A DNA stretch of 42,449 bases from a virus, in IMG/VR virus record IMGVR_UViG_3300028837_003179, positions 1 through 42,449 of that record, one strand, 5' to 3'. Shown here piece by piece: positions 1 through 42,449 of the stretch. The position numbers were made by a program, and so were the translations under genes. The notes under the pieces were generated by a model. That model was given only the letters and a program-made list of their open reading frames with translations, was not told the DNA's origin and made no database searches. Each line of letters starts with the position of its first letter. The stretch's first letter is position 1.

Positions 1-349
1 ACTTTTACCTCGTAGATGTTGCAAAACACTGATTTGTGTCAGTTTTTGTTGCAGTTAATGTTGTTAATTTTTGTTGCGTTAGCTTTTGTTACGCTGCCTG
101 TGTTATTCGTGTTATGATTATGTTGTTAATTATCGTTGCGTTAACTTTTGTTGCGGCATTAACTGTTTCTTGCTGCCGTTTAGCGCGTTAATTTTTGTTG
201 CATTCATAGTCGATTCTTTTTTTTTGTTGACAATTCTAGCCCGCTTATGATTTGATGTGATTTACTTTGATTCAGCATGAATTGATATAAATTGATTCGA
301 TTTATTTCAAATCAATCTTAATTATAAAGCAAAAGAGAAGAGGTTGCTA
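1..349. promoter_or_regulatory. Noncoding control region upstream of the protelomerase, with iteron-like repeats
   Basis: No gene is visible. The T-rich 10-mer TTTTTGTTGC occurs at 43-52, 68-77 and 192-201, with close variants at 83-92, 145-154 and 221-230, all on the same strand, which is iteron-like. TTGCGTTA occurs at 74-81 and TTGCGTTAAC at 136-145; the latter matches the first ten bases of the operator-like site at 36581. From 251 to 316 there are several TTGATT motifs and an inverted pair ATTGATT (291-297) / AATCAAT (310-316). A small hairpin, ACTGA/TCAGT, lies near 29-44. These could be binding sites for a regulator, for ParB/RHH or for a replication protein. No long palindrome typical of a telomere site is present here. 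Confidence 0.5.
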
Positions 350-1573
350 ATGGGACAGAAGCAAGTAACAAAACAAACACGCGAGCGAATAGCCCGTCAG
401 CGCAAATACATAAACAATATAACGACGTTAAACATAGTATCAGTTATACAGATGCTGCCGAAACAGGAACTAAAACAGCTCATACACCAAGCCGCAACAA
501 CAGGAGGAGGACAACAGAAAAAATCGCCGGCTGACATCCTAGACAAAATCATTGATATTCAGTGCAATATCAGTATGGGGAATATTACCGAAAAAGAGCT
601 ATTCTTCTTGCGGCAACAAAAAAAATCCCTAGCAACATTTATACAATACGTTCAAGAGTACAGAGTCTTGTTAAAAAACGCGCTACCGAACGAATACAAG
701 CAGCTACAGCAACAATACCGAATTGAACGGAAAAAAATATTAGACGACATACGACAGCAATGTTTACAGGCCCAGGAGCTAGAAACGGCGATAGACAACA
801 TTTCGAACAACCCACGCCTCTTAACATTAAACGAACAGATGAGAATCATCAGAGCGCATAATCCTGCTGTAAGAAATATCCAGATAGCTCTATATAAAAT
901 GAGCGCAGGACACAACGCTCATCAGCAATTAACAGAGCAATATAAATCAAAAAAAATCATCAGGCAGAAACAACTAACATTAATAAACTCTGATGATTTT
1001 ATACTTACAGCAAAAAAACTTCTCACTGGATCATTAACATTCGATGTGCCAACAAAAATATTATATATACACAACATCATGATGGGGATATGCGCGTTGA
1101 CTGGCAGACGCCCTGTCGAAATAATCAAAACTGGTAATTTTGCGTATAACGACGATTATTCTTTAGAATTTACAGGACAAGCCAAAACTCAAAATATCCC
1201 AAAACCTACTTTTGAAATTCCGACCTTATGTCATTCACGCGAAATCATTGCAGCCCATAAACATCTAAAAACAGTTATTGAAAATCATCCTTTAGGGAAT
1301 CCGGAACTTAGTAATAAACAAATAAATCAGAGGATATATAGCCATAGCCAGCTACCTCGTAATTTGCTCCACAAAACCTTTCAGTTCATATACCCCGCAG
1401 ATCAAATCCCGGAAAAAATCAGCTTAAGGTCTATATATGGGGAAATATGCTACGAAATTTTTCAACCTGATATGAGCAAACATCAGTATCTGGAGCAAAT
1501 ACTTGGTCATAGCAATTCAACCAGCGCGGACTCCTATGTTCGTAATAAAATTATTCAAGGAGAACAGGCATGA
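350..1573 (+). CDS. telN: Protelomerase (telomere resolvase)
   Basis: This is a tyrosine-recombinase-like enzyme that would cut a palindromic target and rejoin each half into a covalently closed hairpin, as in N15, phiKO2 and the Agrobacterium linear chromosome. The catalytic half matches the family: TGRRPVEI (Arg253 or Arg254), FTGQAK (Lys279), SLRSIYGEICYEIF (Arg360), QILGHS (His387) and Tyr396 nine residues after the His, the same His-Tyr spacing as TelN. The N-terminal half is helical and polar. At 407 residues it is close to TelA and much shorter than TelN (about 630), ending soon after the tyrosine and so lacking the large C-terminal extension. The ATG at 350 is preferred over the TTG at 344 because AGAGG lies six bases upstream. 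The stop overlaps the parA start (ATGA), so the two are coupled. Confidence 0.9.
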   Translation: MGQKQVTKQTRERIARQRKYINNITTLNIVSVIQMLPKQELKQLIHQAATTGGGQQKKSPADILDKIIDIQCNISMGNITEKELFFLRQQKKSLATFIQYVQEYRVLLKNALPNEYKQLQQQYRIERKKILDDIRQQCLQAQELETAIDNISNNPRLLTLNEQMRIIRAHNPAVRNIQIALYKMSAGHNAHQQLTEQYKSKKIIRQKQLTLINSDDFILTAKKLLTGSLTFDVPTKILYIHNIMMGICALTGRRPVEIIKTGNFAYNDDYSLEFTGQAKTQNIPKPTFEIPTLCHSREIIAAHKHLKTVIENHPLGNPELSNKQINQRIYSHSQLPRNLLHKTFQFIYPADQIPEKISLRSIYGEICYEIFQPDMSKHQYLEQILGHSNSTSADSYVRNKIIQGEQA

Positions 1574-2175
1574 ATAACAGGATAACTGTCTATAACATCA
1601 AAGGCGGAACAGGCAAGACCCGAATAGCTTTAAATCTGGCTTTAACTTTGGAATGGGGAATCGTCACAAACGATGAGTATTCAATAACAGAGCGAGTAAT
1701 GAGTTCTTCAAAACTCAAAATCTTATCTACAAACGAATCACTCAAAAAGTATCTTTCTAAAATACCTGATCATATTCCTTTGATATTCGACATGGGAGGG
1801 AGGGCCGACAATAGAGCAGTGGACGCTATGAGACAATCGGACTATGTCATCATGCCTGTAATGGCGGATAGAGGGGATCTGCCGATAGGGCTAAACTTTC
1901 TGCAGGAAATGTTGAAAATTAATCCAAATATTATAATTGTAGTGAATCAAACTAAATCAGGTCAATTTCAACAAGTCAGCAGAGTCTTTCAGAAGTACTA
2001 TCCAAAACTTCCGCTTTTTGAAATCAAAACTTCTACAGCGATGTCGCGGATCGTTACGGAAAAACGGTCAATCACAGAGATTATGAAATCTAACAGCCTT
2101 CTTAGGCATCATTATCAAATAATAAATCAGCAGTTCCAGGCAATCATTGAATATATGCAAATAACAGAGGGGTAA
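1570..2175 (+). CDS. parA: ParA/Soj-family partition ATPase
   Basis: This is a 201-residue deviant-Walker ATPase for plasmid partition. The P-loop is KGGTGKT at residues 11-17, carrying the signature first lysine, and the second motif LIFDMGG is at about 71-77. The protein is short and lacks an N-terminal DNA-binding domain, which fits the small ParA (ParF/type Ib) class that works with a ribbon-helix-helix partner. Just such a gene follows after five bases. Its start overlaps the protelomerase stop by four bases, so plasmid end formation and segregation would be produced together. It could also be called MipZ/Soj-like, but the context argues for partition. Confidence 0.88.
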   Translation: MNNRITVYNIKGGTGKTRIALNLALTLEWGIVTNDEYSITERVMSSSKLKILSTNESLKKYLSKIPDHIPLIFDMGGRADNRAVDAMRQSDYVIMPVMADRGDLPIGLNFLQEMLKINPNIIIVVNQTKSGQFQQVSRVFQKYYPKLPLFEIKTSTAMSRIVTEKRSITEIMKSNSLLRHHYQIINQQFQAIIEYMQITEG

Positions 2176-2180
2176 CAAAA

Positions 2181-2510
2181 ATGACAACAGAAAAAGAGTG
2201 GAATCTGAACGATTTCGAAGGGCCAAAGGGGAAAGGAATTCTGCAAAAAGGACAAACTAAAAAAACAAAAAATATGCCTGTCAAAATTAGCATACAGTCA
2301 TATGTTAGTCCGGAGGACAAAACCAGACTTGAACAGAGGGCGCAAAAAGTCGGAATGAGTCTTTCAGGGTATACGGGACTATTATTAACAAGAATGAATT
2401 TTTATGCCGATGACGATGAAAAGATAAAAATCAGAAATCAGGCTGATAAAGAAGGACTTTCTACAGAGTCATATCTACGCTCTCAAATGAAAAAATACGA
2501 CATTATTTAA
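2181..2510 (+). CDS. Ribbon-helix-helix DNA-binding protein, probable centromere-binding (ParB/ParG-type) partner
   Basis: This 109-residue protein has a basic, disordered N-terminus. It is followed by a strand and two helices typical of RHH proteins (VKISIQSYVSPEDKTRLEQR, then a helix with GMSLSGY) at about residues 33-70. A second, similar helix-turn-helix unit ending GLSTESYLRSQM covers about 78-105. The two halves look like a duplicated RHH unit. It lies immediately after parA, where small type Ib partition systems carry the DNA-binding and repressor partner. Its role is inferred from position and fold, and MobC/relaxosome-type RHH proteins are a less likely alternative. The binding site may be among the iterons at 43-230. 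Confidence 0.65.
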   Translation: MTTEKEWNLNDFEGPKGKGILQKGQTKKTKNMPVKISIQSYVSPEDKTRLEQRAQKVGMSLSGYTGLLLTRMNFYADDDEKIKIRNQADKEGLSTESYLRSQMKKYDII

Positions 2511-2515
2511 AAAAA

Positions 2516-2974
2516 ATGACGCATAAAGAATTAGTTGAAATAGGCTATCGCTGGTTGATGAAATCAGTCCGCTGCCGGTTCGCATTTAAAGAGCTAGTAA
2601 CCTACGCGGCAGAAACGTCAGACGTGATAGGATGGAAAGGCGGAGACAGCATTCTAATTGAGTGTAAAACGTCAAAAGCTGATTTTCTGGCGGATAAAAA
2701 GAAGGATTTTCGGCTACATTCCTGGATGGGAGTCGGAAATTATCGTTTTTATTTAACGCCGGCCGGATTGTTTAATACCATGCATATACCCAAAAAGTGG
2801 GGTTGGTTGGAAGTTTCCGAGAAAGGAAAAATTATAAAAAAAATAACCCCGAAAGGTAATATTTGGACAGGATTTCCAAGATTCGACGAGGTAAATATGA
2901 TCTCTGAACGATTCATGCTTTGCTCGGCACTTGGCAGGATTCAGAATAAAACTGATATCCAAAAGTTTTTATGA
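2516..2974 (+). CDS. PD-(D/E)xK-fold nuclease-like protein
   Basis: This 152-residue protein has the pattern of a small restriction-nuclease fold: Asp36, then a glycine turn, then ILIECK giving Glu49-Cys-Lys51, followed by TSKADFLADKKKDFR. Similar stand-alone proteins are common in phages and plasmids, where they are of uncertain role. The C-terminal half (YRFYLTPAGL, WGWLEV) matches the typical continuation of this group. It starts five bases after the RHH stop, with no clear Shine-Dalgarno, so it is probably translated by coupling. It is the last gene of the rightward maintenance operon. Candidate roles are DNA repair, recombination or attack on competing DNA; none can be chosen from the sequence. 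Confidence 0.6.
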   Translation: MTHKELVEIGYRWLMKSVRCRFAFKELVTYAAETSDVIGWKGGDSILIECKTSKADFLADKKKDFRLHSWMGVGNYRFYLTPAGLFNTMHIPKKWGWLEVSEKGKIIKKITPKGNIWTGFPRFDEVNMISERFMLCSALGRIQNKTDIQKFL

Positions 2975-3043
2975 GAATAAATATAGTTAAACCGTGTTTA
3001 TTTTTTACGGCAAGACCGAGAGAGACATGGAGAACTGAAGATA

Positions 3044-3067
3044 GATTCCCGCCTGCGCGGGAATGAC
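3044..3067. repeat. dRS3-like palindromic repeat, single copy
   Basis: GATTCCCGCCTGCGCGGGAA plus TGAC. The core ATTCCC-N8-GGGAAT fits the pattern known as dRS3 in Neisseria. It lies between the convergent ends of the maintenance operon and the late operon. Confidence 0.85.
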
Positions 3068-3112
3068 AAGAGAAGAAAAAAACTATAATGTGTCGCTTCC
3101 GCTCCTTTATAC

Positions 3113-3136
3113 AAAAATGCCTCGCTTTTGCGAGGC
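3113..3136 (-). terminator. Rho-independent terminator ending the leftward late operon
   Basis: On the minus strand, GCCTCGC-AAAA-GCGAGGC forms a perfect 7-bp GC-rich stem (3119-3136) followed by a run of five T. It lies 13 bases past the stop of the last late gene (3149) and faces the rightward maintenance operon. Confidence 0.8.
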
Positions 3137-3148
3137 ATACTCTGGTGA

Positions 3149-3448
3149 TCAATTACAGGCTTTTCTGATACGATCATCATTCAATGTGGCCTCATATAAT
3201 TCGTTCGAACGCTTTTGCCGCCGATACAGAACTAAATCTAACCCATCGGCTGTTATTTTCCCCTTCCAGCGATTACTCTTCCTGAGAAGCTTTTTGCCGT
3301 TTATCCTGCCCTTCCGGAAAGCTGCAATCCTCCAATAGGCTCCTTTTACGCTAACTTCAGTCAGCTCAACAATATCATCAACATTATATGAATAGCCCTT
3401 ATATTTTGCAAAAACGCGATATTTTTTTTTGTGCTGTTTGCGAGACAT
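3149..3448 (-). CDS. Small basic protein, possible winged-helix DNA-binding
   Basis: This 99-residue, strongly basic protein of the late strand is not recognised. The stretch YSYNVDDIVELTEVSVKGAY at about residues 19-38 has the look of a helix-turn-helix, followed by a basic region (RKGRINGKKLLRKS) that could be a recognition wing. It is the last gene before the terminator at 3113-3136. The Shine-Dalgarno is weak (GGCAG before the ATG). A regulator or DNA packaging accessory is possible. The good spacing to the terminator supports it being a real gene. Confidence 0.5.
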   Translation of the reverse strand: MSRKQHKKKYRVFAKYKGYSYNVDDIVELTEVSVKGAYWRIAAFRKGRINGKKLLRKSNRWKGKITADGLDLVLYRRQKRSNELYEATLNDDRIRKACN

Positions 3449-3468
3449 ACTCTGCCTGACTTAAAAAG

Positions 3469-3678
3469 TTAAATCCTCTCCAGGAGAACGAACCGGCCCG
3501 CCCGAAAATCATACCCGACGACAATCAAAGAATAGTTTTCAGCGATTCGAACCTCCGAACAGCACATATGATGAAAGCCGGCGTCGCGCTTCCAAAGAGC
3601 GAAAACAAAATAATCAGTCCAAATCACCCCGCCAAACCAAAAAAACACGATACATAGCCCCAAAATTATTTTTTTCAT
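3469..3678 (-). CDS. Small single-pass membrane or exported protein
   Basis: The ATG at 3678 gives a 69-residue protein whose N-terminus is KK followed by a strong hydrophobic segment (IILGLCIVFFWFGGVIW, residues 4-20). That segment is a signal anchor, and a short cysteine-containing soluble tail follows. The start overlaps the stop of the gene upstream (ATGA), which is why this start is chosen over the longer frame. Function is unknown. As a small membrane protein at the end of a late operon it could be part of lysis or superinfection exclusion, but nothing specific shows this. Confidence 0.5.
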   Translation of the reverse strand: MKKIILGLCIVFFWFGGVIWTDYFVFALWKRDAGFHHMCCSEVRIAENYSLIVVGYDFRAGRFVLLERI

Positions 3679-3845
3679 CTCCCGCCTACCTTCGGCCCCA
3701 AGGGCCATAATTTCTTTTTTCTTAGTATTTTTTCCATTATGGTTTCCCATGTGTATGGCATTCTGACTCTGTTTGCTATTTTTATCGCACGTTTTTGGAT
3801 ATCAGAAACCTCTGATAATTTCTGTCTGCGAATATGTGTCTCCAT
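3675..3845 (-). CDS. Small hypothetical protein coupled to the membrane protein
   Basis: This 56-residue basic protein starts at the ATG at 3845; a TTG further upstream would add four residues. The sequence begins METHIRRQKLSEVSDIQKRA and is helical and charged. It ends with the four-base overlap to the membrane protein gene at 3678. The overlap is the main support for both being real. No family was recognised. Confidence 0.42.
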   Translation of the reverse strand: METHIRRQKLSEVSDIQKRAIKIANRVRMPYTWETIMEKILRKKKLWPLGPKVGGR

Positions 3846-3886
3846 AATGCTTCTCAAAAAATACCTTGACGAAATGTTGTGAAAAA

Positions 3887-3926
3887 TTTAGACTTGAAGC
3901 GTTTCAAGAAACGATGCAAGTCTAAA
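3887..3926. other. 40-base near-perfect inverted repeat: transcription terminator or candidate telomere-resolution site
   Basis: The outer arms TTTAGACTTG / CAAGTCTAAA (10 bp) and inner arms CGTTTC / GAAACG (6 bp) are separated by a 3-base asymmetric stretch. The centre is the two bases AA. A/T runs lie on both sides, so it could terminate transcription in either direction, in particular the lipoprotein gene that stops at 3972. It is also the size of a protelomerase target and is the longest two-part palindrome I found outside the short repeats. Confidence 0.6.
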
Positions 3927-3971
3927 AAATAGTAACATCTCTGTTTTGGCGGCTTGTAACAATAAAATTAA

Positions 3972-5291
3972 TTACAAAACGATTAACTGACTGCACTTCT
4001 CAATATCCTGCTCGTTCACCTCCGGCGTTCCGGCCGCGTCCTTTATTTCAACCAGCTTCAACTGAGTTTCTCCCAGCCTTCGCCCGCAGAACCGGACCGT
4101 GTCGTCATCCGAGACTGTCATGTGCTCTATAGAGTAAAGCTGAGTCATAAACGGATCAGCGCAGGCGGTACTTGCCCCATCTCTAAAAAATAAATGGGAA
4201 CAAGTATCATTATTCAAATCTATCCTGGTTAGACCAGATATAATATCACTTTCTTGAGTCCAGTGATAAACATAATTTGCGGAAGAAACAGTTTTAGTAT
4301 GATCAGGACTTAAAGCAGCTGTATGTCCAGTCCAGATAAAATTTATTTCCCGCATGTCTTCATCGTCATTGCCTAGCTGATAAATCCACCTGTTGCCGCA
4401 AAACATCAATTCTTCCTCTCCTACGGCCTGATATTCGCATAACTCACCGGCAACATACATAATGACATTATCACCGTCATTCTCGTAAGCTGGCGTCACG
4501 CTCAGACCTCCTGCCCCCAACAATGCGCGGAAAAAATACCCTTCCACTTCTCCATGAAACAGGAATCCGTCTTTATGCGGAATAAAATACTTTCTTACTT
4601 CGGCATCGTCGGACTCTGAGGGGACATTATCATCCATCGTGGTATCCAAATCAGTCAACGGCTCCCAATGCAAAATTTTTCCGCTCGACATTTCCAGCAT
4701 CCAGTCACCGCCGGTAGCCATAACGGCCTGCTTTACTCCGCTGCGGAATACCTGATAAATATCCTGGGAAACATCCGTGCTTATATCCAGCTCAATTAAA
4801 TCGTCACGGGTATCTAAAAAATAAAGTTTTTCCCGCTCCCAGAACAGCGGAGCGTTTCCCCATTTAGCACCTTTTTGCGGTCTTTTCTTCAACTTATGAG
4901 CTTTATCGTTTTTATCGACCAGATACCAGTCGCTGGTTTCAGTTTCCGAGTCTGAAACCAGAAAAGCGCCTTTGACTTTGGAATTTTTATCATGTTTCCA
5001 GACCTTATTCAGCTTCCTGATTGTCTTGTTTTCCCCGTCCTGCACTTGCAGGAATGCAATGTCTCCGGATGCGTCAACGGTGAATAAATCAGGATCAGAG
5101 GCGACGGATGCCTGTAAATATTTCGATGACGAGCTTCCTGATATCCCTCCCAAACCGAGATTGTCGGCATCGCCAATCAATATTTGAAAATCGCCGTCAT
5201 TGCTCAAAAAATCGTCTTCATCGTCATCATCTGCTGAACAGGCAAACGTCAGAAAAATTATCAGTATCAAAAACAAATTACGCTTCCACAT
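3972..5291 (-). CDS. Large secreted lipoprotein, possible beta-propeller
   Basis: This is a 439-residue protein. It begins MWKRNLFLILIIFLTFAC, a lipoprotein signal with the lipidated cysteine at residue 18. A run of acidic residues (DDDDEDD) follows, typical of a flexible surface linker. The rest is beta-rich with recurring Trp, Asp and Gly patterns, such as VWKHDKN, WYLVDKNDK, LYFLDTRDDL, WMLEMSSGKILHW and WIYQLGNDDED. These resemble blades of a propeller or repeated sensor-type sheets. It sits at the downstream end of the late operon after the fibre genes, where lysogenic conversion genes often sit. It is likely exported to the outer membrane and may change the host surface or exclude other phages. 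No homologous family is recognised. Confidence 0.7.
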   Translation of the reverse strand: MWKRNLFLILIIFLTFACSADDDDEDDFLSNDGDFQILIGDADNLGLGGISGSSSSKYLQASVASDPDLFTVDASGDIAFLQVQDGENKTIRKLNKVWKHDKNSKVKGAFLVSDSETETSDWYLVDKNDKAHKLKKRPQKGAKWGNAPLFWEREKLYFLDTRDDLIELDISTDVSQDIYQVFRSGVKQAVMATGGDWMLEMSSGKILHWEPLTDLDTTMDDNVPSESDDAEVRKYFIPHKDGFLFHGEVEGYFFRALLGAGGLSVTPAYENDGDNVIMYVAGELCEYQAVGEEELMFCGNRWIYQLGNDDEDMREINFIWTGHTAALSPDHTKTVSSANYVYHWTQESDIISGLTRIDLNNDTCSHLFFRDGASTACADPFMTQLYSIEHMTVSDDDTVRFCGRRLGETQLKLVEIKDAAGTPEVNEQDIEKCSQLIVL

Positions 5292-5808
5292 AGGTAACTC
5301 CTAAAGTGTTGGCTCTGGCCTGGATTTCAGTCTCCAACAGCCTTCGCTTGGTTTTTATCTCATCGAAATCACTATTCAAAACTTCATTATTGAAAAGATG
5401 ACGGAACATTTTCCAAAGCAAAACATCATTGGAATAACCTTCTTTCTGCAATTCCCGCATGATAAACGATTCTCTGAATTCAACATCAGTGATTGCCGCG
5501 TCTACATCGGAAATTCTCTGTTCGATCGCATCCTGTTCCGCCTGCGCCGCAGCCTCTTGAGACGCTACCTGTTGCAGCGATGCTGCTTCTTCTTCCTCTG
5601 TCAGTTCGATAAATTCAAGAGGTTCCGGATCTATTGTCAATTTCTGCGCCTGCTCTAGTATTTCTCCGTATTCAACTACCTTTTGCGGAAAAATTACAAC
5701 CTGAACGATCTCGGTCAGACGGCGTTTCTGGATATATTCCCTGTATTGGGTGACTAATTCCAGAAATGTAGGTTCATTGGGATATTCTGTTGTTTTGTAT
5801 ACTTTCAT
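5278..5808 (-). CDS. Probable tail fibre assembly or accessory protein
   Basis: This 176-residue, acidic, largely helical protein lies immediately downstream of the tail fibre gene. It has a long Glu/Ala/Gln coiled segment (EEEEAASLQQVASQEAAAQA) near the middle, and its end resembles the helical tail of chaperone-type fibre proteins. Position is the main reason for suggesting fibre assembly. It overlaps the start of the lipoprotein gene by 14 bases. It could equally be a minor virion protein. Confidence 0.5.
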   Translation of the reverse strand: MKVYKTTEYPNEPTFLELVTQYREYIQKRRLTEIVQVVIFPQKVVEYGEILEQAQKLTIDPEPLEFIELTEEEEAASLQQVASQEAAAQAEQDAIEQRISDVDAAITDVEFRESFIMRELQKEGYSNDVLLWKMFRHLFNNEVLNSDFDEIKTKRRLLETEIQARANTLGVTYVEA

Positions 5809-5850
5809 ATTGTTTTATTGATGTCCGCTGCGCGGATGTGATGTTTTACT

Positions 5851-5942
5851 GGATTCACGTCCCCGCTTTCGCGGGGATGACTTATTAATATGAGTCCTGT
5901 ATATCCTGAAAGGCACTGGATTCCCGCCTGCGCGGGAATGAC
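5851..5942. repeat. Two dRS3-like palindromic repeats
   Basis: A variant copy (GATTCACGTCCCCGC...GCGGGGATGAC) at 5851-5881 and a canonical copy (GGATTCCCGCCTGCGCGGGA) at 5918-5942, between the fibre gene and its downstream neighbour. Confidence 0.85.
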
Positions 5943-5952
5943 AGAAAAAAAT

Positions 5953-7869
5953 TCATAGCCGATAATAGGGGATTCCAAAAAAATTCAATGCCCTGTTTTC
6001 GGTAGCCGTTCTGGTTCCTGGAGAGTCAGAGGCATCAAATTCAATCAAATCAAGAGTTGCATCAGGAGGTATTACCTCTACTCTGCTTGCAGCAGTAATT
6101 GTCCCGCCTCCAACTGTAATACTAATAGCATTTTCTCCTAAAAATGCTACTGGTGGCGCACCTGCCCCTTCCGCTCTACGTATTTCAAAACTTCCCGTAA
6201 TATTCTGAAATGCGTCCGTTTGTGCGGAACCGGCCGCCATACCAGAAAAATTGAGCGTCAGATCACCAGAGGCGGAGGCTGTAACCGGGGTGAAATCTTC
6301 GGCGTTCATGATTTGAAAGCTTTCGCTTCCGGGAGTAGTCACTATCGAACCGGGACGAACTATGGTCGTACCTGTAGAACCACCCGGTAATCCAGTGGCT
6401 TGCACTCTCTGCCCGCTTTTGACGTTTTTAATGTCTCTAGCGGCGTTATTCTGCAAAATAATCTTGTCGCTGACTTGGGTATAATCAGCACTAGCTATCG
6501 TGTCGTCATAGCTCTCTTGTTTTGTTCTGCTGTGTCTGTCCGGATCATCCAGACCAACCTGTCGCATGAATCTTGCTGCCCTGGAGGGGACGGTCACAGT
6601 GTGATATGCCAGAGTAGCATCAGGAACGTCCAATTTCTCATTAAATCGTCTGTCCAGCCAGTAATACATGTCCGTAAACCAGCATTTGAACGTGTTATCA
6701 AGATTAGGAAGTAGTGGTAAATCCCGCTTTATTCCATCATAAATATAAGAATCCCATTCCAGCAGATAGGGGTGGTTGGGCTTTACGAAATCAGTATGAG
6801 CCGTTGGAGCTCCGCCGCGAAAAATCACTTCCCGGTTATAGGCGATATAGTTGTTTTCACCCTGATTCTTGATGACTCTGCGATTCTCCATGGCCGTCAA
6901 GCTATTGCTCATGGGAGTGACCTTGTCATCGCCCAGAATAGCCGCCAGGCTGCGGACGGTTTGTTGCACCAGTAGCTCCGCCTTGCAGTTGTTTCCTTTT
7001 ATGAAAATCGCATAGGGGATATTGTCTCCCTGATTTCCCAGGTCGATCTGAAAACCTTTGTGCGCTTCTATTCGCAGTCGATCTCCGGCGAATTCCAGGT
7101 TAGCGGCTAGAGTCTCGGTGCTTTTGACGACTACCCAGTCGCCGTCATCTATAGTAACCGGAGTGTCATCCCGGCGTTTAAAATTAGCGGCAACAGAGTC
7201 AAAGCGGATAAACCGATCATCATTGGAATAGAGAGCCTGTTCGGATGCCGTCAGCAGAACATGGTCCGGCTGAGTCGATATTTCCAAAGTGGCCAGCTCG
7301 GCGCTTATCAGTTTACCGTTCACTTTGATTGTTCCGGAGCCTATGAAATCGACACCGGCTGGATCATTGGTCCGGATGTTGAGTCCTTCGACATTCGCTC
7401 CGGAAATAACCAGGCTGCCGGCTACGGCGTTGATGATATTCAGCTCGCCGCGAACGGCGTTCCCGCTTAGAGTGAGTATGAAGCCGTTCATGTTTATTGT
7501 TGCTCCGGCTGACTGGCTCCATAGCTCCAGGTTATTCAGGCTCAAAGTTTTCGTGGCGGCCATGGGGTGGACGCCCTCCAGTAATCCGATTTTGTCTCCG
7601 GCTTCCAGCGCGGCGTCGAGAACTTCGCTCCATAGCAAATCGGCCGTAAAATTGTCTTTTTGGAGTTGGCTGCCGACGATTTTATGGTTTTCAGATCCCT
7701 GAAGCAATTTGAGGCGGTCGAATGTTTTGTTGAGTGTCCAATTGAAATTAGTGGGGGAAGGCTCTTCTCTGGTTACAAATCCTGTATTTTTTTTGGCTGT
7801 GGGCGGCTCGGTTTTTGTGCCGCCGTCCGTTGCCCAGCGCAAATCATTTAGGTCGGGGATTGTTGACAT
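5953..7869 (-). CDS. Tail fibre or spike protein
   Basis: This 638-residue protein starts at MSTIPDLNDLRW (ATG 7869). The longer frame from 7941 only translates a palindromic repeat and is rejected. The N-terminal ~90 residues, including FNWTLNKTFDRLKLLQGS, look like a virion-attachment domain. The middle is beta-rich with many N, G, V and T repeats, consistent with a beta-helix. The C-terminal part (FEIRRAEGAGAPPVAF, DLIEFDASDSPG) resembles fibre tip segments. It is downstream of the DUF2612 baseplate protein and upstream of a probable chaperone, the usual place of the receptor-binding protein. Assignment is from length, composition and order. Confidence 0.65.
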   Translation of the reverse strand: MSTIPDLNDLRWATDGGTKTEPPTAKKNTGFVTREEPSPTNFNWTLNKTFDRLKLLQGSENHKIVGSQLQKDNFTADLLWSEVLDAALEAGDKIGLLEGVHPMAATKTLSLNNLELWSQSAGATINMNGFILTLSGNAVRGELNIINAVAGSLVISGANVEGLNIRTNDPAGVDFIGSGTIKVNGKLISAELATLEISTQPDHVLLTASEQALYSNDDRFIRFDSVAANFKRRDDTPVTIDDGDWVVVKSTETLAANLEFAGDRLRIEAHKGFQIDLGNQGDNIPYAIFIKGNNCKAELLVQQTVRSLAAILGDDKVTPMSNSLTAMENRRVIKNQGENNYIAYNREVIFRGGAPTAHTDFVKPNHPYLLEWDSYIYDGIKRDLPLLPNLDNTFKCWFTDMYYWLDRRFNEKLDVPDATLAYHTVTVPSRAARFMRQVGLDDPDRHSRTKQESYDDTIASADYTQVSDKIILQNNAARDIKNVKSGQRVQATGLPGGSTGTTIVRPGSIVTTPGSESFQIMNAEDFTPVTASASGDLTLNFSGMAAGSAQTDAFQNITGSFEIRRAEGAGAPPVAFLGENAISITVGGGTITAASRVEVIPPDATLDLIEFDASDSPGTRTATENRALNFFGIPYYRL

Positions 7870-7896
7870 GTGGTTTTGTTGCTTTATTGTTGTTAG

Positions 7897-7930
7897 TCCG
7901 TTTGGATTCCCGCCTTCGCGGGAATGACGG
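7897..7930. repeat. dRS3-like palindromic repeat
   Basis: TCCGTTTGGATTCCCGCC followed by the matching arm and TGACGG. It lies just upstream of the fibre start, and its translation makes the false N-terminal extension of that frame. Confidence 0.85.
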
Positions 7931-7965
7931 AGTGGAAACACGGGAATGACGGAGGGGAATCACAA

Positions 7966-8556
7966 TTAATACTCTACTATAACTTCGACGAATTGGCCGC
8001 TGCCGAATCCGGAATCGCTGTCAAGAGTAGGAGCATCGCCAGTGCCGAAGCGGAAAGCCGGCTCAAGGGCCAGCGCGATGCGCAGTCCCTGACCGCCCTG
8101 TTTTGCTATTTTCATCTCAGCTATTACATATTCCTGGTTGACTGCTTCCAGTTCTTCCAGGGTAGCGAAAAACGCAATCATATTGTTGCAGCGGTGTTTA
8201 TATGTGTCATCCCACTTCACCGGCAGAATAGTTCCAGTCAGCTCTTTGAGTCTGATAATCATGTTCTCTGGCTCACCTGATGTCTGGAACAATTCGTAGC
8301 GTGTCTCCAGCAATGTCTGATAAGTGGGATCATCCCGGCCTTCTCGGCCAGTGACCAAATGCTTGCCGTAGACGTCGAGCTGCGCGGCTCCGGCGTCTCC
8401 GAACCTGGTCCTGCTCCACAGTCCGTAGAACAAATCTTCGGCTACTTGATGCTTGATGCCGAAAATTTGCACGAATTTGTCAAAATCCTCGCATTCCCGG
8501 ATATGGGCGGTCAGAGCATTGACTTGGCCCTCGCTACGATTGTCTTGATATTCCAT
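7966..8556 (-). CDS. DUF2612-type baseplate/tail protein
   Basis: This 196-residue protein belongs to the phage group annotated DUF2612, found between baseplate J and the fibre. Recognised features are LDVYGKHLVTGREGRDDPTY, the helix of TRYELFQTSGEPENMI, LKELTGTIL and a C-terminus of repeated glycine-rich strands (FRFGTG, GFGSGQFVEV). It corresponds in position to gpI-type proteins that link the baseplate to fibres. The immunity module 8563-9719 separates it from baseplate J, which would be its usual neighbour, so that module looks inserted. Confidence 0.7.
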   Translation of the reverse strand: MEYQDNRSEGQVNALTAHIRECEDFDKFVQIFGIKHQVAEDLFYGLWSRTRFGDAGAAQLDVYGKHLVTGREGRDDPTYQTLLETRYELFQTSGEPENMIIRLKELTGTILPVKWDDTYKHRCNNMIAFFATLEELEAVNQEYVIAEMKIAKQGGQGLRIALALEPAFRFGTGDAPTLDSDSGFGSGQFVEVIVEY

Positions 8557-8562
8557 GATTTT

Positions 8563-8799
8563 CTATATAAAAACCGCTGTTTCATTATTCAGGCAATGAC
8601 GACAAATAGGATCATCATCAGCATTCCATTCTTCGCATTTATCTATATGAAAAATGCCATCTTCAACATTCAATTCTCCACATTTATCTATATGAAAAGT
8701 ATTCCCGCACTGGGTACAGGTAGCCAGATCGTCCAGACTAATAGGACCATTGCAAACTATGCAATCACCGGCATATTCAAAATTTTCATCATCGCACAT
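8563..8799 (-). CDS. Small cysteine-rich zinc-binding protein
   Basis: This 78-residue protein has the pattern C-x2-C (CIVC), C-x2-C (CTQC), H-x3-C twice (HIDKC) and C-x2-C (CRHC), like a RING/PHD or double zinc-ribbon fold. The segment FHIDKC is duplicated in tandem with 15-residue spacing. In DNA this is an 18-base direct repeat starting at 8636 and 8681, which suggests a recent internal duplication. The protein is acidic and starts MCDDENFEYAGDC. It follows the antirepressor gene and overlaps it by 11 bases, so it is probably part of that immunity operon. Function unknown. Confidence 0.55.
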   Translation of the reverse strand: MCDDENFEYAGDCIVCNGPISLDDLATCTQCGNTFHIDKCGELNVEDGIFHIDKCEEWNADDDPICRHCLNNETAVFI

Positions 8800-9220
8800 T
8801 ATACTGCTCCCTCTCCTGAATTTTGTTCCAGAAACTTTGTAGTCTGAGAAAACAGCTATTTTTAAAATAGAGCACTTTGTCTCTCACCGGCAAACTGACT
8901 GTATTGGGATCAATATCAGAGAGCCATTGTTTGAATGTATCCAGTGGCATGAAAAAAACTTCATATTTATCATCGCCGTTGAATGGGATGGATACTCTTT
9001 TACAGTTTTGATCCTGCAATAATGCTATCGCGTAATATCCCCATTGCAGGCCCATTCCAGCTATTACGGAATGCATATCAACGCAGATTTCGTTATCTAT
9101 CAGCGTTGTAAAAAGTTTACCTTTTCCGAATTTCATCTGTCGTAATTTTATCTCTTGCTTCTTTTTTTTCATTTTAATACTATTGTCCTTGTTTGATGCT
9201 TGATTCGCGTTAAATGTCAT
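8789..9220 (-). CDS. Phage antirepressor, P22_AR_N domain only
   Basis: This 143-residue protein matches the N-terminal domain of P22/P1-type antirepressors. It shows the motifs DMHSVIAGMGLQWGYYAIAL, CKRVSIPF, then FMPLDTFKQWLSDIDPNTV and RDKVLYFKNSCFLRLQSFW. Typical antirepressors carry a second, C-terminal domain; this one ends right after the first. The start is uncertain: ATG 9220 lies directly behind a hairpin, while the ATG at about 9172 (MKKKKQEIK) has AAGGA upstream. It lies downstream of a C4-like RNA and a small gene, the same order as P1 immI (c4-icd-ant) and the N15 immA locus. It would lift repression and promote lytic growth. Confidence 0.75.
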   Translation of the reverse strand: MTFNANQASNKDNSIKMKKKKQEIKLRQMKFGKGKLFTTLIDNEICVDMHSVIAGMGLQWGYYAIALLQDQNCKRVSIPFNGDDKYEVFFMPLDTFKQWLSDIDPNTVSLPVRDKVLYFKNSCFLRLQSFWNKIQEREQYNVR

Positions 9221-9223
9221 TTG

Positions 9224-9258
9224 GCGTCAGGACTGTCCGGTCCTGACGCTTTTTTTTT
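9224..9258 (+). terminator. Strong hairpin plus T-run oriented rightward
   Basis: GCGTCAGGAC / GTCCTGACGC is a perfect 10-bp stem with a 6-base loop, followed by nine T. It is a classical terminator for the plus strand, yet no plus-strand gene was found upstream. On the minus strand the same hairpin directly precedes the antirepressor ATG at 9220. Confidence 0.75.
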
Positions 9259-9275
9259 GCTTTAAAACTTAAAGT

Positions 9276-9566
9276 TTATGTTATTTGATTATTGTTGTCC
9301 GTTTGGATTCCCGCCTTCGCGGGAATGACGGAGTGCTCACTCTGCCATTTTTCCACTCTGTCAGGAGTCAGCGCGTTGCTGACGTTTGCCAGAGCTTCCG
9401 CCGTAAAAGAGAGCCTTAGAGCATCATGTAATATCTCCGGTTTCTGTGTGTTTTTATAATCTGCTGTGCGCGACCTGGCTGCTTGCTGGTGACTTTCGGC
9501 TTGCCGGAGCAACTCGGATCGCATAGTTTCTAAACATTTCGAACATTTATCAATATTCTGGTCCAT
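9276..9566 (-). CDS. Small protein between C4 RNA and antirepressor (icd position)
   Basis: Starting at ATG 9566 this gives a 96-residue protein beginning MDQNIDKCSKCLETM, polar and helical. The start is supported by AGAGAGG five bases upstream, and the longer frame from 9719 only reads through the structured RNA. The last ~19 residues are encoded by a dRS3-like repeat, so the original protein was probably shorter at its C-terminus. The Shine-Dalgarno sits in a hairpin (CTCTTATAAGAG), so translation may be controlled. By position it replaces icd of P1 immI, a division-inhibitor gene, but I see no sequence reason to call it one. Confidence 0.5.
   Translation of the reverse strand: MDQNIDKCSKCLETMRSELLRQAESHQQAARSRTADYKNTQKPEILHDALRLSFTAEALANVSNALTPDRVEKWQSEHSVIPAKAGIQTDNNNQIT
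9299..9330. repeat. dRS3-like palindromic repeat inside a gene end
   Basis: Canonical copy with TCCGTTTGG on the left and TGACGG on the right. It overlaps and supplies the 3' end of the reading frame 9276-9566, a rare case of a coding copy. Confidence 0.85.
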
Positions 9567-9608
9567 ATCTGCCTCTCTTATAAGAGGCCGCGCCTGAATG
9601 TTGAGAGC

Positions 9609-9703
9609 AAAAAAAAACGCTCGGAACCATTCAGACGGCGTTGACACGCGCCATTCCCGCGACGGGTGATAGACCGTCTTGGTCACTAAACAATTCCGAG
9701 CGC
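9609..9703 (-). ncRNA. C4-like antisense RNA (anti-immunity control)
   Basis: On the minus strand, CGCTCGGAA (9702-9694) pairs with TTCCGAGCG (9626-9618) and is followed by nine T, closing a ~85-base domain that ends as a terminator. Inside are nested stems: GACGG/CCGTC around the loop TCTATCAC, and a GGCG/CGCC stem followed by GTCTGAATGG. The arrangement, and translation of the region into the familiar STPSEWFR string, match C4 antisense RNAs of P1/P7-type phages. In those, C4 blocks translation of the downstream gene and so silences ant. The loop GGTCTATC can pair, with a two-base bulge, to GATATGGACC spanning the start codon at 9566. A TTGACA box lies at 9755-9750, but no clear -10 follows. 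Confidence 0.65.
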
Positions 9704-9843
9704 TTTCTTTTTCTCTCAAACAATCCGGACATCACTCTACGAGCTCTGGTGTCAATCAAAACTCTCGGACTTGAAAAAGTTGACTCGGTAAATAATAGAG
9801 CTACCATATCCTTTTAACATCATAATTGCAACAAAAGAAGTTG

Positions 9844-9872
9844 ACTGGATCCCGGATCAAGTCCGGGATGAC
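9844..9872. repeat. Second-family palindromic repeat (CCGGATCAAGTCCGG type)
   Basis: TGGATCCCGGATCAAGTCCG followed by GGATGACAG. It differs from the dRS3-like repeats. A related copy is at 12104-12131. Confidence 0.75.
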
Positions 9873-9906
9873 AGGACGCCGCAAGCGGCGGGGCATAAAA
9901 TAAAAA

Positions 9907-11097
9907 TTATGGAGTGAAATTGACAATTGTTCTGGATGTGTCGAAATCAGATCGCTGGGTATCGCTGATTGGAATATTGTCTGATTCAGTTGGATCAGGA
10001 GCCAGACCGACATAAATCACTTCCGACAATATACCGGGGATATCGGCCAGATTGCCTTGCAAAAATGGTATTGTCACGTCTACGCCTCTACCGAGAGCGT
10101 CACCTCTCTCGACCGTATTGGCCTTGATCTGGTCCTCGCCATCGTAAGGGAACGTTTCATCAACTTCTATTTCATATGTAACATAAATAGCTACGAATGT
10201 TATTCGTGACCAGCGCATGGTGTGCGGAAAACCTTGGGAATCGATAATTTCATATTCAATATTTCCCACATACCGCGTCGCGCCGGGTTTATTATCCCAG
10301 AGCACTTGCGCGACGTCGGAATCAAGCCCGTCGTCTACTACAACTTCTAGTGTTCCAGGAGGCTGCCCGCGTTCATCTACATCGTCGGTATCATTCTCAA
10401 AAACGAAAACTTCAGTAATTCCCTGGATGTTGGAAACTTTACGATAGATCACATCCACCCGTCCGGATCCGCCGCTTGTTACCTGTTCTCTACGTCTGAC
10501 CCGCAGTGCGCTGTCCAATTCCTTTTCCGAGCCTATCACCGCGTCTGCCGGATTAGTGACGCCGGTCCAGCCGGTGACGGGAGTTTCGATAATATTAATT
10601 TGTCCGGCCAGGGCTTTGACTATCCCGCGCTTCAGGGCTTGAAACGGGGCCAGGGTCCCGCCGGCTTCGATTTCGGTTTCATCCAGGAGTTCGAACTTCG
10701 GATCTCCGGAGATGGAAACGAGTTTTCCGGCCGCAACCACGGTTCCTATTGTTCCGGACAGCAGCACGTCGACTTTCGTAAAAGTGCCTAGATTTACATT
10801 AACTCCCACTATTCTGCAATTTGCATATAGAGCCGCGCCTACGCTTTCGTCCGGATCACCGGCTTTATAGACTGACTGGGCTATTTCGAAATTAATTGCA
10901 AGCTGTTCGCTTTCCCCCTGAATCAACTGTCCGAATCTGCCGTCAGTGTCAATATCTTCAACAGCTATCTGATCGCCATAGATGACTTCTAATCTCGACA
11001 GAGTATAGCGTTCGCAAACTGGCTGAGGCATGACGGTGAAGCCTTCGTCATTCAGGCCGTACTCGACTCCTTCAAATAATATTGTTCCTATCGGCAT
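9907..11097 (-). CDS. Baseplate J-like protein
   Basis: This 396-residue protein has the baseplate J (gpJ/gp6-like wedge) pattern. It starts MPIGTILFEGVEYGLNDEGF, followed by a beta-rich N-terminal part. The conserved core is GTLAPFQALKRGIVKALAG, TGVTNPADAVIGSEKELDSA and LRVRRREQVTSGGSGRVD. The C-terminal half holds GITEVFVFENDTD and the LEVVVDDG motif. It builds the wedge ring around the hub. Its start abuts the stop of the gp25-like gene (11097), the usual gpW-gpJ order, so the two are translated together. Length is typical for the family. Confidence 0.85.
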   Translation of the reverse strand: MPIGTILFEGVEYGLNDEGFTVMPQPVCERYTLSRLEVIYGDQIAVEDIDTDGRFGQLIQGESEQLAINFEIAQSVYKAGDPDESVGAALYANCRIVGVNVNLGTFTKVDVLLSGTIGTVVAAGKLVSISGDPKFELLDETEIEAGGTLAPFQALKRGIVKALAGQINIIETPVTGWTGVTNPADAVIGSEKELDSALRVRRREQVTSGGSGRVDVIYRKVSNIQGITEVFVFENDTDDVDERGQPPGTLEVVVDDGLDSDVAQVLWDNKPGATRYVGNIEYEIIDSQGFPHTMRWSRITFVAIYVTYEIEVDETFPYDGEDQIKANTVERGDALGRGVDVTIPFLQGNLADIPGILSEVIYVGLAPDPTESDNIPISDTQRSDFDTSRTIVNFTP

Positions 11098-11462
11098 TAG
11101 ACTTCTCCGTTGATGATAGTGTCGTCCTGATATATAGCGCTGAAAATGATTTTATACTGACGTTCGCCGTCGGGCTCTATTATTAGTTTAGTAACTGCTT
11201 TGACTCCGCGGACTTTAAGAAGGGCATTCCGGTAATATCCGAGAATCAGCGTCGGATCGTTAGTTTTGCGGAAAATCTGGTCGAAGAGGGGGAGCCCTTT
11301 TTTCAGATCGAATTTATATTCTCCCAGGACGGTTTTCAGAGCTGTTTCAATTCGCTGAGCGCATTCGTCTATGCCAGAGATGGTTTCGAAATCACCGTTT
11401 ACGAAACTCATCTCTTGTTTGTCTGTGAGAGGATTGCGGGTGATTTTATAGTCTATGGTCAT
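11097..11462 (-). CDS. gp25/gpW-like baseplate wedge protein
   Basis: This 121-residue protein is of the gpW/gp25 lysozyme-fold baseplate family. It contains the helix IDECAQRIETALKTVLGEYK and the conserved turn FDLKKGLPLFDQIF. YYRNALLKVRGVKAVTKL then leads into a final beta-sheet. Despite the fold name it is structural, with no catalytic residues. It is placed directly upstream of baseplate J with adjacent stop and start, as in P2, Mu and T4-like baseplates. Confidence 0.8.
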   Translation of the reverse strand: MTIDYKITRNPLTDKQEMSFVNGDFETISGIDECAQRIETALKTVLGEYKFDLKKGLPLFDQIFRKTNDPTLILGYYRNALLKVRGVKAVTKLIIEPDGERQYKIIFSAIYQDDTIINGEV

Positions 11463-11464
11463 GG

Positions 11465-11896
11465 TTATTTTTTGTCTAAATTATAGGGATCTCCGAATCC
11501 AGTGACACGGTCATCTGAATCGTCTATGTGATAACAAAAAATGACGCCTGCGGATAAATTCACGACAGGATAAGAGCGTTCTCCTGGAAAGCTGGAAGAG
11601 CACCATAGTTTTTCATCTCTTTGATAAACTATATATTTGCTATTAAAGATGAAAAACGTAGATTTATTAGATGCTAATTCTTTGTAAATATGTTTGACGT
11701 CTTCAGGATGTTCATGTTTGAGTGCTTTCAATTCCTTTAGGTGTACTAAGGAAAATAAGAGAAAACTATGATTAGTTTCGTCATGCATTCTCTGTTTTTT
11801 TAGAGAACTGATGTCCGCTTCGAGTTTAGTGAGTCTTTGAGAACATGCAGATAGGCAGAACAGGCAGAGTAACAATATTTTAAGTTTGTTAGGCAT
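11465..11896 (-). CDS. Small lipoprotein inserted among baseplate genes
   Basis: This 143-residue protein has a lipoprotein signal peptide ending LCLFCLSAC, with the lipidated cysteine at residue 18 and Ser next to it. The +2 serine favours outer-membrane sorting. A helical part (TKLEADISSLKKQ, about residues 23-35) is followed by a beta-rich domain with two further cysteines. Baseplate components are not lipoproteins, so this looks like cargo between the spike and wedge genes, perhaps for superinfection exclusion or envelope stress. It is expressed with the late genes unless it has its own promoter. Family not recognised. Confidence 0.6.
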   Translation of the reverse strand: MPNKLKILLLCLFCLSACSQRLTKLEADISSLKKQRMHDETNHSFLLFSLVHLKELKALKHEHPEDVKHIYKELASNKSTFFIFNSKYIVYQRDEKLWCSSSFPGERSYPVVNLSAGVIFCYHIDDSDDRVTGFGDPYNLDKK

Positions 11897-11931
11897 TGTT
11901 ATGTTTTTTTAATAGTCGACATCCGTTTGGA

Positions 11932-11955
11932 TTCCCGCCTGCGCGGGAATGACGG
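11932..11955. repeat. dRS3-like palindromic repeat
   Basis: Canonical GGATTCCCGCCTGCGCGGGA followed by ATGACGG. The following ~140 bases (to 12103) contain degenerate ATGACG fragments and no gene. Confidence 0.85.
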
Positions 11956-12103
11956 GAAAACACGGAAATGACGGTGGTTATGGCGCATTCATGGGAATGA
12001 CGATGGTTTGTGGTTTTCTCGGCAGTCTCGGATACAAACACGGTGCTCGCGTAAAATGCCCGACATGCGGAGAAATGGCGGAAGTCTGGTAGTATAAAAC
12101 TGC

Positions 12104-12131
12104 CTGGATGCCGGATCAAGTTCGGCATGAC
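12104..12131. repeat. Second-family palindromic repeat, diverged copy
   Basis: TGGATGCCGGATCAAGTTCG followed by GCATGAC. It is related to 9844-9872, with compensating changes in both arms (GCCGGA / TTCGGC) that keep a stem. Confidence 0.7.
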
Positions 12132-12144
12132 AAGGAGATATTTT

Positions 12145-12819
12145 TTATGTTTCTTTGATATCTCCCAGACTTTGCAGTCCTGCGCTAGCTTGAGTTAATT
12201 GTTCCAGAATTGGTTCTAGCAAGGCGGCGTTCGTCGGAGGTCCGCTCGGACTTCCCGGTGAATGAGTGAATGTGATCTCTGTTTTTATATAATTTGCCAG
12301 ATCTGTGAGAGCATTGGCAACCTGATTCACCAAATTCAAAACTTCCTCTTCTCCTCCTCCCAGACGCCCCAAAAACAATTTCGCGTCATCTTGAAGATAA
12401 ATACCGGGTAACGTCGGGTCATCAATTCTGTGTTGATTTTTAGCGGATTGCGGGGCTAAGACAGCATAAGCATTGTTCAGTCCGTGTTTTGTGGTGTCCT
12501 CCGGTTCGATAATTGATGTCCCATCGCTGTCCTGGTATTCGCTGAGAGAAAAATCTGCAAAAATAACGTCGACTGGTGCTCCGACTGCCGGAGGAGCGTA
12601 AAAGAGCACAGCCGGAGCGTTATATTGTCGAATGGGAATATTGTTCAATATGGGCGGATCAACGAACTGTCTATTGAGCTCAGGCTTGATATTGAGCTGA
12701 ATAGTGGCTTGTCTTGTAACGTCGTTATATTTTGTGATATACCCAGGCAGCGACACTTTTATTTCCCGCAGGAGTTTCTCCCGCCATGTCTGCATAATGT
12801 CCGCTATATCCAGTGTCAT
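12145..12819 (-). CDS. Baseplate spike / Gp138 N-terminal-domain protein
   Basis: This 224-residue protein contains the Gp138 N-terminal OB-type domain of phage baseplate spikes. The motifs are VSLPGYITKYNDVTRQATI, IRQYNAPAVLFYAPPAVGAP and VDVIFADFSLSEYQ, in the first ~110 residues. A short stalk (DDAKLFLGRLGGGEEEVLNL) and a helical end follow. It corresponds to gpV/gp5-type central spike proteins that sit under the hub. The start overlaps the stop of the hub gene at 12819. There is no lysozyme domain. Confidence 0.75.
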   Translation of the reverse strand: MTLDIADIMQTWREKLLREIKVSLPGYITKYNDVTRQATIQLNIKPELNRQFVDPPILNNIPIRQYNAPAVLFYAPPAVGAPVDVIFADFSLSEYQDSDGTSIIEPEDTTKHGLNNAYAVLAPQSAKNQHRIDDPTLPGIYLQDDAKLFLGRLGGGEEEVLNLVNQVANALTDLANYIKTEITFTHSPGSPSGPPTNAALLEPILEQLTQASAGLQSLGDIKET

Positions 12820-13736
12820 CAGGCTGCTTCCGTGAATCGGGGCGGGTAGAATATGCCCTCAATAGTTGTGTAATTGGCGTCTGACCAGCTATCACCCGTG
12901 TGAGTGACTGTCTGGCTAGTGAAATTACGTCCGTAATCAGTGGTGTTGAACGATTCGACTTCCAGCAGAGTCCCTGGTCTAATTCTCGGTTGCAGCAGGG
13001 CTTTCAGGTTGACGCCGTAATTAGTAATTTCAGCGTTCAGCAGTCCAGAGCTTTCATTGAGCAGTATGACTGGATCGTCGTTCGGATAGCCCAGCTCGCT
13101 GACCTGGATAATTCCGGAATCAGTGCCGGTAATAGCAAGACTGAATTCCTTTGAAATATCCGTAAAAATCCCCTTCAGGTTGTCCATGAAAGACTTTCCG
13201 TTTGCGAACTTTTTACGGATTTTATTTATGAGGGCTTTGGCAATGCTGACTTTCCGTCCGGACGCTGTTGCAAGTGATTTGATCGCATCTATGGGATCTG
13301 TTCCCGGGGAGAAAGAATCACTCTGCAAAATGTTCAGGTAATAATGATAGTCCACTCCGGTACGTAGTTTTGTGATAATATCAGGTCCTTGCTTGCGCGG
13401 GACTCCTTCCTGCACTTCCCCAGAGTAAATCAGACTGACAACGCCTTCGCTTCTGTATCCCGTGTAAATTTCAACTTTTGGACCTGGGGTTTTAACCGGA
13501 TTGAATGGTTTGGCCAGAACTTTGATCAGGTCCGGACCGGCATTGTAGATTTCTATCAAACCAGGGTCCGGATCGGCGCGGAGCACTTTTTTGACTTCGT
13601 ACGTTATTCTCAAATTATTTGGCGGAGGTTCTCCCAAGGTCTGCTTTGGAATCAGCTCGAAAACTCTTCCGTCCAGGGCAGTGATTCTGAGATATAAGAT
13701 TCTGTCGAAAAAATTATAGCTGCCGCTGATAGTCAT
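12819..13736 (-). CDS. Baseplate hub protein (gpD/gp27-like)
   Basis: This 305-residue beta-rich protein is likely the central hub. It starts MTISGSYNFFDRILYLRI, with early motifs LRITYEVKKVL, EIYNAGPDLI and VEIYTGYRSEGVV, the usual fold of phage protein D and XkdQ-like hubs. The middle contains DPIDAIKSLATASGRKVS, and near the end TLLEVESFNTTDYGRNF. It lies between the plug-like protein and the spike with overlapping starts and stops, the conserved hub-spike order. Length is normal for the smaller hub class. Confidence 0.72.
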   Translation of the reverse strand: MTISGSYNFFDRILYLRITALDGRVFELIPKQTLGEPPPNNLRITYEVKKVLRADPDPGLIEIYNAGPDLIKVLAKPFNPVKTPGPKVEIYTGYRSEGVVSLIYSGEVQEGVPRKQGPDIITKLRTGVDYHYYLNILQSDSFSPGTDPIDAIKSLATASGRKVSIAKALINKIRKKFANGKSFMDNLKGIFTDISKEFSLAITGTDSGIIQVSELGYPNDDPVILLNESSGLLNAEITNYGVNLKALLQPRIRPGTLLEVESFNTTDYGRNFTSQTVTHTGDSWSDANYTTIEGIFYPPRFTEAA

Positions 13737-14065
13737 GCCGACGCCTCGTAGACGAGTATTATTGTATCTCCGAGAGTGTTTATGTCGGGATCATATCCGA
13801 GACTGGTTTGCAGCTCTTTATCGTAAAGATATAGAGATCCGGAGAGTTTTTCGGCGGAAATGGCGGAGTCAAGGAGGTTATAGCCGGCGACGATTTTTGT
13901 TTCTCTCAAAATAACAACACCGGCTATTATTATACTCAGAAACCAAGCCAAATCCCTGCCGTTATGATGAAAATTGAATGTGTATTCGTCGTTCTCGAGC
14001 AGGACATCTTCGGAAAAGGGGCCGCCGCCTTGGACGGTTGGGATTTCTAGGACTTCAACAGGCAT
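13733..14065 (-). CDS. Baseplate plug-like protein (Pam3 gp18 type)
   Basis: This 110-residue beta-rich protein starts MPVEVLEIPTVQG. YTFNFHHNGRDLAWFLSII, then VILRETKIVAGYNLLD, and a final SGSLYLYDK strand match the short plug protein common in small contractile phages. That protein lies between the Dit-like and hub proteins. Stop and hub start overlap by four bases. Assignment is from size, pattern and place. Confidence 0.6.
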   Translation of the reverse strand: MPVEVLEIPTVQGGGPFSEDVLLENDEYTFNFHHNGRDLAWFLSIIIAGVVILRETKIVAGYNLLDSAISAEKLSGSLYLYDKELQTSLGYDPDINTLGDTIILVYEASA

Positions 14066-14402
14066 AGTTTGTTGTGGTTAGGCGGTTATTTTTTCAAGGT
14101 CAGTTTGGATTCCCGCTTTCGCGGGAATGACGGTGCTTTTTGGCAAAAGTAAAATGGCGATCGTCTTTTTTTATGATTCTCGCTCTCGCTAGAATGACAA
14201 GGCTTTTGGCAAAGGTGGAAATGGCGATCGCTTTTTTTTAAGTCCGTTTGGATTCCCGCCTTCGCGGGAATGACAGAAAAGAAAAATTGATTTGAATCAA
14301 TTAACTACTAATTGGTTAATAATTAATTATTGACTAATTGGTTTTATGTTGAGAGACTGTATTTAACGAGTCACGAAACGTAAACAATGAACGGAGAAGA
14401 AA
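14066..14402. promoter_or_regulatory. Intergenic region with tandemly duplicated repeats and a rightward promoter/operator
   Basis: This region has two parts. From 14101 to 14274 there are dRS3-like copies at 14101-14132 and 14242-14274 and a degenerate one at 14174-14198. Between them a ~70-base unit containing TTTTGGCAAA and ATGGCGATCG plus a T-run occurs twice. From 14286 come the palindrome ATTGATT-TG-AATCAAT (14286-14301), two ACTAATTGG repeats flanking the palindrome AATAATTAATTATT, and a possible promoter TTGGTT (14338) - 16 bases - TATTTA (14360). The strand changes here, so this drives the plus-strand cassette. The ATTGATT/AATCAAT pair also occurs upstream of the protelomerase. Confidence 0.6.
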
Positions 14403-14720
14403 ATGATTGAGTGGATAGAAGATCGAATCGAGCTTTTGGAAGAAAAAATTCAAGTCCTGCATGATGAATACGACTTCCATGCTATGCCCGTCGAGATAGA
14501 GAAAAAAGTCGACGCGCTGACGGATGAAATAATAATCCTGGGAAAATGCGACAGGTTAAGGTTTCATTTTTACGGCCAACAAACAAAAAACGCTCCATAT
14601 CTATACAATTATAAAATCGCCGGCAGCGGATCGACCACAATTTCAGTTCCGTGCATGACGACTGATTTAACTCCTAAACTGCGGAGCCTGTCAGCTAAAG
14701 GTCATTTTTTTAAAATATAA
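14403..14720 (+). CDS. Hypothetical protein, first gene of the plus-strand cassette
   Basis: This 105-residue protein has a helical, charged N-terminal half (IEDRIELLEEKIQVLHDEYD, coiled-coil-like) and a beta-rich C-terminal half (TISVPCMTTDLTPKLRSL). A good Shine-Dalgarno, CGGAGAAG, precedes the ATG. No family was recognised. It reads against the surrounding tail operon and has its own promoter region, which marks it as a lysogenic cargo gene. Confidence 0.6.
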   Translation: MIEWIEDRIELLEEKIQVLHDEYDFHAMPVEIEKKVDALTDEIIILGKCDRLRFHFYGQQTKNAPYLYNYKIAGSGSTTISVPCMTTDLTPKLRSLSAKGHFFKI

Positions 14721-14755
14721 CACTCAACACCGGGCGACCGGCAAAGGAGAAACAA

Positions 14756-15304
14756 ATGAAAATCGCGATGAAAAGAACAATCGAAAACGATTACGTCAGA
14801 GTCGTACTTAGCAAATACGAATATGAAGACGATGAAAAAGGATGGGATGCTGACCTTTTTCACGACTCCGACACCGACATATGCAATGAAATAGATATTA
14901 TTCCGCTGCATCCGGACGAGACTTGTCAAAATTTAAAAATCAAAATCAGCGAGTACTCGCCGAAAGGTCTTGAAAAATTTAGAGAGAAATTATTTTTTAC
15001 CAGTACGGGATTTGGAGGCGCGATGGACGCCGTGCAAGTTTGGAATTTAGCATTTAAATGCGGTCTGGTTGATCATAAATTGAAATATAAATTGTATGGA
15101 GCGAAATTCAAGCAAACTGGAAAATTCGAAACCGAGCACGGCATTTTGGGACGCTTTAGTGATAACCGCCTGACACTGTACAATTATCACCAGCGCAAAA
15201 ATATAAAAAGAGCCTACGGCGATAGCTGTGAAATAGTTTATGTTTGCGATTCATCAGACAGATACGATCATCCGCGAATGTTTTTAAAAAAACGCAATAA
15301 ATGA
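14756..15304 (+). CDS. Hypothetical protein, second gene of the cassette
   Basis: This 182-residue soluble protein begins MKIAMKRTIENDYVRVVLSK and is rich in Asp, Glu and Lys. Visible features are an acidic early part (YEYEDDEKGWDADLFHDSDT), a central FTSTGFGGAMDAVQVWNLAF that looks like a helical core, and a basic tyrosine-rich C-terminal part (LTLYNYHQRKNIKRAYGDSC). AAAGGAG lies just upstream of the ATG. The stop overlaps the next start by four bases. No family was recognised. An anti-phage or toxin role is only a guess from its position as isolated cargo. Confidence 0.6.
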   Translation: MKIAMKRTIENDYVRVVLSKYEYEDDEKGWDADLFHDSDTDICNEIDIIPLHPDETCQNLKIKISEYSPKGLEKFREKLFFTSTGFGGAMDAVQVWNLAFKCGLVDHKLKYKLYGAKFKQTGKFETEHGILGRFSDNRLTLYNYHQRKNIKRAYGDSCEIVYVCDSSDRYDHPRMFLKKRNK

Positions 15305-15489
15305 AAAAAAAACCAGGGCCAAAGCCCAAATCATTCGACAAAAAAGCGCGGGGGAAAAGTTTATCGTTTCCTGCTGTCCAGGCTGATTTTCTTGATAGTC
15401 TTGATGAGCCGAGCCCCTTAATGCAAAAATTATTAGCGCAATCTCCTGAGTTTCAAGAGTGGCTGAAACGTTCTAAGTGTTCAAAGTAG
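15301..15489 (+). CDS. Small basic protein, third gene of the cassette
   Basis: This 62-residue protein with the N-terminus MKKKPGPKPKSFDKKARGK carries a KPGPKPK motif that resembles an AT-hook-like minor-groove contact. A short helical region (SPLMQKLLAQSPEFQEWLKR) follows. It starts inside the stop of the 182-residue gene (ATGA), so the two are coupled. A pair of a larger acidic protein and a small basic DNA-binding-like protein is the layout of toxin-antitoxin or regulated defence pairs, but nothing proves this. Confidence 0.5.
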   Translation: MKKKPGPKPKSFDKKARGKSLSFPAVQADFLDSLDEPSPLMQKLLAQSPEFQEWLKRSKCSK

Positions 15490-15491
15490 TC

Positions 15492-15525
15492 CTTTGTCAT
15501 TCCCGCTTTCGCGGGAATGACAAAG
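15492..15525. terminator. Perfect hairpin between convergent genes, built on a dRS3-like repeat
   Basis: CTTTGTCATTCCCGC and its exact reverse complement (15-bp arms) surround a TTTC loop. It lies between the cassette end (15489) and the Dit-like gene end (15548). No T-run follows, so it may act as a bidirectional barrier or mRNA end-protecting hairpin. Confidence 0.65.
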
Positions 15526-15547
15526 AGAGCGCGGGAATGGCCGTGTT

Positions 15548-16132
15548 CTATAATAATGCTGAGCCGATTTGGATCAGCGTTGATTTCGGAGTCACTATTC
15601 CGACATTGTTTTTTTCTGCGGCACGGGAAGAGACGTCCTGAGTTTGATTGAGAACTTTCTGTCCGGTGCGGAATGTTACGAGCTCCAGTTTTTTGAGAGT
15701 GGCCGAAAACTTCGCGCTATAGCCGTCTCTGACGTCAAACGGGATATCAAAAGAAACGAAAAAATAGTCGTTGTAGACTCCCAGGCTCGTGGAGATTGAA
15801 AATAATTGTCTGGCTTCTCGCATTTCGAGCAGTTGCTTTACTTTTTCCAGAGAGCGTCCTTCTTGCGGAGTCAGCAGACCTGTTGTTTGGTTCCATTTCA
15901 GCAGCGGAGTATCGGTAATTATACCTGTGATATTGACTACTGGAGGCAATAAAATAATATGGTCGGAGACTACTCTGCCGGATTCAACTGGATGCTCTGC
16001 TATTTTGGATGCAAAATTATGAGTTTCACTGAGGTAGGCGTCCACTTCGATCAGAAAGGCGGAGGTTTCATCAATCTGAGTGGTGTTGCCGCGGTCGAAA
16101 CCGGCTATGAATGAGTTGATGCCAAAGGCCAT
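15548..16132 (-). CDS. Dit-like baseplate protein
   Basis: This 194-residue protein starts MAFGINSFIAGFDRG. It has a conserved-looking core: AFLIEVDAYLSETHNFASKI, VSDHIILLPPVVNITGIITD and LLEMREARQLFSISTSLGVY. DYFFVSFDIPFDVRDGYSAK and TLKKLELVTF follow. This is the pattern of Dit-like proteins in small contractile phages, which form the first baseplate ring under the tail tube. It follows the tape measure gene and precedes the plug gene, with the plus-strand cassette in between. Confidence 0.65.
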   Translation of the reverse strand: MAFGINSFIAGFDRGNTTQIDETSAFLIEVDAYLSETHNFASKIAEHPVESGRVVSDHIILLPPVVNITGIITDTPLLKWNQTTGLLTPQEGRSLEKVKQLLEMREARQLFSISTSLGVYNDYFFVSFDIPFDVRDGYSAKFSATLKKLELVTFRTGQKVLNQTQDVSSRAAEKNNVGIVTPKSTLIQIGSALL

Positions 16133-16167
16133 ATTTGTATCAATTGAATAATCTGATTTTCACACGA

Positions 16168-16223
16168 TGGATTCCCGCCTGCGCGGGAATGACTATTTTT
16201 ATCTACCGCCTGCGCGGGAATGA
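16168..16223. repeat. dRS3-like repeats, one full and one partial
   Basis: A full copy at 16168-16193 followed by a half copy (CCGCCTGCGCGGGAATGAC) at 16204-16223. The intervening TATTTTTATCTA is also duplicated after the second copy (TATTTTCATCTA). Confidence 0.8.
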
Positions 16224-16229
16224 CTATTT

Positions 16230-17753
16230 TCATCTACCGCCTATATCCGCCTCTATGAGCTGCTTTTCCAATTCTCTCCTGAAAGTATCCACTGAAAGTT
16301 CCACAATTTCGGAGCGGTCCACCCCGGCCTGGACGGAGCTGGTTGATCCTCCGATTGTGATTATAGTTGTGTTGCTGGTTTGCGCTCCGGCAGCCGGCGC
16401 AAATAGACGACTGCCCAAAACAGGTGGAGGAGCCTGTTGGTTGCCGCCTAAATTCGCGCCTATTCTGTTGCCTGTATTAAAACCAATCTGGGACAATCCA
16501 CCGCCCAGCAAGTCCAGCAGGGATGAGACGTCAGATCTTGAGATTGAAGGAGATTGAGTTGACGGCGAATCAGTTAAACCTCCGGTTTCAGGCAATACCT
16601 GAAATAAACCGCCTTCTCCTGTCGCAAAGAAGTTCTTTAATTTTTTAATATTATTGAAAAAGCTATCCGCATATCCGCCAATCTTATCAAAAACCGCTTT
16701 AATTTCCAGAACCAGCGCATCATTCGACCAATTGTATTCGCCTTTAAACAGATCATCAATGTCAGAAATTATTTGTCTCAAGCCTGTTAATCCATTTGCG
16801 AAATCAGCAATAATATCTTTCCATATTTGCTTGAAAAAGTTTTTAAATTTTTCAACTCTTTCCGGATTAGGTTGAGCTAAAACCTTATCTAATTGCGCTT
16901 GATTTTCAGGATCAAATTCAGTGAATGATTGTCCGGCTAATTTCTTCAGATCTATTAGTGCTGCGCGGACTTTTGGGTATTTATCGAAAAAGCCTTTAAA
17001 TACTGTATCCGCTTCGGGATTTTCCAGAGCCAGCCAGAAATCTTCAACCAATATAATTACGGCCAGGATAATAGATCCAATCAGTATGAATTTCCCCCAT
17101 AGCAGCAGAGTGGACGCATTGGTGAGCAGGAGCATTCCGCGCAGGAATGCGAAGGCTTTGGTCAGTGCTCCGATTCCGAGAGCGAGCGCGGCCACGGCTG
17201 CTATCAGTCCTCCCATTCTCAGAACGAAAATGCCTACGGGACTAGCTGTCAGCATACGCAGGAATTTGGTAAAACCTCCCAGTAGAGCAATCATTACCGG
17301 CTCGAAATCCTTGCGCAAGGTTCTGAATATTTTCTCTCCGATTGTCAGAAAACGGCCCCAACTGGCATTGAGACCTTTTGTTGCAGCGTCAGCTTGCGCT
17401 AATTCTTTTGCAGTCAAATTAAGACGGTCAAAAACGAACTTCTCCCGCTCTGCCAAGCGCAGATCGCCGAATGCCAGGCCGGTGCGCCGGCGCATGTTTT
17501 CGAGCTCAATCTGAGTTACCAGACCGAGTTCTTCCAGGGCGGCTGTTTCTCCGCCAACTATGGCTCCGGCTATTCCCACTTGAATATCTTTCAGGGATTT
17601 TCCCAGAACCGGCCCTTTTTGAATTGCGAATTCCAAAGAGCGGGCAAAGCGTCTGGTATTGCGGTCAATGGTGAAAACGGCGGCGGCTGACTGTTCGAAA
17701 TCGCTGGGAGAGAATATCTCGTCGCGTAGCTCGTTCGACATTACGACTGACAT
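16230..17753 (-). CDS. Tape measure protein, C-terminal part
   Basis: From the ATG at 17753 this is about 507 residues. It starts MSVVMSNELRDEIFSPSDF, continues with helical segments (DRNTRRFARSLEFAIQ, AGAIVGGETAALEELGLV), and has a hydrophobic section typical of tape measures (FVLRMGGLIAAVAALALGIG and IGSIILAVIILVEDFWLAL). It ends with a Gln/Ser/Pro-rich tail. The tape measure sets tail length and ends up at the cell membrane. The frame overlaps the preceding one (17665-18318) by 89 bases. Its first residues continue naturally from that frame near residue 190, so the two are probably one gene broken by a one-base shift. Confidence 0.72.
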   Translation of the reverse strand: MSVVMSNELRDEIFSPSDFEQSAAAVFTIDRNTRRFARSLEFAIQKGPVLGKSLKDIQVGIAGAIVGGETAALEELGLVTQIELENMRRRTGLAFGDLRLAEREKFVFDRLNLTAKELAQADAATKGLNASWGRFLTIGEKIFRTLRKDFEPVMIALLGGFTKFLRMLTASPVGIFVLRMGGLIAAVAALALGIGALTKAFAFLRGMLLLTNASTLLLWGKFILIGSIILAVIILVEDFWLALENPEADTVFKGFFDKYPKVRAALIDLKKLAGQSFTEFDPENQAQLDKVLAQPNPERVEKFKNFFKQIWKDIIADFANGLTGLRQIISDIDDLFKGEYNWSNDALVLEIKAVFDKIGGYADSFFNNIKKLKNFFATGEGGLFQVLPETGGLTDSPSTQSPSISRSDVSSLLDLLGGGLSQIGFNTGNRIGANLGGNQQAPPPVLGSRLFAPAAGAQTSNTTIITIGGSTSSVQAGVDRSEIVELSVDTFRRELEKQLIEADIGGR

Positions 17754-18318
17754 CAAACAGCCCTTTAGCGGCAGTGACTACTCCCAGTGCTATCAGGCCG
17801 TCTTTGACGCCTTCCAGATTGACGGCAAGCCCTTTGGCGGCGTCACCTTGTTTTTTGTATCCCTGGGCTACCTTCTCCGCTCTGGATTGTTGCTGTTCGA
17901 GGCGGAGACGTTTTTGTTCGTTTGTGAGTTGTTTGGACTCGATTGTCAGCTTTCTTGCTTCTCCGGAGAGCGCTTTATTCGAGAGGGCGGCTTTTTTGTT
18001 GGCTATGGTGAGCTTTGAGGATTCCTGGGCGAGGTCTTTGTTGAAGAGGGCGGCTTCCTTATTGGCTAGAGCGAGCTTTTTGTTCTCTACGGTCAGTTTC
18101 TTTGATTCGAGGGCTACTTTGGCGGTTTCGGACGCTATCTCGCGTTGGTCATAGTCTTTGGCGGCTTTGGAGACGATGTTGTAGGCGGTGGCGACTTCTC
18201 TCAGTTTAGCGATAGCGCGGTCGGAGTCCTTCATTAACTCCGCTATGCCGCTCTTGTCGTACATTAGACCGGCTAGTACGGCTATTTCTCTGAGTAAGTC
18301 GACGTTGCCTTGTGGCAT
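17665..18318 (-). CDS. Tape measure protein, N-terminal part (coiled coil)
   Basis: This 217-residue protein starts MPQGNVDLLREIAVLAG and contains a long coiled coil with near-repeats of KLTVENKKLALANKEAAL, SSKLTIANKKAAL and ARKLTIESKQL over about residues 70-145. It continues to GLIALGVVTAAKGLFDVS. The last ~25 residues (RATRRDILSQRF, VSRRRFHH) are arginine-rich and look out of frame, while the +1 frame of the same DNA encodes sensible protein. This points to a frameshift at about 17750, real or from sequencing. The original full tape measure would be near 700 residues. Confidence 0.65.
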   Translation of the reverse strand: MPQGNVDLLREIAVLAGLMYDKSGIAELMKDSDRAIAKLREVATAYNIVSKAAKDYDQREIASETAKVALESKKLTVENKKLALANKEAALFNKDLAQESSKLTIANKKAALSNKALSGEARKLTIESKQLTNEQKRLRLEQQQSRAEKVAQGYKKQGDAAKGLAVNLEGVKDGLIALGVVTAAKGLFDVSRNVERATRRDILSQRFRTVSRRRFHH

Positions 18319-18347
18319 TTTTGGGATAATTTAATTATGTTATCATA

Positions 18348-18480
18348 GTCCGTTTGGATTCCCGCCTGCGCGGGAATGACAGAGAAAAAAACCTAGTCCG
18401 TTTGGATTCCCGCCTGCGCGGGAATGACGGAGGGGTGCGCCGCCTACGCGGGAATGACAGAGAGAGCGCGGGAATGACAG
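18348..18480. repeat. Cluster of dRS3-like repeats
   Basis: Two full copies (18348-18381 and 18395-18430), a third lacking its left flank (about 18439-18459) and a residual GCGCGGGAATGACAG. All are in one orientation. They lie between the tail-assembly chaperone frameshift product and the tape measure gene. Confidence 0.85.
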
Positions 18481-18493
18481 AGGAGAAAGTTAA

Positions 18494-18793
18494 TTATGTT
18501 TTTGGCGTTTTAGATTCCATTTTCACATGTTCCAAGTGGCTGCGTATGGTCTTGGAGTCTAGGAGCACATGGAGTTCAGTCAGTCCCTGAAAACTGTAGA
18601 TCGTGTCCAATTCTGTCACAGTCACGGAACACCCTTCGCTGATAACGGGACGCAGGACATAGAGGCCTTCAAGCTCTCTCAGAAATTCCTCCAGTCTTTT
18701 TTCGGCCTCCTCTATTCTGCCGTCTCCGCTCCCACTTTCAGCATCAATTTGTCCAAGATCGGCCGTAAAAATTTCGATATCTGATTTTTTTTT
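18494..18793 (-). CDS. Tail-assembly chaperone, frameshifted C-terminal domain (T-like)
   Basis: This stretch is open in the -1 frame of the chaperone gene from the A9 slippery run to the TAA at 18494-18496, about 97 codons. It has no in-frame ATG near its beginning, so it can hardly be translated on its own. The product reads SDIEIFTADLGQIDAESGSG, then an acidic helix RIEEAEKRLEEFLRELEG, and ends KMESKTPKT. Tail-assembly chaperones of many phages (lambda G/GT, Mu gp41/42) make such a longer protein by -1 slippage. The gene order (tube, chaperone, tape measure) is exactly where this occurs. Confidence 0.72.
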   Translation of the reverse strand, partial: KKKSDIEIFTADLGQIDAESGSGDGRIEEAEKRLEEFLRELEGLYVLRPVISEGCSVTVTELDTIYSFQGLTELHVLLDSKTIRSHLEHVKMESKTPKT

Positions 18794-19452
18794 AACATCA
18801 GGAATGACTCTGCGTAATTGAAAATCAGCAGAAAGACGAACAGCTCCAGCATTGCGTTATAGCGTCCGGCGAAATGATCATCGAATATGTAGATTTGAGC
18901 TGTTGGATGCAGCCATAGATCCCATTTTTCTTTACCGACGCCCCGACAACGCAAAACTGACTCATTGATCATATTAGACAGCAGACTGGTGAAAATATCT
19001 TCGTCCATATTGATCATGATGTCCCGGACTAATTGCAGCAACTGACTAGATATTGAGACTATTGAATCAGAACTATCTTTTCCAACTGCCGACTTCATTG
19101 AAATCATAACGAAATGTTGGCTCATCTCGTCGGCCGACAATAAAGTTTCCAGCTCCGCTTTCAGGTCATCCGTTCCGGAAAAAACTTGCCCTTTTAGTTG
19201 CAAAAGTTTGGGACTGACGTCAGAGGGCAATAAGGCGAGGACTTCGTCGGTAATAATGAAATCGTTGGAGAAGAAACTGTCGATGAGTTTTTTGACTTCC
19301 GGCTTTTCCAGGAGTTCGCCCAGAGATCCGGCTCCGGCAAAAATCAGGCGGGAGAGTTTCAGGAGGAGGAGAGAGCCTTTCGTAGCTGATAATTGTTTTA
19401 CTTTATACGTATATCCGTATATTTCGACTTCTTCTTCTTTTCTGGTTGGCAT
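18712..19452 (-). CDS. Tail-assembly chaperone (G-like product)
   Basis: This 246-residue mainly helical protein starts MPTRKEEEVEIYGYTYKVKQ and lies between the tail tube and tape measure genes. It has no enzyme motifs. Near its end, MLKKNQISKFL is encoded over TTA AAA AAA AAT, a strong A-AAA-AAA slippery heptamer (18793-18787). A -1 slip there leads into a ~97-codon open frame, while normal decoding stops at 18712. It would hold the tape measure during tail assembly. The assignment comes from place plus the frameshift signal, as sequence similarity is not obvious. Confidence 0.65.
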   Translation of the reverse strand: MPTRKEEEVEIYGYTYKVKQLSATKGSLLLLKLSRLIFAGAGSLGELLEKPEVKKLIDSFFSNDFIITDEVLALLPSDVSPKLLQLKGQVFSGTDDLKAELETLLSADEMSQHFVMISMKSAVGKDSSDSIVSISSQLLQLVRDIMINMDEDIFTSLLSNMINESVLRCRGVGKEKWDLWLHPTAQIYIFDDHFAGRYNAMLELFVFLLIFNYAESFLMLKKNQISKFLRPILDKLMLKVGAETAE

Positions 19453-19506
19453 GGTTTATCATGTGTCAAAAGGTTTACCATGAATGACAGGAGTTTTTCC
19501 TGTCTG

Positions 19507-19536
19507 TGTGGATTCCCGCCTACGCGGGAATGACGG
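19507..19536. repeat. dRS3-like palindromic repeat
   Basis: GTGGATTCCCGCCTACGCGG followed by GAATGACGG, between the second tube-like gene and the chaperone gene. Confidence 0.85.
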
Positions 19537-19541
19537 ATGTT

Positions 19542-19967
19542 TTATCCGAAATCTAACAAATGGTAGAGTTTAAAGAGCCAGGTCATGTAAGTATTTTTTT
19601 TAGAGAATGTTGGACTCGGCTTTTTTATTATTCTGCTTTGGATTGAAGAAAAAACGCTTGGTCCTTCCAGGTATGCGGCCATGAAGGGGAAATTTCCCAG
19701 ACCGCTGAGCTGATCAATAGCTGCCACTATGGAGAGTGACTGCGCGTTATCGCTCTCCCTCATAATTGTTAGAGTAGCATCGGCGTCGTAATGTTTCATC
19801 ATTTTTGGGATGATTGCGCCGTGCAATCCGTACTCATGTTCGAAGATCGGTTTTGTTGTTATTTGCAATGCATCGTTCGGCCCAAATCCGCTGATGTTGT
19901 CCAGTCCGAAGTTTAGGATTAATTCGGAGAGGTCGTATGTTTTTAATATTGGAGTGGATGGAGACAT
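19542..19967 (-). CDS. Second tail-tube-like protein
   Basis: This 141-residue protein has an N-terminus (ILKTYDLSELILNFGLDNIS) clearly related to that of the tube protein upstream (LLETHDLNELIITIT). TLTIMRESDNAQSLSIV resembles the tube fold. The C-terminal half is different (FPFMAAYLEGPSVFSSIQ) and ends with an aromatic helix. It may be a paralogue used as an initiator or terminator ring, or a minor tube protein. It is located between the tube and the chaperone. Confidence 0.55.
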   Translation of the reverse strand: MSPSTPILKTYDLSELILNFGLDNISGFGPNDALQITTKPIFEHEYGLHGAIIPKMMKHYDADATLTIMRESDNAQSLSIVAAIDQLSGLGNFPFMAAYLEGPSVFSSIQSRIIKKPSPTFSKKNTYMTWLFKLYHLLDFG

Positions 19968-20020
19968 AATGATTTGTTGCAGTCTATGCTATAATAACAA
20001 AAATTTCATATAAAGCAAAT

Positions 20021-20210
20021 CCTTTTGGATTCCCGCGTTCGCGGGAATGACGTAGAGAACGCTGGTCCGTTTGGATTCCCGCCTACGCGGGAATGACGAC
20101 AAATGGAGCACGGGAATGACGGAGAAAAAACGGGAATGACGTAGAGAACGCTGGTCCGTTTGGATTCCCGCGTTCGCGGGAATGACAAAGAGAGCGCGGG
20201 AATGACAGAG
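20021..20210. repeat. Cluster of dRS3-like repeats with duplicated spacer
   Basis: Three full copies (from about 20024, 20070 and 20157) plus partial ACGGGAATGAC units. The spacer GTAGAGAACGCTGGTCCGTT occurs twice, showing that repeat and spacer were copied together. Confidence 0.85.
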
Positions 20211-20213
20211 AGA

Positions 20214-20669
20214 TTAGACCAGTGATTTGTCCATTTCCAGGAATGTCGAGGTTATCTCGTGCGTTCTGTTGCCCTGGGCGTCAGAATAGCTGACGTCGGC
20301 GAATTTAGACAGATAGCCGTTTTTTGATTCATACAATAGATTATTTGATAAATCCTGAACTGTCACGCTGATAGGATCATCTGCCGGATTAGCTGTATCT
20401 AATTTGGCCATTTGGACATGCAGCGGAGAATACTGAATACCTGTAATCATCATTTTCCCGGAACGATCATTATTGACGGAACGCACTGCAATCTTTCCGT
20501 CTCCGCTGACCTCCAGGGGATCAGCATATTTTGGTTTGGCTCTCTGACATTGGAATCCATCGCCTTTTATCCCAATAACTTCAAAACTTTCTCCTGTGGT
20601 TAACCAAGTAATTGTAATGATAAGCTCATTCAGATCATGAGTTTCTAATAGTGGCGCTTCAAGAGTCAT
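20214..20669 (-). CDS. Tail tube protein (DUF3277-like)
   Basis: This 151-residue beta-rich protein directly follows the sheath gene. The order sheath-tube-chaperone-tape measure is conserved in contractile phages. Motifs are FEVIGIKGDGFQCQRAKPKY, GKIAVRSVNNDRSGKMMITG and PISVTVQDLSNNLLYESKNG. These match the tube pattern of a charge-rich loop, a repeated-strand core and a D-L-N-N turn. It would polymerise into the inner tube that passes DNA. A shorter relative is encoded next (19542-19967). Confidence 0.72.
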   Translation of the reverse strand: MTLEAPLLETHDLNELIITITWLTTGESFEVIGIKGDGFQCQRAKPKYADPLEVSGDGKIAVRSVNNDRSGKMMITGIQYSPLHVQMAKLDTANPADDPISVTVQDLSNNLLYESKNGYLSKFADVSYSDAQGNRTHEITSTFLEMDKSLV

Positions 20670-20677
20670 ATTTTATC

Positions 20678-22624
20678 CTATTGTTTTAGGGTTCCGTAGG
20701 CGACAACGACATGAAGTCCGCCGGCTGTTTGAAATTCGAATTCCACTCCGTTCACGACACGTCTGTTTGCTCTGTCAGCCAATGGAATATCGGAAACACG
20801 GGGAACTCTGCTGACGTAATGATCGCCCGCTCTGGCTCCTGGCGGAAATCCCGTTTCCGGGTAGGCAACGCGATCTTCTAAAAATGGTGCGGTGATGCCG
20901 CGTAATTTGCCTTCATTCTCCAAAATTTGATCCATGGTCGCTTTCAATGAGCCCATGGTGGCGTCACTCATTGGAAGCCTGGATTTTCCCAGTTTATTTG
21001 TGAGAAATCTGAAAATCGCATATTCCATGGTCACGGGTATGAAATCCAGACCATCAGTCACTGTGTCGATAAAAAGACCACTCACGACTGTTCCCTGCCA
21101 GAATAATCTTTCTCCAGCAGTCACATGAAACCAGTTGACGTTATTGGCTTCCAGGTTGTTGATTACCTCGTTTGTGAGATATTCGTCAGTCTCAGGACGG
21201 ACGCCTATAATATCCTCGTGAGCCCAATCCAGCGCACCGTTTGGGTAGGCAAGTCCCATTCCGGCCAGATGACCGTCCGGATAGACAAAATTGTAGTCGA
21301 TTATAATATCACCGGTGGCTACGCCGTTGGCGGCATTGGTGTCAAACTGAAATTTGTTGGGAGCTGGAACGGCGGTGGTGATGGCATTGCCGTTGAGCTT
21401 CAAGTCATCGGCTCCGAAAACAGTCAGAGAATCTCCGATCTGAAAATCGTAGTCAAAAACTATGACGGTTTTCGTCAGGTTTGCGCTCACCGCCATGGTG
21501 TAAGTATCCGTCTTGTCTTTTACTACAACCTGAATGCTTTCGCCGCCGTCCACGATGGTGATATAAGCCAAGGCGTTGATAACTGGATTTTCGAGCAGTT
21601 TCTGGTGCAGGATCGCGGCGATTTCGCTTTGAGTCGGAGCAACAAGCACGGTGATAGGAGTATTGAGAAGGTTTTCTCCGGCCAGAACTTCGTATGCCAC
21701 ATTCTTTTCTTTTCCCACTAGCCGTAAAGAATTGACGTCTTCCGGATCGTCTATGGCTCCCATTTTTTGTTGCAAAACCACATCCGCGTTGATTGCGACT
21801 TTGAGAGCATCTTTGATAACTATCTCGGTATCAGTCGGCACTGTGGCCGTATAGGTAATAATGACGCCCGCGATAGTCAGTCGATAAACAAATGAATTCG
21901 TTGCTCTGAGCACGGTGATTTTATTAATCTGAGCGTCGTAATTCTCGGCTGTGGTATAGCTGACTTCTTCGCCGTCTATATCGATAGTATATTCGAAGGC
22001 TTCCACCACCGCGTCGACTGCGACTTTTTCGGTCTGGGGACCGTTGGCCACAACTGCTTCGCAGACTCCGTCAGTAGTAGTAAGAGTGAGGTCGGCAGCT
22101 GGGAATTGATATCCGGCCTGATTGTTGTAGAAAAATACGGTGCGCTGGTATCCGAATCCTTTTAGGACAGCGGCTATGCTCTGATCTGAGGTTGTGCCGA
22201 TATCTTGGTCGTATGAGCAACAAAAATGTATTTTATGATCACGGGCCTCTATCCAGTTTGCTGCGCTAAGAATGTCAGTCAGCCCTCTGGTTCCGATCAG
22301 AGCATACCAAGTATTGTCTATTTTCTCGATAACGCTCATGGCGTCGGCTACGCTTTGGTCCGGATCGCGACGGCCTACGATGATGCTGTTGACGACGGGA
22401 TTTTGTTTAAAAACGCCCTCTGCGAATTTATAAGCTCTGGATGTTGAGGGAAAATCATTGCCGACTTCACCTTTGCCGTAGCTTTTAGTGACCTGGGTTG
22501 TCTCCCAATTCAAGACATCATCGGCGGTAACGTCCGCCAGAAATATAGGAATTTTGGCGAATACAGCGATGTCCGGGACGCTTTCCGTGCTGATAAAGAC
22601 TTTTGAGAACTTATTTATTTCCAT
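20678..22624 (-). CDS. Tail sheath protein (DUF3383-type) with a large insertion
   Basis: This 648-residue protein is the contractile sheath. The N-terminal core is MEINKFSKVFISTESVPD, the motif DVLNWETTQVTKSYGKGEVG, and NPVVNSIIVGRRDPDQSVAD. The C-terminal core includes MEYAIFRFLTNKLGKSRLPM, SLKATMDQILENEGKLRG and FQTAGGLHVVVAYGTLKQ. Family members are often nearer 450-500 residues. The extra length lies between about residues 180 and 450, a beta-rich stretch with repeated TYTA/TYTM-like strands. It probably forms one or more protruding domains on the outside of the tail. The presence of a sheath makes the phage a myovirus. Confidence 0.82.
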   Translation of the reverse strand: MEINKFSKVFISTESVPDIAVFAKIPIFLADVTADDVLNWETTQVTKSYGKGEVGNDFPSTSRAYKFAEGVFKQNPVVNSIIVGRRDPDQSVADAMSVIEKIDNTWYALIGTRGLTDILSAANWIEARDHKIHFCCSYDQDIGTTSDQSIAAVLKGFGYQRTVFFYNNQAGYQFPAADLTLTTTDGVCEAVVANGPQTEKVAVDAVVEAFEYTIDIDGEEVSYTTAENYDAQINKITVLRATNSFVYRLTIAGVIITYTATVPTDTEIVIKDALKVAINADVVLQQKMGAIDDPEDVNSLRLVGKEKNVAYEVLAGENLLNTPITVLVAPTQSEIAAILHQKLLENPVINALAYITIVDGGESIQVVVKDKTDTYTMAVSANLTKTVIVFDYDFQIGDSLTVFGADDLKLNGNAITTAVPAPNKFQFDTNAANGVATGDIIIDYNFVYPDGHLAGMGLAYPNGALDWAHEDIIGVRPETDEYLTNEVINNLEANNVNWFHVTAGERLFWQGTVVSGLFIDTVTDGLDFIPVTMEYAIFRFLTNKLGKSRLPMSDATMGSLKATMDQILENEGKLRGITAPFLEDRVAYPETGFPPGARAGDHYVSRVPRVSDIPLADRANRRVVNGVEFEFQTAGGLHVVVAYGTLKQ

Positions 22625-22657
22625 ATGTTTTCAGCATCCGTTTATTGTTACTTTTTA

Positions 22658-22827
22658 GTCCTTTTGGATTCCCGCCTGCGCGGGAATGACATAGTGAGTG
22701 CTGGGAATGACGGTCGTTTACGTCGGTCCGTTTAGATTCCCGCTTTCGCGGGAATGACATAGTGAGTGCTGGGAATGACGGTCGTTTACGTCGGTCCGTT
22801 TAGATTCCAGCCTACGCGGGAATGACA
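22658..22827. repeat. Cluster of dRS3-like repeats with duplicated spacer
   Basis: Three copies (from about 22663, 22735 and 22801). The block ATAGTGAGTGCTGGGAATGA and the following GTCGTTTACGTCGGTCCG occur twice, so a ~68-base unit has been tandemly duplicated. Confidence 0.85.
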
Positions 22828-22851
22828 ATGCTTTTGGTTCCAGCCAGCGTA

Positions 22852-23208
22852 TTACGATGGAACAACAGTTTGCCAGTTTTCCGGCATATCTATGATAGTA
22901 TAACCTGTGATATACTGAAGATATTCAGCCTCCGGAACAGGAAAAAACCAATGCTCGCTGACTTCGCTTTTTTGTATTGATGCGTATTCGGTCGTCAGTC
23001 CCTTGTCGAATTCTACCATATCCTTTCTTTTCCCGCATATTTTCAGGACTGATATCTCGTCATCAGTCCAGCCGCTGATATCAGTTACGAAACCGTTGCC
23101 ATTACGAATTGCTATATCTGCATCCAGAGCGTCACGTACTTTCTCAACGAAAATTTTCTTGACCGCGTTCCGGGCTCCTTCCTCTGTTGAATAAACAATA
23201 ATACTCAT
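22852..23208 (-). CDS. Hypothetical tail-region protein
   Basis: This 118-residue soluble protein begins MSIIVYSTEEGARNAVKKIF, with a helical start, a mixed middle (ISGWTDDEISVLKICGKRKD) and a C-terminus rich in Tyr and Pro. Its ATG overlaps the end of the 255-residue gene upstream, so both are co-translated. By analogy with fibre/chaperone pairs it may assist the LamG-like protein. No family was recognised. Confidence 0.5.
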   Translation of the reverse strand: MSIIVYSTEEGARNAVKKIFVEKVRDALDADIAIRNGNGFVTDISGWTDDEISVLKICGKRKDMVEFDKGLTTEYASIQKSEVSEHWFFPVPEAEYLQYITGYTIIDMPENWQTVVPS

Positions 23209-23972
23209 AGATCGATTCCGTATCTGATAGCCAGACCGCGCCGTCTGTGTTTAATTGCTCCCTGATCGGGAATAGTTCTGCTAAACATCCATCTACCTGA
23301 TTTGGCTCTGGGACCGCGACTAGCGAGATCGGCGGCGTTCATATAGACGACGTCAAAATTTGTATGTGCACCGCTCATAACACTGTTAGTCGAGCCTTCA
23401 ATAACACCGTTGATTTTCATTTGATGTAGCGGCGGAGACTGCTGATATAATATCTCGATAATATATGGAATATTTGTTGTTAATCGAGTTGACGATGTTA
23501 TTAACCCTACTGATCCAGTAGGAAAAATATACCCCCTGGATGTTATTCTCTCGGCAGAATCAAGTGTCAAAAAATAGCGTTTCGAAGAACTAAAAGTTAA
23601 ATATATTCCCATGATGTGGGAAACACTGCCTACTCCTGCCGTGATTGTGTAAACGAATTGCAGAAAAAAATTAAGAGGCGGAAAACCTCCGCTATTATAA
23701 CTGACCAGACGCTCTGCGGAGGGATATGAATCCACCGCTTGAGCAACTCCGCGTCCGGAAATTCCCGTTGCATTATAGCGTAGTTGCCGGGAATCTGAGC
23801 TTTCAGAAAATGCTGACAAATCAGAGATAGATTCATTTTCAATCATTGAAATATTACCTGGCACGGACTCATTGATAAAACGTCTGTCATCTGTATCCGC
23901 ATCAAGAACCACTTCCGGCATAGAGCCGCCTAATGACGGGTGATATTGTCCCGCGTTGATTATGCCCATCAT
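23205..23972 (-). CDS. LamG/concanavalin-like structural protein
   Basis: This 255-residue protein has a beta-sandwich pattern in its second half: FFLQFVYTITAGVGSVSHIM, then YFLTLDSAERITSRGY, then PYIIEILYQQSPPLHQMKIN and GRWMFSRTIPDQ. This resembles LamG-type carbohydrate-binding folds often found on phage tails. Its start overlaps the stop of the 411-residue gene. It may be a tail decoration or adsorption protein placed between connectors and sheath, an unusual position. The fold is my inference. Confidence 0.5.
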   Translation of the reverse strand: MMGIINAGQYHPSLGGSMPEVVLDADTDDRRFINESVPGNISMIENESISDLSAFSESSDSRQLRYNATGISGRGVAQAVDSYPSAERLVSYNSGGFPPLNFFLQFVYTITAGVGSVSHIMGIYLTFSSSKRYFLTLDSAERITSRGYIFPTGSVGLITSSTRLTTNIPYIIEILYQQSPPLHQMKINGVIEGSTNSVMSGAHTNFDVVYMNAADLASRGPRAKSGRWMFSRTIPDQGAIKHRRRGLAIRYGIDL

Positions 23973-25204
23973 AGTGATTTTATCGGGCCGAAAACATAGA
24001 ATGTTCCTGATCCTCTATAAACAAAATGCAGAGTTCCCGGACCTGTGCCGTCGCTGGCTATTTTGAAATCCACATCACTGCCGGGCAATTCGGTTTTAAA
24101 AATCACTCCTGGACCTCTTAGGTAGCTGACTTCTCCTGTCCCCAGTTTTGAGGAGTAAAAAAAGCTTCCAACGTCCCATTCAAATGCCAGCGGGTCTAAA
24201 ATAGTCAACTCGGTGTCATTAGCTCCGTTGTCAAATTCCAGCCAGCGATCCTGATCGGTATTTAATAGATCAAACTCTTCCGCTGTCACCGCTACATATT
24301 GTTTTGTAACGAATCTATATTTTACGCTATCTCCGGTAAACAAGAGCAGCTCCCAGTCGGTCAGGTCCTCGTTTGCGTTATTGAGCGCTACGTAAGTTCG
24401 GCTTTCGTCTACTCTGATACAAAGATCACCCTGCTTGACTTCAAGAGCTAACTGTTCTAGCTCGCTAGTGACTTTGAAAATGTCAGGAAGGAGAGCCTGG
24501 CTCTCGGTCAGTTTGCCTGTTTCGGTGTCCAGAGCGGCATAGAGATCATCAAGGACGACATCGCCAACTCTGGTTTCAACTGATTTTACAAATGTCACGG
24601 TAAAAATAATCTCCTGAGGCGAGCAGTCCGGAGGAGCTCCATCCGGACATGCGATGTAAACGGTTGATTTGACATTTTCGATTGATTCAATTTCATATTG
24701 ATCTTCCGCTGTTTGCTGTACGTATCCGAAGCCGATTTCGATTATTTGTTTCCGCAGCCAGCCGTCTTCGCGCTGTTCGTCGCGTTTCCGGATCGGGCCG
24801 TCTGACTGCAGTGAAAGACTGTCGGCTTTAAGGAACGCTAGGGATTCTTCAGCGTCGTATAGTCGGCTTTGGAGACTATTTGCGTAAAACTCAGAGTCTT
24901 TATAATTTTCGGGAGTGACGTCTGAATAATCACCTAAGTCCTTTGTAACAAAAATTATATCTATCTGTACTTGTTTCGAAGAGTAGACTACTGATTTCAG
25001 TTGATCGTCTATTTCTTCCGAGACTCGGATTGGCCTGTGCAGATTTGTTTCTGTGACTTTTGACAAGTAGGCGGCAGGGTATGGGAGCTTTCCCCATTCT
25101 TCCACGCCGGCTATGTTGTCGATTGGGATGCCGCTGAGAGCTGCTACCCATTCTGCTATAGTTTGTTTTTTGTCTTCGAAACTGACGAGTATTTGGCTGG
25201 CCAA
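23969..25204 (-). CDS. Neck / tail terminator-like protein with an added C-terminal domain
   Basis: In this 411-residue protein the first ~170 residues look like a phage neck or tail terminator protein. The motifs are TIAEWVAALSGIPIDNI, KLPYPAAYLSKVTETN, then VQIDIIFVTKDLGD, SLQSRLYDAEESLAFLKA and DGWLRKQIIEIGFGYVQQ. The rest (from about 190) is beta-rich and contains LCIRVDESRTYVALNNANED, a segment typical of small tail-attached domains. Normal terminators are about 150-200 residues, so the second half is an extra domain, perhaps exposed at the neck. Its place after the connectors and before the sheath fits. Confidence 0.6.
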   Translation of the reverse strand: MASQILVSFEDKKQTIAEWVAALSGIPIDNIAGVEEWGKLPYPAAYLSKVTETNLHRPIRVSEEIDDQLKSVVYSSKQVQIDIIFVTKDLGDYSDVTPENYKDSEFYANSLQSRLYDAEESLAFLKADSLSLQSDGPIRKRDEQREDGWLRKQIIEIGFGYVQQTAEDQYEIESIENVKSTVYIACPDGAPPDCSPQEIIFTVTFVKSVETRVGDVVLDDLYAALDTETGKLTESQALLPDIFKVTSELEQLALEVKQGDLCIRVDESRTYVALNNANEDLTDWELLLFTGDSVKYRFVTKQYVAVTAEEFDLLNTDQDRWLEFDNGANDTELTILDPLAFEWDVGSFFYSSKLGTGEVSYLRGPGVIFKTELPGSDVDFKIASDGTGPGTLHFVYRGSGTFYVFGPIKSL

Positions 25205-25239
25205 TGGTCATTCTTGTTAGATTGATAATTTATTCGAAT

Positions 25240-25389
25240 CCGTTTGGATTCCCGCCTGCGCGGGAATGACAGTGGCTTGCGCCAGTCCGTTTGGATTCCC
25301 GCATTCGCGGGAATGACAATGCTTATGGTAAAAAAAGCTGCTCTCAATGCGAAGATAAATTTCCGTCCCCGCTTTCGCGGGAATGACAA
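25240..25389. repeat. Cluster of dRS3-like repeats
   Basis: Copies from about 25240, 25285 and 25363, the last with the CCCCGC variant. All are in the same orientation, between the connector and terminator genes. Confidence 0.85.
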
Positions 25390-25392
25390 AAT

Positions 25393-25749
25393 TTAGTTAG
25401 CTTCCACGCCCCAGGCTTTGTAATATGCTGGTGTTCTGGCCGGCCGCTGAGCTGTTTTGCGGATTATAAACTTTCTGTTCAGATCCGGAAGTTCCAGTAG
25501 CTGTCCGTATTCCAGACGTTTTTCCACGTTGTAAATAACCGTCCATTGAGTTACTTTTTCGCCGCTTTCCGCGAATGTCATGGAGCCTTCTTTGAAAACT
25601 ACATAGACGTTGATGTCCTCGGTTTGCGTATCATTATTGTTACGCCAACCTTTCTTAGTTTGAGTTCCGGATACTCTGCTATGAAGAATAGCAGGTTTCG
25701 CTAGTTTTTTGATAGCGTCGGCCTGGCCTTGTCCACCTGGATTATGCAT
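25393..25749 (-). CDS. Head-tail joining protein
   Basis: In this 118-residue protein the core is beta-rich: EDINVYVVFKEGSMTFAESG, VTQWTVIYNVEKRLEYGQLL and LPDLNRKFIIRKTAQRP. This is the pattern of small head-closure or stopper proteins. It overlaps the preceding gene by eight bases and lies within the connector group after the capsid genes. The exact role among stopper and completion proteins cannot be fixed. Confidence 0.5.
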   Translation of the reverse strand: MHNPGGQGQADAIKKLAKPAILHSRVSGTQTKKGWRNNNDTQTEDINVYVVFKEGSMTFAESGEKVTQWTVIYNVEKRLEYGQLLELPDLNRKFIIRKTAQRPARTPAYYKAWGVEAN

Positions 25750-26116
25750 CGACTTTGACTATGATGGAGGTTCGGAGCTGCGGTGGATTATCGGTTTGAT
25801 CGTCCATGTTTTGTTTTATTTCAGCTCCCAGTTTTTTTAGTTCGGTCGTCATGTCGGTGTTATTCAGCAAAACTCTCCTGGAAATGGCTAATAATTTTTG
25901 TTGTATCTCTGATTTTTTGTTGTCGACTGTTGTTCTCAAGAGCAAATCAGCTGTCTCCGGACGGAATTTTTGCAGGTTTCCGTAGCGGAATTGCGCCTTG
26001 GGAGAGCCCTCTATTATGCCAACTGTTACGCTTGAGACAAGAGGTAAAGACTGGAGCTTTTTCAGGAAAGCTTTCAGTCCTGTGTCCTTGTCGATGACGG
26101 TTCCGTTTTTTGGCAT
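25742..26116 (-). CDS. HK97 gp10-like tail completion protein
   Basis: In this 124-residue protein, TGLKAFLKKLQSLPLVSSVT and VGIIEGSPKAQFRYGNLQKF are followed by a helical middle with RTTVDNKKSEIQQKLLAISR. A final strand RTSIIVKVDA completes the usual gp10/gpG-like completion fold (strand-helix-strand with a G-x-Y-G-N loop). It would cap the tail or join it to the head. It is coupled to the next gene by overlap. Confidence 0.55.
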   Translation of the reverse strand: MPKNGTVIDKDTGLKAFLKKLQSLPLVSSVTVGIIEGSPKAQFRYGNLQKFRPETADLLLRTTVDNKKSEIQQKLLAISRRVLLNNTDMTTELKKLGAEIKQNMDDQTDNPPQLRTSIIVKVDA

Positions 26117-26195
26117 GATAACAATAAATGTTAGTCCGTTTTGGTGACAAAATGTCGTAAAAATGTCCCTTCGGCGTTATATCAGTATGTTAGTG

Positions 26196-26225
26196 CGTCT
26201 GGATTCCCGCCTGCGCGGGAATGAC
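26196..26225. repeat. dRS3-like palindromic repeat
   Basis: TCTGGATTCCCGCCTGCGCG followed by GGAATGAC, immediately downstream of the Acb2/Tad1-like gene. Confidence 0.85.
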
Positions 26226-26231
26226 AAGTGA

Positions 26232-26426
26232 TTATGTATAAATACTAGCTCTAACGGCGCAGTCTTTTGCTTCCAGAAGTTTTCTCAGAGCTGCTGACCT
26301 CTCCGGATTTCTGGGTAAATCAACAACCATTTTGTGAGCAATTTTCGAAAACGGTTCGCTGATTTTTTGCAATTTTTCAGGTAAATGTTCAAAAGCAAAA
26401 AACTGTAACATCGGCTCTAAGGACAT
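26232..26426 (-). CDS. Acb2/Tad1 hairpin-domain protein (DUF7681-like), probable anti-defence sponge
   Basis: This 64-residue protein has FAFEHLPEKLQKISEPF followed by AHKMVVDLPRNPERSAALRK and KLLEAKDCAVRA, the hallmark of a small phage family grouped with the Acb2/Tad1 helical-hairpin domain. Characterised members bind cyclic nucleotide or related signals of CBASS and Thoeris immunity and so blunt host defence. It is the usual size (about 60-70 residues). It is flanked on both sides by dRS3-like repeats inside the connector genes, so it is a classic cargo insertion. The Shine-Dalgarno GGAG arises at the edge of the upstream repeat. Ligand and activity are inferred from the family only. Confidence 0.65.
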   Translation of the reverse strand: MSLEPMLQFFAFEHLPEKLQKISEPFSKIAHKMVVDLPRNPERSAALRKLLEAKDCAVRASIYT

Positions 26427-26433
26427 AAATCAC

Positions 26434-26466
26434 TCCGTTTGGATTCCCGCATTCGCGGGAATGACA
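26434..26466. repeat. dRS3-like palindromic repeat that supplies a Shine-Dalgarno
   Basis: The plus-strand left flank CTCCGTTTGG reads CCAAACGGAG on the minus strand, six bases before the ATG at 26426. Confidence 0.8.
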
Positions 26467-26484
26467 GTGGTTATGGTTGTGGTT

Positions 26485-27171
26485 CTAGAATACTCTGTAT
26501 TTCACAATATGACTGCTTCTGATTTGTCTGAATCTTGCTCCCACGATAGTCAGTAAATCCTCTTGCTCGGCCTTGGGATTGTTGCGCGGCATAGTCCACG
26601 ATGTTGATTCTCCTTCGAATGATTCACTAGCTACGTTGCCCTGTCCTGCTGACGGCACTAATGTCTGAAGCGCGAAGTGCGCGGCCAGATATTTTTGAGC
26701 ATCGCGGAGTCTGTCTTCATAGACTGCCTCTTTGCAGCGTCTGCCTGTTTCCAAGAGGATTTCTGATCTTAATCCATAGATAGATGACCTTGTCGCGTCA
26801 ATCGTCAGGTTATCGCCGACTGAAACGGTATTCTGTTCCAGTTCCAGTTCGATTTTATTGTTGATGACTATAGTGTCGTTAAAATCGGACTGAATAGCAA
26901 AATCGAACGTGTAGAATAGTAAACGCTGTGCTTTTAATTCCGTGATCCAGTTCGCGGCGACTTCGGCGTTGGTTTCGCCGGCTTGTCTGATATAAGTGTA
27001 TAAAGTTTCGTTCAGCGTTAGCTCATAAGAAAAACCTGCTGCGGCTGTGCCTATGATGACCTCCGCCTGGATATCCAGGGAGAACTCCGTCAGATCGGCG
27101 TTATAGTAACGTCCGACGTCGAGAACGTCTTTCCAGGTTGCTGCTATTTTTAGGTCGCCGATTTCTTTCAT
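26485..27171 (-). CDS. Head-tail connector (DUF4054-like C-terminal part)
   Basis: This 228-residue protein is helical in its C-terminal part, with RLRDAQKYLAAHFALQTLVP then GQGNVASESFEGESTSWTM, the recognised pattern of the DUF4054 adaptor or connector. The N-terminal ~60 residues match the start of that family (WKDVLDVGRYYNADLTEFSL), while the middle (about 45-150) is an insertion with mostly strands. It would sit under the portal. The order capsid, hypothetical, connector, completion protein is normal. Confidence 0.6.
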   Translation of the reverse strand: MKEIGDLKIAATWKDVLDVGRYYNADLTEFSLDIQAEVIIGTAAAGFSYELTLNETLYTYIRQAGETNAEVAANWITELKAQRLLFYTFDFAIQSDFNDTIVINNKIELELEQNTVSVGDNLTIDATRSSIYGLRSEILLETGRRCKEAVYEDRLRDAQKYLAAHFALQTLVPSAGQGNVASESFEGESTSWTMPRNNPKAEQEDLLTIVGARFRQIRSSHIVKYRVF

Positions 27172-27211
27172 TTCTGGTTCAGTGTACAGTCCGGGAATAG
27201 CAATTTAGTCA

Positions 27212-27348
27212 GTCCGTTTGGATTCCCGCCTTCGCGGGAATGACGGAGGAAAAACGTGCCGTCTGGTAAAAGCGCTTCAGTCAGTCCGTTTGGATTCCCG
27301 CCTGCGCGGGAATGACAGTACTTCTGGCCGCCTGCGCGGGAATGACAA
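27212..27348. repeat. Cluster of dRS3-like repeats
   Basis: Copies from about 27212 and 27282, and a partial GCCGCCTGCGCGGGAATGAC near 27327-27348. Confidence 0.85.
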
Positions 27349-27365
27349 AGAGCTTCGTTGAAGAC

Positions 27366-28034
27366 TCAGCCGGACTTTTTAGCTGTCTTTATTTTCTTGA
27401 GAAAAGTTGTTTCTTCCTTCTTGCAAGCTGCTGTTAAATCATCTCCAAATTTGGTCAGCTTTTCTTCGAGTACCGTATCTATCGACGAAAGAAAATTGGT
27501 CAGGCCAGTGGCCTGGAGAACGTTGATTTCTTTTTCGAAACTGTCTTTTATATCAGGCAAGACTTGAGTTTCCAGATCAGTGCGAGCTTGGCCTTTGGCG
27601 TTTTCCAGGGCTTGCTGTGAGAGCTGCTCTGTTTTTTGCTGAAAAGCTTCCAGCTCTTCGTCTCTGGCTTTGGCAATTTCCTGGTTAAATTCGTCCAGGG
27701 GCGCGGTGACGTCAGGCGGTTGTAGCATCTGGTCGGAAGATGCTATTTGCGTAGCTCTGTTTATTCCGGGGAACATGTCCCGCGCTTTTTTTGCCATTTT
27801 TGCAACAATGGATTTTCGTTCCTGTTTTTCTTTCTCGCTCTCCGGACGTGTTTTATCTCGCACTTCAAAAATGCCTTTTTTTACGAAATGGATGAAGGTG
27901 GTGGAATGTTCTTTCAAAAATTCCAGGTCTTCAGTCGTCATCCAATTATCACCCTTCACTATACTGGCGATCCCGGAAGGCACGCGGAACTCGCGGTGAC
28001 TCTTTTCTCTGTTAGTAACTAATATTTTTTCCAT
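27366..28034 (-). CDS. Hypothetical structural protein with N-terminal cap domain and coiled coil
   Basis: This 222-residue protein starts MEKILVTNREKSHREFRVPS. About 60 residues with GIASIVKGDNWMTTEDLEFL, a pattern seen in small proteins after phage capsid genes, are followed by a long charged coiled coil (SEKEKQERKSIVAKMAKKAR; EEKLTKFGDDLTAACKKEET). It lies directly after the major capsid gene with one base between them. It is likely a minor head or neck protein. Confidence 0.5.
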   Translation of the reverse strand: MEKILVTNREKSHREFRVPSGIASIVKGDNWMTTEDLEFLKEHSTTFIHFVKKGIFEVRDKTRPESEKEKQERKSIVAKMAKKARDMFPGINRATQIASSDQMLQPPDVTAPLDEFNQEIAKARDEELEAFQQKTEQLSQQALENAKGQARTDLETQVLPDIKDSFEKEINVLQATGLTNFLSSIDTVLEEKLTKFGDDLTAACKKEETTFLKKIKTAKKSG

Positions 28035-28035
28035 T

Positions 28036-29193
28036 TTAAAACGAGGTAAAGCGGCGGACAGCCTGTTTGCGTCTGATTTTCATTCCGCTGATTTTAAAAT
28101 ATCCGAAGAATTTAATAACGGTTCCGACGAACTGAGGAGGCAGCCAGGTCAATGGGACTGTATTATCTATTTCGAGAACGTCATCATCATTTTCCCAGAC
28201 TATGCCCATCTCGACGCCTGCCGGACCTGCTCCGGCCAGCTCTATCATCGGGACTATCGTAGTCAGTCCGTATGTTTGCAGCTGCTCAGTCAGCCATTGC
28301 AGCAATGAAATCGGATGAGGAGCAACTGCGGACGTTATCCAATTGAAACGTAGATAATTATAACGATTGAATGATAATCCCATATGCGTGGGGGAATGAT
28401 GTCCAAAGGTCAATTCATTGATCAGGCCGATCAGATCTTCACCCAAATCCCCGTTCAAGATTGCTTCAGGAGTTTTATTCACCCAGAGTTTGTCGGCGGC
28501 TGTGGTTCCGGCCACTTCATGTTCTATGATGTCCGGATGAGTGATAAATCCATTGATATTATCATTCGGTGATCCTATAACAACGATGTCATGCATGGTT
28601 TGTTCCGAGCCGACCTGGGCAGCGCGAATTTTGCGAGCTTCCATAGGTCTGCCTGTCTTAGCGGCTTTCAACAGATCCTCAATAGTTACTTCGAATTCGA
28701 CTTCTTTTCTGACTATCGGAACCTTGTCCTTTTTTTCAACGATATCATATTTAGCGTGGGTATTGCTTGCATCGCCAGATGTGTCGGAAACTCCTATATA
28801 ATCTTCCATCACATAGCTGGACTCGGTATCAGCCGGGTCGCCCTGCGTTTTGACGGGGAAAAGATCGCGGAAATTTGTTTTCTTATGTTTAAATTGGTAA
28901 TACTTGGGATCAAAAAATTCAAATTGCCCCATTGGTCCAGCAGCATAGGCAGTATCAACGGCTGAATATTCTTTTTTATCAGAGAGAGACAATCCTAGAA
29001 CGGCCAGTTCCGCCGGCGTTTTTTGCTCTATTCCAGTGGCGGTCATTTCAAGTGATTTTAGCGCACCGATCAGAGCATTCATCTCTACTGGATTTGTCTG
29101 ATCAACTCCCATATTACGGGCAAAAGTAGCGTCATTCGCCATCAGCATCAACGTCTCAAATGTAATACCCTGCCCTGGTTTTTTTTCGGCCAT
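28036..29193 (-). CDS. Major capsid protein (DUF2184/HK97-like)
   Basis: This 385-residue protein is in the capsid position, after the prohead protease and cement genes. Motifs are EYSAVDTAYAAGPMGQFEFF, FRDLFPVKTQGDPADTESSY, then KVPIVRKEVEFEVTIEDLLK and KIRAAQVGSEQTMHDIVVIG. NDNINGFITHPDIIEHEVAG follows, and near the end PLTWLPPQFVGTVIKFFGYF. This is the arrangement of the DUF2184 major capsid proteins, with an N-arm, E-loop and a P-domain made of paired strands. Length is typical. Confidence 0.78.
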   Translation of the reverse strand: MAEKKPGQGITFETLMLMANDATFARNMGVDQTNPVEMNALIGALKSLEMTATGIEQKTPAELAVLGLSLSDKKEYSAVDTAYAAGPMGQFEFFDPKYYQFKHKKTNFRDLFPVKTQGDPADTESSYVMEDYIGVSDTSGDASNTHAKYDIVEKKDKVPIVRKEVEFEVTIEDLLKAAKTGRPMEARKIRAAQVGSEQTMHDIVVIGSPNDNINGFITHPDIIEHEVAGTTAADKLWVNKTPEAILNGDLGEDLIGLINELTFGHHSPTHMGLSFNRYNYLRFNWITSAVAPHPISLLQWLTEQLQTYGLTTIVPMIELAGAGPAGVEMGIVWENDDDVLEIDNTVPLTWLPPQFVGTVIKFFGYFKISGMKIRRKQAVRRFTSF

Positions 29194-29201
29194 TATATCT
29201 C

Positions 29202-29708
29202 CTAACCTGAAATGTTAAATTCTACAACGGCTGGTTCTCCGCTGATGTTATTGCCTCGAAATACCGACGCTACGGCTGAAATATCGATTGCGTTCGCGGT
29301 ATCAGCATCATTTCGAAACGTACCGGCCGGGTTAGCTCCGTTCGTGGTATGTTGAAAAAAAATCGGTCCTCCTCTGACGAGAAGCGAGGTTGTTGCTACC
29401 CAGATAGGACCTTTGCGGATAACGTCCATGGCATTTTCGTAGTCGGCTTTATAGACCGAATCGTCTGAAGATCTCCAATCTCGCTCTATATTAGCATTAC
29501 GCCGCGTTACGCCGCGCAATTGGGGGACAGTGATCGTAGTAGTCGGCAATACCGCGCCTGTTTCCTCGGTTCCGCTGATAACACCGTAACCGAATGGGCA
29601 TTCGCCGCTCTCCAGGGTCAGCCGCTCTATTTGATGCGGCCAGCTCCCGAACAACATACCGGCGAGAGCTTTCGTTAATGTCGGATGAAAAACTTCTTGA
29701 CCTGCCAT
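29202..29708 (-). CDS. Structural cement / capsid decoration protein
   Basis: In this 168-residue protein, FGSWPHQIERLTLESGECPF and GYGVISGTEETGAVLPTTTI are followed by a middle with SSDDSVYKADYENAMDVIRK and a C-terminal strand region (SVFRGNNISGEPAVVEFNIS). This matches small cement proteins placed immediately before the capsid gene. It would stabilise the head surface. Confidence 0.65.
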   Translation of the reverse strand: MAGQEVFHPTLTKALAGMLFGSWPHQIERLTLESGECPFGYGVISGTEETGAVLPTTTITVPQLRGVTRRNANIERDWRSSDDSVYKADYENAMDVIRKGPIWVATTSLLVRGGPIFFQHTTNGANPAGTFRNDADTANAIDISAVASVFRGNNISGEPAVVEFNISG

Positions 29709-29727
29709 TATTTTAATTTGCTAGGGG

Positions 29728-30864
29728 TTATCTAGGGAGTTGCTCCAGGGATCTAATCCCTTGAGTCGGAGCGGGGTTAAATACGGGGACATCCGCGCCC
29801 GTTTTGTTGTCCAGGGCTTGCTTGGTGTTGTATACCTCTGTGTTAAATTCAATGTTTTCGGAGAAGGCGTCAAAGGCTCCGTCGATAGCATTTGCGTCGT
29901 CGAGCTGTTTTCGATCCACTAAATTTTTATAAGTTTTTGGCTGCATCTTTTTCAAAACGTCCTTTTCGATTTTGTAAGGATCGGTTTCCGTATCGCAGCT
30001 CAGCCCAACTTTTTTGCCTATCGCCTGAACTGCCGCTAGACGAGCGACCAACGCGCCGATATCCTTCTTAGGGATCATGGAGTCCTGGGCGGTCTGCAAT
30101 GTCGCCAGGCTTTCTTTGCCTGCGTCGTTTGCGGCTTGCAGGCTGATATTTTTGGTTTGCAGCTCAGTGATTACGCTCATGAGTTTTTCTTCTCTGCTAT
30201 ACATAGCGTCTATGGCTACCTGAGAAGTTTCGGGATCATAAACAATCAGGACATTTGGAAATAACTGATCATTGCCAATTTTAAATTCTCTAAGTTCGCG
30301 CTCTTTAGTCGCCATTTTCTTTTCTCCTTTATGGTCTATTTCAAATCTCACATCCGCTCCCGCTCGGCCTGTTGGCACTACGGCCACATGATTATAGCTA
30401 ATCCAGGTCACGGTTGTATCAAATTCTCCAAATTCATTTTTGCCGGGTTTGCCGTCTGCCTCGAAAGGATATCCCGCGCTGGCTTCAGTCAGACGGCGTC
30501 CTAATATATCATCAATCAACGCCTGATCGGTGATGATTGCGTCACCTCTATTATATGTACCGTCAAATTTAGGATTTTCTTTAATGAAACCTTTTCTGAC
30601 TCTCTTGACATTATCAGCCGTGACTTCTTCCTCTTCCGGATGTAGCCGAGTGACGGAGGCATAAGCCAGGGAATCGACGGCGGCTTTCAGAGTTTCAGCT
30701 GGGAAATAACGACGTATTCCACCATGTTCAGGATATGCCATGATACCGACTTTAGCCGCCTTGACGGGAAGATGAAGATCACCTGTCCGGGGATCAAGCT
30801 TTGCTTTCTGAGCGTCTATGGCGAAAGAATCATATGCCATTTCTTTTTTGTTATCGTTAAGCAT
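29728..30864 (-). CDS. DUF2213-type prohead protease with scaffold tail
   Basis: In this 378-residue protein the N-terminal ~180 residues carry a DUF2213-like protease pattern: LPVKAAKVGIMAYPEHGGIR, ASVTRLHPEEEEVTADNVKR, then RLTEASAGYPFEAD and YNHVAVVPTGRAGADVRFEI. The remaining part is acidic and helical (VITELQTKNISLQAANDAGK, ESLATLQTAQDSM), as in fused scaffold domains, and ends GIRSLEQLPR. It would act in prohead maturation and then degrade itself. An internal start at MATKERELREFKIG (about 30315), with a Shine-Dalgarno-like GGAGAAAAG before it, could make a separate scaffold protein. Confidence 0.72.
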   Translation of the reverse strand: MLNDNKKEMAYDSFAIDAQKAKLDPRTGDLHLPVKAAKVGIMAYPEHGGIRRYFPAETLKAAVDSLAYASVTRLHPEEEEVTADNVKRVRKGFIKENPKFDGTYNRGDAIITDQALIDDILGRRLTEASAGYPFEADGKPGKNEFGEFDTTVTWISYNHVAVVPTGRAGADVRFEIDHKGEKKMATKERELREFKIGNDQLFPNVLIVYDPETSQVAIDAMYSREEKLMSVITELQTKNISLQAANDAGKESLATLQTAQDSMIPKKDIGALVARLAAVQAIGKKVGLSCDTETDPYKIEKDVLKKMQPKTYKNLVDRKQLDDANAIDGAFDAFSENIEFNTEVYNTKQALDNKTGADVPVFNPAPTQGIRSLEQLPR

Positions 30865-31241
30865 CAGAACAGTCTCCTGACAAACAACGCGGTAGAAGAG
30901 ATCACAGGTTCAATGTCTGACCAAAATTCCCCGAGCAGGAGAGCTCCGCCCCAGATTGTTATCATGTATAATGTAATCGCGGCAGAGATGGCCATCAATT
31001 TATATTTGAAAGTTGGTTTGTGGGCTATGGCATAGGCTCCGCCCAACAGCAACATAACGCCAAGGAGGGCTTTCCAATGACGGATAAGGGCAACTTTCAG
31101 ACCGAGGTCCGCTATGTCTCCGATTACGCCGGCTGTTGCTGTCAACGGGAAAGCGATCAACTGTATGACGAATGTTGAGAGCAACATCGGAAACAGCATA
31201 CATATGATAAAATGTAATGTTTCGTCTGTTTTGTTATGCAT
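30864..31241 (-). CDS. Small integral membrane protein (three predicted TM helices)
   Basis: From ATG 31241 (MHNKTDETLHFIIC) this is 125 residues; the longer frame to 31436 only translates two dRS3-like repeats. Three hydrophobic segments are visible: LHFIICMLFPMLLSTFVIQL, then WKALLGVMLLLGGAYAIA, then LMAISAAITLYMITIWGGAL. It overlaps the protease gene by one base. A small multi-span membrane protein in a late operon could be a holin or a superinfection-exclusion protein. No endolysin was found next to it, so the choice is open. Confidence 0.55.
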   Translation of the reverse strand: MHNKTDETLHFIICMLFPMLLSTFVIQLIAFPLTATAGVIGDIADLGLKVALIRHWKALLGVMLLLGGAYAIAHKPTFKYKLMAISAAITLYMITIWGGALLLGEFWSDIEPVISSTALFVRRLF

Positions 31242-31263
31242 AGGAATGTATGCTTTTATGTTA

Positions 31264-31483
31264 ATCCGTTTGGATTCCCGCATTCGCGGGAATGACAATG
31301 CTTTTACCGCTTTTGATGTTGCGGAATGACAGTGCTTTACGCTAGTCTCGGCTGCGATAATAACATTTGTTATCAATTCAAAGTCCGTTTGGATTCCCGC
31401 CTGCGCGGGAATGACGGAGAGGCGCGGGAATGACAATGGCTTGCGCCGATCCGTTTGGATTCCCGCGTTCGCGGGAATGACGG
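31264..31483. repeat. Cluster of dRS3-like repeats
   Basis: Three full copies (from about 31264, 31383 and 31449) and partial GCGGGAATGACAATG units. No gene is supported in this stretch of about 250 bases. Confidence 0.85.
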
Positions 31484-31492
31484 GAATAGTTG

Positions 31493-32590
31493 TTACTCAT
31501 CCGTTAGCATTGGGAGTTTGCGAACACAGCGAAAATTCGCCTGATGATTTTCGTCAAGATAAAAAATGGTCTGACCGTTGTTGGATTCGGTCTCGGTCGC
31601 TCGCGGCAACCTCAATTCACCTTTAATAGCATTCAAAAGAAGAGACTTGAATTCATCGTCAGTCAGACCAGAAGAGTCAATGTTGTAGTTTTCAGCCATG
31701 TCCTTGAGGGACTCTGCCGTGCCGGTATTGACTGAAGCGAGAGCGTTCTCGTAGGTTTTTACGTTCAGCGGCAACAGCCACAACATATAATCGTCAGATA
31801 TCACTCCCCTGGGATATGTGGTCCATTCGGCAAAGGGAAAATTAAGTTGGCTGGCAAGTGATTCGTTTTTCATGAGCAGATAGAAATCTTTCAAAGTCGG
31901 AACCTCGCCGCCTACGTCATTGGCGCAGGTTGCTTGAGCTTCGTCCAGCTCGTTAGCTCCGAAGAAATTTTTGCCGATCAGCATCCTGTATGATTCTCCG
32001 TCTTCGGTCACGGAGGTCATGAGATAGGCGTCCTGTAGTTTAGTGCCAGTTCTCATATAGAACTGGTCGGCAGCCACGCTTTGGAAGAAGGGGTCCGTAT
32101 TGTCAAGGCCGGTGATGTCTTTGATTTTATCGACGGCGTCAGCAACCATATCCATGGTATTCAGCCAGCGGAGTGCTTTTTTGTGAAAAGAGACTCCGCC
32201 CAACTCTAACGCTACAAGTCCAAAAAACAACATTCCGGAAAACATCAGAGAGCGAGCTACAAAACGCTGCCAGCTCAGATTACTCCAGAAACCTCTTCCC
32301 GGCAGCATACCCAGCCAGAACGTAAAAGTGAAGAGAGCAAGGAATCCGGAAAACATTCCGGAAAAAATGTTTCTGGCATGCGGGGATAGAGTCAGACTGA
32401 CGGTTTCTCCGACGCATGAAGCCGAGAACACTATATCGTATTGTCCCGCTCCTGTTTTTTGGGCTGTGGCGGGCGGCAAATTACGAGGATTGGTAATTGT
32501 CACCACTGGCGAATCTCCGAAATCTCTACCGACTGCGACGCTCACTCTCAGAGTCGGCGGCACTTTCAACCCTTTATATGTAATATCCAT
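31493..32590 (-). CDS. Membrane-anchored protein with FGE / C-type-lectin-like domain
   Basis: This is a 365-residue protein. The N-terminal ~75 residues are beta-rich (PPTLRVSVAVGRDF, GAGQYDIVFSASCVGETVSL). Two membrane segments follow at about 75-97 (FSGFLALFTFTFWLGMLPG) and 112-132 (LMFSGMLFFGLVALELGG). The C-terminal ~180 residues have the marks of a formylglycine-generating-enzyme/C-type-lectin fold: ELDEAQATCANDVGGEVPTL with a KDFYLL helix, WTTYPRGVISDDYMLWL, and the closing NFRCVRKLP. This fold serves in phage and bacterial binding proteins. It lies right after the large terminase, and with its membrane anchor it looks like host-surface cargo rather than virion. The RBS GAGG precedes the start. 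Confidence 0.6.
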   Translation of the reverse strand: MDITYKGLKVPPTLRVSVAVGRDFGDSPVVTITNPRNLPPATAQKTGAGQYDIVFSASCVGETVSLTLSPHARNIFSGMFSGFLALFTFTFWLGMLPGRGFWSNLSWQRFVARSLMFSGMLFFGLVALELGGVSFHKKALRWLNTMDMVADAVDKIKDITGLDNTDPFFQSVAADQFYMRTGTKLQDAYLMTSVTEDGESYRMLIGKNFFGANELDEAQATCANDVGGEVPTLKDFYLLMKNESLASQLNFPFAEWTTYPRGVISDDYMLWLLPLNVKTYENALASVNTGTAESLKDMAENYNIDSSGLTDDEFKSLLLNAIKGELRLPRATETESNNGQTIFYLDENHQANFRCVRKLPMLTDE

Positions 32591-32591
32591 G

Positions 32592-34001
32592 TTACCTCTG
32601 TATTAATTTAGCGTTTTTTGGCTTGCGCTTTGCGGCCATGATTTGAACGATTGAACGTCGGGAATGATTCATTTTACAGGCCCCGGCCAAAGCCTGAATA
32701 TCGGCCTCCCTTTTATCCCGGCCGGAACCGGTATAATTGCGGCAAGCCTCAAGGAAATTGGTAGTTTGTTCGTTTTCGACAATGAGTAATTTTCCGGCTT
32801 CAGCGTCCGGCGTGAATGCTATCGGATCAGGGGCGGGATAGCCCTTCAGTTTATTGGTTTTGGTGCGGCATTGCATGACTTGTCTATAGAGATCGGACTT
32901 TTTATGTCCGCCGACTCTGGTCACGCCTGTGGGATTATCGATACTCCTGATTTTTGAAAGGCACGTTGGCCAGTCTTCGCTAAAATATTCCATATCAATA
33001 ATATATTTAGTATTATTGTTGTCCTTAGCTAAGCCACAGTAACAATTATTTTTATCGATTGTATTCTTTGCCAGTTCTCCCAGCCGGCAAAAAGCAACTT
33101 TTTTGAGATCAGAGGGAAGGTCTGCCTTGTTGATTTTCTTGAACCATTTGGGTTTGATGATCCCGCCTTCGGCATTAATGGGAATTTGCTGATAAACGGC
33201 GTTGAAATCGGCTTCTCCCATTTCCAGACGCACGGACATTAGTTGTTGCGGCGTATGTTTGTATGGCCAGAGGGATTCCCCTATTCCACGAGGATCCAGG
33301 GGATGTTTTACTTTCAGGGCTTCTTTAGTCATCAGGGATGGAAAAGTCATTCTTTCGTAGTACCTGGCTGTGTCCGGATGCAATTCCATGAGACGAACGG
33401 CACGGCCAATAACATCGTCGTTATGCCAGCGTTTAAAAAACAACAAAATGCGGCCGTTAGGAGAAAGTCTGGGAATTGCTACTTTCGTGAACCATTTCCA
33501 AGTTGATTCTCTGATCGTCGGACTCATGGCCTCTTCATCGTTTTTGAAAAGATCGTCGCAGATCAGAAAATCAAATCCTTTGCCGTCGATTGGTCCGCCT
33601 CTACCAGTAGCCAGATAGATTCCGCCCAGCGAGTTTTCCCATTGATAAAGGCCACGCTGGGACATGGGGACGGTCAGATCATTATTTTCGAGTTTGTAGC
33701 GTTCGGAACGCATGACTTTCTTGGCTTTTGCGCTCTTGTCTTTGGACAGTTCGTAACCGTAAGTAGTGTAGGCTATTTTTGCCGTAGGGTATTGTTTAAA
33801 AATATAACCGGGAATCATTTCCGCGCCCGGGACGCTTTTTCCGTATTGCGGCGGGGCTTCTATTATCTGGTTGGGGATTCTGCCGTGTACCCATTCGTTT
33901 AAATACCATGACTGGACATTATGATGCCAGTTCACCTGATAGACGCCAGGAAAGTGCGCCTGGATGAATTCTAGGTATGGGTTTGTTTCGGGTATTTTCA
34001 T
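32592..34001 (-). CDS. terL: Large terminase subunit (packaging ATPase)
   Basis: This 469-residue protein has the ATPase motifs of TerL: Walker A-like APPQYGKS (residues 49-56), Walker B DFLICDD (about 144-150), the coupling motif ILLFFKRWHND (about 184-194), and VYQQIPINAEGGIIKPKWF at the domain boundary. The C-terminal nuclease part is odd. Where the first catalytic Asp is expected I read KVAFCRLGELAKNT, with no acidic residue in the usual place, while the last motif (RDKREADIQALAGA) is partly kept. The enzyme cuts and translocates DNA into proheads. No small subunit gene was recognised. Confidence 0.82.
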   Translation of the reverse strand: MKIPETNPYLEFIQAHFPGVYQVNWHHNVQSWYLNEWVHGRIPNQIIEAPPQYGKSVPGAEMIPGYIFKQYPTAKIAYTTYGYELSKDKSAKAKKVMRSERYKLENNDLTVPMSQRGLYQWENSLGGIYLATGRGGPIDGKGFDFLICDDLFKNDEEAMSPTIRESTWKWFTKVAIPRLSPNGRILLFFKRWHNDDVIGRAVRLMELHPDTARYYERMTFPSLMTKEALKVKHPLDPRGIGESLWPYKHTPQQLMSVRLEMGEADFNAVYQQIPINAEGGIIKPKWFKKINKADLPSDLKKVAFCRLGELAKNTIDKNNCYCGLAKDNNNTKYIIDMEYFSEDWPTCLSKIRSIDNPTGVTRVGGHKKSDLYRQVMQCRTKTNKLKGYPAPDPIAFTPDAEAGKLLIVENEQTTNFLEACRNYTGSGRDKREADIQALAGACKMNHSRRSIVQIMAAKRKPKNAKLIQR

Positions 34002-34002
34002 T

Positions 34003-34860
34003 TCAGTAAATGCCTAAGTCTCTGAGCATCCATTGCGCGTAGAAAACTATCTGAGCGCTGCCCATATTGATGTATTCCAGGTAATCGTCAGTATTGTTAT
34101 TAGCGATCATATAGCGAACGTTACCGCCGAGTTTAACATCTGTCCAGATATATTCAATAAACATGTCAAACAACATCGCTGTGTTGTTGTCATAGCTCTG
34201 ATTTTGCATTCCTGACGAATCGCTATATTCGGCTTCGACCTCTACTCTGCCTACTCCAAATCTACCTCCCAATATCCATTTTGGGGACAGATGAGCGTTG
34301 ATGGCAACGTAGGGCATGTAGGCCGTGTACTTTAGTCTGTCTAGTGATCCAGGCTCTGCTATTGAATGAGCGTCGCCGCTGGCGTCGGTGTAGGAGACGT
34401 TTTTAAAATCTCGACCGCCGGTTTTTGAAAATTGTTGCCAGAGGACACCGAAGGACAGGCTTTTATTCAGATAGTATTCCCAGGCAGCGCCGTTGATGAA
34501 TAGGCGTTCCGGCATTCCCGGCGTGTCGAATTGATAGGCTCCGGGGATAATCCAGGGAGCTATTTCTAGTCTGACTTGGTGTTTGGCGACTATAGGTTTT
34601 TCTGTTTCAGAGGTGGATAGTTCGTCGGGAGTTTCTGGTTCTGTTGTGGGAGCGGTAAAGACATTTATATTGCTCTTCCCAGCGCCGGGACCGCTGTTAG
34701 TTGTTAGGGGAGGAGTTTTTTTGTTGTTGGATGAGCAGTCACTGAATGAACTGCCTGTGCCGTAAACGGGAACTGAACCTATGCAGTCAGCGAAGAGGGA
34801 GGCGGGAAAAGTCATGCAACAAATCACAATAAATAAAAAAGGAAAATGAAAAATTTTCAT
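34003..34860 (-). CDS. Outer-membrane beta-barrel-like protein
   Basis: This 285-residue protein has a signal peptide (MKIFHFPFLFIVICCMTFPA, then SLFADC) followed by a low-complexity region rich in Ser, Thr, Pro and Glu. Paired amphipathic strands with aromatic residues follow: KSLSFGVLWQQFSKTG, TAYMPYVAINAHLSPKWILG, GRFGVGRVEVEAEYS and FDMFIEYIWTDVKLGG. The C-terminal strand is IVFYAQWMLRDLGIY. This is the pattern of small outer-membrane barrels (OmpA/opacity-like). It is set between portal and terminase, where no virion gene would be expected to have a signal peptide. It is likely a conversion protein changing receptors on the lysogen. Confidence 0.62.
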   Translation of the reverse strand: MKIFHFPFLFIVICCMTFPASLFADCIGSVPVYGTGSSFSDCSSNNKKTPPLTTNSGPGAGKSNINVFTAPTTEPETPDELSTSETEKPIVAKHQVRLEIAPWIIPGAYQFDTPGMPERLFINGAAWEYYLNKSLSFGVLWQQFSKTGGRDFKNVSYTDASGDAHSIAEPGSLDRLKYTAYMPYVAINAHLSPKWILGGRFGVGRVEVEAEYSDSSGMQNQSYDNNTAMLFDMFIEYIWTDVKLGGNVRYMIANNNTDDYLEYINMGSAQIVFYAQWMLRDLGIY

Positions 34861-34981
34861 GATGCTCCGCTACTGCATAAGTGTGGATGTTTTCCGCTGC
34901 GCGGTAATAAATGTAATGAGTTTGAGTTTTTCTCTGTCATTTATTGATCACCGCGAAGACGGAAGGCTGATATTTTATTTG

Positions 34982-35014
34982 GTCCGTTTGGATTCCCGCC
35001 TTCGCGGGAATGAC
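34982..35014. repeat. dRS3-like palindromic repeat
   Basis: GTCCGTTTGGATTCCCGCCT-type copy (here CCTTCGCGGGAA) between portal and outer-membrane protein genes. Confidence 0.85.
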
Positions 35015-35033
35015 GATGGTTTGTGAATAATTG

Positions 35034-36368
35034 TTACTCTGGGTTGCCTGCTCGTTTTTGTTCATTGCTGATTTCGATGGATTCCGCTTCGGCGTTGGTT
35101 TTTCGGATGTCTGCCACTTCTTTATCGCCTGCTTCATGGACTGGTGGCCATTTGAGAACCAGGTCATCGAAATTAACGTTGGCTATAATGCAAGCCAAGC
35201 GCATGTCGTCTTCTATAACCGGCTGCGCTTTCTCTGTTTGAAATGTCTCCACTTGATCAGTCCAGTTGATTCTATCATATTTTCCGGAGCTGGACCCCAG
35301 TGTCCCGGTCATGTGTCCGAATAGTTGTGATTTCGGCATATGAGCGGCGGCGGCTGCATGATCCATGAGGATGCTGATGCTTTGCGGTAAGCCGGTGATG
35401 GGAGTTGATATTTTTTTTAGGTCTTCTCCTGGGCCTATGACCGACGTCTTATGAATGTTGCTCTGAGCGTTGGCCATGCTGACGCGATAATTCAGCTCCT
35501 CTTCGTTTTCTTCAAGGAGGTCCTCCATGTCTTCAATCTGAAGGACTTTTACTACAAAATCTTGAATTGTTGCGGATAAGCTCTGAATGCTAGATCCATA
35601 ATCCTTTAACGCCTCTTCTACCAGTTCTACGATGCTCTGTCCTGAATCCCAAGTGCGAACTTTCATGTGATCGGGCAGATATCCGCCATCCATCCAGCTC
35701 AGGCGGCTATGATGGACTTGATAGGTATTCTGACCAGTCATATGATAGGAAATTTCAAACGCCTGGTAGATCCACGGTTTTTTGAAAGTCTTCAGGTTAT
35801 TGGGATCAGTGTAAAATTGCCAAGGCCGACAATAAAAACGTCCTATAATAATGACTCGATCAAGACCTTTGGCCATTTGTTCATTGACGGGCAAGCCAGT
35901 CGGCAAGCCATCGTCTATGAAATTGATTTTAGCAGCACCGCCGTAGAGTCTCGACTGATAGCCTAGATGTTTCGTTTTTGTTGCAGTTTCCCACTGTTTG
36001 AGCAGTTTCGAAACTTCTTCAGCTCCCTTTTCGTTTTTTTCGCTTTCGATTATAAATCCCCGCTGCAAAGCGGCGTTTGGAAGTTCTTCGACAACTCTTC
36101 TTGCTAGCCAGTTTTTGTAAAGAGAGTCTAGTTGTTGAACCGAAAGAAAATTACCGAATTGGTAAAACGTCGAGGCCATGGGATCAACGCCAGCCATTCC
36201 GTAGCCGCTGACTGGATTTTCCCATGCGTCGGTCGCTATCATGGAACCAGATGATCTGCGTTTGCGTCGGACGGAGCTAGATAATGATCTGACAACAGGA
36301 ACGGCAGGACGCTGTTCCTGTTGTCCGGTGATCATTGATGTTTGCCAGTCTGTATTCATTTTATTCAT
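35034..36368 (-). CDS. Phage portal protein (DUF1073 / HI1409 family)
   Basis: This 444-residue protein has SVQQLDSLYKNWLARRVVEE then LPNAALQRGFIIESEKNEKG, the recognisable start of DUF1073 portal proteins. RVIIIGRFYCRPWQFYTDPN and YQAFEISYHMTGQNTYQVHH are in the middle. The clip and crown end holds KKISTPITGLPQSISILMDH and SQLFGHMTGTLGSSSGKYDR. Members are often slightly longer. It forms the dodecameric gate for DNA at one vertex of the head. It is the first gene of the late operon. Promoter and operator sequences lie within the 130-150 bases upstream. Confidence 0.8.
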   Translation of the reverse strand: MNKMNTDWQTSMITGQQEQRPAVPVVRSLSSSVRRKRRSSGSMIATDAWENPVSGYGMAGVDPMASTFYQFGNFLSVQQLDSLYKNWLARRVVEELPNAALQRGFIIESEKNEKGAEEVSKLLKQWETATKTKHLGYQSRLYGGAAKINFIDDGLPTGLPVNEQMAKGLDRVIIIGRFYCRPWQFYTDPNNLKTFKKPWIYQAFEISYHMTGQNTYQVHHSRLSWMDGGYLPDHMKVRTWDSGQSIVELVEEALKDYGSSIQSLSATIQDFVVKVLQIEDMEDLLEENEEELNYRVSMANAQSNIHKTSVIGPGEDLKKISTPITGLPQSISILMDHAAAAAHMPKSQLFGHMTGTLGSSSGKYDRINWTDQVETFQTEKAQPVIEDDMRLACIIANVNFDDLVLKWPPVHEAGDKEVADIRKTNAEAESIEISNEQKRAGNPE

Positions 36369-36689
36369 AACGCAAAAAAGCCCTGAGATTTTCTAGTGAT
36401 GTCACAAAAAATCGGCTGTCGGGCCGAAAAAGAAAATCGTCGGGCTCGCTAGATTATCTCGTCGAAGATAATTTTTTATGTAATTTTCTATAAGATTATA
36501 TTGCGTCAACGCGAATAGCAAGCGAAAAAAGCATTTTATATGTTAAGTAATTATAAAAAAAACTTGTTTTTGTTTTTTACTTGCGTTAACGTGAGGACAT
36601 CAATATAAAAAAAATACGTTTGGATTCCCGCCTACGCGGGAATGACCGGAGTAAAACAGAATAATACTAAAAATAAAAAGCAAAAAAAA
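36369..36689. promoter_or_regulatory. Divergent promoter/operator region between the late operon and replication genes
   Basis: Two copies of the partly palindromic site TTGCGTYAACGYGA lie at 36501-36514 and 36581-36594. The first touches a minus-strand TATAAT (36500-36495) with TTGCTA upstream, directed to the portal and late genes. The second contains TTGCGT (36581-36586), 17 bases from TATAAA (36604-36609), directed to the HTH gene and the primase-helicase. A hairpin ATTATCT/AGATAAT followed by T6 (36453-36477) lies between the leftward promoter and the portal start. A dRS3-like repeat is at 36617-36647. The site layout suggests one repressor controlling both directions. Confidence 0.6.
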
Positions 36690-36887
36690 ATGGACTTCAT
36701 TGATTCAAGGGAGGCGAGCAAAATTTTAGACTGCACTCCATCGAATATCAGATTGCTATGTTCTTCCAAGGAAAAAAGAGAAATTCTGGGAGCTACAAAA
36801 ATGGGAAAATTCTGGATATTCAAAAAAAGTAACGTAGAGGAATATGCAATAGAGCGGGAAGAGCAGAAGAAGAAGTACGAAAATTAA
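36690..36887 (+). CDS. Small helix-turn-helix (excisionase/MerR-like) protein
   Basis: This 65-residue protein from ATG 36690 begins MDFIDSREASKILDCTPSNI, then RLLCSSKEKREILGATKMGK, then FWIFKKSNVEEYAIEREE. This is the typical winged helix of excisionase-like regulators (S/T-x-x-E-A-A-x-x-L...). The ATG at 36642 would add a tail from the repeat and is not preferred. No good Shine-Dalgarno is seen. Lying in the control region directly before the replication gene, it probably regulates it. Confidence 0.6.
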   Translation: MDFIDSREASKILDCTPSNIRLLCSSKEKREILGATKMGKFWIFKKSNVEEYAIEREEQKKKYEN

Positions 36888-36969
36888 AAAAATATCAGGG
36901 AGGATTCCTGGGAAGAATCCTCGGCTGACAAACATCATATCGTGATTAGCATCAAACGATAACGTAATT

Positions 36970-39159
36970 ATGACACTATACAATACAGGTGGCAAGTCTC
37001 AAAGCGGCGAAGAGCGTTTCGGGCATATTATTGGATTGCTAAAGGACGCAACGGTTAATCACCACACAGCCAAGGCGTGTTGTCCGGCTCATGACGATGA
37101 TATGCCGTCGCTTGAAGTCAAGCTACATTCGGACGACAAAATCAGTCTCAAATGCTACAAAGGGTGCGACTACAGAGACATATTGGCATCAATTAATATC
37201 AAGCCTGTTTTCCTTTATCCCCCTACCCGCCAAAGACATTCTCAAAAACAATCATCCGCACAAAGCAACAAAAAAAGAATAGTTGCTGTCTATCAATATA
37301 AAAAATTAAACGGACATCCCGCATATCAATCCGTCAGGTTCGAGCCGAAGGATTTCCGGATGAGACAGGATGAAAAGACCTGGTCCATGAAGGACGTGAC
37401 CATGGTCCCCTACAATCTACCGGAAATTTCCAAGGCCATAAGTAAGGGAGAGCAAATATTATTCGTCGAGGGAGAGAAGGACGCTGACAACGGGATGAAG
37501 CTGGGCTTTCCAACTACCACCGTGGCCGGCGGAAATGGGAAGTGGCGAGACGAGTACGCTCAATATTTTAAAGATGCTGATCTGATATTTCTTCCGGACA
37601 ACGACGAGGCAGGCATCAGCGGAGCTCTGAGAATAGCCAAAAAGTTGCGCAACATCGCCAGGAGAATACGTTTTTTGACTCTGCCTGTAGATTTAAAAGG
37701 TGATTTATCGGACTGGATCAAAGCAGGCGGGGACAAACGGCAGTTGCGGGAGTTGATTTTTTTAGAGGGAACGTTTCTGGATGAAGCTCTGCTGGCGTAC
37801 AAACTCAACAAAAAACATGCTGTGATTATGGTACAGGGCAAGCTGGCGGTAATGAACGAGGAATATAGTCCGGCTTTCAATCGAAACGAAATAACATTAT
37901 CGACAACAGATCATTTTCAAGGCAGATACGACAATAAAAAAACGATAATCACTCGCTGGAAAAAAGACACAAAAGACGACGAGGGCAAGAAGGCTAAAAA
38001 AATTAACGAATTAACGAAGTTTGGCAAAATAATCCCAAAGGAGCTGACAATGGGATATAGCGCAAAAAATAAAATGCTGCCAGATGGCAAAACATGGATA
38101 GAATCACCTCAGCGCAGGCAATACAACGGATTTTTCTTTGACCCTGACAAACCGAATGAAGTAAAAAAATATTACAATTTATGGAGGGGTTTCGGAGTGA
38201 AGGAAAAGGAAGGAAACTGTTCATTATTTTACCGACACATCTTTGAAGTCCTTGCAAATAATGACGAAAAAATTGCCGAGTATATAATGGACTGGATGGC
38301 GGATGCGTTACAAAATTTAACGAAACGCCCAGGAGTAGCATTAGCAATGAGAGGAGGCCAGGCAGCTGGAAAGGGGACATTCGCTAATATTTTTGGGCAT
38401 CTCTACGGGCAACATTACATGGAAGTATCCGATGTCAAGCATGTTGTCGGCTCATTTAACGCTCATCTCAAAGATTGTTTAATGTTGTTTACCGACGAAG
38501 CGTTTTTTGCGGGAGACAAAAAGCAAGCGTCTATTTTAAAAAATCTCATAACAGACCCGACAAGACCGGTAGAATTCAAGGGAAAAGATGTTCTTTCAAT
38601 GAAAAATTATACCCGAGTTATTATGGCGTCAAATCAACAATGGATAGCACCCTTGGATAAAGACGACCGACGATTTTTTGTTATTGACGTCAGCGACAAA
38701 CACAAAAAGAACCCGCCGTATTTTAAAGCGCTATACAGGCAGATGGAGAAGGAAGGCGGGTACGAAGCATTGTTGCACGATTTATTACAAAGGGACATCA
38801 GCAAGGTGGAAATTAGAGATTTCCCAGTCACCCAGGCGATCATAGATAACAAGTTGGAATCGCTAGATACTATTGGACAGTGGGTATATGAGAATTTGAT
38901 GAGCGGTGAACTATACGAGATGGCGACCGTAGAGGAGGTGAATATCAAGCAAATGTATCATCGCTATAAAGAGTCGTGCGGGAAGTCCTGGCCAGTCAGC
39001 ACCAACGGCTGGCGCAGAGAGATGAGAAAGTTTTTTCCGCATGTCCAGACCCGGCAGAAATATACTGAAGGTGGTCGACACTATGTGTTTGAGTCGTTGG
39101 AAAAGTGCAGGCAGGAGTTTGAAGAGCGGATGCATGCGAAGATTGACTGGAATGAGTAG
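36970..39159 (+). CDS. repA: Replication primase-helicase (CHC2-type zinc finger, TOPRIM, SF3-like helicase)
   Basis: This 729-residue protein has three domains. A zinc finger is formed by CCPAH (Cys37/38, His41) and CYKGC (Cys62, Cys66). A TOPRIM primase region follows with ILFVEGEKDADNG (Glu168) and IFLPDNDEAG (Asp210, Asp212). The helicase domain has Walker A GGQAAGKGTF (about 462-471), Walker B LMLFTDEAFF and VIMASNQQW as sensor. This is the layout of plasmid and phage replication proteins that prime and unwind at their own origin, and it may correspond to RepA of N15-type phages. The ATG lacks a strong Shine-Dalgarno. It is the only large rightward gene in the right half of the element. 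Confidence 0.85.
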   Translation: MTLYNTGGKSQSGEERFGHIIGLLKDATVNHHTAKACCPAHDDDMPSLEVKLHSDDKISLKCYKGCDYRDILASINIKPVFLYPPTRQRHSQKQSSAQSNKKRIVAVYQYKKLNGHPAYQSVRFEPKDFRMRQDEKTWSMKDVTMVPYNLPEISKAISKGEQILFVEGEKDADNGMKLGFPTTTVAGGNGKWRDEYAQYFKDADLIFLPDNDEAGISGALRIAKKLRNIARRIRFLTLPVDLKGDLSDWIKAGGDKRQLRELIFLEGTFLDEALLAYKLNKKHAVIMVQGKLAVMNEEYSPAFNRNEITLSTTDHFQGRYDNKKTIITRWKKDTKDDEGKKAKKINELTKFGKIIPKELTMGYSAKNKMLPDGKTWIESPQRRQYNGFFFDPDKPNEVKKYYNLWRGFGVKEKEGNCSLFYRHIFEVLANNDEKIAEYIMDWMADALQNLTKRPGVALAMRGGQAAGKGTFANIFGHLYGQHYMEVSDVKHVVGSFNAHLKDCLMLFTDEAFFAGDKKQASILKNLITDPTRPVEFKGKDVLSMKNYTRVIMASNQQWIAPLDKDDRRFFVIDVSDKHKKNPPYFKALYRQMEKEGGYEALLHDLLQRDISKVEIRDFPVTQAIIDNKLESLDTIGQWVYENLMSGELYEMATVEEVNIKQMYHRYKESCGKSWPVSTNGWRREMRKFFPHVQTRQKYTEGGRHYVFESLEKCRQEFEERMHAKIDWNE

Positions 39160-39164
39160 GAAGA

Positions 39165-39277
39165 TGGATTCCCGCTTTCGCGGGAATGACGGATGTTGAG
39201 GAAGGGGAAGGAAGATGGATTCCCGTCCCCGCTTTCGCGGGGATGACGTTCCTTCGCGGGAATTACGGAGGGGCTGG
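39165..39277. repeat. dRS3-like repeats at the end of the replication gene
   Basis: A copy at 39169-39190 and a CCCCGC variant at 39215-39247, plus partial GCGGGAATTACGG. They lie between convergent genes. Confidence 0.8.
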
Positions 39278-39311
39278 GAATGACGGAGGGGGAAGAGGAG
39301 GCGACGGAGAA

Positions 39312-40271
39312 TTATATCTCTACACGTTGAAGAGCGCTAAATTCGTCGTCAGTCGAGATATAGAGTTTGTGCTCTATGTTTTTATGTCGTTTATGGCAAG
39401 CTTCGCATTTCAGCCCGGTTGGTACGTCCCAGCGTAGCTCATTCTCTTTTCCATAATTTTCGTCTACATCTATAGTATCCTGCTCCAAGTCCTGCCTCAA
39501 CAGTACACAATAAAAACCACCGCCATATTCCTGATCGTCAAGAAACTGACATTGTTTAATCTCGGTTTCTCTGGTTTCATTGTCATATACGCCGACCGAA
39601 CAATAACGATAGAGGGTGATTTCAGTCATCGTTTCATTTCCGGGACCTGTTCTGATATGCATGAAGCCTCGGGCGGGCGGGAATATGACGCTATCGCCTT
39701 CAATGGCCTTCATTCCGTAGCTATCCGTGAATCCCAGCTCATATTTATCTGAGACTGGAGCCCATTTATGCATGAATTGAACGGCGTAATAGCGGCTAAT
39801 TTCCTCAAAAGTGAAGATATCGTCTGGATCATCGAACAGCAAAGGTTTGTTTTTGTCTGTATCGTAGTAGACGACGGCAATTTCAGTTTCCGGGTAGGGA
39901 TTGTGGTTCATTTTTGATTTTTTACGAGTAACGATATAGCCAGCCAGGTTCACCGCGATAACTAAGCCCTCCATATGCTGAAATTTTTCAATCAGAGAAA
40001 CAATCTCCCTGCAAGTTGCCATTCTAGTAAGTCCGCGCATTCTGATAGCTGTTTTGCCGAGCGATGCGTCGTAAGCGTCAGGATCGGTACGACCTAGGCG
40101 TTTAAGCTCCATTTCGCGTTCAATTTTGCACTGTTCGGTCCTCAATTTTTTATAATTAATGTCCCGGAGTTTGCTTTCGATGTTTTTTTTATCAGCCAGC
40201 AGTTTTTTCTGATGCTCAGTGTAAGCCTGAAGCTCTTCAGTCAATTTGTTTTTCTTGTCTTGGTAGTTCAT
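39312..40271 (-). CDS. Hypothetical protein with N-terminal coiled coil
   Basis: This 319-residue protein has residues 1-60 as a charged coiled coil (MNYQDKKNKLTEELQAYTEH and IEREMELKRLGR). The middle is beta-rich with YETEI/VVYYDTDKN and FTFEEISRYYAVQFM. Near the C-terminus the pairs CEACHKRHKNIEH suggest a small metal site. The Shine-Dalgarno AGGAG precedes the ATG, and the frame overlaps the HTH gene by 35 bases. No family was recognised. It may be a replication or immunity accessory. Confidence 0.55.
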   Translation of the reverse strand: MNYQDKKNKLTEELQAYTEHQKKLLADKKNIESKLRDINYKKLRTEQCKIEREMELKRLGRTDPDAYDASLGKTAIRMRGLTRMATCREIVSLIEKFQHMEGLVIAVNLAGYIVTRKKSKMNHNPYPETEIAVVYYDTDKNKPLLFDDPDDIFTFEEISRYYAVQFMHKWAPVSDKYELGFTDSYGMKAIEGDSVIFPPARGFMHIRTGPGNETMTEITLYRYCSVGVYDNETRETEIKQCQFLDDQEYGGGFYCVLLRQDLEQDTIDVDENYGKENELRWDVPTGLKCEACHKRHKNIEHKLYISTDDEFSALQRVEI

Positions 40272-40539
40272 CGGTCTCCTTTTTGGATTGGGTTATATTC
40301 GCGTTTTTGTATAGAAGGGAGTGATATTTCTCCAAAACTCTCCGTTGTCCATTCTTCGACATCTCATCAAAAGACAAACTAAGCAAAGTATAGGCTACGT
40401 GTAGTTTGTGTCCGCCGCCTCCTCTGTTAAGCCTCATAATCGTGCCTTTGGTAATGCCTAGAAATTCGGCCAGCTTTGCATAACTGCGACAGCCGAACTT
40501 TTTCCTCAAATTATCAATATATTTCTTCACAGCCTCCAT
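40237..40539 (-). CDS. Helix-turn-helix transcription regulator
   Basis: This 100-residue protein has a HTH at about residues 16-45 (CRSYAKLAEFLGITKGTIMR, then LNRGGGGH), typical of phage Cro/CI-like N-terminal domains. It is a candidate for the regulator of the operator region 36369-36689 and of the TTGCGTTA sites upstream of the protelomerase. It is coupled to both neighbours: its ATG shares one base with the upstream stop (TAATG), and its end overlaps the next gene. Confidence 0.65.
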   Translation of the reverse strand: MEAVKKYIDNLRKKFGCRSYAKLAEFLGITKGTIMRLNRGGGGHKLHVAYTLLSLSFDEMSKNGQRRVLEKYHSLLYKNANITQSKKETDELPRQEKQID

Positions 40540-40802
40540 TAGATTAAAATCCGTTTTTTATACATATCCCACACCGCGCCCAAGGCGATCTCGAAGAAAT
40601 AAAATTTATCATGGATAGCGTTGATCAGTCGTTTGATGGCCGGCTGTTTGATGAATTCGCAGCGTGTCTGAAAGGGGACCGCCAGAAGCCAGCGCAAGTC
40701 CTGGTTATCATCTATGAGATGGAAGAGGCAATGGTCGGCAAACATTTCATCGGCGCACAGCCAGGCTTTTTTCAGCAGTTTCGATCTATTCAGTTTTTCC
40801 AT
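40539..40802 (-). CDS. Hypothetical small protein
   Basis: This 87-residue, helical, aromatic- and cysteine-containing protein begins MEKLNRSKLLKKAWLCADEM. It precedes and is coupled to the HTH gene, with a shared base at stop and start. AAAGGAG lies just upstream. No family was recognised. Confidence 0.55.
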   Translation of the reverse strand: MEKLNRSKLLKKAWLCADEMFADHCLFHLIDDNQDLRWLLAVPFQTRCEFIKQPAIKRLINAIHDKFYFFEIALGAVWDMYKKRILI

Positions 40803-41498
40803 TTTTCTCCTTTTGGTTTTAATTTGTGACTCGTTATATATAAAGGTATTTTTATGATACCATTAAGTCAAGCCCAAAAGGTGCTTTTATGATACCAATT
40901 TTGGGAGCGGCCAAAAATAGAAGAAGAATAGACTCTGCTGTTACTCACCCCTGAAAAGGGGTTCCTTTCCCTTGAAAAGGGGTTCCTAACCCACTAAAAA
41001 GGCTTCCTACCCCCCAAAAGTAAGCTCCTTTTCGGGTATAGTAACAAACCTAGTGATTTTAAGGACTTAATCAAATCAGGCTAATATTTTGCACTTTCTT
41101 TAATACAATTAAAAGACTTTTTATTAATTTTAACTGTTATTACTGTTATGTTAGGTGTTATGCTAACGTGCTAATATTTAAAGCCCATAACAGCTATAAC
41201 AGTAATAACACCTAAAAAAGCATAAATAAAAAATAGAAAAAAATCCGCGCTAAAAAATGTCTGTTTTTTTTTAAACAATTGAAAAATTAGCTGTTATGCT
41301 GTTATAGCTGTTATGGGCTTTTAAAATCAAGCACTTAGCATAACACCTCCATAACACCTATAACACCTAATTTGAAATTTTTCGCAAAAGGGTAAGGAAG
41401 CTGGAAGAGGACTCTGCGGGGAATTAGGGAAAAACAGTGGTATTAGAAACGGAAGGTAGATAAAAGGGGATGCTCCCGGAAATTTCCGGGAGATTTGG
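40803..41498. other. 700-base noncoding region with tandem hairpins, iterons and a long inverted repeat; origin or regulatory candidate
   Basis: Nothing codes here. (1) TTTTATGATACCA-type repeats with GGTAT/ATACC arms occur at about 40845-40895. (2) From about 40947 to 41035 the unit CCCYTGAAAAGGGGTTCC is repeated in tandem with decay, each unit a mini hairpin with a GAAA loop. (3) From about 41131 to 41370 the octamer-like words CTGTTAT/ATAACAG and GTGTTAT/ATAACACC are repeated a dozen times. They are arranged as a ~50-60-base imperfect inverted repeat whose core AAAGCCCATAACAGCTATAA at about 41179-41204 is matched exactly by its reverse complement at about 41300-41323. This is the densest repeat structure of the window. 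Confidence 0.7.
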
Positions 41499-41975
41499 TT
41501 AAGGGAGGTTGGCTTTTTGGTCGAGGATAATTTGTTCGATTTTGTTAGGGTCAGGAAGGCCATTAATGATCATGGGAAGCGAAAGGAGGCTTTTTTGATA
41601 TATAACGACATAACCGTTGTTAAAAGAACTCTGCGGCCAGCTGGCGCAGGCTGTGACTCTGTCGATTTCTGTTATTTCGATGCGTTTTTCTCCGGGAGTT
41701 CTATATATAACGGCTTTATTTGTTATGGTGAGAGTTGGGGCGGGAGTTTTCAGGATAAACCAAAACAATAGCAAGAGGAGACCTATTCCGTAAAAAAACA
41801 CCAGGCCGCAGAAGATGGTAAACCAGAGCGGCGCTGCTGCTGTCATTCTGTATTTATAGGTCGCTATTGTTTCCTCCGGAATACTCTGCCAGGGAGCCTG
41901 CATTCCGCAAAAAACGCAGGCTGAGGATTTAGATGATATTTTTTTATTGCACTCAGGGCATTTCATCAAAGACAT
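41499..41975 (-). CDS. Zinc-ribbon membrane protein with PH-like C-terminal domain
   Basis: This 158-residue protein starts MSLMKCPECNKKISSK and then ACVFCGM, a two-knuckle zinc ribbon (C-x2-C, C-x2-C). One long or two short membrane segments follow (PLWFTIFCGLVFFYGIGLLL, LLFWFIL). A beta-rich domain at about 85-140 (PTLTITNKAVIYRTPGEKRI, EITEIDRVTACAS) resembles the bPH2 domain. Such proteins are of unknown function and are found in both hosts and phages. The start lies close to a TTGATT/AATCA-containing region (41976-42021) that shares GATTTATTTCAA with the protelomerase upstream region. Confidence 0.6.
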   Translation of the reverse strand: MSLMKCPECNKKISSKSSACVFCGMQAPWQSIPEETIATYKYRMTAAAPLWFTIFCGLVFFYGIGLLLLLFWFILKTPAPTLTITNKAVIYRTPGEKRIEITEIDRVTACASWPQSSFNNGYVVIYQKSLLSLPMIINGLPDPNKIEQIILDQKANLP

Positions 41976-42021
41976 GTTGATTTGTTTTAAATCATAATGA
42001 ATTGAAATAAATCAGACTGAA

Positions 42022-42447
42022 TTATTTTTCATCGCCAAAGTTAATACTAATTGGGCCTATATTTTTAAGAGCACTGCCCAGAAGTTTCCCGATTACATCC
42101 AGACCAACATTGCCAATTTTACCAGACAATAACTCCAATAAATACGGAACTACATTGTTTTTATCGTCACGTGGGGATTGTTTGATTTTTTCCTTTAATG
42201 ATTGTATTTCCGATCTATTGTCGACATGCGCACTTTCTAGCAACGAACATCGCGCTTCAAGCTTTTTCACCATTTTTAGCAAACTTTTTTCATTACGCGG
42301 CGACAGCGCAACTGATTCTTTTTCATTATTATTCAGCCGCGACTCCTCCAATTGCGGTTTTTCGTCATTGGCTTTGTCAGTCAGTTCATCCAAGTCCAAA
42401 GAGGATGCATGGTCTATAAAATTATCGTCATTACTCGGCACAAACAT
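42022..42447 (-). CDS. Coiled-coil protein, possibly truncated by the window edge
   Basis: At least 141 residues: MFVPSNDDNFIDHASSLDLD, then an acidic polar part, a coiled coil (LLKMVKKLEARCSLLESAHV; IQSLKEKIKQS) and a more hydrophobic C-terminus (VPYLLELLSGKIGNVGLDVI). The ATG is two bases from the window end, so the true start and its promoter may lie outside. No family was recognised. Confidence 0.5.
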   Translation of the reverse strand: MFVPSNDDNFIDHASSLDLDELTDKANDEKPQLEESRLNNNEKESVALSPRNEKSLLKMVKKLEARCSLLESAHVDNRSEIQSLKEKIKQSPRDDKNNVVPYLLELLSGKIGNVGLDVIGKLLGSALKNIGPISINFGDEK

Positions 42448-42449
42448 AT

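Follow-up and report, generated by a model that had tools for sequence, protein, structure and literature searches.

A protelomerase gene in a 42-kb virus with a predicted contractile tail that appears to form a third lineage of linear-plasmid phages

The record IMGVR_UViG_3300028837_003179, a whole IMG/VR entry of 42,449 bases that is classed as linear and was analysed at full length (hereafter the window), carries tailed-phage virion genes together with protelomerase, partition and replication genes. This 42-kb contractile-tail virus appears to represent a third, separate lineage of linear-plasmid phages. We propose, with a probability of a little over three in four, a temperate myovirus kept as a linear hairpin plasmid, which would rely on a TelA-like protelomerase, on replication by a D5-type primase and on partition by ParA and a ribbon-helix-helix (RHH) protein; we infer the hairpins, the position of their site, the partition role of the RHH protein and lysogeny. 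The telomere phages published so far form two clusters, one N15-like and one contractile and VP882/HAP-1-like, both with long protelomerases that form clades of their own (PMC12042878). Myoviruses with a protelomerase, such as VP882 and phiHAP-1, are already known (PMC12042878), and what is new here is the combination of this enzyme type with an unrelated virion type. There is no integrase among the ORFs searched with Pfam, PHROG and NCBIfam profiles, as an earlier note on this DNA had stated; these ORFs include no transposase either, and no tRNA genes or Rfam families were found in the window.

The protelomerase and its relatives

The protelomerase (telomere resolvase) gene lies at 350..1573 on the plus strand and starts with the ATG at 350, behind AGAAGAGG, while an alternative TTG at 344 would add two residues. 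It encodes 407 amino acids, with a catalytic domain at about residues 205-400 and Tyr396 as the predicted nucleophile. Judged by profile matches and a structural model, the product is a member of the telomere resolvase family. The ResT-TelK catalytic model PF16684 matches at 100 bits (cut-off 27) over profile positions 2-180 of 181, which confirms the family membership proposed in the earlier note, and the Phage_integrase models give no match to this ORF at E up to 1. With phmmer against PDB sequences, the protelomerase retrieves TelA (8e-14), ResT (1e-4) and TelK (2e-4); integrases do not appear below E 1. TelA is also the top NCBIfam model, at 68 bits, which is under its equivalog cut-off of 800.

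Arg253, Lys279, Arg360, His387 and Tyr396 are invariant among the 29 aligned enzymes. The spacing between the catalytic His and Tyr, 9, equals that of TelN and VP882, so the exact His-Tyr spacing claimed for this enzyme holds; it is 11 in ResT and the roseobacter enzymes, and also in TelA (His394/Tyr405; PMC3558466). The further claim that every catalytic motif is present is slightly too strong, because, although the Arg/Lys/Arg/His/Tyr set is complete, the residue three before Arg360 is Ile357 (with Lys356 beside it), where other enzymes have Tyr (TelA, ResT), Lys (phage, roseobacter) or His (Chondrocystis, cyanobacterial). This is a variable pocket position and not a published membership criterion. 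Eleven residues follow the catalytic Tyr396, compared with 206 in TelN, and there is no C-terminal stirrup, in line with the description of a 407-residue protein without the C-terminal extension of TelN. In an AlphaFold2 model made with 29 relatives, the catalytic domain reaches a pLDDT near 90 and matches TelA with a Z of 21.1, TelK with 18.7, ResT with 15.3 and XerH with 10.1; the N-terminal half (residues 1-200) was modelled with low confidence and is too uncertain for comparison.

A tree was built from 33 catalytic domains, a set from which the VHML enzyme is absent. In it the window enzyme groups, on long branches, with TelA of Agrobacterium and three plasmid enzymes of roseobacter type (support 95/78), and every other phage enzyme lies on one side of the tree (92/92). 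Trees constrained to place the window enzyme in the N15 clade, or in the VP882/HAP-1/HY01 clade, are 23 log units worse in either case (AU test, pAU 0.0008 each). That the enzyme lies outside both tested phage clades is therefore firmer than its designation as TelA-like, which is provisional because of the long branches and the odd letter composition of the window enzyme in the tree alignment. The indels are mixed, being TelA-like in the lack of a DPRW-type insert and of a C-terminal domain, and phage-like in the His-Tyr spacing. The suggestion of a branch distinct from N15 and VP882 is upheld by these AU values and by the lack of common virion genes in the loci compared. Among 64 protelomerase loci in IMG/VR, identity to the window enzyme is 36% or less throughout and there is no close relative, and a protelomerase-profile scan of 84,980 genomes returned two roseobacters and nothing else.

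Compared with known systems, the enzyme is closest to Agrobacterium TelA (PDB 4DWP; PMC3558466) both by sequence (31% over 137 columns) and by structure, and shares with it the lack of a muzzle, of a C-terminal stirrup and of a DPRW-type insert before the LGH motif. TelA differs in serving a linear bacterial chromosome, in its spacing of 11 and in having Tyr363 where the window enzyme has Ile. The plasmid enzymes of Phaeobacter pS26_106, Aliiroseovarius, Tateyamaria and Paracoccus p2 are tree neighbours and also short (371-477 aa), but are only about 20-30% identical to that of the window, and their loci have neither window-type virion genes nor a parA in the operon. VP882 and phiHAP-1 (Hapunavirus) resemble the window in the contractile tail, the protelomerase, ParA, a RepA-like primase and the His-Tyr spacing of 9, whereas their virion genes are P2-like with zero similarity to those of the window, their parA is divergent with the tel repeat in between, and their enzymes (520-538 aa) belong to another clade. 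N15, PY54 and phiKO2 share the spacing of 9, partition genes and the linear plasmid prophage (presumed for the window), and differ by their siphovirus virion, by the 631 aa of TelN with its long C-terminal part, and by their clade.

Gene content and genome relatives

The protelomerase stop codon overlaps, as ATGA, the start of a gene for a ParA-type partition ATPase (1570..2175, plus strand, 201 aa) with the Walker A motif KGGTGKT, which matches PHROG 164 (ParA-like partition protein, 4e-11), NF041546 (9e-8) and, below cut-off, AAA_31 (4e-5). It is followed on the same strand by a gene for an RHH DNA-binding protein (2181..2510, 109 aa; PF21983, NikA-like RHH, 4.9e-13), presumably a ParG/omega-like partner and repressor. 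Coordinates and profiles agree with the protelomerase-ParA-RHH operon described before. The next gene of the run (2516..2974, plus strand, 152 aa) encodes a PHROG 631 protein (1e-38), possibly a nuclease to judge from a weak Hjc/MmcB-like similarity, in which the Hjc match (0.08) is not significant. Among 54 protelomerase loci, many of them cut upstream by a contig end, the window is the only one in which the protelomerase gene is followed directly by a ParA-like gene of the same strand, while in eight VP882/HAP-1-type loci parA is upstream and divergent.

The region before the operon is rich in repeats. Six degenerate 15-bp repeats of consensus TTAATTTTTGTTGCG occupy 39..202 on the plus strand (starts at 39, 64, 79, 126, 141 and 188); the window holds 12 matches in all, against 3.3 expected, and half of these lie between the contig end and the protelomerase. 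They are candidate partition, replication or accessory sites. Then follows, at 245..322 on the plus strand, a TGATT-rich array with an imperfect palindrome, a candidate operator or centromere. The 16-mer GATTTATTTCAAATCA at 299 occurs again at 41979 and 41998 (three matches, 0.13 expected), and this pair forms a second operator-like site (41976..42013) that precedes the gene at 41499-41975, close to the opposite contig end. Since the GATTTATTTCAAATCA site is common to both contig ends, these appear to belong to one replicon.

Gene content predicts a virion with a contractile tail, as the earlier note had recognised, with matches to sheath, baseplate J, hub and wedge genes; the virion is of the E217/Pam3/XM1 type. 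The head genes, all on the minus strand, encode the portal (35034..36368; Phage_portal_3, formerly DUF1073, PF06381 5e-53; PHROG 146 1e-70), the large terminase subunit (32592..34001; PHROG 38 3e-51; Terminase_6N), a DUF2213 head maturation protease (29728..30864; PF09979 8e-24; PHROG 530 3e-44) and the major capsid protein (28036..29193; PF09950 3e-33). The 648-aa contractile tail sheath (20678..22624, minus strand) matches the PHROG 205 tail sheath family (9e-42). The DUF1073 and DUF2213 modules named before were recovered by Pfam, while the sheath was identified through PHROG 205 and not through the DUF3383 model, an annotation that its homologue on a Criblamydia plasmid does carry. Between two sheath parts, residues 163-261 show a weak, below cut-off similarity to the Carbohydrate esterase 2 N-terminal domain (E 2e-4). 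The region 9907..16132 (minus strand) encodes Dit-like, Pam3 gp18-like plug, E217 gp41-like hub, spike, sheath-initiator-like and Baseplate J proteins (PF21821, PF22479, PF22759, PF18352, PF04865; PHROGs 817, 196, 120, 6), and is interrupted at 14403-15489 by a plus-strand insert with two small ORFs. A cement gene and an antirepressor-like gene were also recognised by PHROGs or Pfam. Replication is predicted to depend on a D5/P4-type primase-helicase of 729 aa (36970..39159, plus strand; PHROG 1156 DNA primase 6e-51; PF19263 2e-23).

The only sister genome in IMG/VR is G001 (24,948 bp), which is colinear with the window over 20.7-39.2 kb, with protein identities of 34-80%, at least 53% for all genes but one (79% for the capsid protein, 65% for the primase-helicase). 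G001 is a fragment that does not reach the first 3 kb of the window, and no protelomerase was found in it. A primase query of IMG/VR gave no close match, terminase and capsid queries gave G001 alone, and the capsid has no relatives among 84,980 genomes and a top match of 28% among 50,697 phage records. Apart from G001, no relatives of the virion and replication genes (E 1e-5) occur in 75 other protelomerase loci of up to 20 kb each. When 52 window ORFs were compared with the entire VP882 genome by tblastn, the matches were confined to the protelomerase and 27 aa of ParA (E 0.006). The Criblamydia sequanensis plasmid 1 (NZ_LK031773) has colinear portal, DUF2213, capsid, sheath, Dit, hub and baseplate genes at 23-33% identity and also a ParA gene; it differs in being a circular record, and no protelomerase is annotated or was found by tblastn in the 49.5 kb viewed. 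This stretch (NZ_LK031773.1, 40000-89524), from a member of the Chlamydiota, looks like a chlamydial phage-plasmid.

Two further sets of repeats were observed. About 30 dRS3-like palindromes ATTCCCGCNNNNGCGGGAATGAC (consensus AGTCCGTTTGGATTCCCGCcTnCGCGGGAATGACaGAG) occur at 31 places between 3045 and 39190, all but one on the plus strand. The element GCGGGAATGAC has 37 copies on the plus strand and one on the minus strand, and 30 of the 37 are fully intergenic in a window with 12% intergenic DNA (P about 5e-22). Their single orientation, whatever the gene strand, suggests insertion tied to the direction of replication or to a single-stranded intermediate. Fourteen copies match the subtype ATTCCCRCCTRCGCGGRAAK, which the filamentous Neisseria prophage Nf1 targets (PMC3898611), and G001 has no dRS3-like repeat. 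The only other match among phage records is in one that reads like a bacterial chromosome: MW495066.1, "Microcystis phage MaAM05" (274 kb), has metG, ftsH, proS, purB and lepA in the stretch read, and looks like a bacterial chromosome filed as a phage. The host could not be assigned, because none of the named genomes contains a relative and the dRS3-like repeats are spread over too many genera. The second set lies in the repeat-rich intergenic stretch 40948-41369, with 21-bp units AAAAGG..TTCCTACCC and many CTGTTAT/AACACCT units; the AAAAGG..TTCCTACCC array is found again in G001 (L015 7697-7790), and the stretch is a candidate replication origin.

Contig ends, telomere site and alternative readings

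The left end of the contig is 349 bp upstream of the protelomerase gene, and the right end falls inside a gene, since the last ORF, at 42022-42447, has 141 aa and its G001 homologue 347 aa, past which the G001 contig stops in an AT-rich repeat stretch. The window sequence has neither a terminal inverted repeat nor read-through, and neither of its ends carries a palindrome. Among the 39 protelomerase contigs that are 30 kb or longer, 23 end at most 422 bp upstream of the gene, many of them related and so not independent, and a palindrome or matching inverted repeat is visible at about 7 of the 18 such ends examined. The start of the window fits this pattern of contig ends, though it shows neither feature. 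In the N15 and phiHAP-1 records the annotated repeat lies upstream of the protelomerase gene, and together with the contig-end pattern this places the tel site most likely in the missing stretch between the two ends of the window. Two other candidates were rejected: TATACGTATA, the centre of other tel sites, occurs at 19404 inside a tail gene and has no extended palindrome, and the palindrome 36291-36325 lies inside the portal gene. Some IMG/VR contigs contain two inverted protelomerase copies (L064/L065, L047/L056, L062/L067; one has 92,470 bp, about twice 46 kb), likely by read-through of a hairpin telomere.

The tel site could instead be a 40-bp palindrome that lies 2.3 kb downstream of the protelomerase (3887-3926) and has 17 of 19 arm positions paired around a 2-nt loop; the contig would then be a permuted virion or circular form. 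We hold this to be extremely unlikely: its centre TTTCAAGAAA is not self-complementary, unlike those at other telomere-phage ends, one of four shuffles scores equally well, and the annotated repeats of N15 and phiHAP-1 are on the other side of the gene. It follows directly on the last gene of the operon that runs leftward and adjoins a run of A (T on the minus strand), as expected of a terminator. A chimaera, in which roughly positions 1-3,000 come from a linear plasmid of TelA type and were misjoined to an unrelated phage, would explain why the first 3 kb are lower in GC and on the opposite strand, and why G001 stops short of them. The last 1.5 kb are, however, equally low in GC, the phage-wide dRS3-like repeat is already present at 3045, the operator-like 16-mer recurs at the far end before a gene also present in G001, and a protelomerase near a contig end is common in telomere-phage contigs, all of which makes a misjoin quite unlikely.

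It is also very unlikely that the enzyme is an ordinary tyrosine recombinase, acting in chromosomal integration or in dimer resolution of a circular plasmid, so that hairpins are never made. In favour of this reading, XerH, Cre and lambda Int belong to the same class of catalytic fold (Z 7 to 10), no palindrome is seen at the contig ends, Ile357 is unusual, and engineered telomere resolvases can be converted into Cre-like recombinases (PMC12270096). The integrase profiles, however, give no match where PF16684 scores 100 bits, the fold is far nearer to TelA (Z 21) than to the recombinases (10), and for these reasons the ordinary-integrase reading was rejected; the ParA and RHH genes and the plasmid-type primase also fit an extrachromosomal prophage.

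Proposed life cycle and implications

For the linear hairpin plasmid that we favour, the following cycle can be proposed. The infecting phage DNA would circularise, and the 407-aa protelomerase would bind a palindromic site that lies a short way upstream of the gene encoding it, at or beyond the left contig end. Tyr396 would cut both strands across the centre of the site, and each overhang would refold into a hairpin, giving a linear plasmid prophage, one end of which carries the protelomerase-parA-RHH operon. The primase would then replicate the prophage, the protelomerase would resolve the replicated telomere junctions, and ParA and the RHH protein may act on the TGATT-rich array before the operon to segregate the copies.

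Tentatively, and at somewhat less than even odds, the hairpin-telomere lifestyle arose more than once in tailed phages: a lineage with a virion of the E217/Pam3 type may have acquired, independently of N15 and VP882, a TelA-like resolvase of the type known from bacterial replicons and put it into an operon with ParA/RHH genes. A third type of telomere phage, with a short TelA-like enzyme and an unrelated virion, bears both on the question of whether phages acquired this lifestyle more than once and on the source of the hairpin enzymes found on linear chromosomes and plasmids of bacteria. With so little sequence beyond its catalytic Tyr, the enzyme may also be of use as a compact tool to produce closed linear DNA.
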